This document shows positions 1 to 64,000 of a DNA stretch of 64,000 bases, piece by piece (within the stretch, counting starts at the first letter, position 1; the number at the start of each line of letters is the position of its first letter). Position numbers and translations under genes: made by a program. The notes under the pieces were generated by a model, which worked only from the letters and a program-made list of their open reading frames with translations, did no database searches and was not told where the DNA came from. The stretch is from Polytrichum commune (lineage: Eukaryota; Streptophyta; Polytrichopsida; Polytrichales; Polytrichaceae), in assembly GCA_950295325.1 (NCBI GenBank), contig OX485808.1, positions 20,976,527-21,040,526 of the forward strand, given 5' to 3'.

Positions 1-149
1 ACCAACAGTAAGGGAGATGGTGTTTAAACTCCTAGTTAAGTATTTATAAAGTGTTAAATGTTTCTTCTTAGTATTTTTTTAACATCCCGATGTATGTCTC
101 ATTTGAGTTCCATATACAAAAGTTACAAGGTTTCAAAGTTTTATTGCTA

Positions 150-560
150 GATCACCCAAAACTACACTACACATTGTTTAGTGTCATCAATTCTATATGT
201 CTTGCTCAATACTAATTGTAGATTGCCCGTGGGGTGTCACCAACACTAAATGTAAACCTAGCTTCTTGTCATTCTTTGTTTAAAAAATTGGGCATTATAT
301 AATTACAATGTTCCGATTCTTGTCACGTACTAAGTGAAATTTCATCCAAATGTAAATCGTCCTTGACAAATGTTTCAATACATAAATGTTAGGATGCAAA
401 ATATATCAAACTAGAAAGTGGATGATTTAAAAGTAAGTTGGGATGAAATACTTGTAAACTTATTCATAAGAAGGTTCATTGGAAAAGTTACCACAATGAC
501 ATAAAATATCATATGACACTAATAAATATAATATTTAGTGTAATAATATGATTTCCTAAT
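150..560. repeat. Dispersed repeat, copy 1
   Basis: Segments AGTGTCATCAATTCTATATG, GGGTGTCACCAACACTAAAT, GTTAGGATGCAAAATATATC and GGAAAAGTTACCACAATGAC recur in reverse complement at 16590-16880 and 15468-15540. Whether this is a transposon part is not clear; no ends were found. Sequence from 1 to 149 shows nothing recognisable. Confidence 0.55.
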
Positions 561-2867
561 GTTGACATCGTGGACACTCTCAAAATCAATACGCACTTAT
601 TGCAAAAGATTATAGAGTGTTGGTTTTAACACCATCTATCATATTGATCGATGGATTAGACGGGGAATTGCCTTGCCCGGTTGGCAGTTGCAATCATTCC
701 ACTGAAAATATTCACTTTCTTGTTAAGTGATTGCATAGGCCCTCCTAATTGTCTTGGGTATTTGAACCTAGAACGGTGAAAATATTTTGACAAGATATGT
801 TCAACCTCATTGCCTCAATATTTGGTCATTTTGATGGTCCGTCCCTAACTAGAAGTAGACTTGGCATCATTTGCCATTCAAATGTAGGTGTCTAATTAAA
901 AGGAACAACCACATACAGTCCATATACATTGTGTAGATTCGTGTGTGCACAACATAACCTATAAGGGACATGTGCCTATTGCAAGCATTTCCAACTCCGC
1001 ATACCAATTTGGGCGTTGGATAAGTGAGATGAATAACGCATTCATCTAGCATTTTTTGAATGAGGAAGATTTCCAATGAAAAGTTTGCGATGAGAGTTTG
1101 TATGTTGTTGGGATCTCCGATCAAATTGCAAGTTCCACGATTCATAAAGTGGTGGTGGTCCATTGATTCATGATTCAAATTGGTTGCAAAGAGAGATGAC
1201 ACCAACTGCTGGTATTGGCTTGAATGAGGGACGCGTCACCTTGGTCATAGCCGCAAGCTCATATGTGAACCCGGAGCAGGTTTACCAAGTGGGGCTATGG
1301 GACAAGTGCTTACTACCTTCTTTCGGAGGTGGTCCTTATAGTCACCAATGGTAAGGCCATTTTATGCCAAGTTGAAGGAGATTATGAGTTTTGCTTGTCG
1401 ATGGTGTGTATCTCAAAGGTGGGTGTTACGAGGGCATGTGGTCTTGACTCGTTGCAACTTGTGTTGGGTGTGATTCCCAGGGGGGTGTCTCCTATGGGGT
1501 TTTTCTATCCCATTGTTGGAACTATTTGAGTGGCTTTGAGGCAACATGTCGTAGGATTCATTCTTGGGAGTTTGTTGTTTGTATTTATTTATGTGGGGAT
1601 TATTGGGGGTTAATGGTTTTCCAATTTTGATTTGTTGAGCATGAGTAGGCGAAGTATTTAATAACTATCAAGTGGATCAAGTTCATTCACACAAGTGTAC
1701 AAGAACTAAAGATAGTAGCATTGTTCAAAGAGGTTGGTAATGTTGTTTGTGTGCATGCCTCCTTGGATGCTTGTTATGAGGATGGCGAGTGTTGCATATC
1801 ATTTGGCGTCTTGTAATGCTCCTCCAAAGGTTGGTATTATTATTATTATTATTATTCCTTTGGGTGGTAGGGGTGGGGCTTTGATCTTTGCAAAATGTGA
1901 ATTCAATGAATTGCATGCTCAAGTTATGGGTGGTGTAATGTGTGGGGTTTTTTTCTTTTTTCTTTTTTCTTTTCTAGGGAGGCAGTGGTGATGACAAGGT
2001 TGTGTAGTTTGAGTCTAGCAAAGCATTGGCATGGTCTTGTGATGCAATGCCATAGTTAAAGCCATGAAGGGGTTGTGTTCTTTTAGGGGCTTTTGAGGTG
2101 GGTGCCAACATGACATTGGTTTGGTCGTACTTAGGCAAAAGGGTATTTTGTTTAGTGAGTTCAAGGGAGTACATTTTATTGTGTATGTAGTGTATTAGTT
2201 TAAAGTGTATTTCAAATTGGTGTGGAATATGTGAGTATTTTATTTTATTTTATTGTTGTGGTGTTGTATTGGAAGTATTTGGTTTGGTGTTGCTTCATTG
2301 GGATTGGGAGGTATTCGGTAATGTTGGTGATAGGGCTTGGGTTTGGGTGTATGTCTCACGATCAAATTGGTTGCCAAAATAAGATTCTATTCCTTCTTCC
2401 ACTCTCAACATCAAGTTTCATGAATGAAAGTGGACGTTTGCGACGAGGTTGTGCAAGTATGTCTAGAATGGCATGATCACTTATACCTTACTACACGATA
2501 AGAATGTGACCAATGTATGTGTGCTTAAAGTTCAATCAAAATCCCAAACTAACTAAACCACTGAGTTTAGACAAAGTGACCACATAAGGCACACATATAT
2601 TTTAGGAAGATGGCAACACAACAATTCACTTGGATTGGTTGTTGTAACCCATGGCATGAGCACAACATTCTAATCCAATAGACTTGAACACATTTGGAAG
2701 GACCTATCCGACGATCGCTTTAAGGAAAGAAAAAAAATGTTTCTTGCTTTGACCTTCTTTAACATTTGCATGTCAAATCCGATTTTGCAATTGCTAAACT
2801 AGATCACACGATTCGCGACCCCATCCAACGGATGAAAATGTTTACAAAATTACGTGTACACAACATT
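561..2867. other. Intergenic; no gene seen
   Basis: Short frames only, with no motifs and none conserved in a neighbour. Holds a short (ATT)n run near 1842. A diverged dispersed-repeat copy occurs at about 2640-2780. Confidence 0.6.
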
Positions 2868-3116
2868 AGGCTTGGGTTTTGTGGCATCTATGTAAACTTG
2901 TCCATTATGGATCAAGGGACTCCAGTAAAAAAATGCCCTACAAGATAGAGGACCAGTTCATTCAAATTCAACTCCACTAGATTGATTCGGGGTTTATGAT
3001 TTTATTTGCGGAGTTGGACCATCTAAAGATAGTCATTTGCATGCTATAGTATAACTCACTGCATTTTCACCTTTGCAATAGATGAGTTTACCTAGACACC
3101 ACAAATCCTGGCTAGG
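2868..3116 (+). mobile_element. Short TIR element, family A, copy 1
   Basis: Left end TTTTGTGGCATCTATGTAAACTTGTCCAT and right end ATGAGTTTACCTAGACACCACAAATCC are inverted repeats of about 28 bases. The interior has the family sequence (CATTCAAATTCAACTCCACTAGATTGATTC then TTTGCGGAGT). It lies head to head with a second copy, so the pair forms a large palindrome. No coding capacity. Confidence 0.7.
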
Positions 3117-3292
3117 GATTCGTGGTGTCTATGTAAACTTGGCCATTGCAAAGATGAAAATTCAGTGAGTTATACTATAGCTTGTAAATAACTATCTTTA
3201 GATGATCCGACTCCGCAAATAAAATCATAAACCCCGAATCAATCTAGTGAAATCAAAGTGGAATGAATTGGCCCTTGATCTTGTACAACACT

Positions 3293-3326
<34 letters not shown>

Positions 3327-3375
3327 CCCCTTCATCCGCAATGAATGAGTTCACATACTAGCCACAAATCCCTTG
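3117..3375 (-). mobile_element. Short TIR element, family A, copy 2
   Basis: Reverse complement of the neighbouring copy over nearly its full length (GGATTCGTGGTGTCTATGTA at left, TACTAGCCACAAATCC at right), interrupted by a (TA)n run at 3296-3323 where the other copy has poly-A. Adjacent inverted copies give a 500-bp hairpin-forming sequence. Confidence 0.7.
3296..3323. repeat. (TA)n microsatellite
   Basis: About 14 TA units inside family A copy 2. Confidence 0.95.
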
Positions 3376-5732
3376 CCCATACATACCACAACATGACATA
3401 TACATACACGTACATAAGGAGATCGGTGTCTTCTTTTTCTTCTTTTTTGCAATTGAAAATTCAATTGCAAGAAAGAATTATAAGGAGATCGGTGTCACGT
3501 CAGGTCAGGTTGCCCACCTGAATTGTGTGACAAAAATCGAGAAGGCTCAATCTTCTTACGTATGTATGTACATACTTCACTTAATGTTCAATTGATCACA
3601 CCATATTTTAGGCTTCAATCATCATCTTCATCATCATCATCGTCATCGCCGATGTTGTGATCCAATTGGGCTCCGCACTTCATGTTCAACTGTGAAAAAA
3701 GCTGCCATGGTTACACACCGAAGCTCGTGTTGCACTCGCAAATCTATGATGAAGCATCCGCAAAAAAAATTGGATGGAACAAACTTTCCATGCTTTAGCC
3801 ATGGTTATCGGAAGTGCATGTTTGTTGATTTTTTCAAAATTGAAGGAACCCAAAGATCAGATTGTACCGAAGGCAATGCATATTACTCTTGATAAACTAT
3901 ATAGGTTTTATTCAAAACTATTCTGAAAGAAGTTAGGCCCTCGTTCCGTATATAAGTTATTTCGATTGTGTTTCACTATCGAGTGTGGAATAGTCAATAA
4001 AATGCACAACATAGTCAAATTTCTTTTATGTATTTCTATGGTGTAAGTTCTTTGATCCTCACTTAACTTACACACCGATCAACTATAAGTGTCCGACTGG
4101 AGAAAAGCAACCGAATAACACCCATGTGCCTTATCCACATAGCTTAATACAATAGAGACGGGATTTACTTAGATGGGGTTGTTTTTATTCCCTGCTTTTT
4201 CTTCAATTAACCCACTTGTCTTAGGATATTGAACATGCAATTAAAACGAGATGATTGGCTAGTAACTCCAAATTGAGGTAGTGGTGATTTCCCTATTACT
4301 TTACAATGATGATATGTATATGTCATTTACTTACAAAATAAAGTAAATGTCTCTTCTTAAATGATAATACGGTCAGTCTCTCTCAACCTTGAAATGTGAA
4401 ATAGTTAACAAATTCGAGCATTCAATTCAATCTCTTTTAAACACATGTCTTTAAATCCGCATAATTTGAGAAGCACATGTGGATTGCACAAAATAGAGAA
4501 TAGTAAAGCAAGCAATGTTGGCCTCGGAGAATATGCTGACTTGCTCAGTCCCCAACGACGACTTTGAGTCCTTCAAAAAATTTATGAAACGCAAAACGAA
4601 CAACCCAAAATGTTAGCTATGTGATCTTTATGTGACTTATGAGCCACCATGAAACCACATACTTAGGCTTACAAACATTCAATTTGGACAAAATCTAGGA
4701 AATGGTGGGTTCTTTTGTTCTAGAACATCCTCGATTGATGGGTTCGATCAAAGCTTGAAAGAAAGTAGTACAAAAAACATGTTAGAGAAAAACACGTTCT
4801 TATTATAACCTGGAAGCGTGGGCAATCATAGTGGGGGTATCTAGGTGAACTGGATTTTTTTTTACCAATCATGTGGGGCTCGCCCTTGGGGGAGATGGGT
4901 GTCAGCCAACTTGTCTACACATGTTCAAGATGTTCATCTTTGAAAGGAGGCAATAGTCGTTAGGCCCCCTCTAATTCCGTTAATGCCCGTTTTGGGATTA
5001 CATATCAATTTAGATCAACTCGAAAATGGAACATCGACGTAATTCATGCTGGTGGTAAGATTGGAGTCACCTTTTTTTCTTTATGTCTTCAAAGTCAATA
5101 AATAATAACAATGTTAAAGAAAAAGAAAAAGAAATTGTGTTGCGTGATAAATCACTTTACTCAAACATGGACTTTGAACACACAAGGGCTTGGGCTTCAC
5201 ACCATGTGTGGAGGGGAGTCTAGTACAACACGTGTTCTTATAGATTTGTTGTTGATTCATACCAGTTACCTTCCACAACATGGCATTATAAGTCATTTAT
5301 ATATTACAAAAAAAATTATGTGTTTTCACCATAAGTTTACATGGCCGATTTGAGGGGTTTAGTATTCATGGTTGTCTTGTGAGGAGGTCATGTAGAAACC
5401 TAACTCTTGTAGATTTGAGATTGATTCATTCCAAGTTAATCTCACCACATTAATTATAGTAGGAAAAACGTGGGTTACTATTTGGAGTTACACGATGCTA
5501 TAAATGTTTACTAAGGGTATCATTTTCTATGGACATAACAATAACATGTATCTCCTATGATTCTTGCACGGTTTATAGGCACGAATGACATTGAAAATAA
5601 TAATATCCTTAATTACCCATACCTTATTGACATCAACAATTTGAAATCCTCATTATAAATGATCAAATATTTTTGTTTCATAATATTTTATTAAAAAAAC
5701 ACGCATGATATCGGTCAAGCATTGGTCAATAC
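3376..5732. other. Intergenic; no gene seen
   Basis: Nothing coding is recognisable. A GAT/CAT-rich run lies at 3618-3650. The 4800-4945 dispersed repeat falls here. Confidence 0.6.
4800..4945. repeat. Dispersed repeat, inverted relative to 8.6 kb
   Basis: CCAATCATGTGGGGCTCGCC, GCCAACTTGTCTACACATGT and TTCAAGATGTTCATC recur as reverse complement at about 8570-8700 (AACACCTTGAACGAGTGTAG, GACAAGTTGGCC, CCCCACATGGTTGG). Confidence 0.5.
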
Positions 5733-5984
5733 AAAGAGAAGGAATTGTCGCAAATCAGCATAGCTCTCATCATTCAACATGAAAAACCCATAAAACACCA
5801 TGCATCCCAAAGATTGTTTATTCTTAGTCGATTTGACACATGGACTAAATGTAGCTTTCAAGACCTTGAATTAGTATACTCCAAGTCACTTGAGATGAAT
5901 AAGCCACCAACTTGCAAGGTTCATTTTTTTTTATGTTGGATTGATGATAGGTACATCCATATGCGCTAGTTCTCTCTAGTCAGC
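5733..5984. mobile_element. Short TIR element, family B, diverged copy
   Basis: Left AAGGAATTGTCGCAAATCAG then CTCTCATCATTCAACATG; right TGTTGGATTGATGATAGGTA then GCGCTAGTTCTCTC. The ends match the family at 29.5 kb and are inverted. The element abuts a family A copy at 5985. Confidence 0.5.
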
Positions 5985-6232
5985 TACGAATTCGTGGTGT
6001 CTACGTAAACTCGTCCACTGTGAAGGTGAAAACATAATGAATCTATACTTTAGCTTGTAAACAACTACTTTCAATGATTTGGTTGTAAACGTAACAACAA
6101 AGACCCCAAATTAGTCTAGTGGTGTCTAATGTAATGAATCAGCCCTCGACCTTATAGAAACTTTCATTTTAATTTTTTTTTTACTAGAGCCCCTCCATCA
6201 ACGACGGATGAGTTTACATAAACGCCACAAGT
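5985..6232 (-). mobile_element. Short TIR element, family A, copy 3
   Basis: Begins GAATTCGTGGTGTCTACGTA and ends TTTACATAAACGCCACAAGTCC; the interior (GTGAAAACATAATGAATCTATACTTTAGCTTGTAAACAACTA) aligns with the copy at 3.1-3.4 kb. Diverged, without coding capacity. Confidence 0.65.
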
Positions 6233-6235
6233 CCC

Positions 6236-6260
6236 AACCCTAAACCCTAAACCCCTCTAC
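6236..6260. repeat. Short telomere-like repeat
   Basis: AACCCTAAACCCTAAACCCC contains two to three units of the plant telomere repeat CCCTAAA, next to the end of a family A element. Confidence 0.55.
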
Positions 6261-6765
6261 ATATTCACCCTCCCCCGTGGGAAGGCGTCACAAAACCTAA
6301 ACCCAATAGAGTAGACATGCCCCATTTCCATTAACCGAAGCGATTTTGTATAAGTGTAGTGCATGTGTGATATTGGAGTGATGTTTCATAGGCCTGAAAA
6401 TTTGATAACACAACATTTAACTTAAAAATTCACAATTTACTTCCAAGTTTTGAAACTATCGTAAAAGTTGAAAGACAACATCCTCTCCTAACCCATACTC
6501 GTACGATATCTCAATCTATATATGATAAACGGAGATGAAAACTCGAATACAATTAGTCCCCTTTTCAAGAAACCCAAAATCCTTGCCCTTTCAGCTTAAC
6601 TTTTCCCCACATGATAGATGTGAACTTTTCCCAGCATGATAGATGTGCAGGCGACATGTGTGGAAACTTCACGGCGTTTCCCATCATGTTAAAAAACGAT
6701 GGCTACATGTGTGGAACTTCATGGCTTTAGGGGACTCTACATACGAATACTAAGATCGGGGACAC

Positions 6766-6768
<3 letters not shown>

Positions 6769-6818
<50 letters not shown>
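6769..6818. repeat. (TA)n microsatellite
   Basis: About 25 TA units. Long frames through it on the minus strand are artefacts of the repeat. Confidence 0.95.
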
Positions 6819-6822
<4 letters not shown>

Positions 6823-8569
6823 GGTGTGAAGGAATGTGAAAGAATTATAATGAAATGGAGGGTTAAGGTAGCCACTTGCAGGTGCAATGAAGGGACATGT
6901 GGAAGGCTTGACCCGAGTTCGCGCCACCTGGACTTCACGACCCTAGGCCACGAGGCAATAATAACCGAAACCCTATTTTGGGGACTCCCGGGTGTTCGTG
7001 GAAACCGGGGGAAAATTGGTGGGACATTTGGAGCTTTTTCAAAGGAACGTTGGGAGCCAATGAATGGGCGCCACGTGGACCCGGGCCACCTAGGATTTTG
7101 TGCACCTAGTAGTATAGTAGCCGGTCGGACCTTTTTGTGAGGTGTGCGGGTCTTATGTGGCACTTGTCTTAAATTAGACACCTATATGTTTAAGTTGTTC
7201 TACCTATTTTGCATGTGATTCCGGGTTCTATTGGCCCGCGGCCTTCTAGAGTTCCCTCTTGGCGGGAGTTTGAGAGACACTCATAATTCGCCATGTGTTG
7301 GGGGTTGTCAATGTTCAAGATTGAAGTCCTCATATGAGTTTCATTTTGAAGAGTTCTCAAATTTCAGCCTTTTGAGTTGAAGGGTTGCTTCAAATCCAAG
7401 ATGTCGATCTAAGAATATAGAAATGAAATACAAAACTCGTATTACACTTGTGCATAAATTAGATGGTACATGTTTCCAGTACATTGTGAAGAATCACTTC
7501 TTGCAGTGACAATGCCCTACGCTTGTTGGTTCTTGTGGTGGGCATATTATATTGAGGACTTCAAGTGACGTCTTCATTTTCAGTTTGGGGTTGCGTTTTG
7601 AAGGGTTGTTTTGAGAGAGGTCTATTTTGAAGGGCCAAATCGCGTTTGAAGGGCGTTGAAGACTTCAATCTTGAACACTGGGGCATGTCCTTGGCAAGTG
7701 GGACGGGGGTTGTACTTGGCTTGGTGGGTCTAGTGGGTTGTCCATGGTGGGGTGGGTAGTTGTTACTTCTTACGTGGCGGTGTTTTGCGTATGAGGGGCC
7801 CCACCTCCCCTCGATGTGGCGCGTTTTCTTGGTTCTTAATGCATTTGACGTTGGCTGTGTTGGCCTTCTGTCTCAAATAAATTAAAAATAAAATAAAAAT
7901 TTCATGTGTTTGTTTTTTTAGTTTGATTTATCTGATACCCAATAAACAAAATCATCCAAAAAAACAACTTCTACAACAATAGATAGGGTTAGCACGGGTT
8001 TTTTCTTTGACTCGTGAATTGGATGATCAAGCAAGCGCACCCCCCTACAATCAACAAGAAGATAGATCCTACAACAAATAACATGGGTGTTTTTGACTTG
8101 GGGCGCAACATAACGAATGGTGGAGAGTTCGGCCGGAATGCATCTAAGGAATTGCAAAAGAGCGGTGCCTTCATTATGCAAGAACTACGGGGAAAAAATG
8201 CCTAGGCTTGTACATACGGTAAGGTATGCATGCATTATTTGGTTACTTTTCTTAATGGGACATTTATATTTGATTGGTGTGTGGTCAGGTTGGGATCAAA
8301 GAACAAACGTAATGTATACACACGTTTAAAAATAAAAGTGGACTACATTTTCAAATTCTATGAACTACTCCACATTCAAGAGTGAACATAATTGGGAGGA
8401 TGTATGTATTAAACAAACATGGAAACTTGATAACCGAAAAAGAAAGAAAGGTAACTTCAATGTTGCCACCGGTGTAATTTATGTTGTTGCTTCCTTTCGA
8501 GTTCGTCTAAGTCTATATGTCATCTCATAATGAGCATTACGAGATTTAGAGCCCCCCCAATGACTACTG

Positions 8570-8700
8570 CCATTTTGAAGGTGAACACCTTGAACGAGTG
8601 TAGACAAGTTGGCCAACACTTATCTTCCCCGCGGGCAAGCCCCTAGGTCCCCACATGGTTGGTTGAAAATATCCGGTTCATACATATACTCCCCCCCCCC
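8570..8700. repeat. Dispersed repeat, second copy
   Basis: Reverse complement of the 4.8-kb segment; ends at a run of C (8690-8700). Confidence 0.5.
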
Positions 8701-10788
8701 GGTTGTGATTGGGTGGATCATAGGTGGTAGGGTGCACTACAAAATTCTTATAACCATAATTGAACAAGGGAAGGTTTGCTTCTCAGTAAAAAAAAACTTT
8801 TGTTGATGCTCCATCGTAGATTTGTTAATGTAACACTAAGTCCATTGTGTGACTCTAATTGGTAAAAGTTGGAGAACATGAATAACAAACACAAATAACA
8901 AATTTTAGATGTTGTTTCAAAATTGAGCATGTATACTGAGTTTGTTTTAGTATTTTTAATGATTCATGTAAGCAATGGATAAAGGGATTCCAACGCACCA
9001 AAACGTGTCTTATTTGAATTAGGTATGCAATAGTGATAAAGGTTCAAAAGTTTATTGGTGGATGACCCCAAATCATTGGTTTCATGAACCTAAATGTAAA
9101 AGGAAAGTATATACATAATTGATACATATTTTATTGTGCAAGGATTTAGGATGTTGGTTGTTTTGGGTGGGGTGTTTGGTCTTAGCACTATCCACCATAG
9201 TATGGTATGTGTTATGATGAGATTGGATTATGTGCTCACAATACAAATACCATTCTAAGATCGGTTATGAGCACAATTGGGAGGGCCTCTATGACTCTTA
9301 CAAAGGAAGATATTTTTTCGCTTTGACTTCCTATAACTTATGCAACTTAACTTCGATTCTTGAACCCAAATATAACAATCAACATGAGTTGCATTTGATG
9401 ACTAGATAAGCCAACATTCCATCGGTTATAAATCTAGTTGAGGTTGGAAGTGCCCACAGTAGAGCCACGTACCTTACGTTGGAACTCGGCTTTGGGGTTG
9501 GGCTGGATTTTTTTTGTCCAAGACACTGTAGGAATACCAAACTCCCTATAAGTTGAGGACCATTTCATTCCGACTATACCTCATTGGACTAATTTGGAAT
9601 TCTTAGTATCATTTTCTGAGTCGAACTCATCTTTATCATAAAATGGTACGCTATAAAACAATTAACTTATGCCTTCCAAATATATGAGATCACTTAGTCG
9701 CCAACAACTTCTAGGTAGTTTGGAGTTTGGTGAATCCAAACATTTCTCCAAATCGTGTTTTCATGCAATTTCATGATACGTCTAACATAAGCCTTAAAAA
9801 TAATCCCATTCATCTGATTATCCATCAAAATATTTCAAATGGTATAATTACGTATCAAGGAAGATGGATGCAAGGGACTTATAATGGCTCAAGTGTATGT
9901 CATGTGACCTATTGCCAATTGTCTACAAGTTAGTTTATCATGCATCAACTTGACCATGTAAACACAATCTTTATGGATTAGCCTCACATTGCTACCGAAA
10001 TATTTGAGACCAAAATAAACGATGTCTATCATACAATACAACATGAATTTTGGAGCCATCACCGCTTCAAAGTTTCCAAATGGTCGTATTCTTAAAGACA
10101 CGAGTGAGTATTTATGAATGGATTAAATCAATTCCTTCAAAAACTACCAATGTGTGACTTCATTCATATTGCAATGATTATGTGATGAACATAATTATAG
10201 CGACAATTTAGAAACCTCTAACTATTTTACAATCAATGTTCATTTTTAGGTTCACAAACATGCTTAGTGCACAATTAACCCTTAAGTTTCCGTTAGATGT
10301 GATTAAAATATCACCAAAGACATGCATCCGAGTGTTTGGCATCATTGGAAGCCGTTGTAATTTGAACCCACAAAGGATAGCAAAACAACATATTATCTAT
10401 TCCTCCAATACTTACATGACAACAATACATTGCTAGTTATAGAAATTCTCATTAATATCTAAGGTATTTGAAATCTCACGTGGTCCACTCTACTTATTAT
10501 TCACACTGTTATGAAGTCCATGCTATTGGAAACAAGTATCGTTTGAGCCTCACATTCACATTGAGGTTGTATTGGATGATTGTTTTAGTCTACAAATTGT
10601 TCAACATGGTAGGACACTCACTACAGTTTATTTTTAGTGGATTTGGTGTGAATTAATACTTGGGGTTTCATTGTCCTCTATATTCTTCCCATACTTTTGA
10701 TTTGGAAACCATTGTTCTTTACAAGTAGGTTTCTTAATGATGTTTTATGTAAAATATAATTGTTATGTTTCATTGAAAAGGATTATCA

Positions 10789-10834
<46 letters not shown>
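10789..10834. repeat. (GT)n microsatellite
   Basis: About 22 GT units. Confidence 0.95.
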
Positions 10835-10836
<2 letters not shown>

Positions 10837-13299
10837 GTCCAAATTTATTGTCTCACTACCATTTAAAAACAATGTAGTCTTACACTTCTATGATATTAGA
10901 TGGAGTATTATGATTGAAAACAAGGATAAGATATGTAAAATAGTAAGTGAGCCTAAATCAAACAAGAAAGAAAGAAAAAAGAAAAATTACGCCCGTACAT
11001 GTACCGGCATGAATGTGAGCCTGTTATCCAAATGCTTAACGCACCTAATTCAAACAACTTTTTTGTATGGGTACCAATACACGATACTTATGAACTTACA
11101 TTCTAAAATGAAGAGACATGCTACATTTGAGAAGATTTTGACCACTTTAGAATAGGCATTTGTTTTAAGTGCACCCATCTTAAATGAGAAGAAGAGCTTT
11201 ATGAATGAAAGCAACTCGATGGCCACACCAAGTCCATGTCATGAGAAAACCCACCCCAACAACAAAAGACTAAGACTAAGAAAAAGAATGAATAAAGAGT
11301 GAAAGCAAGCAAGAAAGAAAGAGAGCAAGACCGTCCACCGAACCACCTTTCCGCACCCTATCCAAAGTTATTAGATGGCAAAGTTACGGTATCGCTTTTG
11401 TGTAGCAAATGTCAATTGAGATGCTATTTTGAGTTCAAGGAAGCATGAGGGCCCTTGCCACTATGACAATGACTTCGATGTTAAAATATTATGCATTATC
11501 TAACCATGTGGATAATATTGTGGTAGTACCAAGGATAATGGGGAATTATTAACCCCCAAATGCATGGACTCCACCTCAAATGAAAGATGTATAATAAAAT
11601 ATGAAATGGAGACCTTCTTTGGAGTTTGAACTACATGTATAATGTTGGAATAGTTAGGATTCTTATATCATCTTTGATATGAGTCACCGCATCAATTTGG
11701 GCGCATATTTCTTTAGAGATAACCTTGATGTGGAGATAAGTCACAATCACTTAAGTGTTGCCTTGATTGTTTATAGTTACAAGTTGAATAGCTTGGTGGA
11801 AAAAAGACAATTTGTATCATGTGATTAACCTTGTTTACATTCCTCAAAAAGCGAATTTGCAATGGGGTTGCAACATAGAGTAAATTAAGGGTCCAACGAC
11901 ACCAAGACACCCACAAAAAAAAACTGTTCAAAGATACTATTTTAACTGTATTTCAATTGGCTTGTTCAAGGTGATGCGGAACTTCATTAGTTCCAAGTGC
12001 AAGGGAACATCAATCATAAAGGAGTTTGCCTTCAAATAAGTTTCCTAAAAAAAATGCATGCAACCAACTGATATTTGAATAAAACTACACGTAGTCTAAG
12101 TCCATGGTCATAACATGTGTGAATTTTGTTGTACGATTCTCCGATAGAATTGCATGGCATGATCTTCCAATAGAATTGCATGGTGGGATCCTATGGTAGA
12201 ATATGCATAGTTGATTGAGATAGTATTATAGTAGTTGTTTTATTGGTTGTGTCTGTAGGACAGAGACTATGCATCAACTTCTTCGTTTCAAGAGCAAATT
12301 TCCTAACTACTTTGTGTTCACACTTGGACGTTACTTGCTCTTGTTATTTTTGGTCCATTGTATTTAATGTGGATGTTATCTATAGTTTTTATATATATAA
12401 GTGCTCCCTAAAATGCATTGAAAGAAATATAGTTAACTATAGTTGTTTCGGCAGTTCTTGATTATTTATTTTAAAAATTTCGGGTGATAAATGAGTAGCT
12501 TCAATCCTTGACCCATATTTGAGAAGAAGGTGCATAAAATCCAAGAAAGGTTTGGTATAGTGAATAGCCATGAATTGGCATGAGCAAAGTGGACAACTAC
12601 AATTGTAGTTTTCATAATAAAGGACAGAGCCTCACAGTTCTACCGTTTTCTTGTTGCATTCTCATTATTTATCATATAATTACATCAAGTTAACATAAAA
12701 CATATAATTTCCTTAAGGATTAAAATATCTCTCGTAGAGTTTACTTACATTGGAAGTGTATCGACTTAGCTGCCAATAGAATTGAAGCAAGTCAAAAGTC
12801 CAAATTATGAGAATATGCCTAGATTGACTTAAATACGAGTTAACCGCTACATGGCTCCTTAGGCACTTTTAGGGGTTAAGGAGGCATGTAGGTACGGTAG
12901 GTGAGGTTAGGTACGAACATGCCAATTTGTCAATAATCACCGAATCATAAACATCACCAACATATGATGCGGATGGTCCTTTCAAAAGAAAAAGTTGGGT
13001 TGTGATCCAAGTGGATACATAATGATGACACATAAAGTAGACTGGCCTATAACAATTACTTTAGACGATTCAACATATATAGGGATCTTAGAAACTTAAT
13101 TAAAATATTGACATGAGTACATTGGCTCATCCAAATGAGGGACATGAACATGGGACTTGCAAATTTTGAAGATTAAATGACTATCGTTTGAACTATGAAA
13201 GTGTTACTTGTAGATTTAGATTGTTTTCTTTTTGGATGTGTACTTTTGGACTCCGATCTCCCTTAATACTAGTGTTTGAATAAGACATCTATCTCAATA

Positions 13300-13785
13300 C
13301 AGTCCACCCTCTATAAATGTTAGGCTCTGGAGTAAAGTTTTCCTAACATTTATAGTGAGTTAACATTGTAACAGTTATAAAGGGAGCTTTTTGAATGCAT
13401 AACAAATATAAATTCATTACAATTATGGAGGGAGAGTTTTGCAAAATTATCATATGAAATATGTGTATCAAATCAATCTTTTATTTTTATGAAACAAAAT
13501 AAGAATCAATATAGTCTAGATGAATAATTTGATCACAAAAGTCAAATTTGGTGGCTTTTGCCACTTTGAAAGGTTGTGAGTCAATGTAATGGATGTCATC
13601 ACACAATATTGGATGTATTTCGTAGGTTAACATTTATAAGTGGCAAATTAACAAAGAGGGGAGTAAATGATTGTTAACATTTAACATAGTTAACATTCTA
13701 GTTAGCAATATGAGGGGAGTACGATTTTGTTAACAAATATAATGAGTTAACGTTTATAAGTGTAACATTTATCGAGGGTGGACTG
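13300..13785. mobile_element. Emigrant/pogo-like non-autonomous TIR element
   Basis: The left end CAGTCCACCCTCTATAAATG and the right end CATTTATCGAGGGTGGACTG are inverted repeats, each bordered by TA (13298-13299 and 13786-13787), the Tc1/mariner-pogo target duplication. The CAGT..CCTCTATAAAT end matches the style of Emigrant/Lemi1 elements. Subterminal GTTAAC motifs recur inside. No transposase frame is present. Confidence 0.75.
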
Positions 13786-14088
13786 TATCATGTCTTAAAT
13801 ATTCCTTTGACCAACATTCATGCACTCACTCATTTCGGCAAGCCTCCGTATCAATCACGATGGGGTGTGGTGATTGGTTCAATGGAATTGAGTATCCGCC
13901 CAACTCCTTGCAATGTCTTTATCCCAAGTTATTGAGACAAAGCCGCTCTCTAGATTTTGCTTGAAAACATCCCATTCACCATGACTAGAAGCACAACATT
14001 ATCATAGTTGCCGTCAAGTTGCATACAACAATAGCACTAAGGTAAATGTACCTATCATGAAAATGTGATCTTTAATGATTTCCATATA

Positions 14089-15014
14089 CAATAGTCCTAC
14101 CTCTTTAAACGACACTCGATAATACAACAACTTCAATAAAAAATGGCACAATTTTTTTAAACGGGACTTTCTAATTAGAAACTACCTCGATAATACGATT
14201 GTGATATATATAATATCCCAAAATGTCATATTATAGAGGTAATAAATGCATACATGACAGGTTCCACGTATTGTATTTTTGAGCATTTTGAGCTCAATAT
14301 TTATTAGGTTGCTTTGATCTACATAGTGTTTGACAACCTATTGAAATTTCGCTTCTTTTGGTGGTAGTTTTGTTTTGCTCAAGTATGAGTTGTATTGGTA
14401 GAGTTATGATCATTTGAAGGTTGTGTTGAGTTTTGGAAGTTGATTTCAAGACAATGATGTTCTTTTGCACATTATGAAGTCAATCTTGATTCAACCACTA
14501 TGATCTGCATGTTGCTGGAAAGCTATTGGAGTTGCATTTCTTTTGGTGGTAGTTCTGCTCAATTATGAGTTGCATTGGCATAGTTATGACCGTCTGAAAG
14601 TTGGTAGAGTTTTAGAAGTTGATTGACCTCCACCTATTGTAAAATTGGAAGATGCTCAACATCATGCTCAATTGTTAGCTACATTTTTTATGGACAACCC
14701 ATTAGATTTTCTCATGCATACGTAATGAAATTGTAGGCCATATTGGAGAAGACCAATAAAATATTTGTTGCTAATTTGAAGTGGCAACACCAACGGACTA
14801 TTGATTCCTTCTTCATGTCCACATGAGAGAAAAATGTGTATTTGTAAAGACACTTGATATAAGATTCATTTTATATATGTGGCCAAATATCTAATGTGTG
14901 TTTTCATGAAGCACCTCGTTATTATGACAAAGAGGTCCAATTTGTCATATTATTGAATTTTGACACCTCAATGTCCTCCTTTCCCAAATGTGTCATATTA
15001 AAGAGGTAGGATTG
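14089..15014. mobile_element. Emigrant/pogo-like TIR element, larger member
   Basis: Left end CAATAGTCCTACCTCTTTAA and right end TTAAAGAGGTAGGATTG are inverted and flanked by TA on both sides. Subterminal CGATAATAC and GTCATATTA motifs repeat within. It holds two related internal segments (about 14340-14440 and 14520-14620: GCTTCTTTTGGTGGTAGTTTTG versus TTTCTTTTGGTGGTAGTTCTG) and no transposase. Confidence 0.65.
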
Positions 15015-15467
15015 TAGAAACACATGTTCAATTCAAAAAAATGTACATTAACCAAAAAAAAACCATCATAAGTCAAATTTGACTTTCACTATATGAATTC
15101 AGAAGGTATTTATCTCAACTCCAAATATAAAAAACTCACGTCTCATATTCCTCAGTTGACTTTGTTAATGTGAGCTCATGTAACCAAAATTTTGGTATCA
15201 CACATCTAGGCACATTTGCCGGAACCCAAAAAGTGTCCATAATAGGTGCACTCCAAACCTTAATGTACCCAACAATATCACTTTTGAAGACCCATTCCTA
15301 TGTTACATATTATAACCTAAGATACTAAGTCCCCCTCCATATCATGCATCGGCTTTGTGGCCCTCCTTTGAAGTTTGCCCAAAAACATTGAACATTCCCA
15401 TGAGTTACGTCATAAATTACTACTCGGTAAAACCACCCATACGGACTACATTTAAGCTTACAAAAGG

Positions 15468-15540
15468 TACACTAAATATTGTATTTAGTGCCATATGATA
15501 TTTTATGTCAATGTGGTAACTTTTCTAGTAACACATCTTA
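15468..15540. repeat. Dispersed repeat, copy 2, outer part
   Basis: CACTAAATATTGTATTTAGT and CATATGATATTTTATGTCAATGTGGTAACTTTT match the reverse complement of 480-545. Confidence 0.5.
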
Positions 15541-15660
15541 CGAACAAAACCGGGAGTCAGACCATGGCACTCTAGAATCTCACAAGTTTTGGTTTATTAG
15601 ATTTTACCATGTGTGAGGACCTTGCATGATTAGAAATCCATTGAAATAGCAATTGGTTGA

Positions 15661-16424
15661 GGGGGCCATTCACGGTTGGGGTACTACTTTTGGCTGTCTA
15701 ACGGAAAACGGACTTTTTTGGATAACTTCACATGCTTGGTATGCTTAGATTTGTATTGTGAAGCATATTTTGGATCATACCTACATTTCATACTCCATAT
15801 CGAGTACATTGACAAAGTTAATTTAGAAGGAATAGGGTCATCTAAGATATCTTTTTGATTCCTTAAAGGACATTCATGAGTGCTGTCTTAATTGTTCACC
15901 TTAGGATCAAGGAATGAAAAGGACAACAAGAATCAATCAAAACGATTCCAAATTTTTTCCTCACACTCATCGTTCAAGTGTGTACCAATAGAACCAAATA
16001 TGTATTGAATAGCAATTGCCCAACTTTACATGTGGCACCAAACATGTCCAAATATACATATACTCACGGCCACACGTAAAAGGAACGTCTAGTATTAGAA
16101 TTGGACAAAAAATTTTATATGAATGGGCACATGACACTTTTACCAAGGTACCAAGATACATAACAAGAAATAATTGACCACCAATGCACACCTAAATAGC
16201 AAAAAAATGCCACTGATGTGGCCTAGGGTGTAGGGTGCAAGGTGCAGGGTGATTATTAAATAATAATAAAAATATTTCTTGATAAAGCTTATGAACTATC
16301 TACTTATTTATGTAAAATTTATTGATCAAATAATAGTAAATCATGATAAAAACCAAGATCAATGCGACAAAGTCCTTAAGTCCTTTGTCCCGAAAGTAGT
16401 ACCCTGATCGTGAATGGCCCCTGA
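15661..16424. mobile_element. TIR element of about 760 bp, nested insertion
   Basis: GGGGCCATTCACGGTTGGGGTACTACTTTT at left is inverted against AAAGTAGTACCCTGATCGTGAATGGCCCC at right, with a possible 4-base duplication TGAG on both sides. It lies inside the reverse-complement copy of the 150-560 segment (matches at 15468-15540 and 16590-16880). No transposase was found. Confidence 0.6.
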
Positions 16425-16589
16425 GGGCCTGGTCACACTACACTTGAGAGTTTGTGACCACGCTACATGATTTTGGAAGTGACTTGGGATGGCCTTCGGA
16501 CACTTTCTTCGGTCTCTCACAATTTCATGGTCACGGCTCTTGGCTCGTGTGTGAAGTGACCCTTAGTTCATCCAAATGTCAATTATTGA

Positions 16590-16880
16590 AACCGAGTTTA
16601 GTATATTTTGCATCCTAACAATTACGTAATGAAGTATTGTGTCAGGAATCATTAAAATTTGCATGGAAAAATCACATAGTATAAGTGACTATAATTACAA
16701 CAATGCTAATCTATAATGCCATTTTTTTTTTCATTCTTAATTTTTTACAAGGGATGACAAATAATGTTAGATTCACATTTAGTGTTGGTGACACTAAACA
16801 CGACAGGCTTCTTACAACTACTATTGAGCAAGACAAATAGAATTGGTGACACTAAAAAAACAATGTTTAATGTAGTTATT
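16590..16880. repeat. Dispersed repeat, copy 2 (inverted, split)
   Basis: Reverse complement of 180-420: TATTTTGCATCCTAACAATT, CATTTAGTGTTGGTGACACT and GAGCAAGACAAATAGAATTG are shared. The rest of the copy is at 15468-15540; about 1 kb of unrelated DNA, including a TIR element, separates the two halves. Confidence 0.55.
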
Positions 16881-16909
16881 CTGCTTGTGAACTGAGACCA
16901 CTGTTTTCA

Positions 16910-17057
16910 GGGTGCTCAGTAAATGAGGTTGAAAATTCGCTGAGTTTGAGAACAAGTAGGGATCTGACGGTTGTGTTTGTTATGCTGACGACTGGGCATT
17001 CGGAATTTATTATCACTGTGTCAATGATGGTGCAAAAGCTTCTTGCCGGTGGCCAAT
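16910..17057 (+). other. Possible orphan exon
   Basis: After a good acceptor (CTGTTTTCAG) a frame without stops runs 48 codons (contains VENSLSLRTSRDLTVVFVML) to a TAA at 17055. Composition is protein-like but no family is recognised and no partner exon was found. Confidence 0.2.
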
Positions 17058-17234
17058 AAACACCAGCCTTTTTCTACATGCCCAAAAGATGGTATTAAAA
17101 AAACACAAAGGGTGTCATAATAAGGTCGAGGCATCCATGGTCGACTGGGTCCATTTAATTACCTGCTCACTAGGGTCATGTAACACCGACATGGATGACA
17201 TCTATATATTTTTTAAGGTGAACATAGTTAAGGT

Positions 17235-17400
17235 TTATAATAGTATTCAGATCCGTAACAATGTTATGTGGGACTGATAGTATTCCATGTAGTAGTCCTG
17301 GTCAACCCCCACATTAAGTATGAATGTGGGAGGTATTCTAAAAGAACATGAGTTGGTCCCTACTTTTGATAACTGTTACGGATGACTCTGATGTGTACAA
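17235..17400. mobile_element. Foldback element, diverged copy of the 63-kb family
   Basis: TATTCAGATCCGTAACAATG and TTATGTGGGACTGATAGTAT match the right arm of the 62986-63130 hairpin; a weaker inverted arm (GGTCCCTACTTTTGATAACT, GTTACGGATGACTCTGATG) follows. Confidence 0.45.
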
Positions 17401-17493
17401 AGAATACAAAAGTTTCATTGAGTCATAAACCTTATAACATTGGGTGATAGGGAAGAGAGGTCTTTTCAACATGGCTCATTTGCCACATTGTCA

Positions 17494-17522
17494 TCATACC
17501 ATCATACCATCATACCATCATG
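17494..17522. repeat. Short tandem repeat, unit ATCATACC
   Basis: Three to four copies of CATCATACC with one-base variation. Confidence 0.8.
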
Positions 17523-17896
17523 TCCATGTATATGTATGGATAACTCTCCAATATCATTCAATCTCATGACAAGTATGGGAAATTCCCTTGTCATTGCAAA
17601 TAGGTTGTGGATGTGGATCGTTTTATCTCGTTCTCCGTGTGTCAAGTAAGGTAGACTAATGTCATTCAAACACCATCCATGGACGAATACCTACTTTATA
17701 TTGTTAGATGGTTTGATAATCTTCTAACACAAACACTTGTAGCATTATTCAAAGGATCAATACAACGGCTCATTTATGCTAAAAATGATTCAACACCCAT
17801 ATAATCACTTGCGAAGATCACAAATCTGCTTGTTTGAAAATCTGGCAAAATTTGATATTTCATCACCTTGATGTCATCCTTATGGCATTGGATGCC

Positions 17897-18242
17897 CCGG
17901 GCTAGATCAAACCTGCATACAGCTGCCCACGCCTCCTTCACTGCTCGGTCTTCCTACCCGCACCTGCGTGAGAACTCTTCCCCTTCGGGAACCAATGTGA
18001 CAACACCCGGTCACTTAAGCCATTAAGCTCCATTGACATGTGAAGGAACTCCATCAATTAACTTGGGAATAATTAATGAACGTGATGTCAACCTGAATAT
18101 TCGTAATTTCGACTGGGTATTGTCACATTGGCTCCTAACGAGGAAGAGTTGCCACACAGGTGCGGGCATGAAGACCGGGCAATGAAGGAGGCGTGGGAGG
18201 GGTGGGGCCCAACTAAATGAAGATGTGATCTAGCCCAGGGCA
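17897..18242. mobile_element. Foldback (long inverted repeat) element
   Basis: About 115-bp arms: CCCCGGGCTAGATC ... CCCACGCCTCCTTCACTGCT ... AGCCAATGTGACAA-like at left; the right arm ends GATCTAGCCCAGGG. Arms are GC-rich compared with surroundings and are separated by about 110 bases of AT-rich spacer. No coding capacity. Confidence 0.7.
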
Positions 18243-20812
18243 CATTGGATCGTACACGATTAGTTCATTGACCATGGTATATATACTTAAAAGATCTATT
18301 GCACATTAAAAGAAATCTCAAGCTAAATATGAAAATGTTCAAAGTAATGGGGCACGTGACTAAGGTGCTTGGGCTTATTCAACTCTTTTTTCTTCATCGG
18401 ACACCTATATTTGAGCAATGTGTGGTTGGGTTAGACCTAAAAACATAACCCAACAAGACACGTGTTTACAAGGGACTGGATTGCGTGCACAAATTATATC
18501 AACCATTCTAAGATCAATAATCGATACAATACTGGAAGACACGAATATTCAACCGAAAAATCAACACACATGCACGCTCAATAATCAATACTGATGAAGT
18601 TCGAAAGGAGGTCCAACTTTTGCTGATGTTTCGTCGTAGATTTGCTAATGCAACACAAGTTTCCTTGCGTAGTAGATATGACGCGGTAGAAGTTGGAGAA
18701 CATGAAGAAATGAAACCGAACAACACCCCACACCCACATACAAGTGGTTATGTCTGATTTGCATGCAAGTATGAGTTAGGCGTGGAGAGGGATAAGTTTG
18801 TGTCAGAAGACTGAGAAGGAATTTTATCAGTGTCCTTGCATCTTGTAAAATTATGCAGAGGCGTCTTCAGAAGTGTCAGGATTTGATGGTTCATGTGCAC
18901 CCTACTTATAACCTATGTTCGGGGAAAACCGACGGCTAGTTCATTATCAACCGATGGATTTCCCCTCATGGCCGGTCCAAATTTCCAACCATCGGATGGC
19001 AATCCGACTGTAATTTCAATCCTCCGGCAATTAGCCGATGGACCATAAAATGTCCCGGAAATGTAGCCAATTCTTCTTGTGAGTTACTGGATTTCAGCCG
19101 GAAGCATCCAAATCGCTATTTGTCTGGGGCATCTGATGATGCACTTGAGGAAGTACCCTAAACCTTAAACTTTTTGAATTATGAAACCTTTCCATGACCA
19201 AATCCAATTGCTTCTATGAAGAATTGGGGGACCCTTGGCCTTCAAGCGGTGAAGGCATTGCTAGGTTCAATTCCTACCAAGGATACTAACTCTTCAAATT
19301 TAAAGTTTTGAGCATGCCTTTCTTTTCACTTATTCAAGATTTTGTACTAAGAAATGATTTCTAATAACTTTTCATACATTTCTTAAACAATTAGTGCCGA
19401 TATGAATTCCATTTAATCGGATATTGGCCAATGAAAATATGAAAATATAGGCAATTGGCTGATTGATTTTACAAAAGACCGGCTGTTGCCGATGTAAATT
19501 GGAAAAAATCCGACCCTTCGTAGCAACTACCGGCAATTAGCCACTAAGGCTTCAAAAACTTCCCGAACTCTGCTTATAACACTACCAAGCACTGCTCGGG
19601 GAGAACCGGCGGTTGGTTGCAGATGAACCGGTGGAGTTTGAGAAATAACCGGTTGAGGTTTGAGACTTAAGGAGAATTACCGATCATTTTAGAGGAATCT
19701 ATGGAATATGCTTCACATGAATAAAGCAAAACTGGAAGATGTCAACATGTAACAAGCTGGATTTAGAATCACTAGGATCTTGACCAACTATGTTCAAAAA
19801 ATTCCCGGGCACTGCTACCAAGATAGTAGAGTCAAGGCAACATCAATTATGACTTCATTTTTTAATACTAAAAATGGTTAATCTGACTACAACCAATATA
19901 GTGACCATATCTGACACTTCCAATCAAATAGTTGTCGTTTGGACCATGTCGCAATGACCATGGTGATTTTCACAAATTTTGTGTGGTAGGAAAATGGTAT
20001 ATTGCAAATATTTTGACACCATGTGCCACGGGACCCGCTTCCTTTTTTATTACTAGTTTTGATTACATTGCATATGTTCCGACAACCTGTTGTTTTGGGA
20101 CCCGCTTCCATTATTTTTTATTTGATTTCAGTAATGTGAATTTCATTGTAAACTGTTTAATAATTAAAAATACATACTTAGTAGGTAGTCAAATTTGCCG
20201 GTAGGTAGGGCCCAACATGGCATTTATGAGTATCTAGGGTGCTGGCCTTGGAGAAGTGGATGGCAAGGGAGCTTGAGAACATGGGGCCTCATGGATCCCA
20301 AACCAAGCCCTTAGCCATCAATTTCTTCACATCAAATGTGCACATAACTTATACGTAATGTAGTTACTGGGAAAAGGACTTACTCACCTTGTTACTCCAC
20401 ATATTTATTGCACATGCTTACTTCAAATACTTATTGTATATAGTTATTGTACATAGTCATTGGACCATTACTACATAGGCTTCATGGTTATCATGCATAT
20501 TTTTGTGGGTTGCATATAGATTTTTTTGAAAATAATCATATAGACCCTTTATAGGTTTTCTAGAATTATTTCAGGCTATTTAACTTACTTAAAAGCCTCA
20601 TTTCTTAAAACAACTTTGGAAAAATCTTTATGTTGCATATGAGTTTTTTTGAAAAATAATTATGTGGATTTTTTTTCAGGTTTTCAAATCTATGAATTTG
20701 TTTTGGAATTTATTCAAGCTATTTAACTTGCCTATATGGCTCATTTCTTAACGTACCTTGTGAATTTATGTAGGTCACATATGAAGTTTTTATTTTTTGA
20801 ATTTTTTTTGTA

Positions 20813-20878
<66 letters not shown>

Positions 20879-22486
20879 TATATTGGAAAATTTCCAAGCT
20901 ATCATGCATACCTAAAAATCCATCTTAGGCTTTTAGTTCTTATTACTATCTTAGGCTCTGCAAATCTGCCATGATCATGGGGGCAAGTGACAAGGAGCTT
21001 ACAAAGTGACCAGATATGTACACGAGTGGGCACATCTTTTTATAACTAGGATGGTGGGTTCAAACGTACACTTGCAATTGACACAATGCTCCTTTGGTGT
21101 AAAAGTGACCATTTGGCAAACGGCCACATCGACACAAAGGACAATTGTGTCAAATGCAAGTGTGTAGTGGTAGTACCCACAATCCTAGCAGTGTAAGTTC
21201 CGCACAACAAGATCACAAAGGTACGCTGTCCCCTTAGTGTGGGTTGCCATTTGAAGTTACGTGCTGCTGTAACTTTTTTTAACCAACATTATCCTTGTTT
21301 ACCAAATACAGCATATCATGTTCTTTGATGTGCATACTAAATATTTACGCGGCTTGCATAAAACATCATACGCTTGCGTAAAAAGGAAAGTTATAGAAAA
21401 CACACAACTCCAAATGGTAACCCACACTAAATAGGACAATCCAATGTCCTTCCTTCTATACAAGATGCACAAAAATGCAAGGAATCTCGTCAGCTGCCCA
21501 GAAGGACTCAAAAGGTTTGTAATGGAACAGACTGAATATATTCAGATTAGTATGACAAGTCTTGGATTGTCAGGCACTAAAAAACAGGGAGGAAGATGTG
21601 ACAGAACCTTCACTTCTGGACTTTGCCATCACTCAAACTTGCCTGAAACAGTATCCGGGGAGATTTTCGGGGCATAATTGGTCAAAATCCCAGTGTTTCC
21701 AAGTCCAACTGGTTAACATGTTGTGATCTTTCGGGTTTTTCTTCATTAATTTGAGGTATGTTCCATATATAGATTCCTCTATAACGATGGGTAATTTTCC
21801 TGAGGTCTTGAACTTCAACTGGTTATTTCTTAAACCTAACCAGTTCATCTGTAACTAGCAGACTGTTCTCCCTGTTTATTGGTCTGAAACTTTCTGTGGG
21901 TAAGTTACTTAATATACTTCTATCTATTTTAAGGTCCCTTGCAATGCAAACCTTGCGGTGGCTAAAATGGTTGCTTGCAAGCATTCAATATGAAGTTGTG
22001 AAGATGTTGGGAGCTTTGGTTGGATGTCAAATATACTGTTAAGTTTCGCGATACCACCACTCACATAAGGAGGGCTTGCCAACTCAAAATCGATACCAAT
22101 GTCATGGAAATAATGTTTGTATCTTGTTGTTTTGGGTTGATGGTGACCATTTCAAGTTGGTCACCAGCACCTAAAAACAAGGAGAGACATACATTGATCA
22201 CATGTTGGTCGATATTTCGAGTTGGCAAGCTCTCTTGTGTGAGTGGTGTACAAGAGAATAAGTTGTGAGATTGTAGTCCTCTGCACAAAAACTTCAAATT
22301 TGAGTGATTATAAATGCACAATAATAATAGTGCGTGTCTATGAAAAGGACATTTGAGAAAATGTGTATCAAAATTACAAGAAGGATTATAGCTATTCATA
22401 GGGGGATAACAACATCCTCTACATTCGTTCCAACTCCAAAATCTCTTGAAATGTCAACTCTACTTTTGTTGGATGGTTGATGATAT
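18243..22486. other. Intergenic; no gene seen
   Basis: Contains an AACCGGCGG/AACCGATGG-rich portion at 18910-19640, a repeat resembling 8750-8900 at 18590-18720, and a microsatellite. No supported gene. Confidence 0.55.
20817..20874. repeat. (CT)n(CA)n compound microsatellite
   Basis: About 16 CT units followed by about 13 CA units. Confidence 0.95.
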
Positions 22487-22640
22487 TGTGAGTGGCGCCT
22501 TACCCTAATTGACGTTGTCTGATTCCACCCTGTGTAATCCAATGAGCTGCCCCTCTCTTTGTCTTAGGTCCTGATGACCTTGTATTTTTTCTAGGCAATG
22601 AAATAAAGTGTTTCATTTCTCTCAAAATGTGAAAAACAAA
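22487..22640 (+). repeat. Retroposon-like 3' end, copy 1
   Basis: CCTTACCCTAATTGACGTTG, GATTCCACCCTGTGT, CCTTGTATTTTTTCTAGGCA, then AATGAAATAAAGTGTTTCAT and an A-rich tail. Same layout as copies at 23520 and 24895, suggesting a family of non-LTR retroposon 3' ends or SINEs. Confidence 0.5.
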
Positions 22641-24024
22641 CAACTAATACAGCACTTAAGTTTATCTATTCCTGGATTTGTTTCACATTAACTTCAGGAA
22701 CATTCTCAAGACAGATGGCTGTCCCAAGTCTGTACCCAGTCCTAGTTTAATCCATGGGGCTACAAATTGAGAGACTGGAATCACTCATTTATCATTCTAT
22801 TTCTTGTTTAGAGGATGCCCAAGGTCACACAATCGACTGGCAGATAGCGAACTTGTCAAGTGTTCCACATTTTCCATGAATCTGATTGCAAACCTTTGAA
22901 TCTCTAGTCTACTAAATGACCAAACCATTCTGGAGCACAATACTTGATTCACATGCACATAGGATATAGTCTAGAAAATACGATCTTCATCAGAAGTTTG
23001 AGAAAGGCTTTTGTAAATCACAGGAAGTGTAGTTTGGTACAGATTCACAAGGTTATCATTATGAAAACCCTATCTTCGTTCAGACTCAAAACACAGGGAG
23101 TGACTGTTGTGTCTCTCTAGTCATGCTCTTACTGGAAATTTGTCGTTTGCAAGCACTCTTCTTTTTCAATTGACAAATTCCCAATAAGAGTATGATTCTG
23201 TTATCTGAAATTTAGAATTCATCATGCCACTGAGTACAGAACATCAAGGCAAATATAAAAGTGCACGATCTTACAATTCGGCACACCCTTAATACATCAA
23301 TTTCTATAAAATAATGCAGACACACAAACACACACACACACAGCTTTAATAGATCTAGCCCTTTAAGAGTGTGAAGGAAGCCTTCAACTACAAAGAAGTC
23401 ACAGACAATTTCGACACGCTGTGGGAGGTAAGTTAGCAACCTCCATTTCGTTTGGTCCAACTCCAATATCTTTAAATTGGAATGGCAATTTGCCTAGTAA
23501 TGTGGGCTTAGTTAATTATGCTTAGATGTCTCACCCTTCTTGAGGTTGTCTGGTTCCACCGTGTGCACCTTAGAGAGTTGCCCCTCTCCACTTCAAAACC
23601 CTGTGACCTCATATTGTCTGAAAAAAATAATTTAAATATTACTCAACCTTGAGATCGAGTTCTGATGCTAATAAAAAACATTTATGTCCCCCACAAGTTT
23701 TTCAGTCTGAATCTGGCTGTGAACTTGGATCCCATAGGATTGATTTAGGACTAATGCCCGGCCCCACAAAACTCAGATATCCTGTTGCGTAATGGAGTAG
23801 GTAACCTTCGAGGCGGCTCAGGAGGGCCGAGAGGGGTAACTGGACATGACCATTTTGGTGACTTCTTCTCTGGACCCTTCAATCATGGAGATCGACAGCC
23901 TAGATTGAGGGCATGAGAAGGAGAGGTTTATGCCTGTGGAAGGCGCCCTCTTCCCCAATCCCTGAACGTCACCCCATGCGCCAAATGGTTATGTTGTGAC
24001 AATCCCAATAAAACACACACTTCT
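22641..24024. other. Intergenic and 3' flank of the hydrolase gene
   Basis: Apart from the retroposon-like piece at 23520-23640 nothing is identified. A minus-strand AATAAA-like signal is not obvious close to the stop, so the hydrolase polyadenylation site was not placed. Confidence 0.5.
23520..23640 (+). repeat. Retroposon-like 3' end, copy 2
   Basis: CTTAGATGTCTCACCCTTCT, GGTTCCACCGTGTG, TGCCCCTCTCC and an A-rich end (GAAAAAAATAA). Truncated relative to the other two copies. Confidence 0.45.
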
Positions 24025-27000
24025 TCAAAAAAAGTGCGGGATTTTCCTGTTGTTGGTAGTGGACTCTGAGGCCACTGAATCGAGGAATGCGACAGTGTCA
24101 ATTGCTGTCTCCACATGTTGCTGCTCGTGGCTTATGATTGCAATGGGATCAGGGGTTTTGTAATACTCATAGTCACCCACTTGAAAGTGGGTGCCGCCAG
24201 CAATGGTGATGAACTTGCTTGTTTTTAAGTTCACCAAAGGGCCTTGTCCCTTTGGGGGTGGGTCGACATTCCGGTATCTGTATCTGTCATATCCTCCCGG
24301 ACTTAGGCCATCCAGAGTGCCATAAATTTGGGCCACGGGGGTAGGAGATTGTGTGAGGTTAGCTGCCCACCCTCCTGCGTGCATTACGACTGCGAATAAT
24401 TTATGTGGGTACTTGCTCAAGTATAAAGTCGAGGCGAAACCCCCTGCTGAGTGGCCTCCTAGTGCCCACCTGTCCTTCGGAACACCTGAAAAAGAAATTC
24501 TTTGTGCTCAGGTTAACTTTGTGGGCAAATTACAAACTCTTTTTAGCTCTGCACCTGCTTCTCCTCGGGTATAATATGCACGATGCGCGAAGTCCAAATT
24601 GAGGCCGAAGCTATTTTCCTTAGAAATTTTTAGCTCATATGAATATCTTATTCGATATCAAATTGAAGATTCTCTCTTCTCAAATGTATAAGAAAGAGAA
24701 AACATATCAGGAAAAATATAGGCCCCCCCAAACATTTTGACTCTTGAACCTAGAATAGTTGGCAGAATTTCAGCGTTTACTCCAATCTCTACTTCTAAAC
24801 ACATGCCTTTTTAGTGTCCGTTCCTAGGTCCACACCTAACCACACACCACTCAAATAGTGGTCTCTGATTAAGATAAGTAACCGAATTAGACTTCCTTAC
24901 CTTACACATTTAGATGTCTTGTGACTTTACTTGGAGTGATGCGGTTCCACCATGAGTGTCTCTCTCCCTTTTTCGGGTCCCGGTGGCTTTGTATTTTTTC
25001 TAGTAGTGAATAAAGTGGTTCACTTTTCTATTTAAAAAAACAAAAACAAAAACAAGAGGTGCATCTATGACAGCCACAACCACAACTACTCACTCTTGAT
25101 AGAAAAAAGTTTGCACCAACATCCATAGAATTCTTCGTCTCCCAGTCCACGGATTGCACCAATACAAGGGCCTATAAGTTAGGTCAATCCATCCTTCAAC
25201 TACAACTGCACTTTGTGTGTATATGCAAAAAATCTTGATTGTGTGTAAACAGCCCCTTCAAGAACAGGTCTCGATTATGAGTTGCCTCAAGGAGGTCACC
25301 ACAATGACAAAGAGCTTACCAGAGAAAATGGGGTCCTTTGAGTTAAGCACCACATTTGCGTCAGCATAGGTGTTACTTCCAATTCGATTGGGTTGCTGGA
25401 CAATTACCACCAAATAGCCACGTGCAGCAATTTCGAAAGCCAATGAAGCGTATGCGCGGCCGTCAATTGCTGCTCCAGTGTAGTAGATAAGACCTCCTTT
25501 TATTCGTGTAGGAGTGAACACCCACCATAGCCGCTGTACCACAGACAATAGAAGCGAGGCGACGCATAATGTTAGCAGCATGAGTACAGGACTGGAAACA
25601 TTAAATGATACCTATCTACTATTTTAATAAGAAGATTCAAACCTTAGAGGTCAAAGGGCGCTTTTTGAAAATTACGATGACTTCAGGTGAAAGATGTTCA
25701 AATCACAAATGTTGTTTCCACTAAAAGAAATTTATTACAAAGCCACTTAATAGTTACATCCATTCAGCTGAAAGATGAATTTCACATCTTGACATGCCAA
25801 AAACCCATATTGTATAAGTTCTTAAGTGCAAATATTTATAAACAATTCATAACCAAGGTATTGTTTAACAAAAAGTTATCCCAAGGCCCAAAACTAACTT
25901 ATGTACCAAATTTTTTGAATAATAGAAAATAAATAAAGGGAATTGTTAAATTGACTACACACTGGTTAAAACGACCACAGACATGCGTCGCCTGGTCATA
26001 CGACCTATCAAAATTTGAGAAATTGTAGTTGTAAGCTGAAATGTAAAGAAAGAGGAAGCAGAGCAGACACCTTGTTCCTCTTCATGTGTGCGATGGAAAA
26101 TCAAATTTTGACAAGTCATGTGACCGCTCAACGTGGCTCTGTGGTCGATTTAACAATCCCCAAAATAAAAGATGAAATCACATATAGAAGTGGTGGCTAG
26201 GAATACTAATTATTGCATAAAATTGTACGTTGGATTCCTTCACTTGACTGTATTCACATCCTTGTTACAACTTATTTCTTCGAAGGATCTCAATAGAGTT
26301 GTTTCAATAAGGGTTACCTTTCTAGTAAGAATTGACTAAAGATGAAGTCTATCAACAACCAACAAAATTTAAGTTTTCTCGACGATGTTTGAGGGTCAAG
26401 AACATATGCAAACCTGTGGGCTGGTGTCAGGAATTGGCAGTTCTGTGAAGTGCACACGAATGTCGCCGGGATAGGGTTTGGAGTCATTGTGCCCTGGTGT
26501 CAATTTCTCATTGTCTGTGTACGAAAGAGCCCTCGCGGTAGCTCCAGGCCAGTGAGATAAAGAAACAGCTGTAACGAGCGTCTGGGCTATGCTATTAATG
26601 TTGCTGTCATTGTTTGTGCTTTCTTTTGCTAAATTCTGTTCATTACCCGAACAGAGACTGCTGGCAAAGTCATAGTGGCCCAGTTGAGGAAATGAGACAA
26701 TTTTGGTGTCTCCTGCAAGAACAACAGTGGAATGTTTCAAAATCAGAACCAAAACCAAAACCTGAAGGAACCACCAAACCCAGTTTCAACCTTTGAGACT
26801 GATCGATATCTACAGAGTTGAAAAAAGGCTGGATGGTTTGTTTGGGTTTTGTAAACTGTGGTATGTTAGCAGAGCTGTCCAAACCTCAGGATTTTTGGGC
26901 AACTCTTTCAACCGGCAATGAAAATATTTTCTACAAAGGTTGAGTGTGTCCTTTAGCATACACCATGAAGAGCAGTAATAAATCAATCTTTGCCCAGGAA

Positions 27001-28967
27001 TTCCTTGCAATGCCGCTCAAGGGATTTTGGTTCATGGCCACTACCATGGGTGTGGGGTAAAAACCAGTGTTGGACTAGTATAGTCTTTTTTTTATGCTAT
27101 TCAGTTATCTATAATGAGGATTTCACATTTTTTGATACTAGTAGGGTATGGCTATGTGATGGTATTTTTGTTGATACCTAGGTAAAATTGCCCTAGTTTT
27201 GACACATTCAATAACTCGGGTATACAAAAATTATGTTCACCTTGACATACCCACCAAATATCAATATTTCACTGTTATTACAACTTTGATACCCGTGGGA
27301 GGTTCTTTGTTACCACTATTGATGCTAATTACCAATGCCCATATACCGGTCCAAACTTGGTTAAAAACCTGCCCCTCCCAAATTTGTTGTTGATTAATTC
27401 CAACAGGGTTCCCTAGACTAAAATGACGTCTCGGACCCCGATTTGGGAGTCAAATCAGCAAAACATAGAAATCCCCGGGACTATGAAATGTTTCTCTACG
27501 TTTTCACTTTCCCCCATGGTAGCTACCATGAAACTTTACTCTCTTCAAGGTGGATGATCCCACAACAATATTCTCCATCATTGAGCCTTCCATCATTATC
27601 TTCATCACCATCACCATCACCAAAGTACAGCATGTGGTTTCAATCGAGAATGAAATTCCTGGATCGAACATTGCGCGTACATACCTTCCATGCGCGAGAA
27701 CGAGGCCTCCACCGTTGCAGGAGGAACCACACTATCTTTGCCGCCATACACAACTATCAGTAACAGGTTAACATCCACGAAACTCACGTCCTCCGGCAGA
27801 GCAGCTGCCAAGAGTACAAGAGCCTTCACCTTAGGGTGCAGAGTGAGTGCAAGGCGTGCTGCCACAGCTCCTGCTTCACCGTTACCCGCTAGAGTCCAAT
27901 ACTGCAGCTGCGGCTGCTGCATCATGGCTTCAATCACTCGTGCCACTGTTGCGTTCTCCACCACCACCGCATAATACCCGGACAACGCAACCGCTGAAAA
28001 TGCTCCCGAAAACAACAAGATTAGAACAAGCAAAGGAGTCCTCCATTCAACCAGAAGGGGAGAGAGAGAGAGAGAGAGAGAGAGATGGGGGGTAACTCCC
28101 TTGAAGGGATATGAACCTCATGCAATAAGAGGTATTATCAGGGGGCTACAAAGTAATGCGTATATTGACGGGATGTTCCACATATTTGATTAATATTTCT
28201 AGAGTACACCTATATATCTATATATATTCTCAAGTCGAATTTCTGTACCCTATCTTTATGTAGTCGTTTTATGAATTTTACTCAAAGGAAGGGATTACGC
28301 ACATCATTGATGAAGAAACTTTGTAATCAATCTGCTGGACCACATGACATTCTCTGAATGTGATTAGGGTGGAGGGCATAGTCTCTTCCATCCGAATATG
28401 AGAACTACGTACACTCGATTCGATAATAACGGTGAGGATAATGGCCATTGGGTGGACACAATCAGCTCGCCACCCAACCAACAGTGGGCATGTCCTAATC
28501 CACCATCAAACACCTATTGTAATTCATAAACTCAAACTCCCACCATCAAATTGCAATGCAAGAATCTCCATAATCCCAGCTGAATCCATGCACTTGAGAA
28601 CTTCAGAGATTGAGAATATTGAATTACCACGAGCATAAGGTGCATAAGCCTCCGGAGCGACTCCAGTCTCGGGAAGAATCACAAACCCTCGGGTAACATT
28701 CGGCCCTCCCACAAGAGGCGAGGCGGAATTGTTGGTGCTCAAGAAAGTAAGCCCAATTCCAGGTCTATGGGAGATTCTTAGAGTCTCCGTGGAGCGCATT
28801 GCCTCCTCGGCCGAACTGCTCCCTGGACAATAAGATGGCTCATCTTCTTCCTCTGCCTTTGCACTCTGTGTCAATCCTCGAAGGGAAGCTACCACTCCTA
28901 GCAGCAGCAACAGCAGCACCAGCAGCTCCGTGGACCTCATGGCCCGAGAACAGACTTGGGAAACCAA
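24025..28967 (-). CDS. Secreted tandem-domain alpha/beta-hydrolase, five exons
   Basis: Five exons can be joined in frame on the minus strand: 28967-28628, 27993-27685, 26712-26414, 25533-25320 and 24485-24025 (stop included), all with GT..AG introns of about 630-970 bases and matching phases (1, 1, 0, 1). The product is about 540 residues. It begins with a hydrophobic signal-peptide-like segment (residues 15-27; Met10 is an alternative start). Two copies of an Abhydrolase_5-like fold follow, each opening with a strand plus a Gly-x-x-Ala-Tyr-Ala-type loop. Domain 1 (about 50-300) has GNGEA at the nucleophile elbow, so Gly152 replaces the catalytic Ser, although Asp200 (YGGKD) and His229 remain. 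Domain 2 (about 317-540) has GGHSAGG with Ser400, Asp446 in GTLDG and His487 in GGTHF, an intact triad. Substrate is unknown; an extracellular or secretory-pathway esterase or lipase-like role is inferred. The exon 3-4 join is the least certain; a second gene starting at 25581 (Met) is the alternative. Confidence 0.8.
24895..25060 (+). repeat. Retroposon-like 3' end, copy 3, inside hydrolase intron 4
   Basis: CCTTACCTTACACATTTAGA, GGTTCCACCATGAGTG, CTTTGTATTTTTTCTAGTAG, TGAATAAAGTGGTTCACTTT and a tail of A runs. It is on the strand opposite to the gene, within intron 4 (24486-25319). Confidence 0.5.
28060..28084. repeat. (GA)n microsatellite in hydrolase intron 1
   Basis: About 12 GA units, inside intron 1 of the hydrolase gene. 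Confidence 0.9.
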
Positions 28968-29237
28968 CTTCTAACTTAGGTCGAAGTGAAGATTATCAAT
29001 TGATGTTATTCTCCTTCGTCTTCTCAAGTTGCATTTCTCCCGCATCTCATCAATCTGCCCACTACTACTCAATTAAGCTTACTTCCACCCTGATGACAAG
29101 TGACACAGCCTACGGAGCAGTGATGAGTGTGAGACGAGGAAGAGTTGGGGAAAGTGCAACCACTAAGTTAGTGTGGATATGGCATTGGCACTTGGGAACG
29201 TGCGAATGCCTGCAATAGTAGTCATAAAGTTGGCTTG

Positions 29238-29482
29238 GGATTGGTGGCGTCCATGTAAAGTCATCCATCGTGGATGAAGGGGTTCTAGTAAAAACAAGTC
29301 CTTTATGAGATTGAGGACCAACTCATTCCAGCTTCAGTCCACTACACTAATTTGGGGTCCCCGATGTTATTTTTGGAGTCAAATCGTGTAAACAGTAGTC
29401 ATTCACATGATATAATGTCATTCACTGTGTTTTCACCTATGCAATGGATGGGTTTCCGTAGACATCGTGGATGCCTAGCCAA
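29238..29482 (+). mobile_element. Short TIR element, family A, copy 4
   Basis: GGCTTGGGATTGGTGGCGTC at left and GGGTTTCCGTAGACATCGTGG at right, with the family interior (GACCAACTCATTCCAGCTTC; GGGGTCCCCGATGTTATTTT). Same orientation as the copy at 2.87 kb. It lies about 270 bases upstream of the hydrolase gene start. Confidence 0.6.
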
Positions 29483-29511
29483 TAAAGTTGGTTGAGTGGA
29501 TGCCAAGCCTG

Positions 29512-29767
29512 ATACTGAGAGAGGGACATTTGGCATATGAGCGTACCTCTCATCCATCCAACATAAAAGTTGACTCCCCTATAGGTTTGTGGCTGATTCA
29601 TCTCAAATGACTTAGACTAGACAATTATGGGGTCTAAGAAGCAAATTGCTGTGTTGATTAAACTTAAAATAGCAGCTTCAAGTTGCATTCTATTTCAAGC
29701 TTTTTTTGTTGGATGAATGGGAGGTACGCGTGTATGTGTTGGATGGTTCCCTCTCTCACCTGACACT
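29512..29767. mobile_element. Short TIR element, family B
   Basis: Left end GAGAGAGGGACATTTGGCAT followed by GCGTACCTCTCATCCATCCA is inverted against TTGGATGAATGGGAGGTACG and GGTTCCCTCTCTCACCTGAC at the right: about 50-bp imperfect TIRs in a 255-bp element. No frame. Confidence 0.65.
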
Positions 29768-31744
29768 GAGTAAAATCCTGACCCTAAGCTGGGCAAGCCC
29801 AATAAGGGTTATCAAAACTCCCAAATTTTCATCCATGGAGGCATAATATTATTCATAATTCTTCCTCGGCTTGTCATCCATAGTCTCTGTTCTCGTTGGT
29901 TATTTAGTAAGCATCAACATAACAAATCCTCCCTTATCCATCCACATTTTGTATTTGCGGATGTGGATACGGTGCATTCTCCTGAGGGTTGTTGTATCCA
30001 TATTATACGTGTTTGGGAAGAAACTAGACTAATAACTTCATGTGTGTCTTGTGGAAAGACATGATAAAGAGCTCATCAATCAAAGCATCCTAGACTATTT
30101 AAGGGAAGTGACACACCTCTAGGTGAAAATGAGTCACTTTTAGACCCCAAGGGGAAATAAGGAAATTGTTTATTCATCTCATAATTTATGTTTGTGGCAA
30201 GTTTGTAGTGGCTACAAATGGGCTCATTTTTTTTGGAAAATGTGAAATCAATGATTTGTATTCACTTTCAACAAATGTTTATAGATACAACCATGGTGGA
30301 TGGGAACCCTTGTTGCAAAGTTTTCAACATAATAACATGCACTTTTCATCCCAAATCAATGTTTGTTATGTGAATTCGGCAATGGATGGACTTGCCCTAA
30401 ATTCTTAAGTGACCTTTTCAACAAATGCAACCACGTCCATTTCCACTTTCTACTCCAAAACAACCAAAAGTGAGCTTGTGGAGTGTTGTATGGAGTGGCT
30501 ATAAGGCCAGAGTGGTAGATGCACCACCGCTACATCACCAATTGCTACTCTACACGTGATATTATAATCTCATAACATGTAAGACAATTTAAACGAGCAC
30601 GTGTTAATATCGATATAGTGACCATGTAAAGTCTAATATAAAGCAAGAATTGTGATGAAGAGAGCACTTTCTAGCATTGAAAGAGGTTTGATTGGGGTAG
30701 AGAAACCACTATCTATCTACAATGGAGCTTGTGATGTTGGTGGTGGGAGTGTACAAAAAATAGACACATGTCCAACTAGCTTTTTACAAAGAAAAAGGGC
30801 CATATGCCAAAAATTCTACCCCAAACACACATGTGACAAAAGAAAGAGGAACCAAATGTGGAAAGGTGGGGGACTACAAGTGCAAAAGGTGTGTGTAGTG
30901 GGGGAATCTAGGGGGAGGTGGCGGGCATGGAGCTGAGGTGGCAACATGACAAAGTAAGACAATTTGATTAAAAAAAAGTATCATTTTCTTCCTAAAGTGC
31001 TTCATGTGGGCATGGTGGTGGGTCATGGGAGCTTATGAGTATGGACATGGGCATACATGCATATGGTAGGTATGCACCATTGTTAAGTGGGTATCAAAAT
31101 TGGCACCAAGTCCCCACCGGTTATCAAGGCGGTTCTATATAATTATAACTGTGGTTCTCAAATTTTCAAATAATCGGACTTGATTCATACATGTGGTTCT
31201 TAGACAATCAAAACCCAATCAAATAACCTTCTTAAAAACTGCTAATTCTTTGCCGGCTCTTTCATGAAAACCACTGAATCTTTGAATTTTTTTAAAATAA
31301 CACGGACTACAAGACCTTTTTTTATTGTACAAACTCTCAAAACCCTGAGAATCCAAGGTTTTTTGCTTCCAAAAACCAAAACCGGAGGGTTAGTACCAAA
31401 ATCAAATACCCGCCCTACACTACTACGCACGTGCATGGGCATATGGTGTAATGGGTGTATGGGGTTGGGTTCATCTGGGTTATTAATCTATATGCACAGG
31501 TGCACCGAGCTGGGATGGCATGGGTCCAATCTAGTATTGTTACAAGAAAATAGAGTCCCCTCTTATTTTAGAGGTTGCAAAATCTGCGTGACCGGTGTAG
31601 GGGGAGATGTGGTGGGATACGGTGGTGATTCCTTTGCCTCTGCTCCGTTTATAGTAGTGTTGGAGGGAGATGTGGTGGCATTATTGGAGATGCTCTAAGG
31701 TATGAGAGCCTTATATGTTCCCTATTCTTACTTGAACACCTATG
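29768..31744. other. Intergenic; no gene seen
   Basis: Short frames without motifs. The frame at 31264-31698 has no coding signs beyond length. Confidence 0.55.
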
Positions 31745-31990
31745 TATTGAGTGGTAAGTACATGGCAAGGCAACCTTGTAGTGGTGAATGGACACTAAAT
31801 AGGCACGTGAAATGATGAGATTGGACAATGTGCTCAACACATAGACAATGTCATCCTCATAGGTTCATTAGTGAGCACAATTGGGATGGCCTATGTGTCA
31901 ATCAATTTGAAAATGAGAATCTTCACTTTGACATGCTATAACTTCATGCATCTCAATTTCGCGTTTGAATTTTGAAATGCCAATCTATGT
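31745..31990. repeat. Dispersed repeat, copy 1
   Basis: GAGTGGTAAGTACATG, GATGAGATTGGACAATGTGC, CTATGTGTCAATCAATTTGA and CACTTTGACATGCTATA recur in order at 32150-32345; weaker copies are at 9185-9350 and 2640-2780. Confidence 0.6.
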
Positions 31991-32149
31991 GATTCTATTG
32001 GATGAGACCATTCATGAGCCAAATTTCAAAATTTTAAGCCGTTGGATTGGATTGGGAACCAACTCATCCATTAGCAATTGTGATGAATCACGGAGATTAT
32101 TGTTGAATTCAAGTTTGATATTTATAGGGGTTGAGTCATTTAGAGATAT

Positions 32150-32345
32150 TTGAGTGGTAAGTACATGTAAGGTAAGGCTTAGGTTAGTTGTGAATGGAAA
32201 ACAAAAAGGCACGTGTTATGATGAGATTGGACGATGTACTCAAGATATAGCCACCACTCTAGGTTCAATAATGAACACAAACGTTGGGAGGACCTATGTG
32301 TCAATCAATTTGAGAAAGAAAATCGTCACTTTGACATGCTATATC
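32150..32345. repeat. Dispersed repeat, copy 2
   Basis: Same order of shared blocks as at 31.75 kb (GAGTGGTAAGTACATG, GATGAGATTGGACGATGTAC, CTATGTGTCAATCAATTTGA). Direct orientation. Confidence 0.6.
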
Positions 32346-32395
32346 TTCTTTTTTTTCATCTCAATTTGGTTTTTGAAATTTGTACGAGACATGGA

Positions 32396-32421
32396 AGGGG
32401 GCGGGGGTGGGGGTGAGGGTA
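32396..32421 (+). repeat. G-run tract with quadruplex potential
   Basis: Four G runs (GGGGGCGGGGGTGGGGGTGA then GGG) separated by 1-3 bases in an otherwise AT-rich region. Confidence 0.5.
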
Positions 32422-32429
32422 GCTAGTGT

Positions 32430-35177
32430 TCCACTAGAAATGTGGTTTGACAAAAAAAAGACATGGTTTGACTTGAAATTTAAAAAGTGCATATATTATA
32501 AAATGATTAAAAACCATGGGGTATCGAAAATGCATTTGAGAATATAATAGATATATTCTAAGAATATTCATCAAGTATGTGAAACACCTTATGAATATGC
32601 TCATTACTTCATACCTTATAATCACACGTGACCCTTTAAATTAAAATGGAGGTAATGTGGAGTTACCTCCCCATGGAAATTTGAACTAGAAATCTACGTG
32701 ATTCACAAGTATTACTAGCTAGATGAGACCAATCCCAAGCTAGTATCAACATCCCGAGCCGTTGGATTGAATCGCAAATTGTCTCATCAAGTTAGCACCA
32801 AGTCATCCATTGTGATCTCAAACAAGTCAACGCCCTTCTTCCTGGATGCGGCATGCCTTGAGTAATGAATACCGGTAGTCTTTGATAAGTTACAATTGGG
32901 AGTCAATGCCTACTCCTCCAAGGACATGATCTATAACAAACAAAAAGAAAATGAAAAACATGTAATTGGACAAAACATACCACCATCAAAAAGGTTAGAG
33001 CCCCAGTAGCACCAACCTAGTTCATGTCCACCATAACTCAACGTCAAGGTTGTAGACCCTCATTGATGAATTCAGAAGTTCCAATAGGCCAACCATTTCA
33101 AGAAAGCATCTTAGTCCTTTGAGTTGCACGATCATGGCGTTTGTATCCAATGCTCCAACCTCATGATGCTCAACTATGCAACTTCCCCAGACTTAGACCC
33201 CTTGAAATTATGAAACAATTGCACCAACTCTTTCCTCTTGGATTTGTTTCTTGTGCTTTTCAAAAGATTACTCCTAGTGGAATCCACATGTGTGCTCCCC
33301 CTAGGGGCTGCACGTTTCATAATACATATGCCAAAAAATTTCTTTGGGCGGCACATAAAGTACCGTATATCAGGTAGCAACCTCTACAACATGGTTATAG
33401 GAGTTGGTGTGGCCTTTAAAACAATTTCAAATAATGTGGGCATGCCCGAAAATGTTGGTGATAGAGGCCTGCTCATACTTTTGCTCATGCTAGTTTCTCT
33501 CTACTCAGGGTAAGGGCATTGCAAACATTGGAAAAATAATCACATTCATTGACAAGTGATTTGCTAATTTTTTTTTTGTAGTGCATTAGTTTTTTAGATA
33601 TTAATGAAGAGATTAATTGAAAAAATCATTAATCTAATAGGGAATTTGTCATTTTGTTCACTAGGTGGTGTCACACTATGGGTGTATTAATTTGTAGTGA
33701 TATTGCAGTTTTCAACAATTGGTGATATTTGAAATTGAGGTAAATCAAAATTATGTTGTATTATAGTGAGAAAAATTATATGCATGACTCAAATACAACC
33801 TTTGGCACATGTCTAGGGTTAAAATTTGAGAGAAACAACTAAAAGTGGGCATGAACAACCATACTTTCATGATTTTAATGAACTATCACAAAGTGCAAAA
33901 AAATGAATAATACTCTTGAAATTGCCTTTGTATTGGGCATGTGCTTGTGAAATTTTGTGTCATGCTAGATAACATCAAATAGAAGGAATATGTGAAGATT
34001 TTCTTCTCAATAATACATACTAAATATAATATTTATTAAAAAATATCATTCAACCTTGTATGGCATTTAAAACCCTTATAAATAGTTTGGTAATCGGAGA
34101 TTTTTTCATGAGACTATTTAAAGATGTGGGTTTCAAGTAAAGAACAAGAAAAACACAAAATATATTCAATGTGACTTAATTTAGATGAAATAAAGTGATG
34201 TACATGGGTGGCACTAACCAATTTGACACAAATACATGTCATCACAATAAGAATTTGAACTAAATATTAAATCATTAGCATTTAGTTTGAGACTTTCCAA
34301 AGTCTCTTATTAACAAACATAGTGATAGTTACATATACGTCCCCGCAAAAAAATTCTATTAGTCTATATCAAGATTGAGGTGGGTTCAATTTGATTTCCT
34401 TAAACATTATTTAATTTTGATAAATCTGAACATGTGGTAGTCACTCTCTTGTCAATGGCTATATTTTGAATTTCAATGTACATGAACTAAAGATGACAAG
34501 TACATGTGTCCACCTTCAGTAGGGCTGTTGTTAAGGATCAAGGGCATATATTTTTTTCAAATTTGTTGAACAAAAATGCTTTTTGTTGGATTGCATGTAC
34601 CTTTCATAGTTGCCAAAATAATATAAGGAGTATTGTGCAACCACCCACTCCAATTCTTTTGCCAATGCTACACACTTCATACCACCTCAAGGTATGAAAC
34701 TATTATAACCTACCTAAGAATGATACATTGATGGCCACAAAACATTTTGAATTTTAGATACTAGTATGAACAACTCACATCCATATGGATAAATTTTACT
34801 AACAATATGTTGATCACCTTTACAAAACGCTCAAACCCAAGTCACCAAGTTCAACCATTTTTTATATCCCAAAATGCCCATTGCAAGTGCATTTAGGGGT
34901 GAAGTGGAAAGACCTGGTGAGAAAATTGCTCCAAGATTTCTAATGTAGATTAATTGACCATGGATTTAATATCAGAGGCCTCAAGTTTAATACTTTGTAA
35001 GATGAAGTTGAGATGAATAAGCACAAAATTTAACTTATAAAATACATGTTTAATATACACTAAACCCCTCAACACGAGTACCACAAAATTAAATTCCTCA
35101 TTTGTTGACGTGTGGTTTGAAGGAATTGTGACAAATGTGTACTAATTTGAAAGAGATGATATTGAAAACTTTGTATT
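32430..35177. other. Intergenic; no gene seen
   Basis: AT-rich. A Lys/Ser-rich minus-strand frame at 33174-33380 may be a transposon remnant, but no family was recognised. Confidence 0.5.
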
Positions 35178-35498
35178 GTATCATAAGGTTTCTAATTTTA
35201 ATTGATGTGAATCATGTTCCCTAAATTAACATCAAAGGCTCCAATCTAAGGGAGATTAAGTTAAGATGATAATATAAACCATCTAATTATAATTGTAGGA
35301 GAGATTTTACTAAACCCCTTAACATTATCCCCTTCTCTACTTTACTTTTATTTTTATTTTTATTTTTATTTTTACTTTCCTTCCTTTTTCCCTACTTGTC
35401 ACTTTTTACTTTTTATTTTTCAAATAGAATAGCATAAGTGAATGAAATCACTAGAATTAAAAAAATATCATCGAATATTGGAACATATTTTATAAATT
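35178..35498. repeat. 320-bp tandem duplication, unit 1
   Basis: Starts TGTATCATAAGGTTTCTAAT and runs to ACATATTTTATAAAT. It holds a (TTTTTA)n run. The next unit follows directly. Confidence 0.85.
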
Positions 35499-35806
35499 GT
35501 ATCATAAGGTTTCTAATTTTAATTGATGTGAATCATGGTCCCTAAATTAACATCAAAGGCTCCAATCTAAGGGAGATTAAGTTAAGATGATAATATAAAC
35601 CATCTAATTATAATTGTAGGAGAGATTTTACCAAACCCCTTAACATTATCCCTTTCTCTACTTTATTTTTATTTTTACTTTTATTTTCCTTCCTTTTTCC
35701 CTACTTGTCACTTTTTACTTTTTATTTTCAAATAGAATAGCATAAGTGAATGAAATCACTAGAATTAAAAAAACATCATCGAATATTGGAACATATTTTA
35801 TAAATA
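35499..35806. repeat. 320-bp tandem duplication, unit 2
   Basis: Nearly identical to unit 1 (about 97 percent by eye); the main difference is a shorter (TTTTTA)n run. Confidence 0.85.
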
Positions 35807-35979
35807 TGTATTTGACATTGAAACATGAACTGCGAAAAAATGCTACTCATATGATTAAAGCTTCAACTTTATGAGTCGGCTAGTGCAGGATTCTTCGGAA
35901 GGAACGAATTGCAAGGCACCAATCATCATACTTAGCCCCTGAAGACACACTTCAACTTAACTTCATACATCTCAAAATG

Positions 35980-36368
35980 CTCTTATTATTAGTTCCCAAT
36001 TGAGACAAAAACCACAGATTCATCATATCACGTTAGAACATGTTAATTTCAGTCATCTTGAAAAAAAAATTAAAAACAACAAGAGAGTATATAAGAGGTT
36101 CATCTTTTTACCATTCATATCCCATTAATAATTGGAGCCATAGAGATTGGAGAAGATCATAATCATGAGTGATCAGGATTTAGTGCAGAAAATCTACTCG
36201 TAGTAGGAGCGAGTCTTGCATTTGTTGAAGAAAGTAGGACAATTAATCCTGAGCATCTGCAGAGAGGCAAGTAGAAGAATTCTTCTTCTTGAGTTTGAGC
36301 AAGTTTAGAATTGACATAAAATCATCAAGAAGCAAGGAGGGAACATTGGGTCCGACCAAATTTCTCTC
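35980..36368. promoter_or_regulatory. Diverged copy of the upstream region of kinase copy 2
   Basis: Aligns with 45745-46050: TTCATCTTTTTACCATTCAT / TTCATCTTTTTGCCATCCAT, GCCATAGAGATTGGAGAAGAT / GCCATAGGGATTAAAGAAGAT, TTGCATTTG, GAGCATCTGCAGAGAGGCAA / GAGCTGCAGACAGGCGAAAG, and GAATTG ... ATCAAGA. A TATA-like box (GTATATAAG, 36089-36097) aligns with TGTATAAG at 45804. It probably was the promoter region of kinase copy 1, now 7 kb from its coding sequence. Confidence 0.55.
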
Positions 36369-36429
36369 AAATAAACCAATAAAAACATGAAAGTTAAACA
36401 ATATTTTTTCATAAAATTGATTCCTAATC

Positions 36430-37620
36430 AATATAGTGATAGTGCATAACTGCCCAAAAACTTTATAAAATCTAATTGCATAAAAGTTAAATTTATAAAG
36501 TCATTCATTCTGAAGCTATACTATAAAAAATAAGCCAAATGCAAAAAAATAGGATGTAAATAATAATAAAATTAATAGTTATAGATAATCAAATAACTAC
36601 ATAAAATAGTATAGATCTAGAAAGTTGTATGCCTTGAAAGAGGCTTATTTTTTTGGTTATATTTTATTTGAAATAACTGTTTATTGCATTATTAAAGAAT
36701 TATGGATATTATTCAAATACTGACTATTAATTTAATTCTCTTTAATAGTAATTGGGAAAAATTAAATTTATTAAGAATTTTTCCGTTTAAAAAAACTTTT
36801 TGGTTTAATTTTTATTACTAATCCGAGATTAAATCTAATAAATTGAAAATAAGTTTTTTTTTCAAACAAATATTTTTATAAAATTTGGCCATTTTTTATT
36901 AATATATTTCAATTTTCAAAATTTTCAAAATTTCATTAATTTTAGAAAAGTCCTAAAGTTAAAGATTTATCAATAGGTAAAGCAACTCCTATACCTAGCC
37001 AAAGAGCAGACTTTTGATCAACATTAAAAGTATATTGATTTTTTTCTAATAAACCTCCTAAGTCTTTCTTTATGAGATTAAAGTTTTAGTATATTTATGC
37101 TTTTAGCTGGAATATTTTTAAAAATTATTATTTAATAAAATAAGTATAATATATCAAATTAATAATTAAAATTAACAATATGTAACAAATAATAAAATTT
37201 AAAAGATAGCATTAAAAATAAAATTTAAAAAGTTTAATGAAATAAAATAAAAATAAAATTTTATGATTCAGCGAGAAAAACACCAACATCTTAGAATTAG
37301 ATTAGCTTCTCTTGAACAAATTTGGATCATAATTTATTGATCGAGAAAAAATAACTATTTAGAACATATTCAACTATACAAGATTTTTTTTTTCTTCCTC
37401 TTAAAAGAAAACATAAACTTCACAAGCAATACATTTATCAAATTCAAAATGAATCCATCCACGAAAACGTTATGATGGAATTAATTTTTCATATGGGTAT
37501 TGAATAGTTAGCTGTAAACGACTCATATGATCTAAGGTTATTATAAAACCATGTTCCGGGTTCGAGCCCCGGGCAACCCAAATTTTTTGTATAAATCTAA
37601 AATTTATATCTAATTTAATA
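36430..37620. other. Very AT-rich block with plastid-like fragments
   Basis: Base composition drops sharply to a plastid-intergenic level, with poly-A/T runs and no long frame. It ends with the 3' part of plastid trnK-UUU (37551-37580). A minus-strand run at 37016-37053 encodes LLEKNQYTFNVD, as in the N-terminal part of plastid ribosomal protein L23, followed by 24 codons I cannot assign. Most of the block I cannot place, so plastid origin is firm only for the tRNA piece. Confidence 0.5.
37551..37580 (+). pseudogene. trnK-UUU: 3' exon remnant of plastid trnK-UUU
   Basis: The bases GTTCCGGGTTCGAGCCCCGG and GCAACCCA give a perfect 5-bp T stem (CCGGG/CCCGG), a TTCGAGC loop, and the GCAACCC acceptor strand plus discriminator A of plastid tRNA-Lys(UUU). 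The 5' half (GGGTTGC..., anticodon arm) is absent nearby, as expected for the intron-split plastid gene broken on transfer, so this cannot make a tRNA. Confidence 0.7.
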
Positions 37621-39316
37621 GCTAATTATTGGTATAATTCTTTACCTAATGTCAAAGCTAAAACGAGCCACTCAGGGCCAAGGCCCCTCCGTTGGTGGGA
37701 GGAGGAGGCTCCTCGTAGGAGAGGCGGTTCATTTGAAACGCAATGAGGGTATGCGGGTGTGAAGTTAAGACCAAACTCAATCATGATCTGCTCAATAATG
37801 GGGGAAAAAATAACCAAAAAAAAAAATGATATCTTTGAGGCATAACTACATGTTGGCTTTGTGATCTTCACATTTCCTCATCCAAAAAACGCGACGTAGA
37901 TTGTTCACAACAGGGTTCCATTTCGAGCTAACTTATGATTAGTGTAAGTTAATGTAACTCCTTTGGGGTATCCCACTTACATTTTGAGGTGGCCCTAGCG
38001 TGCATTAAAAGCACAATCAGATATAGCAAAATGATGATGGTAATTGGAACTACACGAAGGAGGTAATCGATAGCATCAGCAAACAAAAGAGAATCTATCA
38101 AGACTTCGAGCAAGATGAAATGCTCAAATCAAGAACACAATACAAGTTACGTATTTGAGGATCACAAAGATAACTCCATTTGAATGTCATGCACACCAAA
38201 CCTGAAATCTGAAACCTTCCAGTATGTAAAAAGAAGATTAATTACCATGGTAGGGTGTTTCTGCAATTTTTATTTGTAAAATAAACATAGGCTTGTTAAA
38301 AACACTTGACTACATTATTTATCTCATTTAGTGAGGGTGGGATAATAGTGCGTGTGGGAAATTAGTGAAGGTGATACTAAATTTCTTCATGCTATGAAAT
38401 TAGTGCCACCATAAGATCTAGGAAGCATTGTTCATCCCGGCATTATTCACTGAAAGTACCAACACTAATTACTACAAATAATATACTCACAACAAAACTA
38501 TTCACAACATTCATGCTATTCATACCAACATCAATTTCTACTTATTATCTAAGTTTCTTTCACAAATTAGTCTAGTTCAAGTGATATGAGGTGAATCAAC
38601 AACAAACCTATAGGGGGTCAAGTTTTGATGTTGGATGGATGAGATATACGCTTGTATGCAATAATTCCCCCTCTCCAAATATTTTGGACTTGTGTATGCA
38701 GGTAGATGACCTGGTTTATTCACAAACAGGTAGGTTTCATGCATGGACAGTCGAGGAAGCATAATGAACTAAAATGTTTTACAAACAACACACAACATCA
38801 CAAGTGCAGGATAAATTGTCGACCAAGTCCATTTCACTTTATATAATAATGCTAAAAGTACAGTTTATGTTGGGATGACAACCTAATGCTGATGCCCATT
38901 TGCCTAGGGTAAGGGAATCTCTCAGATGGCACATAGTATACTACAGTCCCATAATTTGGCTAATACTTGTCCCAAGAAAACTTTGATGTGTCGATTTTTT
39001 ATCCTAAATAACCCTTTGAGGATGTGTGTTGAGGTTTATGTTCATGATTCTTTAATGACCAAAAAAGCCATGATTCAACTCCCAGTAAAGTTCTCCCTAC
39101 AAGTTAGTTTTCTTATTGAATGATTTCCCTTGTAAAGGGACAATATATACACAATACTACCAGATTTAACAAGACTGACATTTCCTTCCTGACAACTCAG
39201 ACAAGACTTTGAAGGCAAATCTTTTTACCAAATAGCACTTCGAATAGCACTTCGTTTCGATATTTGAGACAAGGTCAACAATGCATTAAACAACCATGAA
39301 CGATCATGATAATTAC
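37621..39316. other. Inserted block; no gene seen
   Basis: Unassigned sequence right of the plastid-like block. A fragment at about 38580-38680 resembles the right end of family B elements. Confidence 0.45.
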
Positions 39317-39375
39317 CAGCTGGAAGGGCTGATATTGGCAATCATGTTTGTCTTGGAGTTACCTCCTAAGGAATC
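39317..39375 (-). pseudogene. Isolated kinesin motor-domain exon
   Basis: Fifty-nine bases on the minus strand encode DSLGGNSKTNMIANISPSS, the strongly conserved kinesin motor segment near the end of the ATPase core (LLQDSLGGNSKT..IANVSPS in kinesin-12-like and other plant kinesins). The piece is bounded by a good acceptor (TGGGTGTAG) and a donor (GTAATT), so it looks like a true exon. I found no neighbouring kinesin exons (no NLVDLAGSE or FAQRAK segment) within several kb on this strand, so it is best read as a gene fragment or relic, possibly captured by the surrounding inserted block. A full gene with very long introns cannot be excluded. Confidence 0.6.
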
Positions 39376-40518
39376 CTACACCCAGGAGAGGGAACAAATG
39401 GCACAATTAAATCCTCGGGCTTGGTCGACCACAATTGACTGCTGCCTCGTTCATTAAATCTCGGATAGGCTAAAAGATAGGCAAAGCGAGTACAAAAATA
39501 GGCAGGCACTTATGCCAAGCTTAATCATACCTGGAGCAAACATGTAAGCTTTGAGTCAATAAGAAAACATCAGAAAACAAGGCTCATCCATATTATGAAA
39601 TACCACGTACAAAGCCACAACAACATAGCTACAAAGTTATACAGAGAGGAGTACTGGAAAAGTCCATTAGGTGAATCCATTAGCTAGAATTGTTGTATGA
39701 AGATCAGCTTAATGTGACCCTGTCCATTGGGGTTGTGGTTGGACATTAGCAAGTCAATTGCATGACTTGGCAGAGCTTTAGAGTGTGGATGCTCTTTTAC
39801 AATCACTTAAGCAATTGTCAACTGACATTGTTTAAAATAGGCACTCGTATATATGTTTGCATCTTTTTGGAGTGAGCTCTTGTGTGACTTCATGCTCTAC
39901 AAACAGGGAATTGGTAATGTGGTGACTAAACCAATATTGGGAATTTCCTTGTGGCTGGAGGGACGTGCCACCTCAACTCTTTTGACAAAATTATTTTTCT
40001 GCATATTAACAGACATCAAGTGGCATGCTCTTGATATTTTGTTGCAAGGAAGGCATTGTGTCGGTCAGTTGGTGATTAAGCAAATTACGTGCATCCTGTA
40101 TTTGAAGGCTCTTGATAGGATGTTGGTGAATTTGTAGCGAATACATTGGACTGGCTGGATGTCATTGAACATATGGAACAAGACTTGTAACAAATGTGGT
40201 CTATTTCCATAGTAATTGCAAGGCTTTATCTGATACCCATGTATCCAGGGGCTCGTTTGAATTCCTTAAAAGACATGACAAGATTGAATATTATTTTCTT
40301 ATGGGTTGATAGGCCTTGGTGAGCGTATGGAAGTTATATGTGGTTACTTCCATTGTGCAAATCTCACTTGTAGCATGAAGACGTGGACATCTCTAGGTCC
40401 TTAGTAGCCCTGAAATCCGGAAATTATGCGACAAGAGAGGTTGTTGTTGCAGTCCACAAAATAGTACAGGAAGTGCGTTAATACAGGAGAAATTTTGGGG
40501 TTAAATAAGAGCTTCGAC
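39376..40518. other. Inserted block; no gene seen
   Basis: I looked for upstream kinesin exons on the minus strand and found none. The plus-strand frame at 39853-40137 has no known motif. Confidence 0.45.
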
Positions 40519-40905
40519 TAAGATCAAATTTGTGCAGAGGTGAAACTCTGCCATGGCTGAGGATGATCTCGGGAGACAACCAGAGACATGTGGCCATTTC
40601 TTATCATGAAATTAGAAATGCAGAGGGGGAGCTTCATCCTCTTCAGATTCTTCTACACAACCTTTAATCGAACAACACCAGGACAGAGTTCTGAAATCTC
40701 TTAACGTTCTCTGCAACGTCCACTCGTCATTTTCCAGAATGGGCAGCAACCTTCAGACTTTCCTGTGGCTCCTTCCCTTCCGTCACTGCTAAGACACGAG
40801 AGACCGATGTTTTGCAAGTCCAGGAAGTTGAGGTCACCATTAGGTTGAACCAAACATCTCATACACCTCAATGACCGTGTGCACCAAAGATGCACCGCGC
40901 AGGAC
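40519..40905. repeat. 390-bp tandem duplication, unit 1
   Basis: GCAGAGGTGAAACTCTGCCATGG, CAACCAGAGACATGTGGCCA, GCTTCATCCTCTTC, CAACGTCCACTC and CCAGGAAGTTGAGGTCACC recur in order in the next unit. Both units carry a minus-strand frame with the shared peptide LQNI.LSCLSS, which is not enough to call a gene. Confidence 0.7.
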
Positions 40906-40917
40906 AATTTTCGGGAC

Positions 40918-41275
40918 CAAGTTCAGAATTTTGCAGAGGTTAAACTCTGGCATGGAATAAGCTGAAGATGATCTGCGGAGAGAGACAACCAGAGACATGT
41001 GGCCACTTCTTCTCACGAAATTTAAAATAATGCAGAGAGGAGAAGCTTCATCCTCTTCAAATTCTTCATCACAACCCCTAATCCAAACAGCACTAGGACA
41101 TACAGGGCTCTAAATTCTCTTAACATTTTCTACAACGTCCACTCCTCAACCTTCGGAATTACCTCTTGCTCCTTCCTTCCCTTCCCTCACTGCTCAGACA
41201 CGAATAACAAATATTTTGCAACTCCAGGAAGTCGAGGTCACCGTTTAGGTTAACCCAAACCGAACAAGCTCCAAC
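40918..41275. repeat. 390-bp tandem duplication, unit 2
   Basis: Second, about 80 percent identical copy of the preceding unit. The surroundings to 42250 are richer in GC and CT than the rest of the region and could hold a leader or promoter, but I cannot define a gene. Confidence 0.7.
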
Positions 41276-42259
41276 CAGCACACAAACACCAAACAATAAA
41301 CGAGAAGCTCGATGTTCCCTAACCTCGAATGCTCCCCCAACGATAGAAAGCCTCGATGAAGCACGTGGAGTTAGGGTTAACATCATCATCCCAGAGACCA
41401 TAGTACACTACCATACCCTTCATCTACTGCGGTAAAAAGTCTGTTACCTCCCAGTCTCCATCACAACTCTTCACAAATCCACAGCCCCTCCGCACCTAGC
41501 GCTGTCCAAGCTTGATTACACTAAAACAACATAGAGTTGCAAAATTCTCTGTACTCTCTTACTCTCTACAACCCCGATCGAAAGTGTGAGTGGAAGTAAC
41601 GCAGGACGATGCCCTATTCCAAACACTTACTCCCACCCATAGGCTTAATTAACTAGTACACACGAAACTTACAGCTCGGCCACATGTGAAAATTGTTCAG
41701 AGCTCGATTCCAACATGATCCGAGATGCTCACCCTAAACCTTGAGCAAGGAAAGAGTGGAATGTATTTTCCTCTCCTACAACCCCCTCTATCCCATAAAC
41801 CATAAGTGCAAAAACACCGCCACTGTGACGTGACGACACTCTTTCCGAAGATTCTTGAGTCGCGGATGTGACGATGTGAGGATGCGAGGATAGGAGTGAG
41901 ACAATCGTGCCTGGTTTTGTTTGCTTCGTTTGTCGAATTGTTCGCAACAACTAACACCACTTCGGTGCATTGTCTGCCGACCTCGTATGGATGGCGGACG
42001 AAAACTTAAGAATCGTTTCATAGGTTAGGTTTCTTCGAGGATTACAGGTTGCAAAACCATAAGCACACCATCATCATCACCACCACCACAGCCTGTCGGT
42101 TCCTAAAATGCACCCAACCACCAAACCAAAACAATCGTTGGGCAAAAACGCACGAACAAACAGGGGCGACGCCCGCCCTCTTCTTCCTCCTGCTCTCAGG
42201 GCACAAAACTTGCCGCTGGGGTCCACACTCTCGTCGCCCTAACCCTGAAAAAAATTGAG
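41276..42259. other. GC-richer, CT-rich stretch; no gene defined
   Basis: Overlapping minus-strand frames at 41697-42021 and a run of CAT/CAC codon-like repeats at 42055-42090. Composition differs from flanks and suggests a transcribed or promoter region near a gene, but no protein family is visible. Confidence 0.35.
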
Positions 42260-42385
42260 TGACGTGGCCGCCCCAGAGGGCGGCATTTCGGGAAGAGGCT
42301 ATAAGCCTCCTCTCGAATACCCGTTATAAGTTAAAAGCACTCACAAGAGCTACAATACTTTTACTTTTGATTCAAGCATTTAGCC

Positions 42386-42514
<129 letters not shown>

Positions 42515-42615
42515 TTATGAGAAGCAAATCTTTTTCTGTTAGGCGTTAGGCAATATTCTAGCAAAGCTAATTGTAAATATTAACAGCAGCAATGCGATTA
42601 GCCGCAAATAATGCA

Positions 42616-42678
42616 TCAAATCCATCCAGTAGCCGAAACAAGATTTCCAAATAAAAACATCCATGCCCAAACAGATAA
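42616..42678 (-). pseudogene. psaB: Plastid psaB fragment (nuclear plastid DNA)
   Basis: Twenty codons on the minus strand read LSVWAWMFLFGNLVSATGWI and then stop. This matches the conserved photosystem I P700 apoprotein A2 segment that normally reads LSVWAWMFLFGHLVWATG; the ligand-region His is Asn here. It is too short to function and sits next to unrelated plastid fragments. Confidence 0.75.
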
Positions 42679-42690
42679 GCTGTTCATATG

Positions 42691-42748
42691 ATGTTTTAAG
42701 GATTATTTACGAGTGCTATTCAAGCTTTATTATTTGCAACTTTAGCTG
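42691..42748 (+). pseudogene. atpI: Plastid atpI 3' fragment (nuclear plastid DNA)
   Basis: The plus strand encodes GLFTSAIQALLFATLA after an in-frame stop (TAA at 42697) where Leu is expected in MFLGLFTS. This is the last helix of plastid ATP synthase subunit a. In plastid genomes atpI and atpH share a strand; here they are in opposite orientation with psaB between them, so the block is scrambled. Confidence 0.75.
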
Positions 42749-43066
42749 TTAGCGTCAAATCCTATCTCGAGTCAATTAGCTTCGAAGACTACAGTAACTC
42801 ATCTGATCCATGTTGTGAAGATGATCTTTAGTGGATTGGTTAGGTGAAGTTTTGTGATCGTTGGTGGCGGCGACCTTGATTGTTCATGCGCTTCGACTTA
42901 ACCTCTTTTGGGTTTTGTCTTTAGGCATTCTGTTACGTGTTGCGAGTACTTCACCTCGCACATGACACGTTGGCAAGGGAGGAGGAAGACATCTCTGATC
43001 AGATATCTTGGGATCGACCTGTCTTTCTACTTGTTCTGCGTAGCAATTATTTTTAGAGCATTCATC

Positions 43067-44910
43067 ATGAAGTTCAAGAGCCGGTGGCTATGTTCTTGTG
43101 TGCTGCCTGCCAGAGATGTAAAGAGAGATCGTCCGCATTGCCAGTCTAGTGCCGGTGCAGACGAAGTTCGGGAATATTCTTCCGCTAGCACCTGTCCCTC
43201 CATTCATCAGAAGGAGGCAGTAAACATCAGCAGCAGGTCTGGATCAGGATTGTCACTTCGGGCGAGGAAACCAAACTTCCTCGGAAGGTTTCTGGAAGGC
43301 ATCGCGAAAAGACTATCATCATCGTCGGTGCACTTACGAGTCAATGCCTCCGACGTTGATCCTAACCCTGAACACCGACCTGGACCTAGAGCTGTCACTT
43401 TCAAGGACTTGGTGACATCTGAAAGTCCAGAGACTGCATTTTTCTCTATTAATCTCAAGCGTGAAGAAAACAACCCTGGTCCAGGAATCTCGTCGCAGAA
43501 ACACGACATTAAGATGATGCATTTGCCACGTGCAGATGCGTCGGCCGTCGAGCGGCGACAAGTGTCTTCTGTCTTTCCATGGACTTGTGGGCCAAGGAGG
43601 TTGGAGGATGTCGTAGTCATGGGTGAAACATTCTTAGGAAAGGGCTCTTATGGCAGTGTGCGCCTTTGCTCCTACAAAAGCACAGGCCACCTGATGGCTT
43701 GCAAGACCATTGACAAGGTTTATATGGAGTACTCATACGACCTCCACGACCGGCAGGCGTGCATGATTCGAAGCGAGGTGAAGATGCACCAACTGTGTTC
43801 GGATCACCCCAACGTGGTGCAAATGCTGGGATTGTTCGAGGACGACGCAGCAGTGCACATTCTGATGGAGTATTGCGACGCTGGGTGTTTGAGTGCAATC
43901 CTGCAGCAGAGGTATCCTCAAGGATTGCCTGTCAACGCTGCGGCTGTGGGGATGAAGCAGCTCGCAGATGCCTTGTGTTGGATCCATGGGAAGAACATTG
44001 TGCACAGAGACATCAAGCCTGATAACATCTTGGTCGCTACTGAAGGAAGGAGTGTGACTCGCCTCAAAGTGGCCGACTTTGGCTTTGCCATTCAGCTCCA
44101 GCCACAACAAGGTACTTAATTAGGTGTGGTCATTGCCCCTTGTGTAAGTCTACTAATTGGGGTAAGAATAATGGAATCATGTCAGAGCTGGAATTCAAGA
44201 ATGTGAAGGTTAAAACCTGAGGTTTCATAAACTCTGCTCCTCGTGTACGTACAACCCCAGTTACACGTTTAAACAGCAGTGATTTTTTTTGCAAAAAGGT
44301 TAATTTTAAAATTTGGAATGCCTGCTGCAAAAATTACCAACGTAATGAAGGAGGAACTGATCATATGGCTCTATATTAATCTGGGATGGTGTTTAATTGG
44401 GTTTCAGGGAAGGACTCCGGGATACTCATTGGGCCGACATCACGATGTGGGTCGCCAGGATACATGGCCCCTGAAGTTCGAAGGAAAGAACCCTACGGAA
44501 CCGCAGTGGACATTTGGAGTGCTGGAATTGTTCTTTGTAAAATGCTGACAGGGGAGAGGCCCTTTCCTCATGGAGAGTCTGTCCGCGACCTGGACTTCTC
44601 TCTGCCACAATGGTGGAATGTGCCTGACGAAGCCAGGCATCTCGTCACCCGAATGCTGCAGTTTGATCCACAAACGCGCATTACTGCTGCTCAGATTCTA
44701 GGTAGGTATTTAATATGCTTCTAAACGCTATGTATTCACCAGCATTTAAAATTGTTGAAAGTGAAGTTCAAGGTTGAGGGGTTGATTTTAGGGATGTCAA
44801 TTGGAGTAAAATGTTATTAAACTCGATTAATTACATTCCACGAGCTGATTATTTGTTTCCATTAATTGTGTACAGAACATCCGTGGATCAAGCATCACAA
44901 CCATCTGTAA
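43067..44910 (+). CDS. Ser/Thr protein kinase, CDPK/SnRK-like, copy 1 (HRD type)
   Basis: Three exons join in phase 1: 43067-44111, 44408-44701 and 44876-44910, each with canonical GT/AG ends, giving about 457 residues. The start was chosen at the Met that aligns with the start of the downstream paralogue; the open frame extends upstream to 42908 but that part is not conserved. Residues 1-185 are basic, Ser-rich and unrecognised. The kinase domain has the glycine-rich loop GKGSYGSV (from 191), Lys213 in ACKTIDK, an alpha-C Glu, HRDIKPDN (313-320), DFG (337-339), CGSPGYMAPE and DIWSAG, and ends at a HPWI motif as CDPK and SnRK kinase domains do. There are no EF-hands or other C-terminal domain, so it resembles kinase-only members such as PEP-carboxylase-kinase-like proteins. 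It probably acts as an active cytosolic or membrane-associated kinase; substrate unknown. It lies 1.6 kb upstream of a same-strand paralogue. Confidence 0.9.
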
Positions 44911-45577
44911 ACAGTTGTAACAACAGCAGGCCACAATGACGACATGACAACTGCAAGCAGGTGCAAGCTGACAATATACGCAGTGATCACTCGGTCTGCA
45001 ATATTCTTATATATATGTCGGTCATCAACTCTTGTATATGTTCCAACATTATGTCACACGAAGCCACGCATTTTCCAGTAGCGTTCTCTATAGATTACAG
45101 AAACAATAGTCAACTTCGGAGACATAATAGATCACCATGTTGATGAAGAAACTGATGAAATTTACAACATTGTATATACTTGTAAAGTATGTTTAGAGAG
45201 CTACAACTCTTGTATTTATGTTCGAACATCAAGTCACAGAAACGATGGTCAACTTTGGAGCAAATAAGCTCTGAATTCTTATTAATAAAGGAGTAGATCA
45301 TCATGTTGATGAAGCAAATTATGGAATTTAAAAAATTGTACATTCTTGTGAGGTTGGTACTAGTTGAACATACTTGTAAAGTTTGCATAGAGGGCTACCT
45401 ATCGGGTTCCACACTTCCTGTGTCAAAATGTAATTTCCACGGGAATATACGGCCGCCTAGCCCATGGGTCCCATTTTGACACGTGACGGTATAATTTAGT
45501 TCATGTTTATTTGATTATGGGGCACATAAGGAGTTCATTAGAGCTGTGATTTGGCCACGGTAATGAAGCGATCTCAC

Positions 45578-45781
45578 CTAACGAGGTTTGGGGTTTAAGG
45601 TGTCGAGGAGAGGGCCTTTAACATTCACGTCATGTCCCAGGCCTTGAGCCTTGTCGAACGTAAGGAATTCATCCTTGGAAAGCATGGGAGCCAATTTTGG
45701 ATCACCCTCCATCAACGGCTCCCAATGACCGAAGAATCGAGATGCTCCTAATGCCACCCGAGACACGGAACACAGACTCAT
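45578..45781 (-). CDS. Possible exon or gene fragment, unknown
   Basis: Sixty-seven codons with a protein-like composition (contains RFFGHWEPLMEGDPK and SKDEFLTFDKAQGLG) lie on the minus strand between the two kinase genes, diverging from copy 2. A GTGAG donor sits directly after the frame's stop codon (TAG|GTGAG), so it may be an exon read in part. I recognise no family. The 5' part overlaps the region conserved with 36 kb, where the frame is not kept, so it may be non-coding. Confidence 0.25.
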   Translation of the reverse strand: MSLCSVSRVALGASRFFGHWEPLMEGDPKLAPMLSKDEFLTFDKAQGLGHDVNVKGPLLDTLNPKPR

Positions 45782-46050
45782 CCGATCACGCAGAAGAATG
45801 TCATGTATAAGAAGGGCTTCATCTTTTTGCCATCCATCTCACATTCAGGCCATAGGGATTAAAGAAGATAGCTGCGCGTAGGTTTAGGAGTGCAGAGATT
45901 CGATTCGTGGTACGGCGCTAATTGCATTTGGCGAAGAGCTTAGAATGCTCTTGATGAGCTGCAGACAGGCGAAAGAAGAAGAATTCATCAGAACACGTTT
46001 GGAATTGCCACAGAATCAAGAGGCGCAGAGCTGGGAATGGTTGCTTTTCC
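45745..46050 (+). promoter_or_regulatory. Putative promoter region of kinase copy 2
   Basis: The segment is conserved with 35980-36368 and has a TATA-like TGTATAAG near 45804, about 700 bases before the kinase start. A spliced leader of several hundred bases is implied. Promoter role is inferred from conservation and position only. Confidence 0.4.
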
Positions 46051-46515
46051 TTCATGTGTGCACTTCGTGACCTAAGTAGGACTTAAAAAGGTTGTCGATC
46101 GTTGATTAGCATTATATCCTATCTCGACATAATTAGCTTCGAAGACTGATCTCCATGTTGTGATGGTCTTCAGTGGAATCTTTTGTTTTGTGTGATCGCT
46201 GTACACTGTGTTCAGACGAGTCGGCGCTAAAGAGATTCAAGGCGAAGAATTCCTGCGACGGTGAGACTAGTTGTAGGTTTCGTAAGTCTGTCGAGCCGGC
46301 GAGCTTGGTCGGAGTTAACCTCTTTTAGGTTTCATCTTTACCCATTCTGTTGTTTCGTGAAGCGTAATTACTCTTGGACACAGGTTTGCAAGGAAGGAGG
46401 AAGAATTGCTGCAAGTGATTAGAGACGTCCAGGTGACTGACGAGTAACACATTAAATCCGGAGCCTGTCATTTCATTGATTGATCATTTGCGTCGACTCA
46501 ATTCGTTTGAGAAAC

Positions 46516-48487
46516 ATGTCGAAGATCAAGAGCCGCTGGATATGTTTTTGTGTCATGTCTGCCAGAGATGTAATGAGAGATGATCCGCATCGTCAGTATG
46601 GTGGTGCAGACGAAGTTCGGGAATCTGCTGCGAATACTCTCAGCACCAGCTCCTCCATTCATCAGAAGAAGGCAGTAAACACCAGCAGCAGGTCTGGAGG
46701 ATTGTGTCTTCAGTTAAAGAAAAGAAACTTTCTCAGGAGATTTCTGAAACGCATCGCGAAAAGATCATCGTCGATGCATTTATTTAGCATTTCCGGCGCT
46801 CCTAATCCTGAACAACGACTTGCACCTAGAGGTAGCTATTCCACGGACAGCTTGATGACATCTGGAAGTCCAAAAACTACATTCTATTCCATCTATTCCA
46901 AGCCTGAAATAAACCCTAATCCAGTCTCAAAAATCTCGTCGCAGAAACGCGACACGGGGATCATGTCTAATTTACCACCTGCTGTTGCACCGCCCGTCGA
47001 GCGGCGACAGGTTCGAAATTCTTCAGTCTTTGCATGGACTCGTGGGCCAAGGAAAATAGAGGATTTCGTAGCAATGGATGGAACATTCTTAGGAAAGGGC
47101 TCTTATGGCAGTGTACGCCTCTGCAACAACAAAAGCACAGGCCACCTGATGGCTTGCAAGACCATTGACAAGGTTAAAATGGAGAACTCATACGACCTCC
47201 ACGATCGGCAGGCGTGCATGATTCGAAGGGAGGTGAAGATGCACCAACTGTGTTCGGATCATCCCAACGTGGTGCAAATGATGGGATTGTTCGAGGACGA
47301 CGCAGCAGTGCACATTCTGATGGAGTATTGCGACGCTGGATGTTTGAGTGAAATCCTGCGGAGGTATCCTCGGGGATTCCCTGTCAACACTGCGGCTGTG
47401 GGGATGAAGCAGCTCGCAGATGCCTTGTGTTGGATTCATGAGAAGAATATCGTGCACGGAGATATTAAGCCTGAAAACATCTTGGTAGCTGCTCACGGAA
47501 GGCGTGTGGCTCGCCTTAAAGTGGGTGATTTTGGCTTTGCCTGTCAGCTCAAGCCAGAACAAGGTAGTTAGCAAACTGCAATTAGTCTGTAATTAAGCTG
47601 GAGATTGTGATTGTGTGTTGCTGAGATTGATGGCAAAGTAAACTGCATTCAATGATGACTATGAATAGTCCACAATGAGGATGTATGTCAGCTGATCTGT
47701 TATGTCAGTGCATCTATGTAGAGCTCTTGGAATGAGTATGATACTGCGAACCTACAAGTTTGTAGCACATGAAGCTTTAGAGTAAGGTTAGTGGATTTCC
47801 AAGAACCCAATGTCATCCTTTTTGCACAGGATGAAGCAACAAAATTTATCCTCAAACTATGTGTTGGGCTTCATTTAATTTATTGAGACAATAATGCGTT
47901 TTGCAGAATGGTTAAGTTTTGGATTCCTGCATAAAATGTTATCACCAACAAGGTAACAATCATATGGTGTCATCTGTGATGATATTCTGTTTTACAGGGG
48001 TGGACTCGGTACTAATGAGGCCGAGGTCTCGATGTGGGTCGCCAGGATATATGGCTCCCGAAGTTCAGAGGAAGGAAGCTTATGGAACAGCAGTGGACAT
48101 TTGGAGTGCTGGAGTTGTTCTTTGCAAAATGCTGACACGGGAGATGCCCTTTGATAGCTATGATTTGCAGGCTGTCCGCAACCTGAACTTCTCACTGCCA
48201 CATTGGAAGCATGTTCCTGACGAAGCCAGGCATCTCGTCAGCCGAATGCTTGAATATAATCCTCAAAAGCGCATTACAGCTGCTCAGATTCTCGGTAAGT
48301 TCAGCTAAACTATATTTATACATGTTTATCAGCATTGTTGAAATTAGTGCAAAGGTTGAGGGATGGATGTCAGGGATGTTAATTGGTGCGGTTTAAATCC
48401 AAAACCCTAACTTGCTCACGAGTTTATCATCGTTTCTACTGATTGTATACAGAGAATCCTTGGATTAAAGAACACAACGAAATGTAA
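46516..48487 (+). CDS. Ser/Thr protein kinase, CDPK/SnRK-like, copy 2 (HGD variant)
   Basis: Three exons, 46516-47563, 47998-48294 and 48453-48487, with the same phase-1 junctions as the upstream paralogue, encode about 459 residues. The glycine-rich loop GKGSYGSV (from 193), Lys215, DFG at 338-340, CGSPGYMAPE and DIWSAG are intact, and the last exon supplies the terminal NPWI motif. The catalytic-loop motif is HGDIKPEN (from 314) in place of HRD, so the Arg is replaced by Gly while the catalytic Asp316 is kept: a non-RD kinase, expected to be independent of activation-loop phosphorylation or altered in regulation. The N-terminal 185 residues align with copy 1 only patchily and are Ser/Lys-rich. 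A Met at 46480 is a possible alternative start in the same frame. The leader (about 46110-46515) is homologous to that of copy 1 and probably holds an intron ending near ACACAG at 46378-46383. Confidence 0.9.
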
Positions 48488-48812
48488 GTTGTACCAATAA
48501 CAGTGCTTCACCACAATCGGACATAAGCGCAAGAAGGTGCAAGATGACAACTTTATACGCAGTGATCAATCGGCCTGCATGATTCTGGCAATTCTCGTAG
48601 TCAACTCTTACAAGTATATATGTTCTCTCTATAGGACAGAAATACTGGTCAACTTCGGAGCGGACAAGTTGTGACTTATTGTTATTGTAGGAGTAGATCA
48701 TCATGCTGATGAAACAACATGAGAGGTATATTGAACATAGTTGTAATGTGGCTAGACTGTATATTTAATTCGACCGATTGGCTCAATGAAACATCCAAAA
48801 TTTGAAAAAATT

Positions 48813-48922
48813 ATACATTTGAAACTGTATAATTTCAAATGTTTATACATAATTTCTGGTCAATAGAGTTTCAAATGATAAGTTTGTGACCCACTAGTTA
48901 CTGAGTTTGATGTGTATCATAT
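48813..48922. repeat. 110-bp tandem duplication, unit 1
   Basis: Begins ATACATTTGAAACTGTATAA. The start of the unit is itself a hairpin (CATTTGAAA ... TTTCAAATG). An identical unit follows; both lie downstream of kinase copy 2. Confidence 0.85.
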
Positions 48923-49030
48923 ATACATTTGAAACTGTATAATTTCAAATGTTTATACATAATTTCTGGTCAATAGAGTTTCAAATGATAAGTTTGTGAC
49001 CCACTAGTTACTGAGTTTGATGTGTATCAT
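48923..49030. repeat. 110-bp tandem duplication, unit 2
   Basis: Identical by eye to unit 1 up to GATGTGTATCAT, which points to a very recent duplication. Confidence 0.85.
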
Positions 49031-49830
49031 GTTTGTCCTGTAAACTAGTGCAGCTCAATTTGTTTGCTGTAACCTTTGATGTGTTGCGGAGAAAGTCATA
49101 ATTTGGGAGGAAGAATCGACATCATGAATTTCCGTTCGGGTACCTAAGCAATAGATCAATTGCAGCATTAGGATTTCAAAAGATTAACGTCATGATAACA
49201 TAGTAGATCGAACAAAATGAAGTTGAGCTTATACTTGTAACTGGAACTCTGAGGTTGGAAGAATATTCTAAAGGTGTAAATGAGGTTCGCGATATGTAAT
49301 TTTAATAATTTTGAACTTCCATTTGTCTCAAAGCTAAAGAAATTAAAATACGTTCAAGATACGTTTTTTGTTCTTGTGGAATCCTCCTACCTTCATGAAG
49401 TTGGTCCTATACACTTACCATATCTCGTGTGTTCTAAAGAAATTTAGAAGGGCTTCACAAAAAATAACTAGTATGATGCAAAACTTATGATTTGCTGGAG
49501 AAATAACTTATCATATTTCTATAGACCATGGACATGATTAAGACAATGTACACAAAAGTCTTATCAAAAGTAACATGTAATCACATAGAATTTTATAAGT
49601 TATAAAACGCACAAATTAATCCCAACTGCAAGCAAAAAATTATTATTGAAAAGAAAATGAACTAAATTTGCGCCATGAGTGCACTCAATGGCTCATAAAC
49701 AGGAGCATATAATTATAATGTCTGAAAAGAAATATTTAAACAAACCCGGAGGAGTGTAATTTTATGGTTGTTCAGACTCTGTAAGTCAACATCAAATTCT
49801 CTGAGGTCGGAGTGGACTCTGCTTTGAATC

Positions 49831-50416
49831 CCGGGTACGCAACTCCCATATTATACGCAGGGGGCATCGTACTTAAAATGGCTTAGAGGACGGCTTTTGT
49901 AAAAATTATATCAAATTAAAATGATCAAAAAGTTGGGTGAATACCAAATTAAATAAAATGAGATGAAAAAAAAGTTGGGTAAAGACCAAATTAAATAAAA
50001 TGAGATGAAAAAAAAGTTGGGTGAAGACCAAATTAAATAAATGAGATGAAAAAAAAGTTGGGTGCATATTTATTAAGCCTCCCATTAAAATTATAAGCCA
50101 CGAATAGTTGCCTCCCATAAAAATTATAATTCATTCACAATGTTAAAATTTTATTAAAAAGTCCAAAAAGTTGGGTAGTTTGACCTATGGTACCTGTATT
50201 AAAAAAAATCATATAATTAGGTTTTTAATGCAATTATATGCTTCAAAATATATTCATTTCCTATATATAATTACATTTTTGGATTCTTTGTTAGAAGGGC
50301 TACAAGGGTTTCCTACATTAAAACAAATTGTATCACTCAATATTGGACTAAAACGCATTATAAGTGATTATAATCAGGCCCATATAATATGGGAGTTGCG
50401 TACCCAGGCTTTGAAT
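49831..50416. mobile_element. Inverted-repeat element, about 590 bp
   Basis: TTTGAATCCCGGGTACGCAACTCCCATATTATA at left is inverted against ATAATATGGGAGTTGCGTACCCAGGCTTTGAAT at right. The 42-bp repeat array lies inside. No coding capacity; target duplication not determined. Confidence 0.55.
49906..50066. repeat. 42-bp tandem repeat, nearly four copies
   Basis: Unit ACCAAATTAAATAAAATGAG then ATGAAAAAAAAGTTGGGTGA; the last copy has lost one base. The period is a multiple of three, giving a spurious repeated peptide on the minus strand. Confidence 0.8.
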
Positions 50417-50419
50417 TAG

Positions 50420-53400
50420 GACTGAAATCCGCCAGCACATCATTGAAGTGCGACTCTAACAATCAATGCCTCAAATCCCACTTCAGAGATGCACCAATAT
50501 ACAAGTCTCAAGAGTTGTGCACAACTTTTCAACAGTATTTTGAGAAATTGAAAGGCTATTGGTAATGCAGAGTAATGTCGATGTCACAAGTATCTATGAG
50601 ATAGAATAGCTTTGCTTGAGTTGAAATTTTAGTGATGTGCTAAGAGGTACAATAATGAGTCTCTTCCAAAATATACATGTTTTATATTCCTAGATCACTA
50701 TGCTATGCATTGCCAAACAACCTTGCTATGTCAGAGTTACCGTAGCATAGGAACACCCAAGATCTTTTACCTCCCAAGATAAATTAAGAAATTAGGGTTA
50801 TGATTATTAGCCCACTTTACATTATTAATTGTTTAAATTACCACCTCACTGAGAATGTATATATGGGCATTACTCATCACTAAAGATAACACTTGAACAC
50901 ACGAGTAACTTGTGTATGTTCCTTCATGATATCAGATTGCATGGGAGTTTCCTAATATAGATCGCTTTAGAGAGTTACTCTAGAATTTTGTCAAGCAATT
51001 CAATAGAGAGATACTTTGTTTAGATTCGATACAACATTGGAGAGTTACTCCGAAACCACACTAGGAGAGTTGGATGATCATCAAGTACCATGGGAGATAG
51101 TTTGAGAATAATATTTTGAGTGTCATTGTGAATCACAAAATATAGAAAATGATATTCTAAAATGCAATTAGATGGAAAGATTTATGTACGTGCTCATTTT
51201 ACAGGCCATAGTTGCTTCCTTTCCACATGTAAGGTGTATTATTATAATGAAACATAAAGAGATGTCACATGGGAGCATTTAAAAATATTGTCAACAATTA
51301 ATTAAGGGAGGGCAACAGAAGTATGACCTGAAGTAAGTATGGCGACTTTGTAGGAGTTGTACATGATTGATAGTATATGTTATCAAAAAAGAAAAACATG
51401 TAGAATTTTGCATTATTTGTATAAAAATACATGAATTAGAGTGGTTGTTTTTGCATAGTATGAACTTATATTATAAATGTGAGTTGAGTTTCTATCCATG
51501 AGCCATAATGAGAGTTAACATTACATTATGAGAAGAAGAAAGAAGCTTCAATGTTCTTGTAGGGGATGACTAATCATAATTCTAAATTCAGAATGGAAGC
51601 ATGCCAACACCTTCATATGATCGGATATTTACAAAAAAACTAGTTAAATAGTAAAATCATGATGGAAAATATGGAAAATTATATATTGCGATAGTATAAG
51701 CATGGTGTTGCTTGGTGCAGTTACGTGGAGAACATAAAAAATGTTAGGGAATCATGGTTTAATCCTAATATTTTGAAAACATGTAGAATTCTACATAATA
51801 ATATGAAAATTTCAAGCAAATGTGAAAGATTACATCAAGAGAAACGTAGATATAAAACCATTAGTATAATATTTTTATCAGCTTCATTGCAACCACAGTG
51901 TTACTATCATGCCATATAAAGTTGAATAAATATATGAATATTTCAAGAAAATGAAAACGAATTATTTCAAGAAAATATAACAATAAGGTGTACTTGTCAT
52001 CTTAGTGGATTCAAGATTCAATAGGCCAAACATTGTGGCTCACCAAAATGTGACACCATTTCAACATGATAGTAGACTTTGTAATGAAAATGACAAAGAT
52101 GGCAAGGAAAATGAAGAACATGATAACCTTCTAAATATATATGGAGACTAACATGAATCAAAAATACAATATTCTCTGGAAGAACAAGGCAATGGATAAA
52201 TTTAACTACACTATCGTATTGAAGAACAACAATATGGGCATTCCTTCAGAGTGTGTCCTGACACATACAACTACTATGTAGAGGATATAGTAGACAAAAA
52301 TGAGCAACAAGCAAGAATTGTGATCCCACAATGAGAAGTTGAGAGCTTCATAAATTTATAGATAGGGTAAACAAAATGCAACAACGCTTGGTTGAGGATA
52401 CTATGCCACATATATAATCTAAACATACAGATGAGAGCATATTAAAAGAGAAGGGAAAAGAAAAGAAAACTACAACAGTTTTGAAACACTAAAAATTATA
52501 TTGAAAACGAAAAAATATGAAAAGACATGATTTACTTAGAATGAAATTATTGAGAATACTAATTTTTAGTTTGAAGCTTTAATGTTTGATATTGATAGAT
52601 TCTCTGAGGTAACAAGAAGATCATTGTAAAGCATGTCATAAGATGTGAAAATTTGTTGGAAGTGATAAAAGAAATATCTGTCTCTGAAAAAGAAAATTTG
52701 GCTACAAGAAATTAAATTTTGCAAAGAAAAATTATAAAAAATGCAAGATATTAGAGTTAGACTTTGTTTTGCAATGGGCATCGAAAAAATAGTTCATGCT
52801 AGAGGTGCTTATCTTTCTGAAGATATAAAAATGATCAATGCTCATTTTGTAATGGTGATGGATAAATAACAAGTGTTGAGTAGTTGGTAAACTTGCTCAG
52901 TTGTATTTTTTAGGATCCCAAAATGAATTTACATCCGGCGGGATACATAATCTTTCTAAAAAAAGATCATTGTCTAAGAGCGTAAGAGTGTATCGAGCAT
53001 TCCCAAAAGTAATATTTGCATCATTTTAGTATCACCGCTGCAAGTTTCTTTTCATCTCTACTCACAAATTTCTTGGAACCATGTGTAAACCACCCAAACC
53101 GCTCGTGATATGGATTCAGGCTCACTTTCTAGTTAAGAAGAAAATTTAACTCTTAGAAGTTAGATTAATATCAATTAGTTAATATTCTTAGATGATTAAA
53201 TGATTCATGTAGACCTAGCACAGTGTGTCGAAGAACAAATGAGTAATATATTGAAGAATATTGCTGATGGAGATAGTACGGATGAAGGCATTGCATAATT
53301 GAAGGCGAAGGCTATTGGATCAAAGTGGCGGTGAATGAAATCTTTAGGATTTAGGGGTGTGGAGGAATGATAGGTAGTATGAAGTTGGCCGTTGATGCTA

Positions 53401-55264
53401 ATCATTGGATTTAATCCCAATGAAATCTATGTTTTGTAGGCCTTGTGGTTGGAAAGTGATTGTCCACGAGGGTTAGCCCCAACTCATTTTCAACTCTCTC
53501 TCTCCCTCTCCCAATTAGGACTCTTATTCTCTCCCTTTTCATATAGTAGGCGGCGTTTCTTGTGGACGTTTCATTCACTTTGTTATAGGAATGCTAATGG
53601 AGTTAATGTTGATTAAGATGGTTTATAAATCTTATTGGAGAACTATTGCGTGGGTCTTTAAACAGATGGAGTTGAAGACCGCGTCTATTTGCACATTATT
53701 AGGTTTTTTGGTTGTTTTGTTGGTTGTATTAATAGGATATATATATTTGGTTATAAATCTGAAGTTTGTATAGTCTAACTTATTTTCATATTGAATTAGT
53801 TCTATCTCACAAACATTTTTATAAGCAATAAGCATGTGTCTTATTTTTTGGTATGTGACTTGCAAAAGTATGACATGTTTGTAAGTTTGTAGGGTCAAAA
53901 TGTTAGGCTCGGTCATTCTCGCTTAAGAACTGAAGAAAGTCCTTAGAGATCGTTCCAACCACTCCAAAATAGTGGATTTAGTTTGTATCTTCAAATGTGC
54001 ATCATATTATTGAATTGTGCATAGCTAAATTTATGTTGGTTCCCATAGTGTTTAGATAAGGTAACCAACTCATATGTAAGTAATGAACCAAATGCTTTTT
54101 AAGTTTATAAGTGTAAATTTTCATAAAGTCGTCAAGTTTGGTAGCTGGTGGAACCAACTTGTCATATATTGATTGTGTCCTATGATTAACATTTGAGATG
54201 GGAAGCAATAAATAATTTGTTCTAGTAACCATTATTATTTTTGTGCATTTAGATGTTGAGTTTCCGGTGGAGAAATTTTTGAATTTATGTACATGCACTT
54301 TAGAGTGTTTGTTGTTCAAAATGTGATACCTCTTTCATTGTAGTCAAATTTGGTAATGAAGACCATTGCCTACTGTTAGAAGTGTATGGATTCCGTAATA
54401 TTTATCACAATAGCCTCTTTAGGTGGAGTAAGTTGAATCCTTTGTTGTTAAACCAAATAAATTACTCTTAATGATGTCTTCATAGGTTGAAGCTTCATTG
54501 TGTAGAGTCAGCTGCATGACAAAAATAAGCAAAGCTTACTACTTGTCTCGGGGGGCTCACTGGCAAAAATCGTAGAACAACGTGCGATAAAAAATAGGGT
54601 CCAATATATTCATTGTAGATAAATTTTGTAAAAAATGTACATGTAAAATAGGGGATTTTAAAATAGTGAAACATGTTTACATGTAAAATACCATCACATA
54701 TAATATTTTCAGGTTTTTTACATGTAAAATACCATCACCTTATAATCTTTTCTGCAAGGTAAATAACCCCCCCCCAATAAATAGGTCCCGAACGCACGTG
54801 TATGCAAAATATAAGAGGGAGTGAACCCCCCGAGCTACTTGTGCATGGAAGCATGTTAAATGTTATCGTGGATATTGTTGCAAGACAACTTTGTCTCCAA
54901 CCTACAACTACAATATCACAATTAATGTCATTGTTTGATGTATATAACAAAGTTTAGTTGATAAACATATTGTTAATTTGGCATTGTAGACATACTAAAG
55001 TATAGATAGATTGGCTTCTTTTAATTGTCAAAGCTTATCAGAACTATCTGAGACGAATGCTATGCATTCCAATCTTGTGTATATATATATATATATGATT
55101 TTGAAATACAAAACTAATAATTTTTAGCGACGAAATGTTGTCACACATCCTCCTTTAATTTTTTGGATGAAGATCGCAATCAAAACCATACATCTTCACA
55201 AAGATGAAAAGTGGTACACACCTTCATGATCTCTTTGGATGAAAACCACCTACATATAAAGGAT
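50420..55264. other. AT-rich intergenic tract; no gene seen
   Basis: Frames such as 54002-54319 (minus) look faintly protein-like and could be decayed transposon sequence. A C run lies at 54767-54776 and a (TA)n at 55079-55096. Confidence 0.5.
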
Positions 55265-56246
55265 CTAAAGGATGAGAATATGTTTCACATCATCCATGAC
55301 ATAGCATATGGAAGTCATCCCAGAAATCCAACTGAGTCCCACAAGGCTCCAGGACTCCCTTACTAATATTAGTAAGACCCTGAAGTGTGGAGAGATTCTG
55401 GAAAGTCTCACCAAGGAGAGCTTTGAATTCGTTAGGAGATCAGCTAGTTGCAGCTTGGTCTCGATGTGCTTCGGTCGCTTATGATAGCGAGGATTTTTGA
55501 CCAACTGTATAGATCCTTGGTTAGTTATCCGGGAGAGTAAGAAGAGGGTTGGTTTGAGGAAATCCAAGACTGGATAATAAGCTAGCGTCTGAGCGAGATG
55601 GCTTCCTTGATGGATTCTGCCCAAGCAACAAATTAACTCGGCCTCTATAGTGGAGATTGCAGTACAACCTTGCCGCTTGCTGCACCATGTGACAGCGTTG
55701 TTGGCAAGAGTAAATTAAGAGATAGCCTGTTCGAGAGTTTTTGTCGTCGTGGTTCCCAGCATAATCAACGTCATAATAACCTCTGAGAGAGAAGTATGAG
55801 ATGGATCCAAAATAAGAAATACCCATGGTGGGAGTTCCTGCAAAGTAACGAAATATCCTTTTGACGGCGGTCCAGTACTGGGACTCGCGAGGTTTGCTGG
55901 TGAACTTGGCTACACGACTTGCGGAAAATGCAATATATATCATGCCTGGTAGTAACCATTGGGATGGGAGAAGAGGATGAAGAGGCTTGCATGCGGGGTA
56001 ATTGGAGGGGATGAGATGGATCGGAGGAAGTTTAATTCTCCCACTGCCATAGAAGACCCTTGCATAAAATCTGCAATTTCTCCCATTGTCATAGAAGGTC
56101 CCGTCGTATGCTCGGCGGTATATGAACCATGGATAAAATATCACAAGCTGATTTAATTGAATCCTTAGATGAACTGGGGGAATCTGGTGGTGAAGGCTAA
56201 AGTGATACTTGCGATAGTATATGTGTAGCGGGAGTGCATGCCACAT
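55265..56246 (-). mobile_element. Degenerate Ty1/copia retrotransposon, RT end and RNase H
   Basis: The minus strand encodes, in at least three frames, the end of a copia reverse transcriptase (SKPRESQYWTAVKRIFRYFA, then GTPTMGISY) and RNase H motifs (YYDVDYAGNHDDKNSRTGYL; VTWCSKRQGCTAISTIEAEL; a degenerate KHIETKLQLADLLT end). Frame changes near 55625 and 55530 and an internal deletion before the LADLLT motif show that it is dead. Integrase and gag were not found upstream (beyond 56250) and no LTR pair was identified. Confidence 0.85.
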
Positions 56247-56249
56247 ATA

Positions 56250-57494
56250 TAAAGTCGCAGGGGAAAGAGGAGTAGATGAGGCTGGAATAGTAGGAGGAAT
56301 AAGAGGATTATTGAAGAGGAAGGAAGAGAAGGAGGTGTTGTACTAGGGTTTCTTGACAAAGAGGGAATTATAATGTCAAGTGTGCCTGATGGAGGAACAG
56401 GTACGTTCTATGGATAGTTTGGATAAGGTGCCCATTCTTACACCCTCCATGCATGACCTTAGGCCCTTCTCCGAAATCATGATACAACTCACAGCAATCA
56501 CTAATTGTACAGAAAGAGAGTCCAGCTTTGGATGCAAGACTTAATAGTCTATGTGTTCTGTTTCTATGTTTTATTTCCTTTCACCCCAAACATATATATG
56601 AACCTTCTCATTTTAATAAAATTCTAAACGCTTGAATGTTATGGTTTCCTCATTTGGAGCTTGAAAACTAAAAGGTATGGTTTTATTGGTTAAAGTAATA
56701 ATGACTATATGACATGTAAATGACTATATAACATAATCAAAATTTGAAAACACTTATGGTCTATTATATATAAATCAATTTTGACAACATGATGATCAGT
56801 TTTGTTTATCAAAGTTTGTTTTGATTTACATTGATTTGATTCAAATATCTTGATAAATATTTTTTATATATTATAAAGAGCACAATATATTTTTTATACA
56901 ATGTATATTTTTAGTTTCATGTTCATTTAAATGATTAACAAAAATATTTATTAAGGGCATAGTATAAATTATACACATTGTTTTGTTTGAACTTATTTGA
57001 AGTGGACTTCAACAATAATATCAATTTGTATAAGAAATACTAATATAAAATAATAAACATTTTTTTTCAAATATCTAAAACTAAACTAGTAATTCTTGAT
57101 TTTTGTGTTGTTGTTTTTGAATATCTAATTAGTCCATAGTATTTTGTAACCTATTAAGTGCACATCATAACGCATCTATATATACATTTAAATCATTTAC
57201 CAATCTTGATATTTCTATGAGTATTGCATATGCAAATTAAACAAAATATAAGTGACAAAAATACCTATATCTAGCAGAGGCACTAAATAAATAAATATGT
57301 AAGATCTAGGAAATTCAATTTTTTGATTTAACATCCCAATATTTGGAATAATATTTTATTTTATTTCAAATTGTGAAATATCCACAATAATTGTAGTGAC
57401 ATTTATTTACCTATCATGTGTCTAGGATAACATATTAGAACAAAGATATTCAATTAATAGTTTTGATTCAGGTTGTTATTACTATACCACTAAA
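56250..57494. other. AT-rich intergenic tract; no gene seen
   Basis: The region upstream of the copia remnant (minus strand) shows no recognisable integrase or gag. Confidence 0.5.
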
Positions 57495-57614
57495 TTAATC
57501 TAAATCAGGTCCAGGGACTCAGGGAGTTAGGTAAAGTGGACCCCCTCATATACTACTAACTGAAATTCCTAATAAAAACAATGAGTTGTTTATGCCCTTT
57601 CTGACGTATGATGT
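57495..57614. repeat. Direct repeat, left of the 57.6-kb element
   Basis: About 115 bases (AGGGAGTTAGGTAAAGTGGA ... AATGAGTTGTTTATGCCCTT ... ATGATGTAT) recur in the same orientation at about 58385-58505 on the other side of the TIR element. Confidence 0.6.
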
Positions 57615-57615
57615 A

Positions 57616-58358
57616 TATTGTTCTCCCTCTTTAGTATGGCACGTTTGGGAAACACAACAAAAGTCATATTATCGAGGTGTCATCTTCTCATTAATACGAC
57701 AAATGGCGTAAAGTTGTCGTATTATTGAGGAAATATGAAAACATAAGTAATATGAGCTTAAAAATATATACAACAAGTTTAAGCAATACAGATGGTATGA
57801 AATAATGACTTACAATTCCAAACAAATACAAATATTCTCAAGAACTCTTCAAATAGGAGTGCAAAGATTTGGTGTTGCCCACCTAAGTTTGCAACTGTCG
57901 TCTTATCTAAATTCCCTACTAACTTTTGAAAACTAACAATTTCATTAACACTAAAATATAAAGAGTCTCTCTAATAAGAAACTAGACAACAATGATGCAT
58001 GTCGTTTAGCATCAAGATATTGGCGACATACTAGGCATGGGGCCACTCTAACCCTAACCATATCCATTCTACACTAGTCACCCTAATTCTCAATAAGTTC
58101 CCAATGATAAGTGAAGCTCCCAAGTAGTTCCCGAGTAAAAATGGATGTATTTTAGATGTACATAACATAGATGAAAAGAATTTTAGCATTAACTACCTCT
58201 TTAATATGACAAAATGGAGATTATCAATGTCGCATTAGCGAGTGTCGTAGTCGTGTAAAAGAGGGAGTTTTGAACTAAAAAGTTTGGTCGCGCAAAAATG
58301 TGTCGTAACATCGAGGGTGTGGTATCAACGAGTGTCATATTTACATGGTTAGACTGTA
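57616..58358. mobile_element. Emigrant/pogo-like TIR element with degenerate ends
   Basis: The ends (TTGTTCTCCCTCTTTAGTAT at left; reverse complement of the right CAGTCTAACCATGTAAATAT) are imperfect inverted repeats next to TA. Subterminal GTCATATTATCGAGGTGTC and GGTATCAACGAGTGTCATAT motifs match the 14-15 kb element family. No coding capacity was seen. Direct repeats flank it outside. Confidence 0.55.
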
Positions 58359-58384
58359 CCACAACATTAACTTACTAACATTAA

Positions 58385-58505
58385 CTTACTCTGACTCAGA
58401 TTTAGGGAGTTAGGGAAAGTGAACCCACTCATATACTACTTATTGAAATTCCTAAAAAAACCAATGAGCTGTTTATGCCCTTTGTGATGGATGTATGATG
58501 TGTAT
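58385..58505. repeat. Direct repeat, right of the 57.6-kb element
   Basis: Second copy of the 57.5-kb segment (AGGGAGTTAGGGAAAGTGAA ... AATGAGCTGTTTATGCCCTT ... GATGTATGATGTGTAT), diverged by roughly 15 percent by eye. Confidence 0.6.
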
Positions 58506-58516
58506 GTAAGTTATTT

Positions 58517-58863
58517 CACAAGCATGGCAAGCATGTTTTCGGGGTCCACCCTGGGGCCGCCGCCGATTTGCATGCAATGGATTACCTATACCTAGTGTAC
58601 GAATCACGACTGAAAGCCATCGGTGAGGGTGGTGAGCAGGGGATTGAACACAAGATTTATTTAGTGGATTGCTTGATCAGTGCGATAGATGAGGGTTCAG
58701 GCATAACGCCAAGCTATGTAACAGCCAAAGAGATTGAAGCAATGATGCAGGCTTAAGTTCCAGCTCAGGCATTCCTGCTAAAGTCTCGTCTAGGGGACCA
58801 CAGCCACAGTCTCAGCAGAAAGTGGATAAGAAATCATTTGAACAAGGCGACAAGCAGCAGTGA
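58517..58863 (+). pseudogene. Frameshifted coding remnant, unknown family
   Basis: A frame without stops runs from about 58517 (GVHPGAAADLHAMDYLYLVY...) to a stop at 58754. A second frame entered by a one-base shift in the ATGATGCAGG stretch continues as AGLSSSSGIPAKVSSRGPQP and on to a stop at 58862. Amino-acid composition changes naturally from a folded segment to a Ser/Gln/Lys-rich tail, so this looks like the end of a real gene broken by a frameshift, or an exon border I misread. I do not recognise the family. Confidence 0.4.
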
Positions 58864-59125
58864 GGACACGGAGGATGCAGAATTTGGAGGGCCATGTGAG
58901 GCGGAAGAGATTAGGTGCACAACCAGTAATTTCTAATTGCGAGTACACATAATTTATCCAACAGATTTATTTTGTGACCATTCTTCATCTTTTCTATATT
59001 AAAACGACAACATATATTAAAACTACATTGGATTGGAAGTGACTGCCTACAAAGATCCATTTTAAGCAGCCTGGCCATGTCAAATGCCAAATTCCACCCG
59101 AATGTACCTGTTTGCAGAAAGTTTC

Positions 59126-59407
59126 GTCCACGATGCACATTTGCGTGTATGCTTTGCAACTTCTAGTGCGCAATGCTCTTTACGGATGCTTCCCTCCCTC
59201 ACTGCCAATTTCCATGCTGTCCCTTTCAATCAAATCATCACAGAGGTGGAGTTGGGCAAATTCATTGGGTGCGTGCTTGCCTCGATTGAGGGATAATTAT
59301 AGGCAACAATACGATCGACAATTCAAGTTCAATCATGCAAGCAAGTTTGAACAATTAAACCTCGCGATAGTAGGCCTCACGATAGCAGGGCAAGTGTATT
59401 GTTCATA
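59126..59407. repeat. 282-bp tandem duplication, unit 1
   Basis: Begins GTCCACGATGCACATTTGCG and ends GCAAGTGTATTGTTCATA. Followed directly by a copy differing at about two positions. Confidence 0.95.
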
Positions 59408-59689
59408 GTCCACGATGCACATTTGCGTGTATGCTTTGCAACTTCTAGTGCGCAATGCTCTTTACGGATGCTTCCCTCCCTCACTGCCAATTTCCATGCT
59501 GTCCCTTTCAATCAAATCATCACAGAGGTGGAGTTGGGCAAATTCATTGGGTGCGTGCTTGCCTCGATTGAGGTATAATTATAGTCAACAATACGATCGA
59601 CAATTCAAGTTCAATCATGCAAGCAAGTTTGAACAATTAAACCTCGCGATAGTAGGCCTCACGATAGCAGGGCAAGTGTATTGTTCATA
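59408..59689. repeat. 282-bp tandem duplication, unit 2
   Basis: Differs from unit 1 only near GAGGTATAATTATAGTCAAC (GAGGGATAATTATAGGCAAC in unit 1). Both units contain a plus-strand frame of about 90 codons without known motifs, which I do not call as a gene. Confidence 0.95.
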
Positions 59690-60227
59690 GGCCACTACCT
59701 TATAATGAGTGCTAAACAAGTGGTCGAGAGATACGCCTCCATAAACTCTTTGAAAGGTTAAACACATTCAATCTCTCCCAGATGAGTCACATTGAAAGTC
59801 ATAATTTCTTATAAGTTGCCGTCACCAGTAGTACAGAAAGTTCCGGCCATCTATTTTGTTAGATAAATAGGCATCTACCTTTTTCATGATAGTCTGCACG
59901 TCTACTAGTACAGTAGTACACCACATTCGTAATCTAGAGTAGTACAAATGCCATCTGTTCTTGCTCGTTCGTGAAAGATGAACAACGAGCTTGATGCAGA
60001 ACCCGATCAGGAACGAAACCGGTAAAACAAAACTAAGCTGGCTCTTCTGGAAATCGTTCAGACTGCCATACTCTTGCACAGATACCCCGAGTGACAAACT
60101 CAATGATATGACCACACCTCAATGATATGGACAGACACACAGAAAAATGATATTGCTGTTGAAGTCGCAGCTCCTAACGCCGATTCTGGACATACAACAT
60201 ATGTCAAACTCACCCTGTTCTGTAGTT

Positions 60228-60536
60228 TCATGCAGGACCAACAATCGGCTCTTGTGGCTTGTTCATGGACATCTTCCGGGGCAAACCAACTGCCTTCAGC
60301 ATCACCTCCGTCGCATCAAGTCGAGAGCAATAACTTGTTTCGGATGCAGCACACCTCCATGTCCAATCATTGTATGGCATACAAGTCAGTGCATAACCTT
60401 TGAAACAATCGCAGCACCAGTAACCTGGTCCACAGGGTTCATTTCTCCCCACGCATCCCAGAACTGGAGCCGGCGACAGCGTGAGCAGCAGGACCAGGAG
60501 CAGGCCTAGTCCCGCGACTTGCTTGCTGAGCTTCAT
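60228..60536 (-). CDS. Small secreted cysteine-rich peptide, knottin-like spacing
   Basis: A single-exon frame of 102 residues. Residues 1-27 form a clear signal peptide (Lys near the N terminus, a Leu-rich core from 10 to 20, and a small residue, Gly27, before the predicted cleavage). The mature region has eight cysteines at 28, 35, 41, 42, 44, 52, 62 and 70, that is C-x6-C-x5-CC-x-C-x7-C-x9-C-x7-C, with Gly, Trp and Tyr rich loops, followed by a cysteine-free tail of about 30 residues. The CC pair and the overall spacing suggest a disulfide-knot peptide, but I do not recognise the family, and function (defence peptide, signal or other) is not established. A weak GT donor lies at the codons for Trp60-Arg61, so the C-terminal end could differ if the gene is spliced. 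Confidence 0.6.
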   Translation of the reverse strand: MKLSKQVAGLGLLLVLLLTLSPAPVLGCVGRNEPCGPGYWCCDCFKGYALTCMPYNDWTWRCAASETSYCSRLDATEVMLKAVGLPRKMSMNKPQEPIVGPA

Positions 60537-61861
60537 GCTTTGTGTACGTCACAGTCTTCTCGCTCGAGCAGTGTTTGGAAGAACCGTCCGCAAATTGAAA
60601 ACACACAAAACAGTGATACAAGGTAGCAACATATATAGCTACTTGATAACCATGCATGAAGGACAGGTGTCCTGATCTAGAAACCTGTGTCATCCGGTGT
60701 CCCATCTGGCATTCTGCTGATCTGCTGCATCTCACGGGTCGCGTGGGACTCATATGGGTCTCGTGGGACTCATGGGTCTCGTGGGTTTCAACTGGATCTA
60801 CTGGATTTTGGATTACTACTAAGATTTCCAAAAAATTATTTCAGACCGGAACCGTTCATTCCAAAGAGGACTCAAAAAAGAACGTTCTGAATGTGGTATC
60901 ATGGAAATCAAAAGATGCCATCATTGAGATGTTAGAGATTTACAATATATTCAGGTAGCTTCTGAATACAGTGCAAAAATGGAAGATATGTTACCAGAAA
61001 TAACAATTTTTCCACCACAAAATATAGGTGTCTGATAAAATAAGCAATCAAATTAGGCACAATGTCATCTACCTTACTCTCATTTGACACTCCATTTTGG
61101 TAAGGATTTGTTGCATACGAACGAATGAAAGGCATGCAACCATTCCATGTTGGCCTTCACTTTGGATGACATAAGTGATACATTTTGGGCCATGTCTTCA
61201 TTGAATATGCTCACAAGACCTCTCAAGAACCCTTGTCATTCCTTTTGAGAAATGGGAGGGGGGCAATAGCTAGGCTACAAGATTTATCTCCCTTCAAGGG
61301 TAAACTTGGAATTTGGGCACCATTGCTTTAAGTGTGTTTGGTTTATCTGAGAATTTAATTTATTTGAGTTGCAACTCTCAAGCGTTTATGGGTTGATTAC
61401 TATATTACTTACTTATACGATGTTGGATACGAAGATAATAACATTAACAAGTTTTGGCACATGTTGTCAAGTGGGTTCAACATGTTTTTTTGGATTTTCC
61501 ATACATAATCATATTAACTTAACATTCATTTAGGGTTGTGATCTCAATTCGTTATGCTAGAAACTACATTCTTAGAACAATTAATATGTGTGGTATTAAT
61601 TCCCGAAACACACACTACTTTGTCAAATCTCAAAATCAGTGAGGCGAAATTTTTGATTGAGTGACACTAAATTTACAACTACATGCTCATTTACCATACA
61701 TTTCAAGAAAATTAGTGCATACTATGAGGTGCTTTGAAGCTCGAGGTTGCAACTTTGAGAATCATTCTCGATGGTGCAACAACAAAAAAAACAACCTAAG
61801 GTGTTGTAAAATGATACGGTAACATTGCTATTCATCAACACATGGCCAAAAATGGCAAAAA
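60537..61861. other. 5' flank of the cysteine-rich peptide gene; nothing else seen
   Basis: Contains the 19-bp repeat at 60736 and otherwise no recognisable feature. The promoter of the peptide gene should lie in 60540-60900, but no clear TATA box was fixed. Confidence 0.45.
60736..60788. repeat. Short tandem repeat, unit about 19 bp
   Basis: GTGGGACTCATATGGGTCTC followed by GTGGGACTCATGGGTCTC and a partial third copy. Confidence 0.7.
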
Positions 61862-62075
61862 CATATTTTTTATTTTTTTAGACAGAAGGCCGACATGCCT
61901 GTGCCAAAGCACATGAAACATTTGACCACCTGGCAAGTTTTTTGTCAAGTAGAAAGGAGATTTCACAGCCGGGATTCGAACCGCCAACCTCTTCCTTGAG
62001 ATTTGGGTATCTCTCCACCATCATCCGGTAGTTTAAGGTCATCTCGGACCAAATGGCAAAAACACTTTGGACTCC
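61862..62075 (-). mobile_element. Probable tRNA-derived SINE
   Basis: On the minus strand a tRNA-like head carries GATGATGGTGGAGAGATACC and a perfect B-box (GGTTCGAATCC) inside GGCGGTTCGAATCCCGGC. About 120 bases of unrelated body follow, ending in an A-rich tail (CTAAAAAAATAAAAAATA). The A-box is degenerate. Confidence 0.55.
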
Positions 62076-64000
62076 CAAAATCCTAGATCTTTTGACGATG
62101 CTAGTTTCTATAGCTGCATAGAGAAATTTAGTACCACCATCACTAATTTCCCAGCTGCACTATTAGCCAGCCCTCACTAATCGAGACGATCCGTGTAGTT
62201 ATTAGTGTAACATTTTTGAAATGTGCCATCGGCTCATGATCCGCAAAAGTATCTCGCATTCTAGACCCTTGGTGTCTATTGGAACAACCGGAACAAATCT
62301 CAACTTTACTAGCATGATTTTCTAACTCGACATAAACCGGGAACGGTGCTTGCTTGATTTAGTTGGTGTGATGTTGAGATTCTCATAACTTTCAACACGA
62401 ACACGAAAGATGGCCATGATCACTTCGTATTTGACGCAACAAACAACACAGTGCATCCGGACATCATGTGACAATTGTGAAGTAGTACGGAAAAACTGGA
62501 CAACATTTGACTACGGGTGTTAATTTATTGTTATGCACCGGAATGAGTGGGAATTGTCGCATACAAGTATACTTCTCATCCATCCATTCTATAAACCTAC
62601 CCCTCTCCTCCCCCAAATTTAGGGGGAATACACTTCAATATACGTGTCTCAATATACGCATTAGGGGTCTTTGAAGTTGATAGCAATATCAAAATATTCT
62701 AGAACATTAACCTCTAATCTCCTTATAACCTACTACAATTTTAGGGCATTTTTGTTGGATGTATGACATGTACGGTTGCATTCGAACGACATGTATTCTA
62801 TGTAGTTTATGTACCATTAATAAAAGCTTGGACCTCTGGATATACATGGGTGATCTTTAGATTCTTAGTTGCACCACTCCACCTATAGCATTGCAAGCGG
62901 AGAGGGAATAGTCGAATAGGAGCATGCTCTCATTCATCCAACACTCCAACCTAAAAAGAACTTGGACCCCTATAAGATTGTCACAACATTATTCATATCC
63001 ATAACATTGTTTTGTGGGACTGACAATATTCTACATAATATTCCCACATTCGAACAAAATATGGGAGAATATTCCACTTAATATTGTTAGTCCCACACAA
63101 CATTGTTGTAGATCTGAATAATGTTATGGTATATGTTTCATCTCAAATGGCTTGGACCAATCCAATCTCATTGTAACAAACATTCTTTTATAATGTCTAT
63201 CGTAAACCACAAACCGTCCCGTATACGATTCATATATAAGCCTTCAAATTAAGATAAGCGACCACATACTTTTATATGAAACCATGTGTTTTTTTGGCAT
63301 AATGGCTGGGCACACAAATATGTGTTCCCCAAATTGCCCACCAAATCATGTCGTGTCCACCAGCTCGATGTAGTGTATTGAGGATGTATCTATTTTTTGG
63401 TTTTGTTTCTTAGCATGTTCAATCTATAAGTACTTTGAGGTCCAACGCAAATTAGTGCAAGACCTTATATACACAATTATAAGTGAACTGCAACACATCT
63501 AGGGCTGTTATTGACATAATTAGCTAAATGTGCCAACAACCATGTGTAGTTCAAATACATGTTTTTGTGCACTGAGGGATCCAACTATGGTCTCAAACAT
63601 TCAGGGATTAAAATTGGTATTATAGTCTTTGAGATTTGAATTAGAAATGAAGAACATATATTGATGTTAATCTATGCTATTAATTACACATTGTGAAGTT
63701 GATCCATGGCCACATTTTCATCCAAGAATAGTGTCAGATAGTAGAGTTATCTGTACAATCCCTCAAAGACGGACGAGACCATGGGTTTGATCCTTCTTTG
63801 AGAAACTTACTATGTAAAAGCTCGTTTGCTTGTCATGTATTGGAACCTCTTTTGAAAGTTGGGTGAAACTTTTGGGACCTTCTCTTTTCACCTCTCAAAC
63901 TTTGAGAGATTTTTAGGATCTCAAATAGGATATATGAATAAGATCCGATGTCTTGAATCTTGGATTAGTATGTGTAAGGCTAGCTTGGCCCACCCACCAT
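62076..64000. other. Intergenic; no gene seen
   Basis: Apart from the foldback element at 62986-63130 there are partial ends resembling family B elements (about 62555-62600 and 62885-62935). No gene. Confidence 0.5.
62986..63130. mobile_element. Foldback element, 145 bp
   Basis: Left arm CATAACATTGTTTTGTGGGACTGACAATATTCTACATAATATTCCCACATT pairs with the right arm AATATGGGAGAATATTCCAC ... AATATTGTTAGTCCCACACAACATTGTTG with a loop of about 8 bases. Confidence 0.65.

Follow-up and report, generated by a model that had tools for sequence, protein, structure and literature searches.

How did a scrambled mix of chloroplast and nuclear-like DNA, about 6.4 kb long, come to lie upstream of only one of two neighbouring kinase genes in Polytrichum commune, and what did this do to the gene? 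The most likely answer is that the block is an old DNA-repair scar. The kind of event, a complex NUPT at a nuclear break, is already known, and the gene itself, kinase copy 1, still looks intact.

Kinase copy 1 carries an insert that copy 2 lacks

We analysed a 64,000-nucleotide window of assembly GCA_950295325.1 (contig OX485808.1, positions 20,976,527 to 21,040,526). On the basis of exon models and alignment, kinase copy 1 (43,067-44,910, plus strand) consists of three exons (43,067-44,111; 44,408-44,701; 44,876-44,910) encoding 457 residues, and kinase copy 2 (46,516-48,487, plus strand) of three exons (46,516-47,563; 47,998-48,294; 48,453-48,487) encoding 459 residues. Both are intact; copy 1 carries the HRD motif, which is replaced by HGD in copy 2. 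Exon open reading frames of both copies exceeded the Pfam cut-off for Protein kinase (PF00069), with the first exon of copy 1 and the first and second exons of copy 2 doing so.

The initial annotation proposed that the region upstream of copy 2 (45745-46050) has a diverged copy at 35980-36368, and the alignment bore this out: the pair scored 136, compared to a mean of 25.0 (sd 3.4) and a maximum of 37 for 200 dinucleotide shuffles, none of which reached 136. Three control stretches of ~390 bases scored 21, 26.5, and 23 against 45745-46050; these scores were equalled or exceeded by 75, 13, and 62 of 200 shuffles, respectively. The sequence just left of copy 1 (42300-42760) scored 21 against 45700-46110, and 161 of 200 shuffles were as high. 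When 45741-46041 was compared with the whole window by short-word blastn, 36087-36324 was the only non-self match with E < 1 (E 6e-18, 66% identity). The upstream pair was not listed in a first self-BLAST using 11-base words at E <= 1e-5, indicating that the homology is real but diverged.

By alignment homology and the TATA pattern, the tract at 35,977-36,366 (plus strand) is a diverged relative of what lies upstream of copy 2, with a TATA-like element and the beginning of the leader, and its uninterrupted counterpart spans 45,741-46,103 (plus strand). The homology is firm over 36,087-36,344; left of 36,087 the alignment is gap-rich (48 gaps in 63 columns). The firm tract begins at the TATA-like element, which reads TATATAAG at 36,088 in copy 1 and TATAAG at 45,806 in copy 2, and it is followed by the block that is best conserved within the tract (80% over 40 columns).

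Homology with copy 2 returns at 42,746-42,749, close to the ~42758 given in the initial annotation, and the right edge of the interruption is narrowed to about 42,743-42,747. The leader alignment (42700-43100 vs. 46060-46521) scored 92, with a shuffle maximum of 36 and none of 200 as high. The rest of the copy 1 leader, recognized by its homology to copy 2 (42,747-43,066, plus strand), contains TTAAC, a pyrimidine-rich run, and an AG at 42,923-42,924 that is a possible acceptor. The insert, found in copy 1 only, occupies ~6.38 kb (36,367-42,746, unstranded), with a left edge that is soft by ~25 bp. Copy 1 has no good counterpart for ~60 bp of the copy 2 leader (46,042-46,103), and divergence blurs the left edge here; the missing sequence is perhaps a target-site deletion.

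Plastid fragments lie at both ends of the insert

The left end of the insert is an AT-rich block (15-30% GC) extending from ~36.37 to 37.65 kb. It contains the 3' end of plastid petD (cytochrome b6-f subunit 4), with its stop codon, at 36,942-37,028 on the minus strand (E 2.7e-6), and a plastid-type trnK-UUU 3' exon (T arm and acceptor) at 37,553-37,579 on the plus strand. All five database matches to the latter fell inside cyanobacterial tRNA-Lys(ttt) genes, in line with the trnK-UUU piece that had been read from the letters. The identified pieces make up ~115 of the 1,280 bp. Parts of the block have weak AT-rich similarity to other places in the window (59-64% identity, E 3e-6 to 8e-6, without a low-complexity filter). 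Most of the block lacks a plastid match, which counts against the origin we favor below. A permissive Rfam search of both plastid blocks gave best E values of 0.24 and 0.74, all under gathering scores, and Rfam and ARAGORN found nothing in the window.

At the right end, we identified C-terminal pieces of plastid atpH (42,392-42,478, minus strand, E 4.3e-12), psaB (42,613-42,690, minus strand, E 7.8e-4), and atpI (42,700-42,746, plus strand). The best match of the atpH piece was an ATP synthase c chain, and the next three matches were named chloroplastic. The atpI piece is weak (E 0.017), with both of its two matches being chloroplast ATP synthase subunit a, and it ends where homology to copy 2 returns, in agreement with the earlier description of a scrambled atpH/psaB/atpI mosaic. 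Together, identified pieces cover ~210 of 430 bp in this block. Beside the atpH piece lies a junction array of the 12-bp unit TTTTATGAGAGG (42,475-42,522, plus strand), which amounts to 3.8 copies, three of them exact. No other unit of 9-20 bp made of more than two base types is exactly triplicated in the window. The identified pieces cover only part of the left and right blocks, and we infer the plastid origin of the rest from composition and position.

The insert thus has petD and trnK-UUU on the left, a nuclear-like middle, and atpH, psaB, and the weaker atpI on the right, matching the ~6.3-kb block with plastid DNA at both ends that had been proposed for copy 1. At least two plastid fragments from different places in the plastid genome (petD, trnK, atpH, and psaB supported, atpI weak) are present at one nuclear locus, which is flanked on both sides by nuclear DNA: colinear kinase-upstream homology on the left, and the kinase leader and intron-bearing gene on the right. 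The petD, atpH, and psaB pieces are on the minus strand and trnK and atpI on the plus strand. In land-plant plastids, atpH and atpI lie on one strand.

An assembly artefact, in which plastid reads were joined into a nuclear contig, must be weighed, as plastid DNA is abundant in plant libraries. Such an artefact would be expected to yield long pieces identical to the plastid, but those found here are short, scrambled, and mixed with nuclear-like DNA. One of the six insert frames was also compared with solved structures, and in the psaB and atpI comparisons the pieces showed residue differences from plastid proteins of other species with solved structures. We regard an artefact as extremely improbable. 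Exact patterns from the trnK, psaB, and petD pieces each had zero matches in viral contigs.

The nuclear-like middle

The nuclear-like filler (37,665-42,250, unstranded) includes pieces that resemble other parts of the window (38,302-38,423 and 38,565-38,675), together with a diverged tandem repeat (40,516-40,855/40,915-41,260). Six-frame Pfam analysis of the insert returned only ATP-synt_C, just below the cut-off, and kinesin at E 0.05. The kinesin motor fragment (39,319-39,557, minus strand) was then confirmed with two exons (39,531-39,557 and 39,319-39,375) separated by a 155-nt GT-AG intron, the joined piece giving E 3.9e-8; stop codons adjoin it, and no further kinesin motif was found in the insert. 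We found no transposase domain at E <= 0.1 in the six frames of the insert and no long inverted match at its inner boundaries, and we rejected on these grounds the idea that the whole insert is a DNA transposon with its own transposase. A non-autonomous DNA transposon is still allowed by these results.

The nuclear middle may have arrived separately, in a second and later insertion, which counts against a single event. In such a two-step history, a smaller plastid insertion would have come first and later been split by 4.6 kb of nuclear DNA or a mobile element (37.67-42.25 kb). Both inner boundaries show a sharp shift in composition, the middle has the window-related pieces described above, and two adjacent stable hairpins (42,267-42,317, plus strand, by folding z-score) mark the GC-rich/plastid boundary on the right: 42230-42330 had a z of -4.68, with 0 of 200 shuffles as stable, compared to -0.82 (43 of 200) at the left inner boundary (37655-37760). 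Against this, local matches between the inner boundaries, direct and inverted, had a best score of only 18 (longer-stretch shuffles under the same scoring averaged 21-26), and the lack of a transposase domain noted above also weighs against it. Two steps are a real but rather less probable course.

Promoter, leader splicing, and coding capacity of copy 1

The initial annotation suggested that copy 1 had been cut off from its ancestral promoter. The TATA-like element and best-conserved block lie left of the insert, which would place the promoter core and the probable transcription start of copy 1 (~36,120) there too and gives that suggestion, as worded, no support. The insert would then probably lie in the transcribed leader, ~245 bp downstream. 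The insert itself contains eight matches to the 7-base TATA pattern used, as well as TATAAG at 42,300 and 42,325, and these TATA-like sites could serve copy 1 as a new promoter.

We scanned the leaders for splice sites with a weighted scoring under which the known donors of both kinase genes score 3.0-4.3. Neither the upstream tract of copy 1 nor its leader yielded a donor scoring >2, a result that counts against the insert simply being spliced out. The copy 1 leader has one acceptor, at 42,925 (3.8), with one ATG (42,962) between it and the start codon. The copy 2 leader has acceptors at 46,329 (2.5) and 46,384 (3.2) and donors at 45,910 (2.2), 46,261 (3.1), 46,384 (3.8), and 46,433 (3.8). 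If the insert were transcribed and unspliced, its 124 ATG triplets would precede the start codon.

These ATG triplets and the lack of a leader donor >2 would fit a copy 1 that is transcriptionally silenced and merely not yet decayed, a state compatible with either insertion history. The coding sequence, however, gives no support to the earlier suggestion that copy 1 may be dead: its 457-residue reading frame is intact with HRD, DFG, and APE (motifs identified by aligning the full models), and its splice sites are kept. Pairwise omega between the copies is 0.50 (bootstrap 0.37-0.68), and 0.38 (0.25-0.57) in the kinase domain, although a pairwise value cannot tell which copy is constrained, nor whether constraint lasted after insertion. 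At a rough neutral divergence of 3.7%, guessed from proteins, intactness by chance would be 17% for stops alone and 0.08% with indels at an assumed rate. At 1% divergence these values rise to 61% and 16%, so intactness says little should the insert be young. On balance, we consider silencing unlikely. Most likely, copy 1 would be expressed in one of two ways: the old promoter is still used and a leader intron takes the insert out, or transcription starts at a new site near 42.2-42.9 kb.

Discussion

The origin that we consider probable is that a complex NUPT with nuclear filler was inserted into the copy 1 leader by end joining after tandem duplication. A protein kinase gene would first have been duplicated in tandem in the plant nuclear genome, and a double-strand break would then have occurred in the transcribed 5' leader of copy 1. 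End joining, with the loss of ~60 bp, may have sealed the break with a concatemer of petD, trnK, atpH, psaB, and atpI pieces around nuclear DNA carrying the kinesin fragment, and this single event would have left a complex NUPT in the leader and the gene body intact. The colinear homology on both sides and the plastid pieces at both ends make such an end-joining scar the likely origin, as the initial annotation had supposed in invoking a double-strand break repaired with plastid and other filler. Scrambling is indicated by pieces from separate plastid genes in mixed orientation, with atpH on the minus strand vs. atpI on the plus strand, and insertion by the colinear homology and by copy 2, which has no plastid pieces and keeps ~60 bp more of the target.

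The copy 2 form is taken as ancestral by parsimony only. Given that a single uninterrupted copy is available for comparison, the insert could instead be the ancestral state, with copy 2 having lost it by deletion or deriving from an allele without it. The deletion, however, must have taken the plastid pieces to their edges yet left the ~60 bp that copy 1 lacks, making this reading very unlikely. Deletion from copy 2 and assembly artefact were both considered and rejected on the evidence counted against each.

Cases are documented in which complex NUPTs were put together before integration at breaks or in the course of it (PMC6215612, PMC7037861), and the present locus resembles those described there in having several plastid pieces from separate genes at one nuclear site. 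It differs from them in that ~4.6 kb of nuclear-like DNA, which includes a kinesin fragment, separates the plastid pieces. According to PMC7037861, most NUPTs and NUMTs lie in untranslated regions and introns, and the insert here is likewise probably in an untranslated region. The locally repeated TTTTATGAGAGG at the junction is reminiscent of Pol-theta templated fillers at Arabidopsis breaks, for which repeated copying has been proposed (PMC10923293), although ours is a single fossil junction and an identical array would result from later replication slippage.

Organelle DNA upstream of a nuclear gene also recalls the organelle-derived regulatory sequences described as enhancers 12-7 and 12-Q (PMC7037861), our case being known from sequence alone. 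We raise only tentatively that copy 1 now makes use of the composite plastid/kinesin insert, either as a long leader intron or as a new promoter. If this is true, the regulation of the tandem pair was divided by a repair scar, leaving copy 2 with an uninterrupted leader and HGD and copy 1 with HRD and a new leader. The uninterrupted tandem sister is an internal control showing the probable form of the leader before organelle DNA entered, and one genome could therefore suffice to measure how a complex NUPT affects the regulation of a single gene.

Results

The window (64,000 bases, 38% GC, zero N) carries, on its plus strand, a tandem pair of protein kinase genes, with start codons at about 43,067 (copy 1) and 46,516 (copy 2). 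Each has three exons, GT-AG introns and no internal stops, and the encoded proteins, of 457 and 459 residues, align with 329 identities, 120 mismatches and 18 gap positions. Exon ORFs of both copies matched Pfam Pkinase above the cut-off (the first exon being the one scanned for copy 1). Over 449 aligned codons, dS was 0.31, dN 0.155 and omega 0.50 (bootstrap 0.37-0.68); for the 267 codons of the kinase domain, omega was 0.38 (0.25-0.57). DFG and APE are retained by both copies, and the catalytic loop reads HRD in copy 1 and HGD in copy 2 (47455-47463). Copy 2 is followed on its 3' side by a 110-bp unit duplicated exactly in tandem (48812-49030). Elsewhere in the window are a near-perfect tandem duplication of a 282-bp unit (59126-59695, 99%), a self-complementary, hairpin-type element of ~347 bp (2939-3285, 86%) and two minus-strand ORFs (24028-24507 and 27620-28117) matching Abhydrolase_5 (alpha/beta hydrolase) marginally over the Pfam cut-off.

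The initial annotation placed a diverged relative of the copy 2 upstream DNA at 35980-36368 and a return of homology near 42758, and both held. Alignment of 35980-36368 with 45745-46050 scored 136, whereas the best of 200 shuffles reached 37, and homology to the copy 2 leader resumes at 42,746-42,749. Three control stretches and the stretch adjoining copy 1 on the left gave no match in the equivalent shuffle-tested comparison. When 45741-46041 was searched against the window by sensitive blastn, 36087-36324 was the sole non-self match with E <1 (E 6e-18, 66% identity); a less sensitive window self-BLAST did not pick up the pair. The homology is firm over 36,087-36,344, the alignment left of 36,087 being gap-rich. 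Hence ~6.38 kb in copy 1 stands opposite ~60 bp of copy 2 without a good counterpart. A short way left of the copy 1 upstream tract is a ~320-bp tandem duplication (35175-35811, 94% identity).

Plastid DNA had been proposed at both ends of this insert (36,367-42,746), and we recovered it at each. The left block (~36.37-37.65 kb, 15-30% GC) contains the petD 3' end followed by a stop codon (minus strand, E 2.7e-6). On its plus strand lies the trnK-UUU 3' exon, whose 27-base pattern gave five matches among 84,980 prokaryote species genomes, all inside cyanobacterial tRNA-Lys(ttt) genes. Parts of the remainder of the block show weak, AT-rich similarity to other places in the window. The right block (~42.32-42.746 kb) contains atpH (minus, E 4.3e-12), psaB (minus, E 7.8e-4) and atpI pieces (plus, E 0.017; two hits, both chloroplast subunit a). 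Adjoining the atpH piece are three consecutive copies of the 12-bp unit TTTTATGAGAGG, the only exact triple of its sort in the window under the filter applied.

The nuclear-like middle (37.67-42.25 kb) includes two kinesin motor exons flanking a 155-nt intron (joined piece, E 3.9e-8) and adjoined by stop codons; a motif search found no neighbouring kinesin exon. It also holds pieces resembling other window places (75% and 82% identity) and a diverged tandem repeat (40516-41260, ~75% identity, unit ~400 bp). Two adjacent stable hairpins (42267-42317, z -4.68) lie where GC-rich filler meets the plastid mosaic. No transposase domain was detected in the insert at E <= 0.1.

Discussion

A TATA-like element opens the firm upstream tract in both copies (36,088 and 45,806), and the first 40 columns of that tract are its best-conserved part (80%). 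If this element is the core promoter, transcription would start at ~36,120 and ~45,840, placing the insert ~245 bp inside the leader; a TATA-like hexamer within AT-rich DNA is weak evidence for such a role. The 7-base TATA pattern also matches eight sites within the insert, where TATAAG occurs as well, at 42,300 and 42,325. Read through unspliced, it would add 124 ATG triplets, and a functional copy 1 would therefore depend on splicing or on another start. A leader intron fits copy 1's candidate acceptor at 42,925 (TTAAC, pyrimidine-rich run, AG; score 3.8), its near counterpart at 46,329 in copy 2 (2.5), and the copy 2 ATG distribution, with six in 45,838-46,329 and none from 46,330 to the start codon; however, one ATG (42,962) lies downstream of the copy 1 acceptor, copy 1 donors all score <= 2, and copy 2 has a stronger acceptor at 46,384 (3.2).

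The copy 1 ORF, splice sites and motifs are all intact. In a simulation without selection, the chance of remaining intact, judged by stops alone, was 61%, 38% and 17% for divergences of 1%, 2% and 3.7%; once indels at an assumed rate were included, it fell to 16%, 3% and 0.08%, respectively. From ~6-7 altered residues in ~90 plastid codons, we guess an insert age of 3-4%, an upper guess because the comparison was with proteins of other species, some of them from solved structures. This outcome leans towards copy 1 still being under selection, short of proof.

Of the initial interpretation, the insertion in copy 1, its plastid ends and repair as its likely origin are supported; separation from the ancestral promoter, as worded, and the suggested transcriptional death of copy 1 are not supported, the TATA-like element and best-conserved columns lying left of the insert, with the start site predicted, and the coding sequence being intact. 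In the simplest account, a double-strand break in copy 1, later than the tandem duplication, would have been closed through end joining, using joined plastid fragments and nuclear filler, the nuclear middle arriving either simultaneously or separately. We regard this as probable, and put it no higher because only part of the two end blocks could be assigned to plastid DNA and the low score of 18 for the best matches between the inner boundaries stands without a shuffle control. Portions of PMC7037861 and PMC6215612 describe complex NUPTs assembled prior to or during integration, organelle DNA serving as filler and microhomology of 1-7 bp; sections of PMC10923293 treat templated fillers as marks of Pol-theta joining, and in tobacco, plastid-to-nucleus transfer is reported to be suppressed by break repair (PMC12181080). 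The P. commune insert is a further example of an already known type of event.
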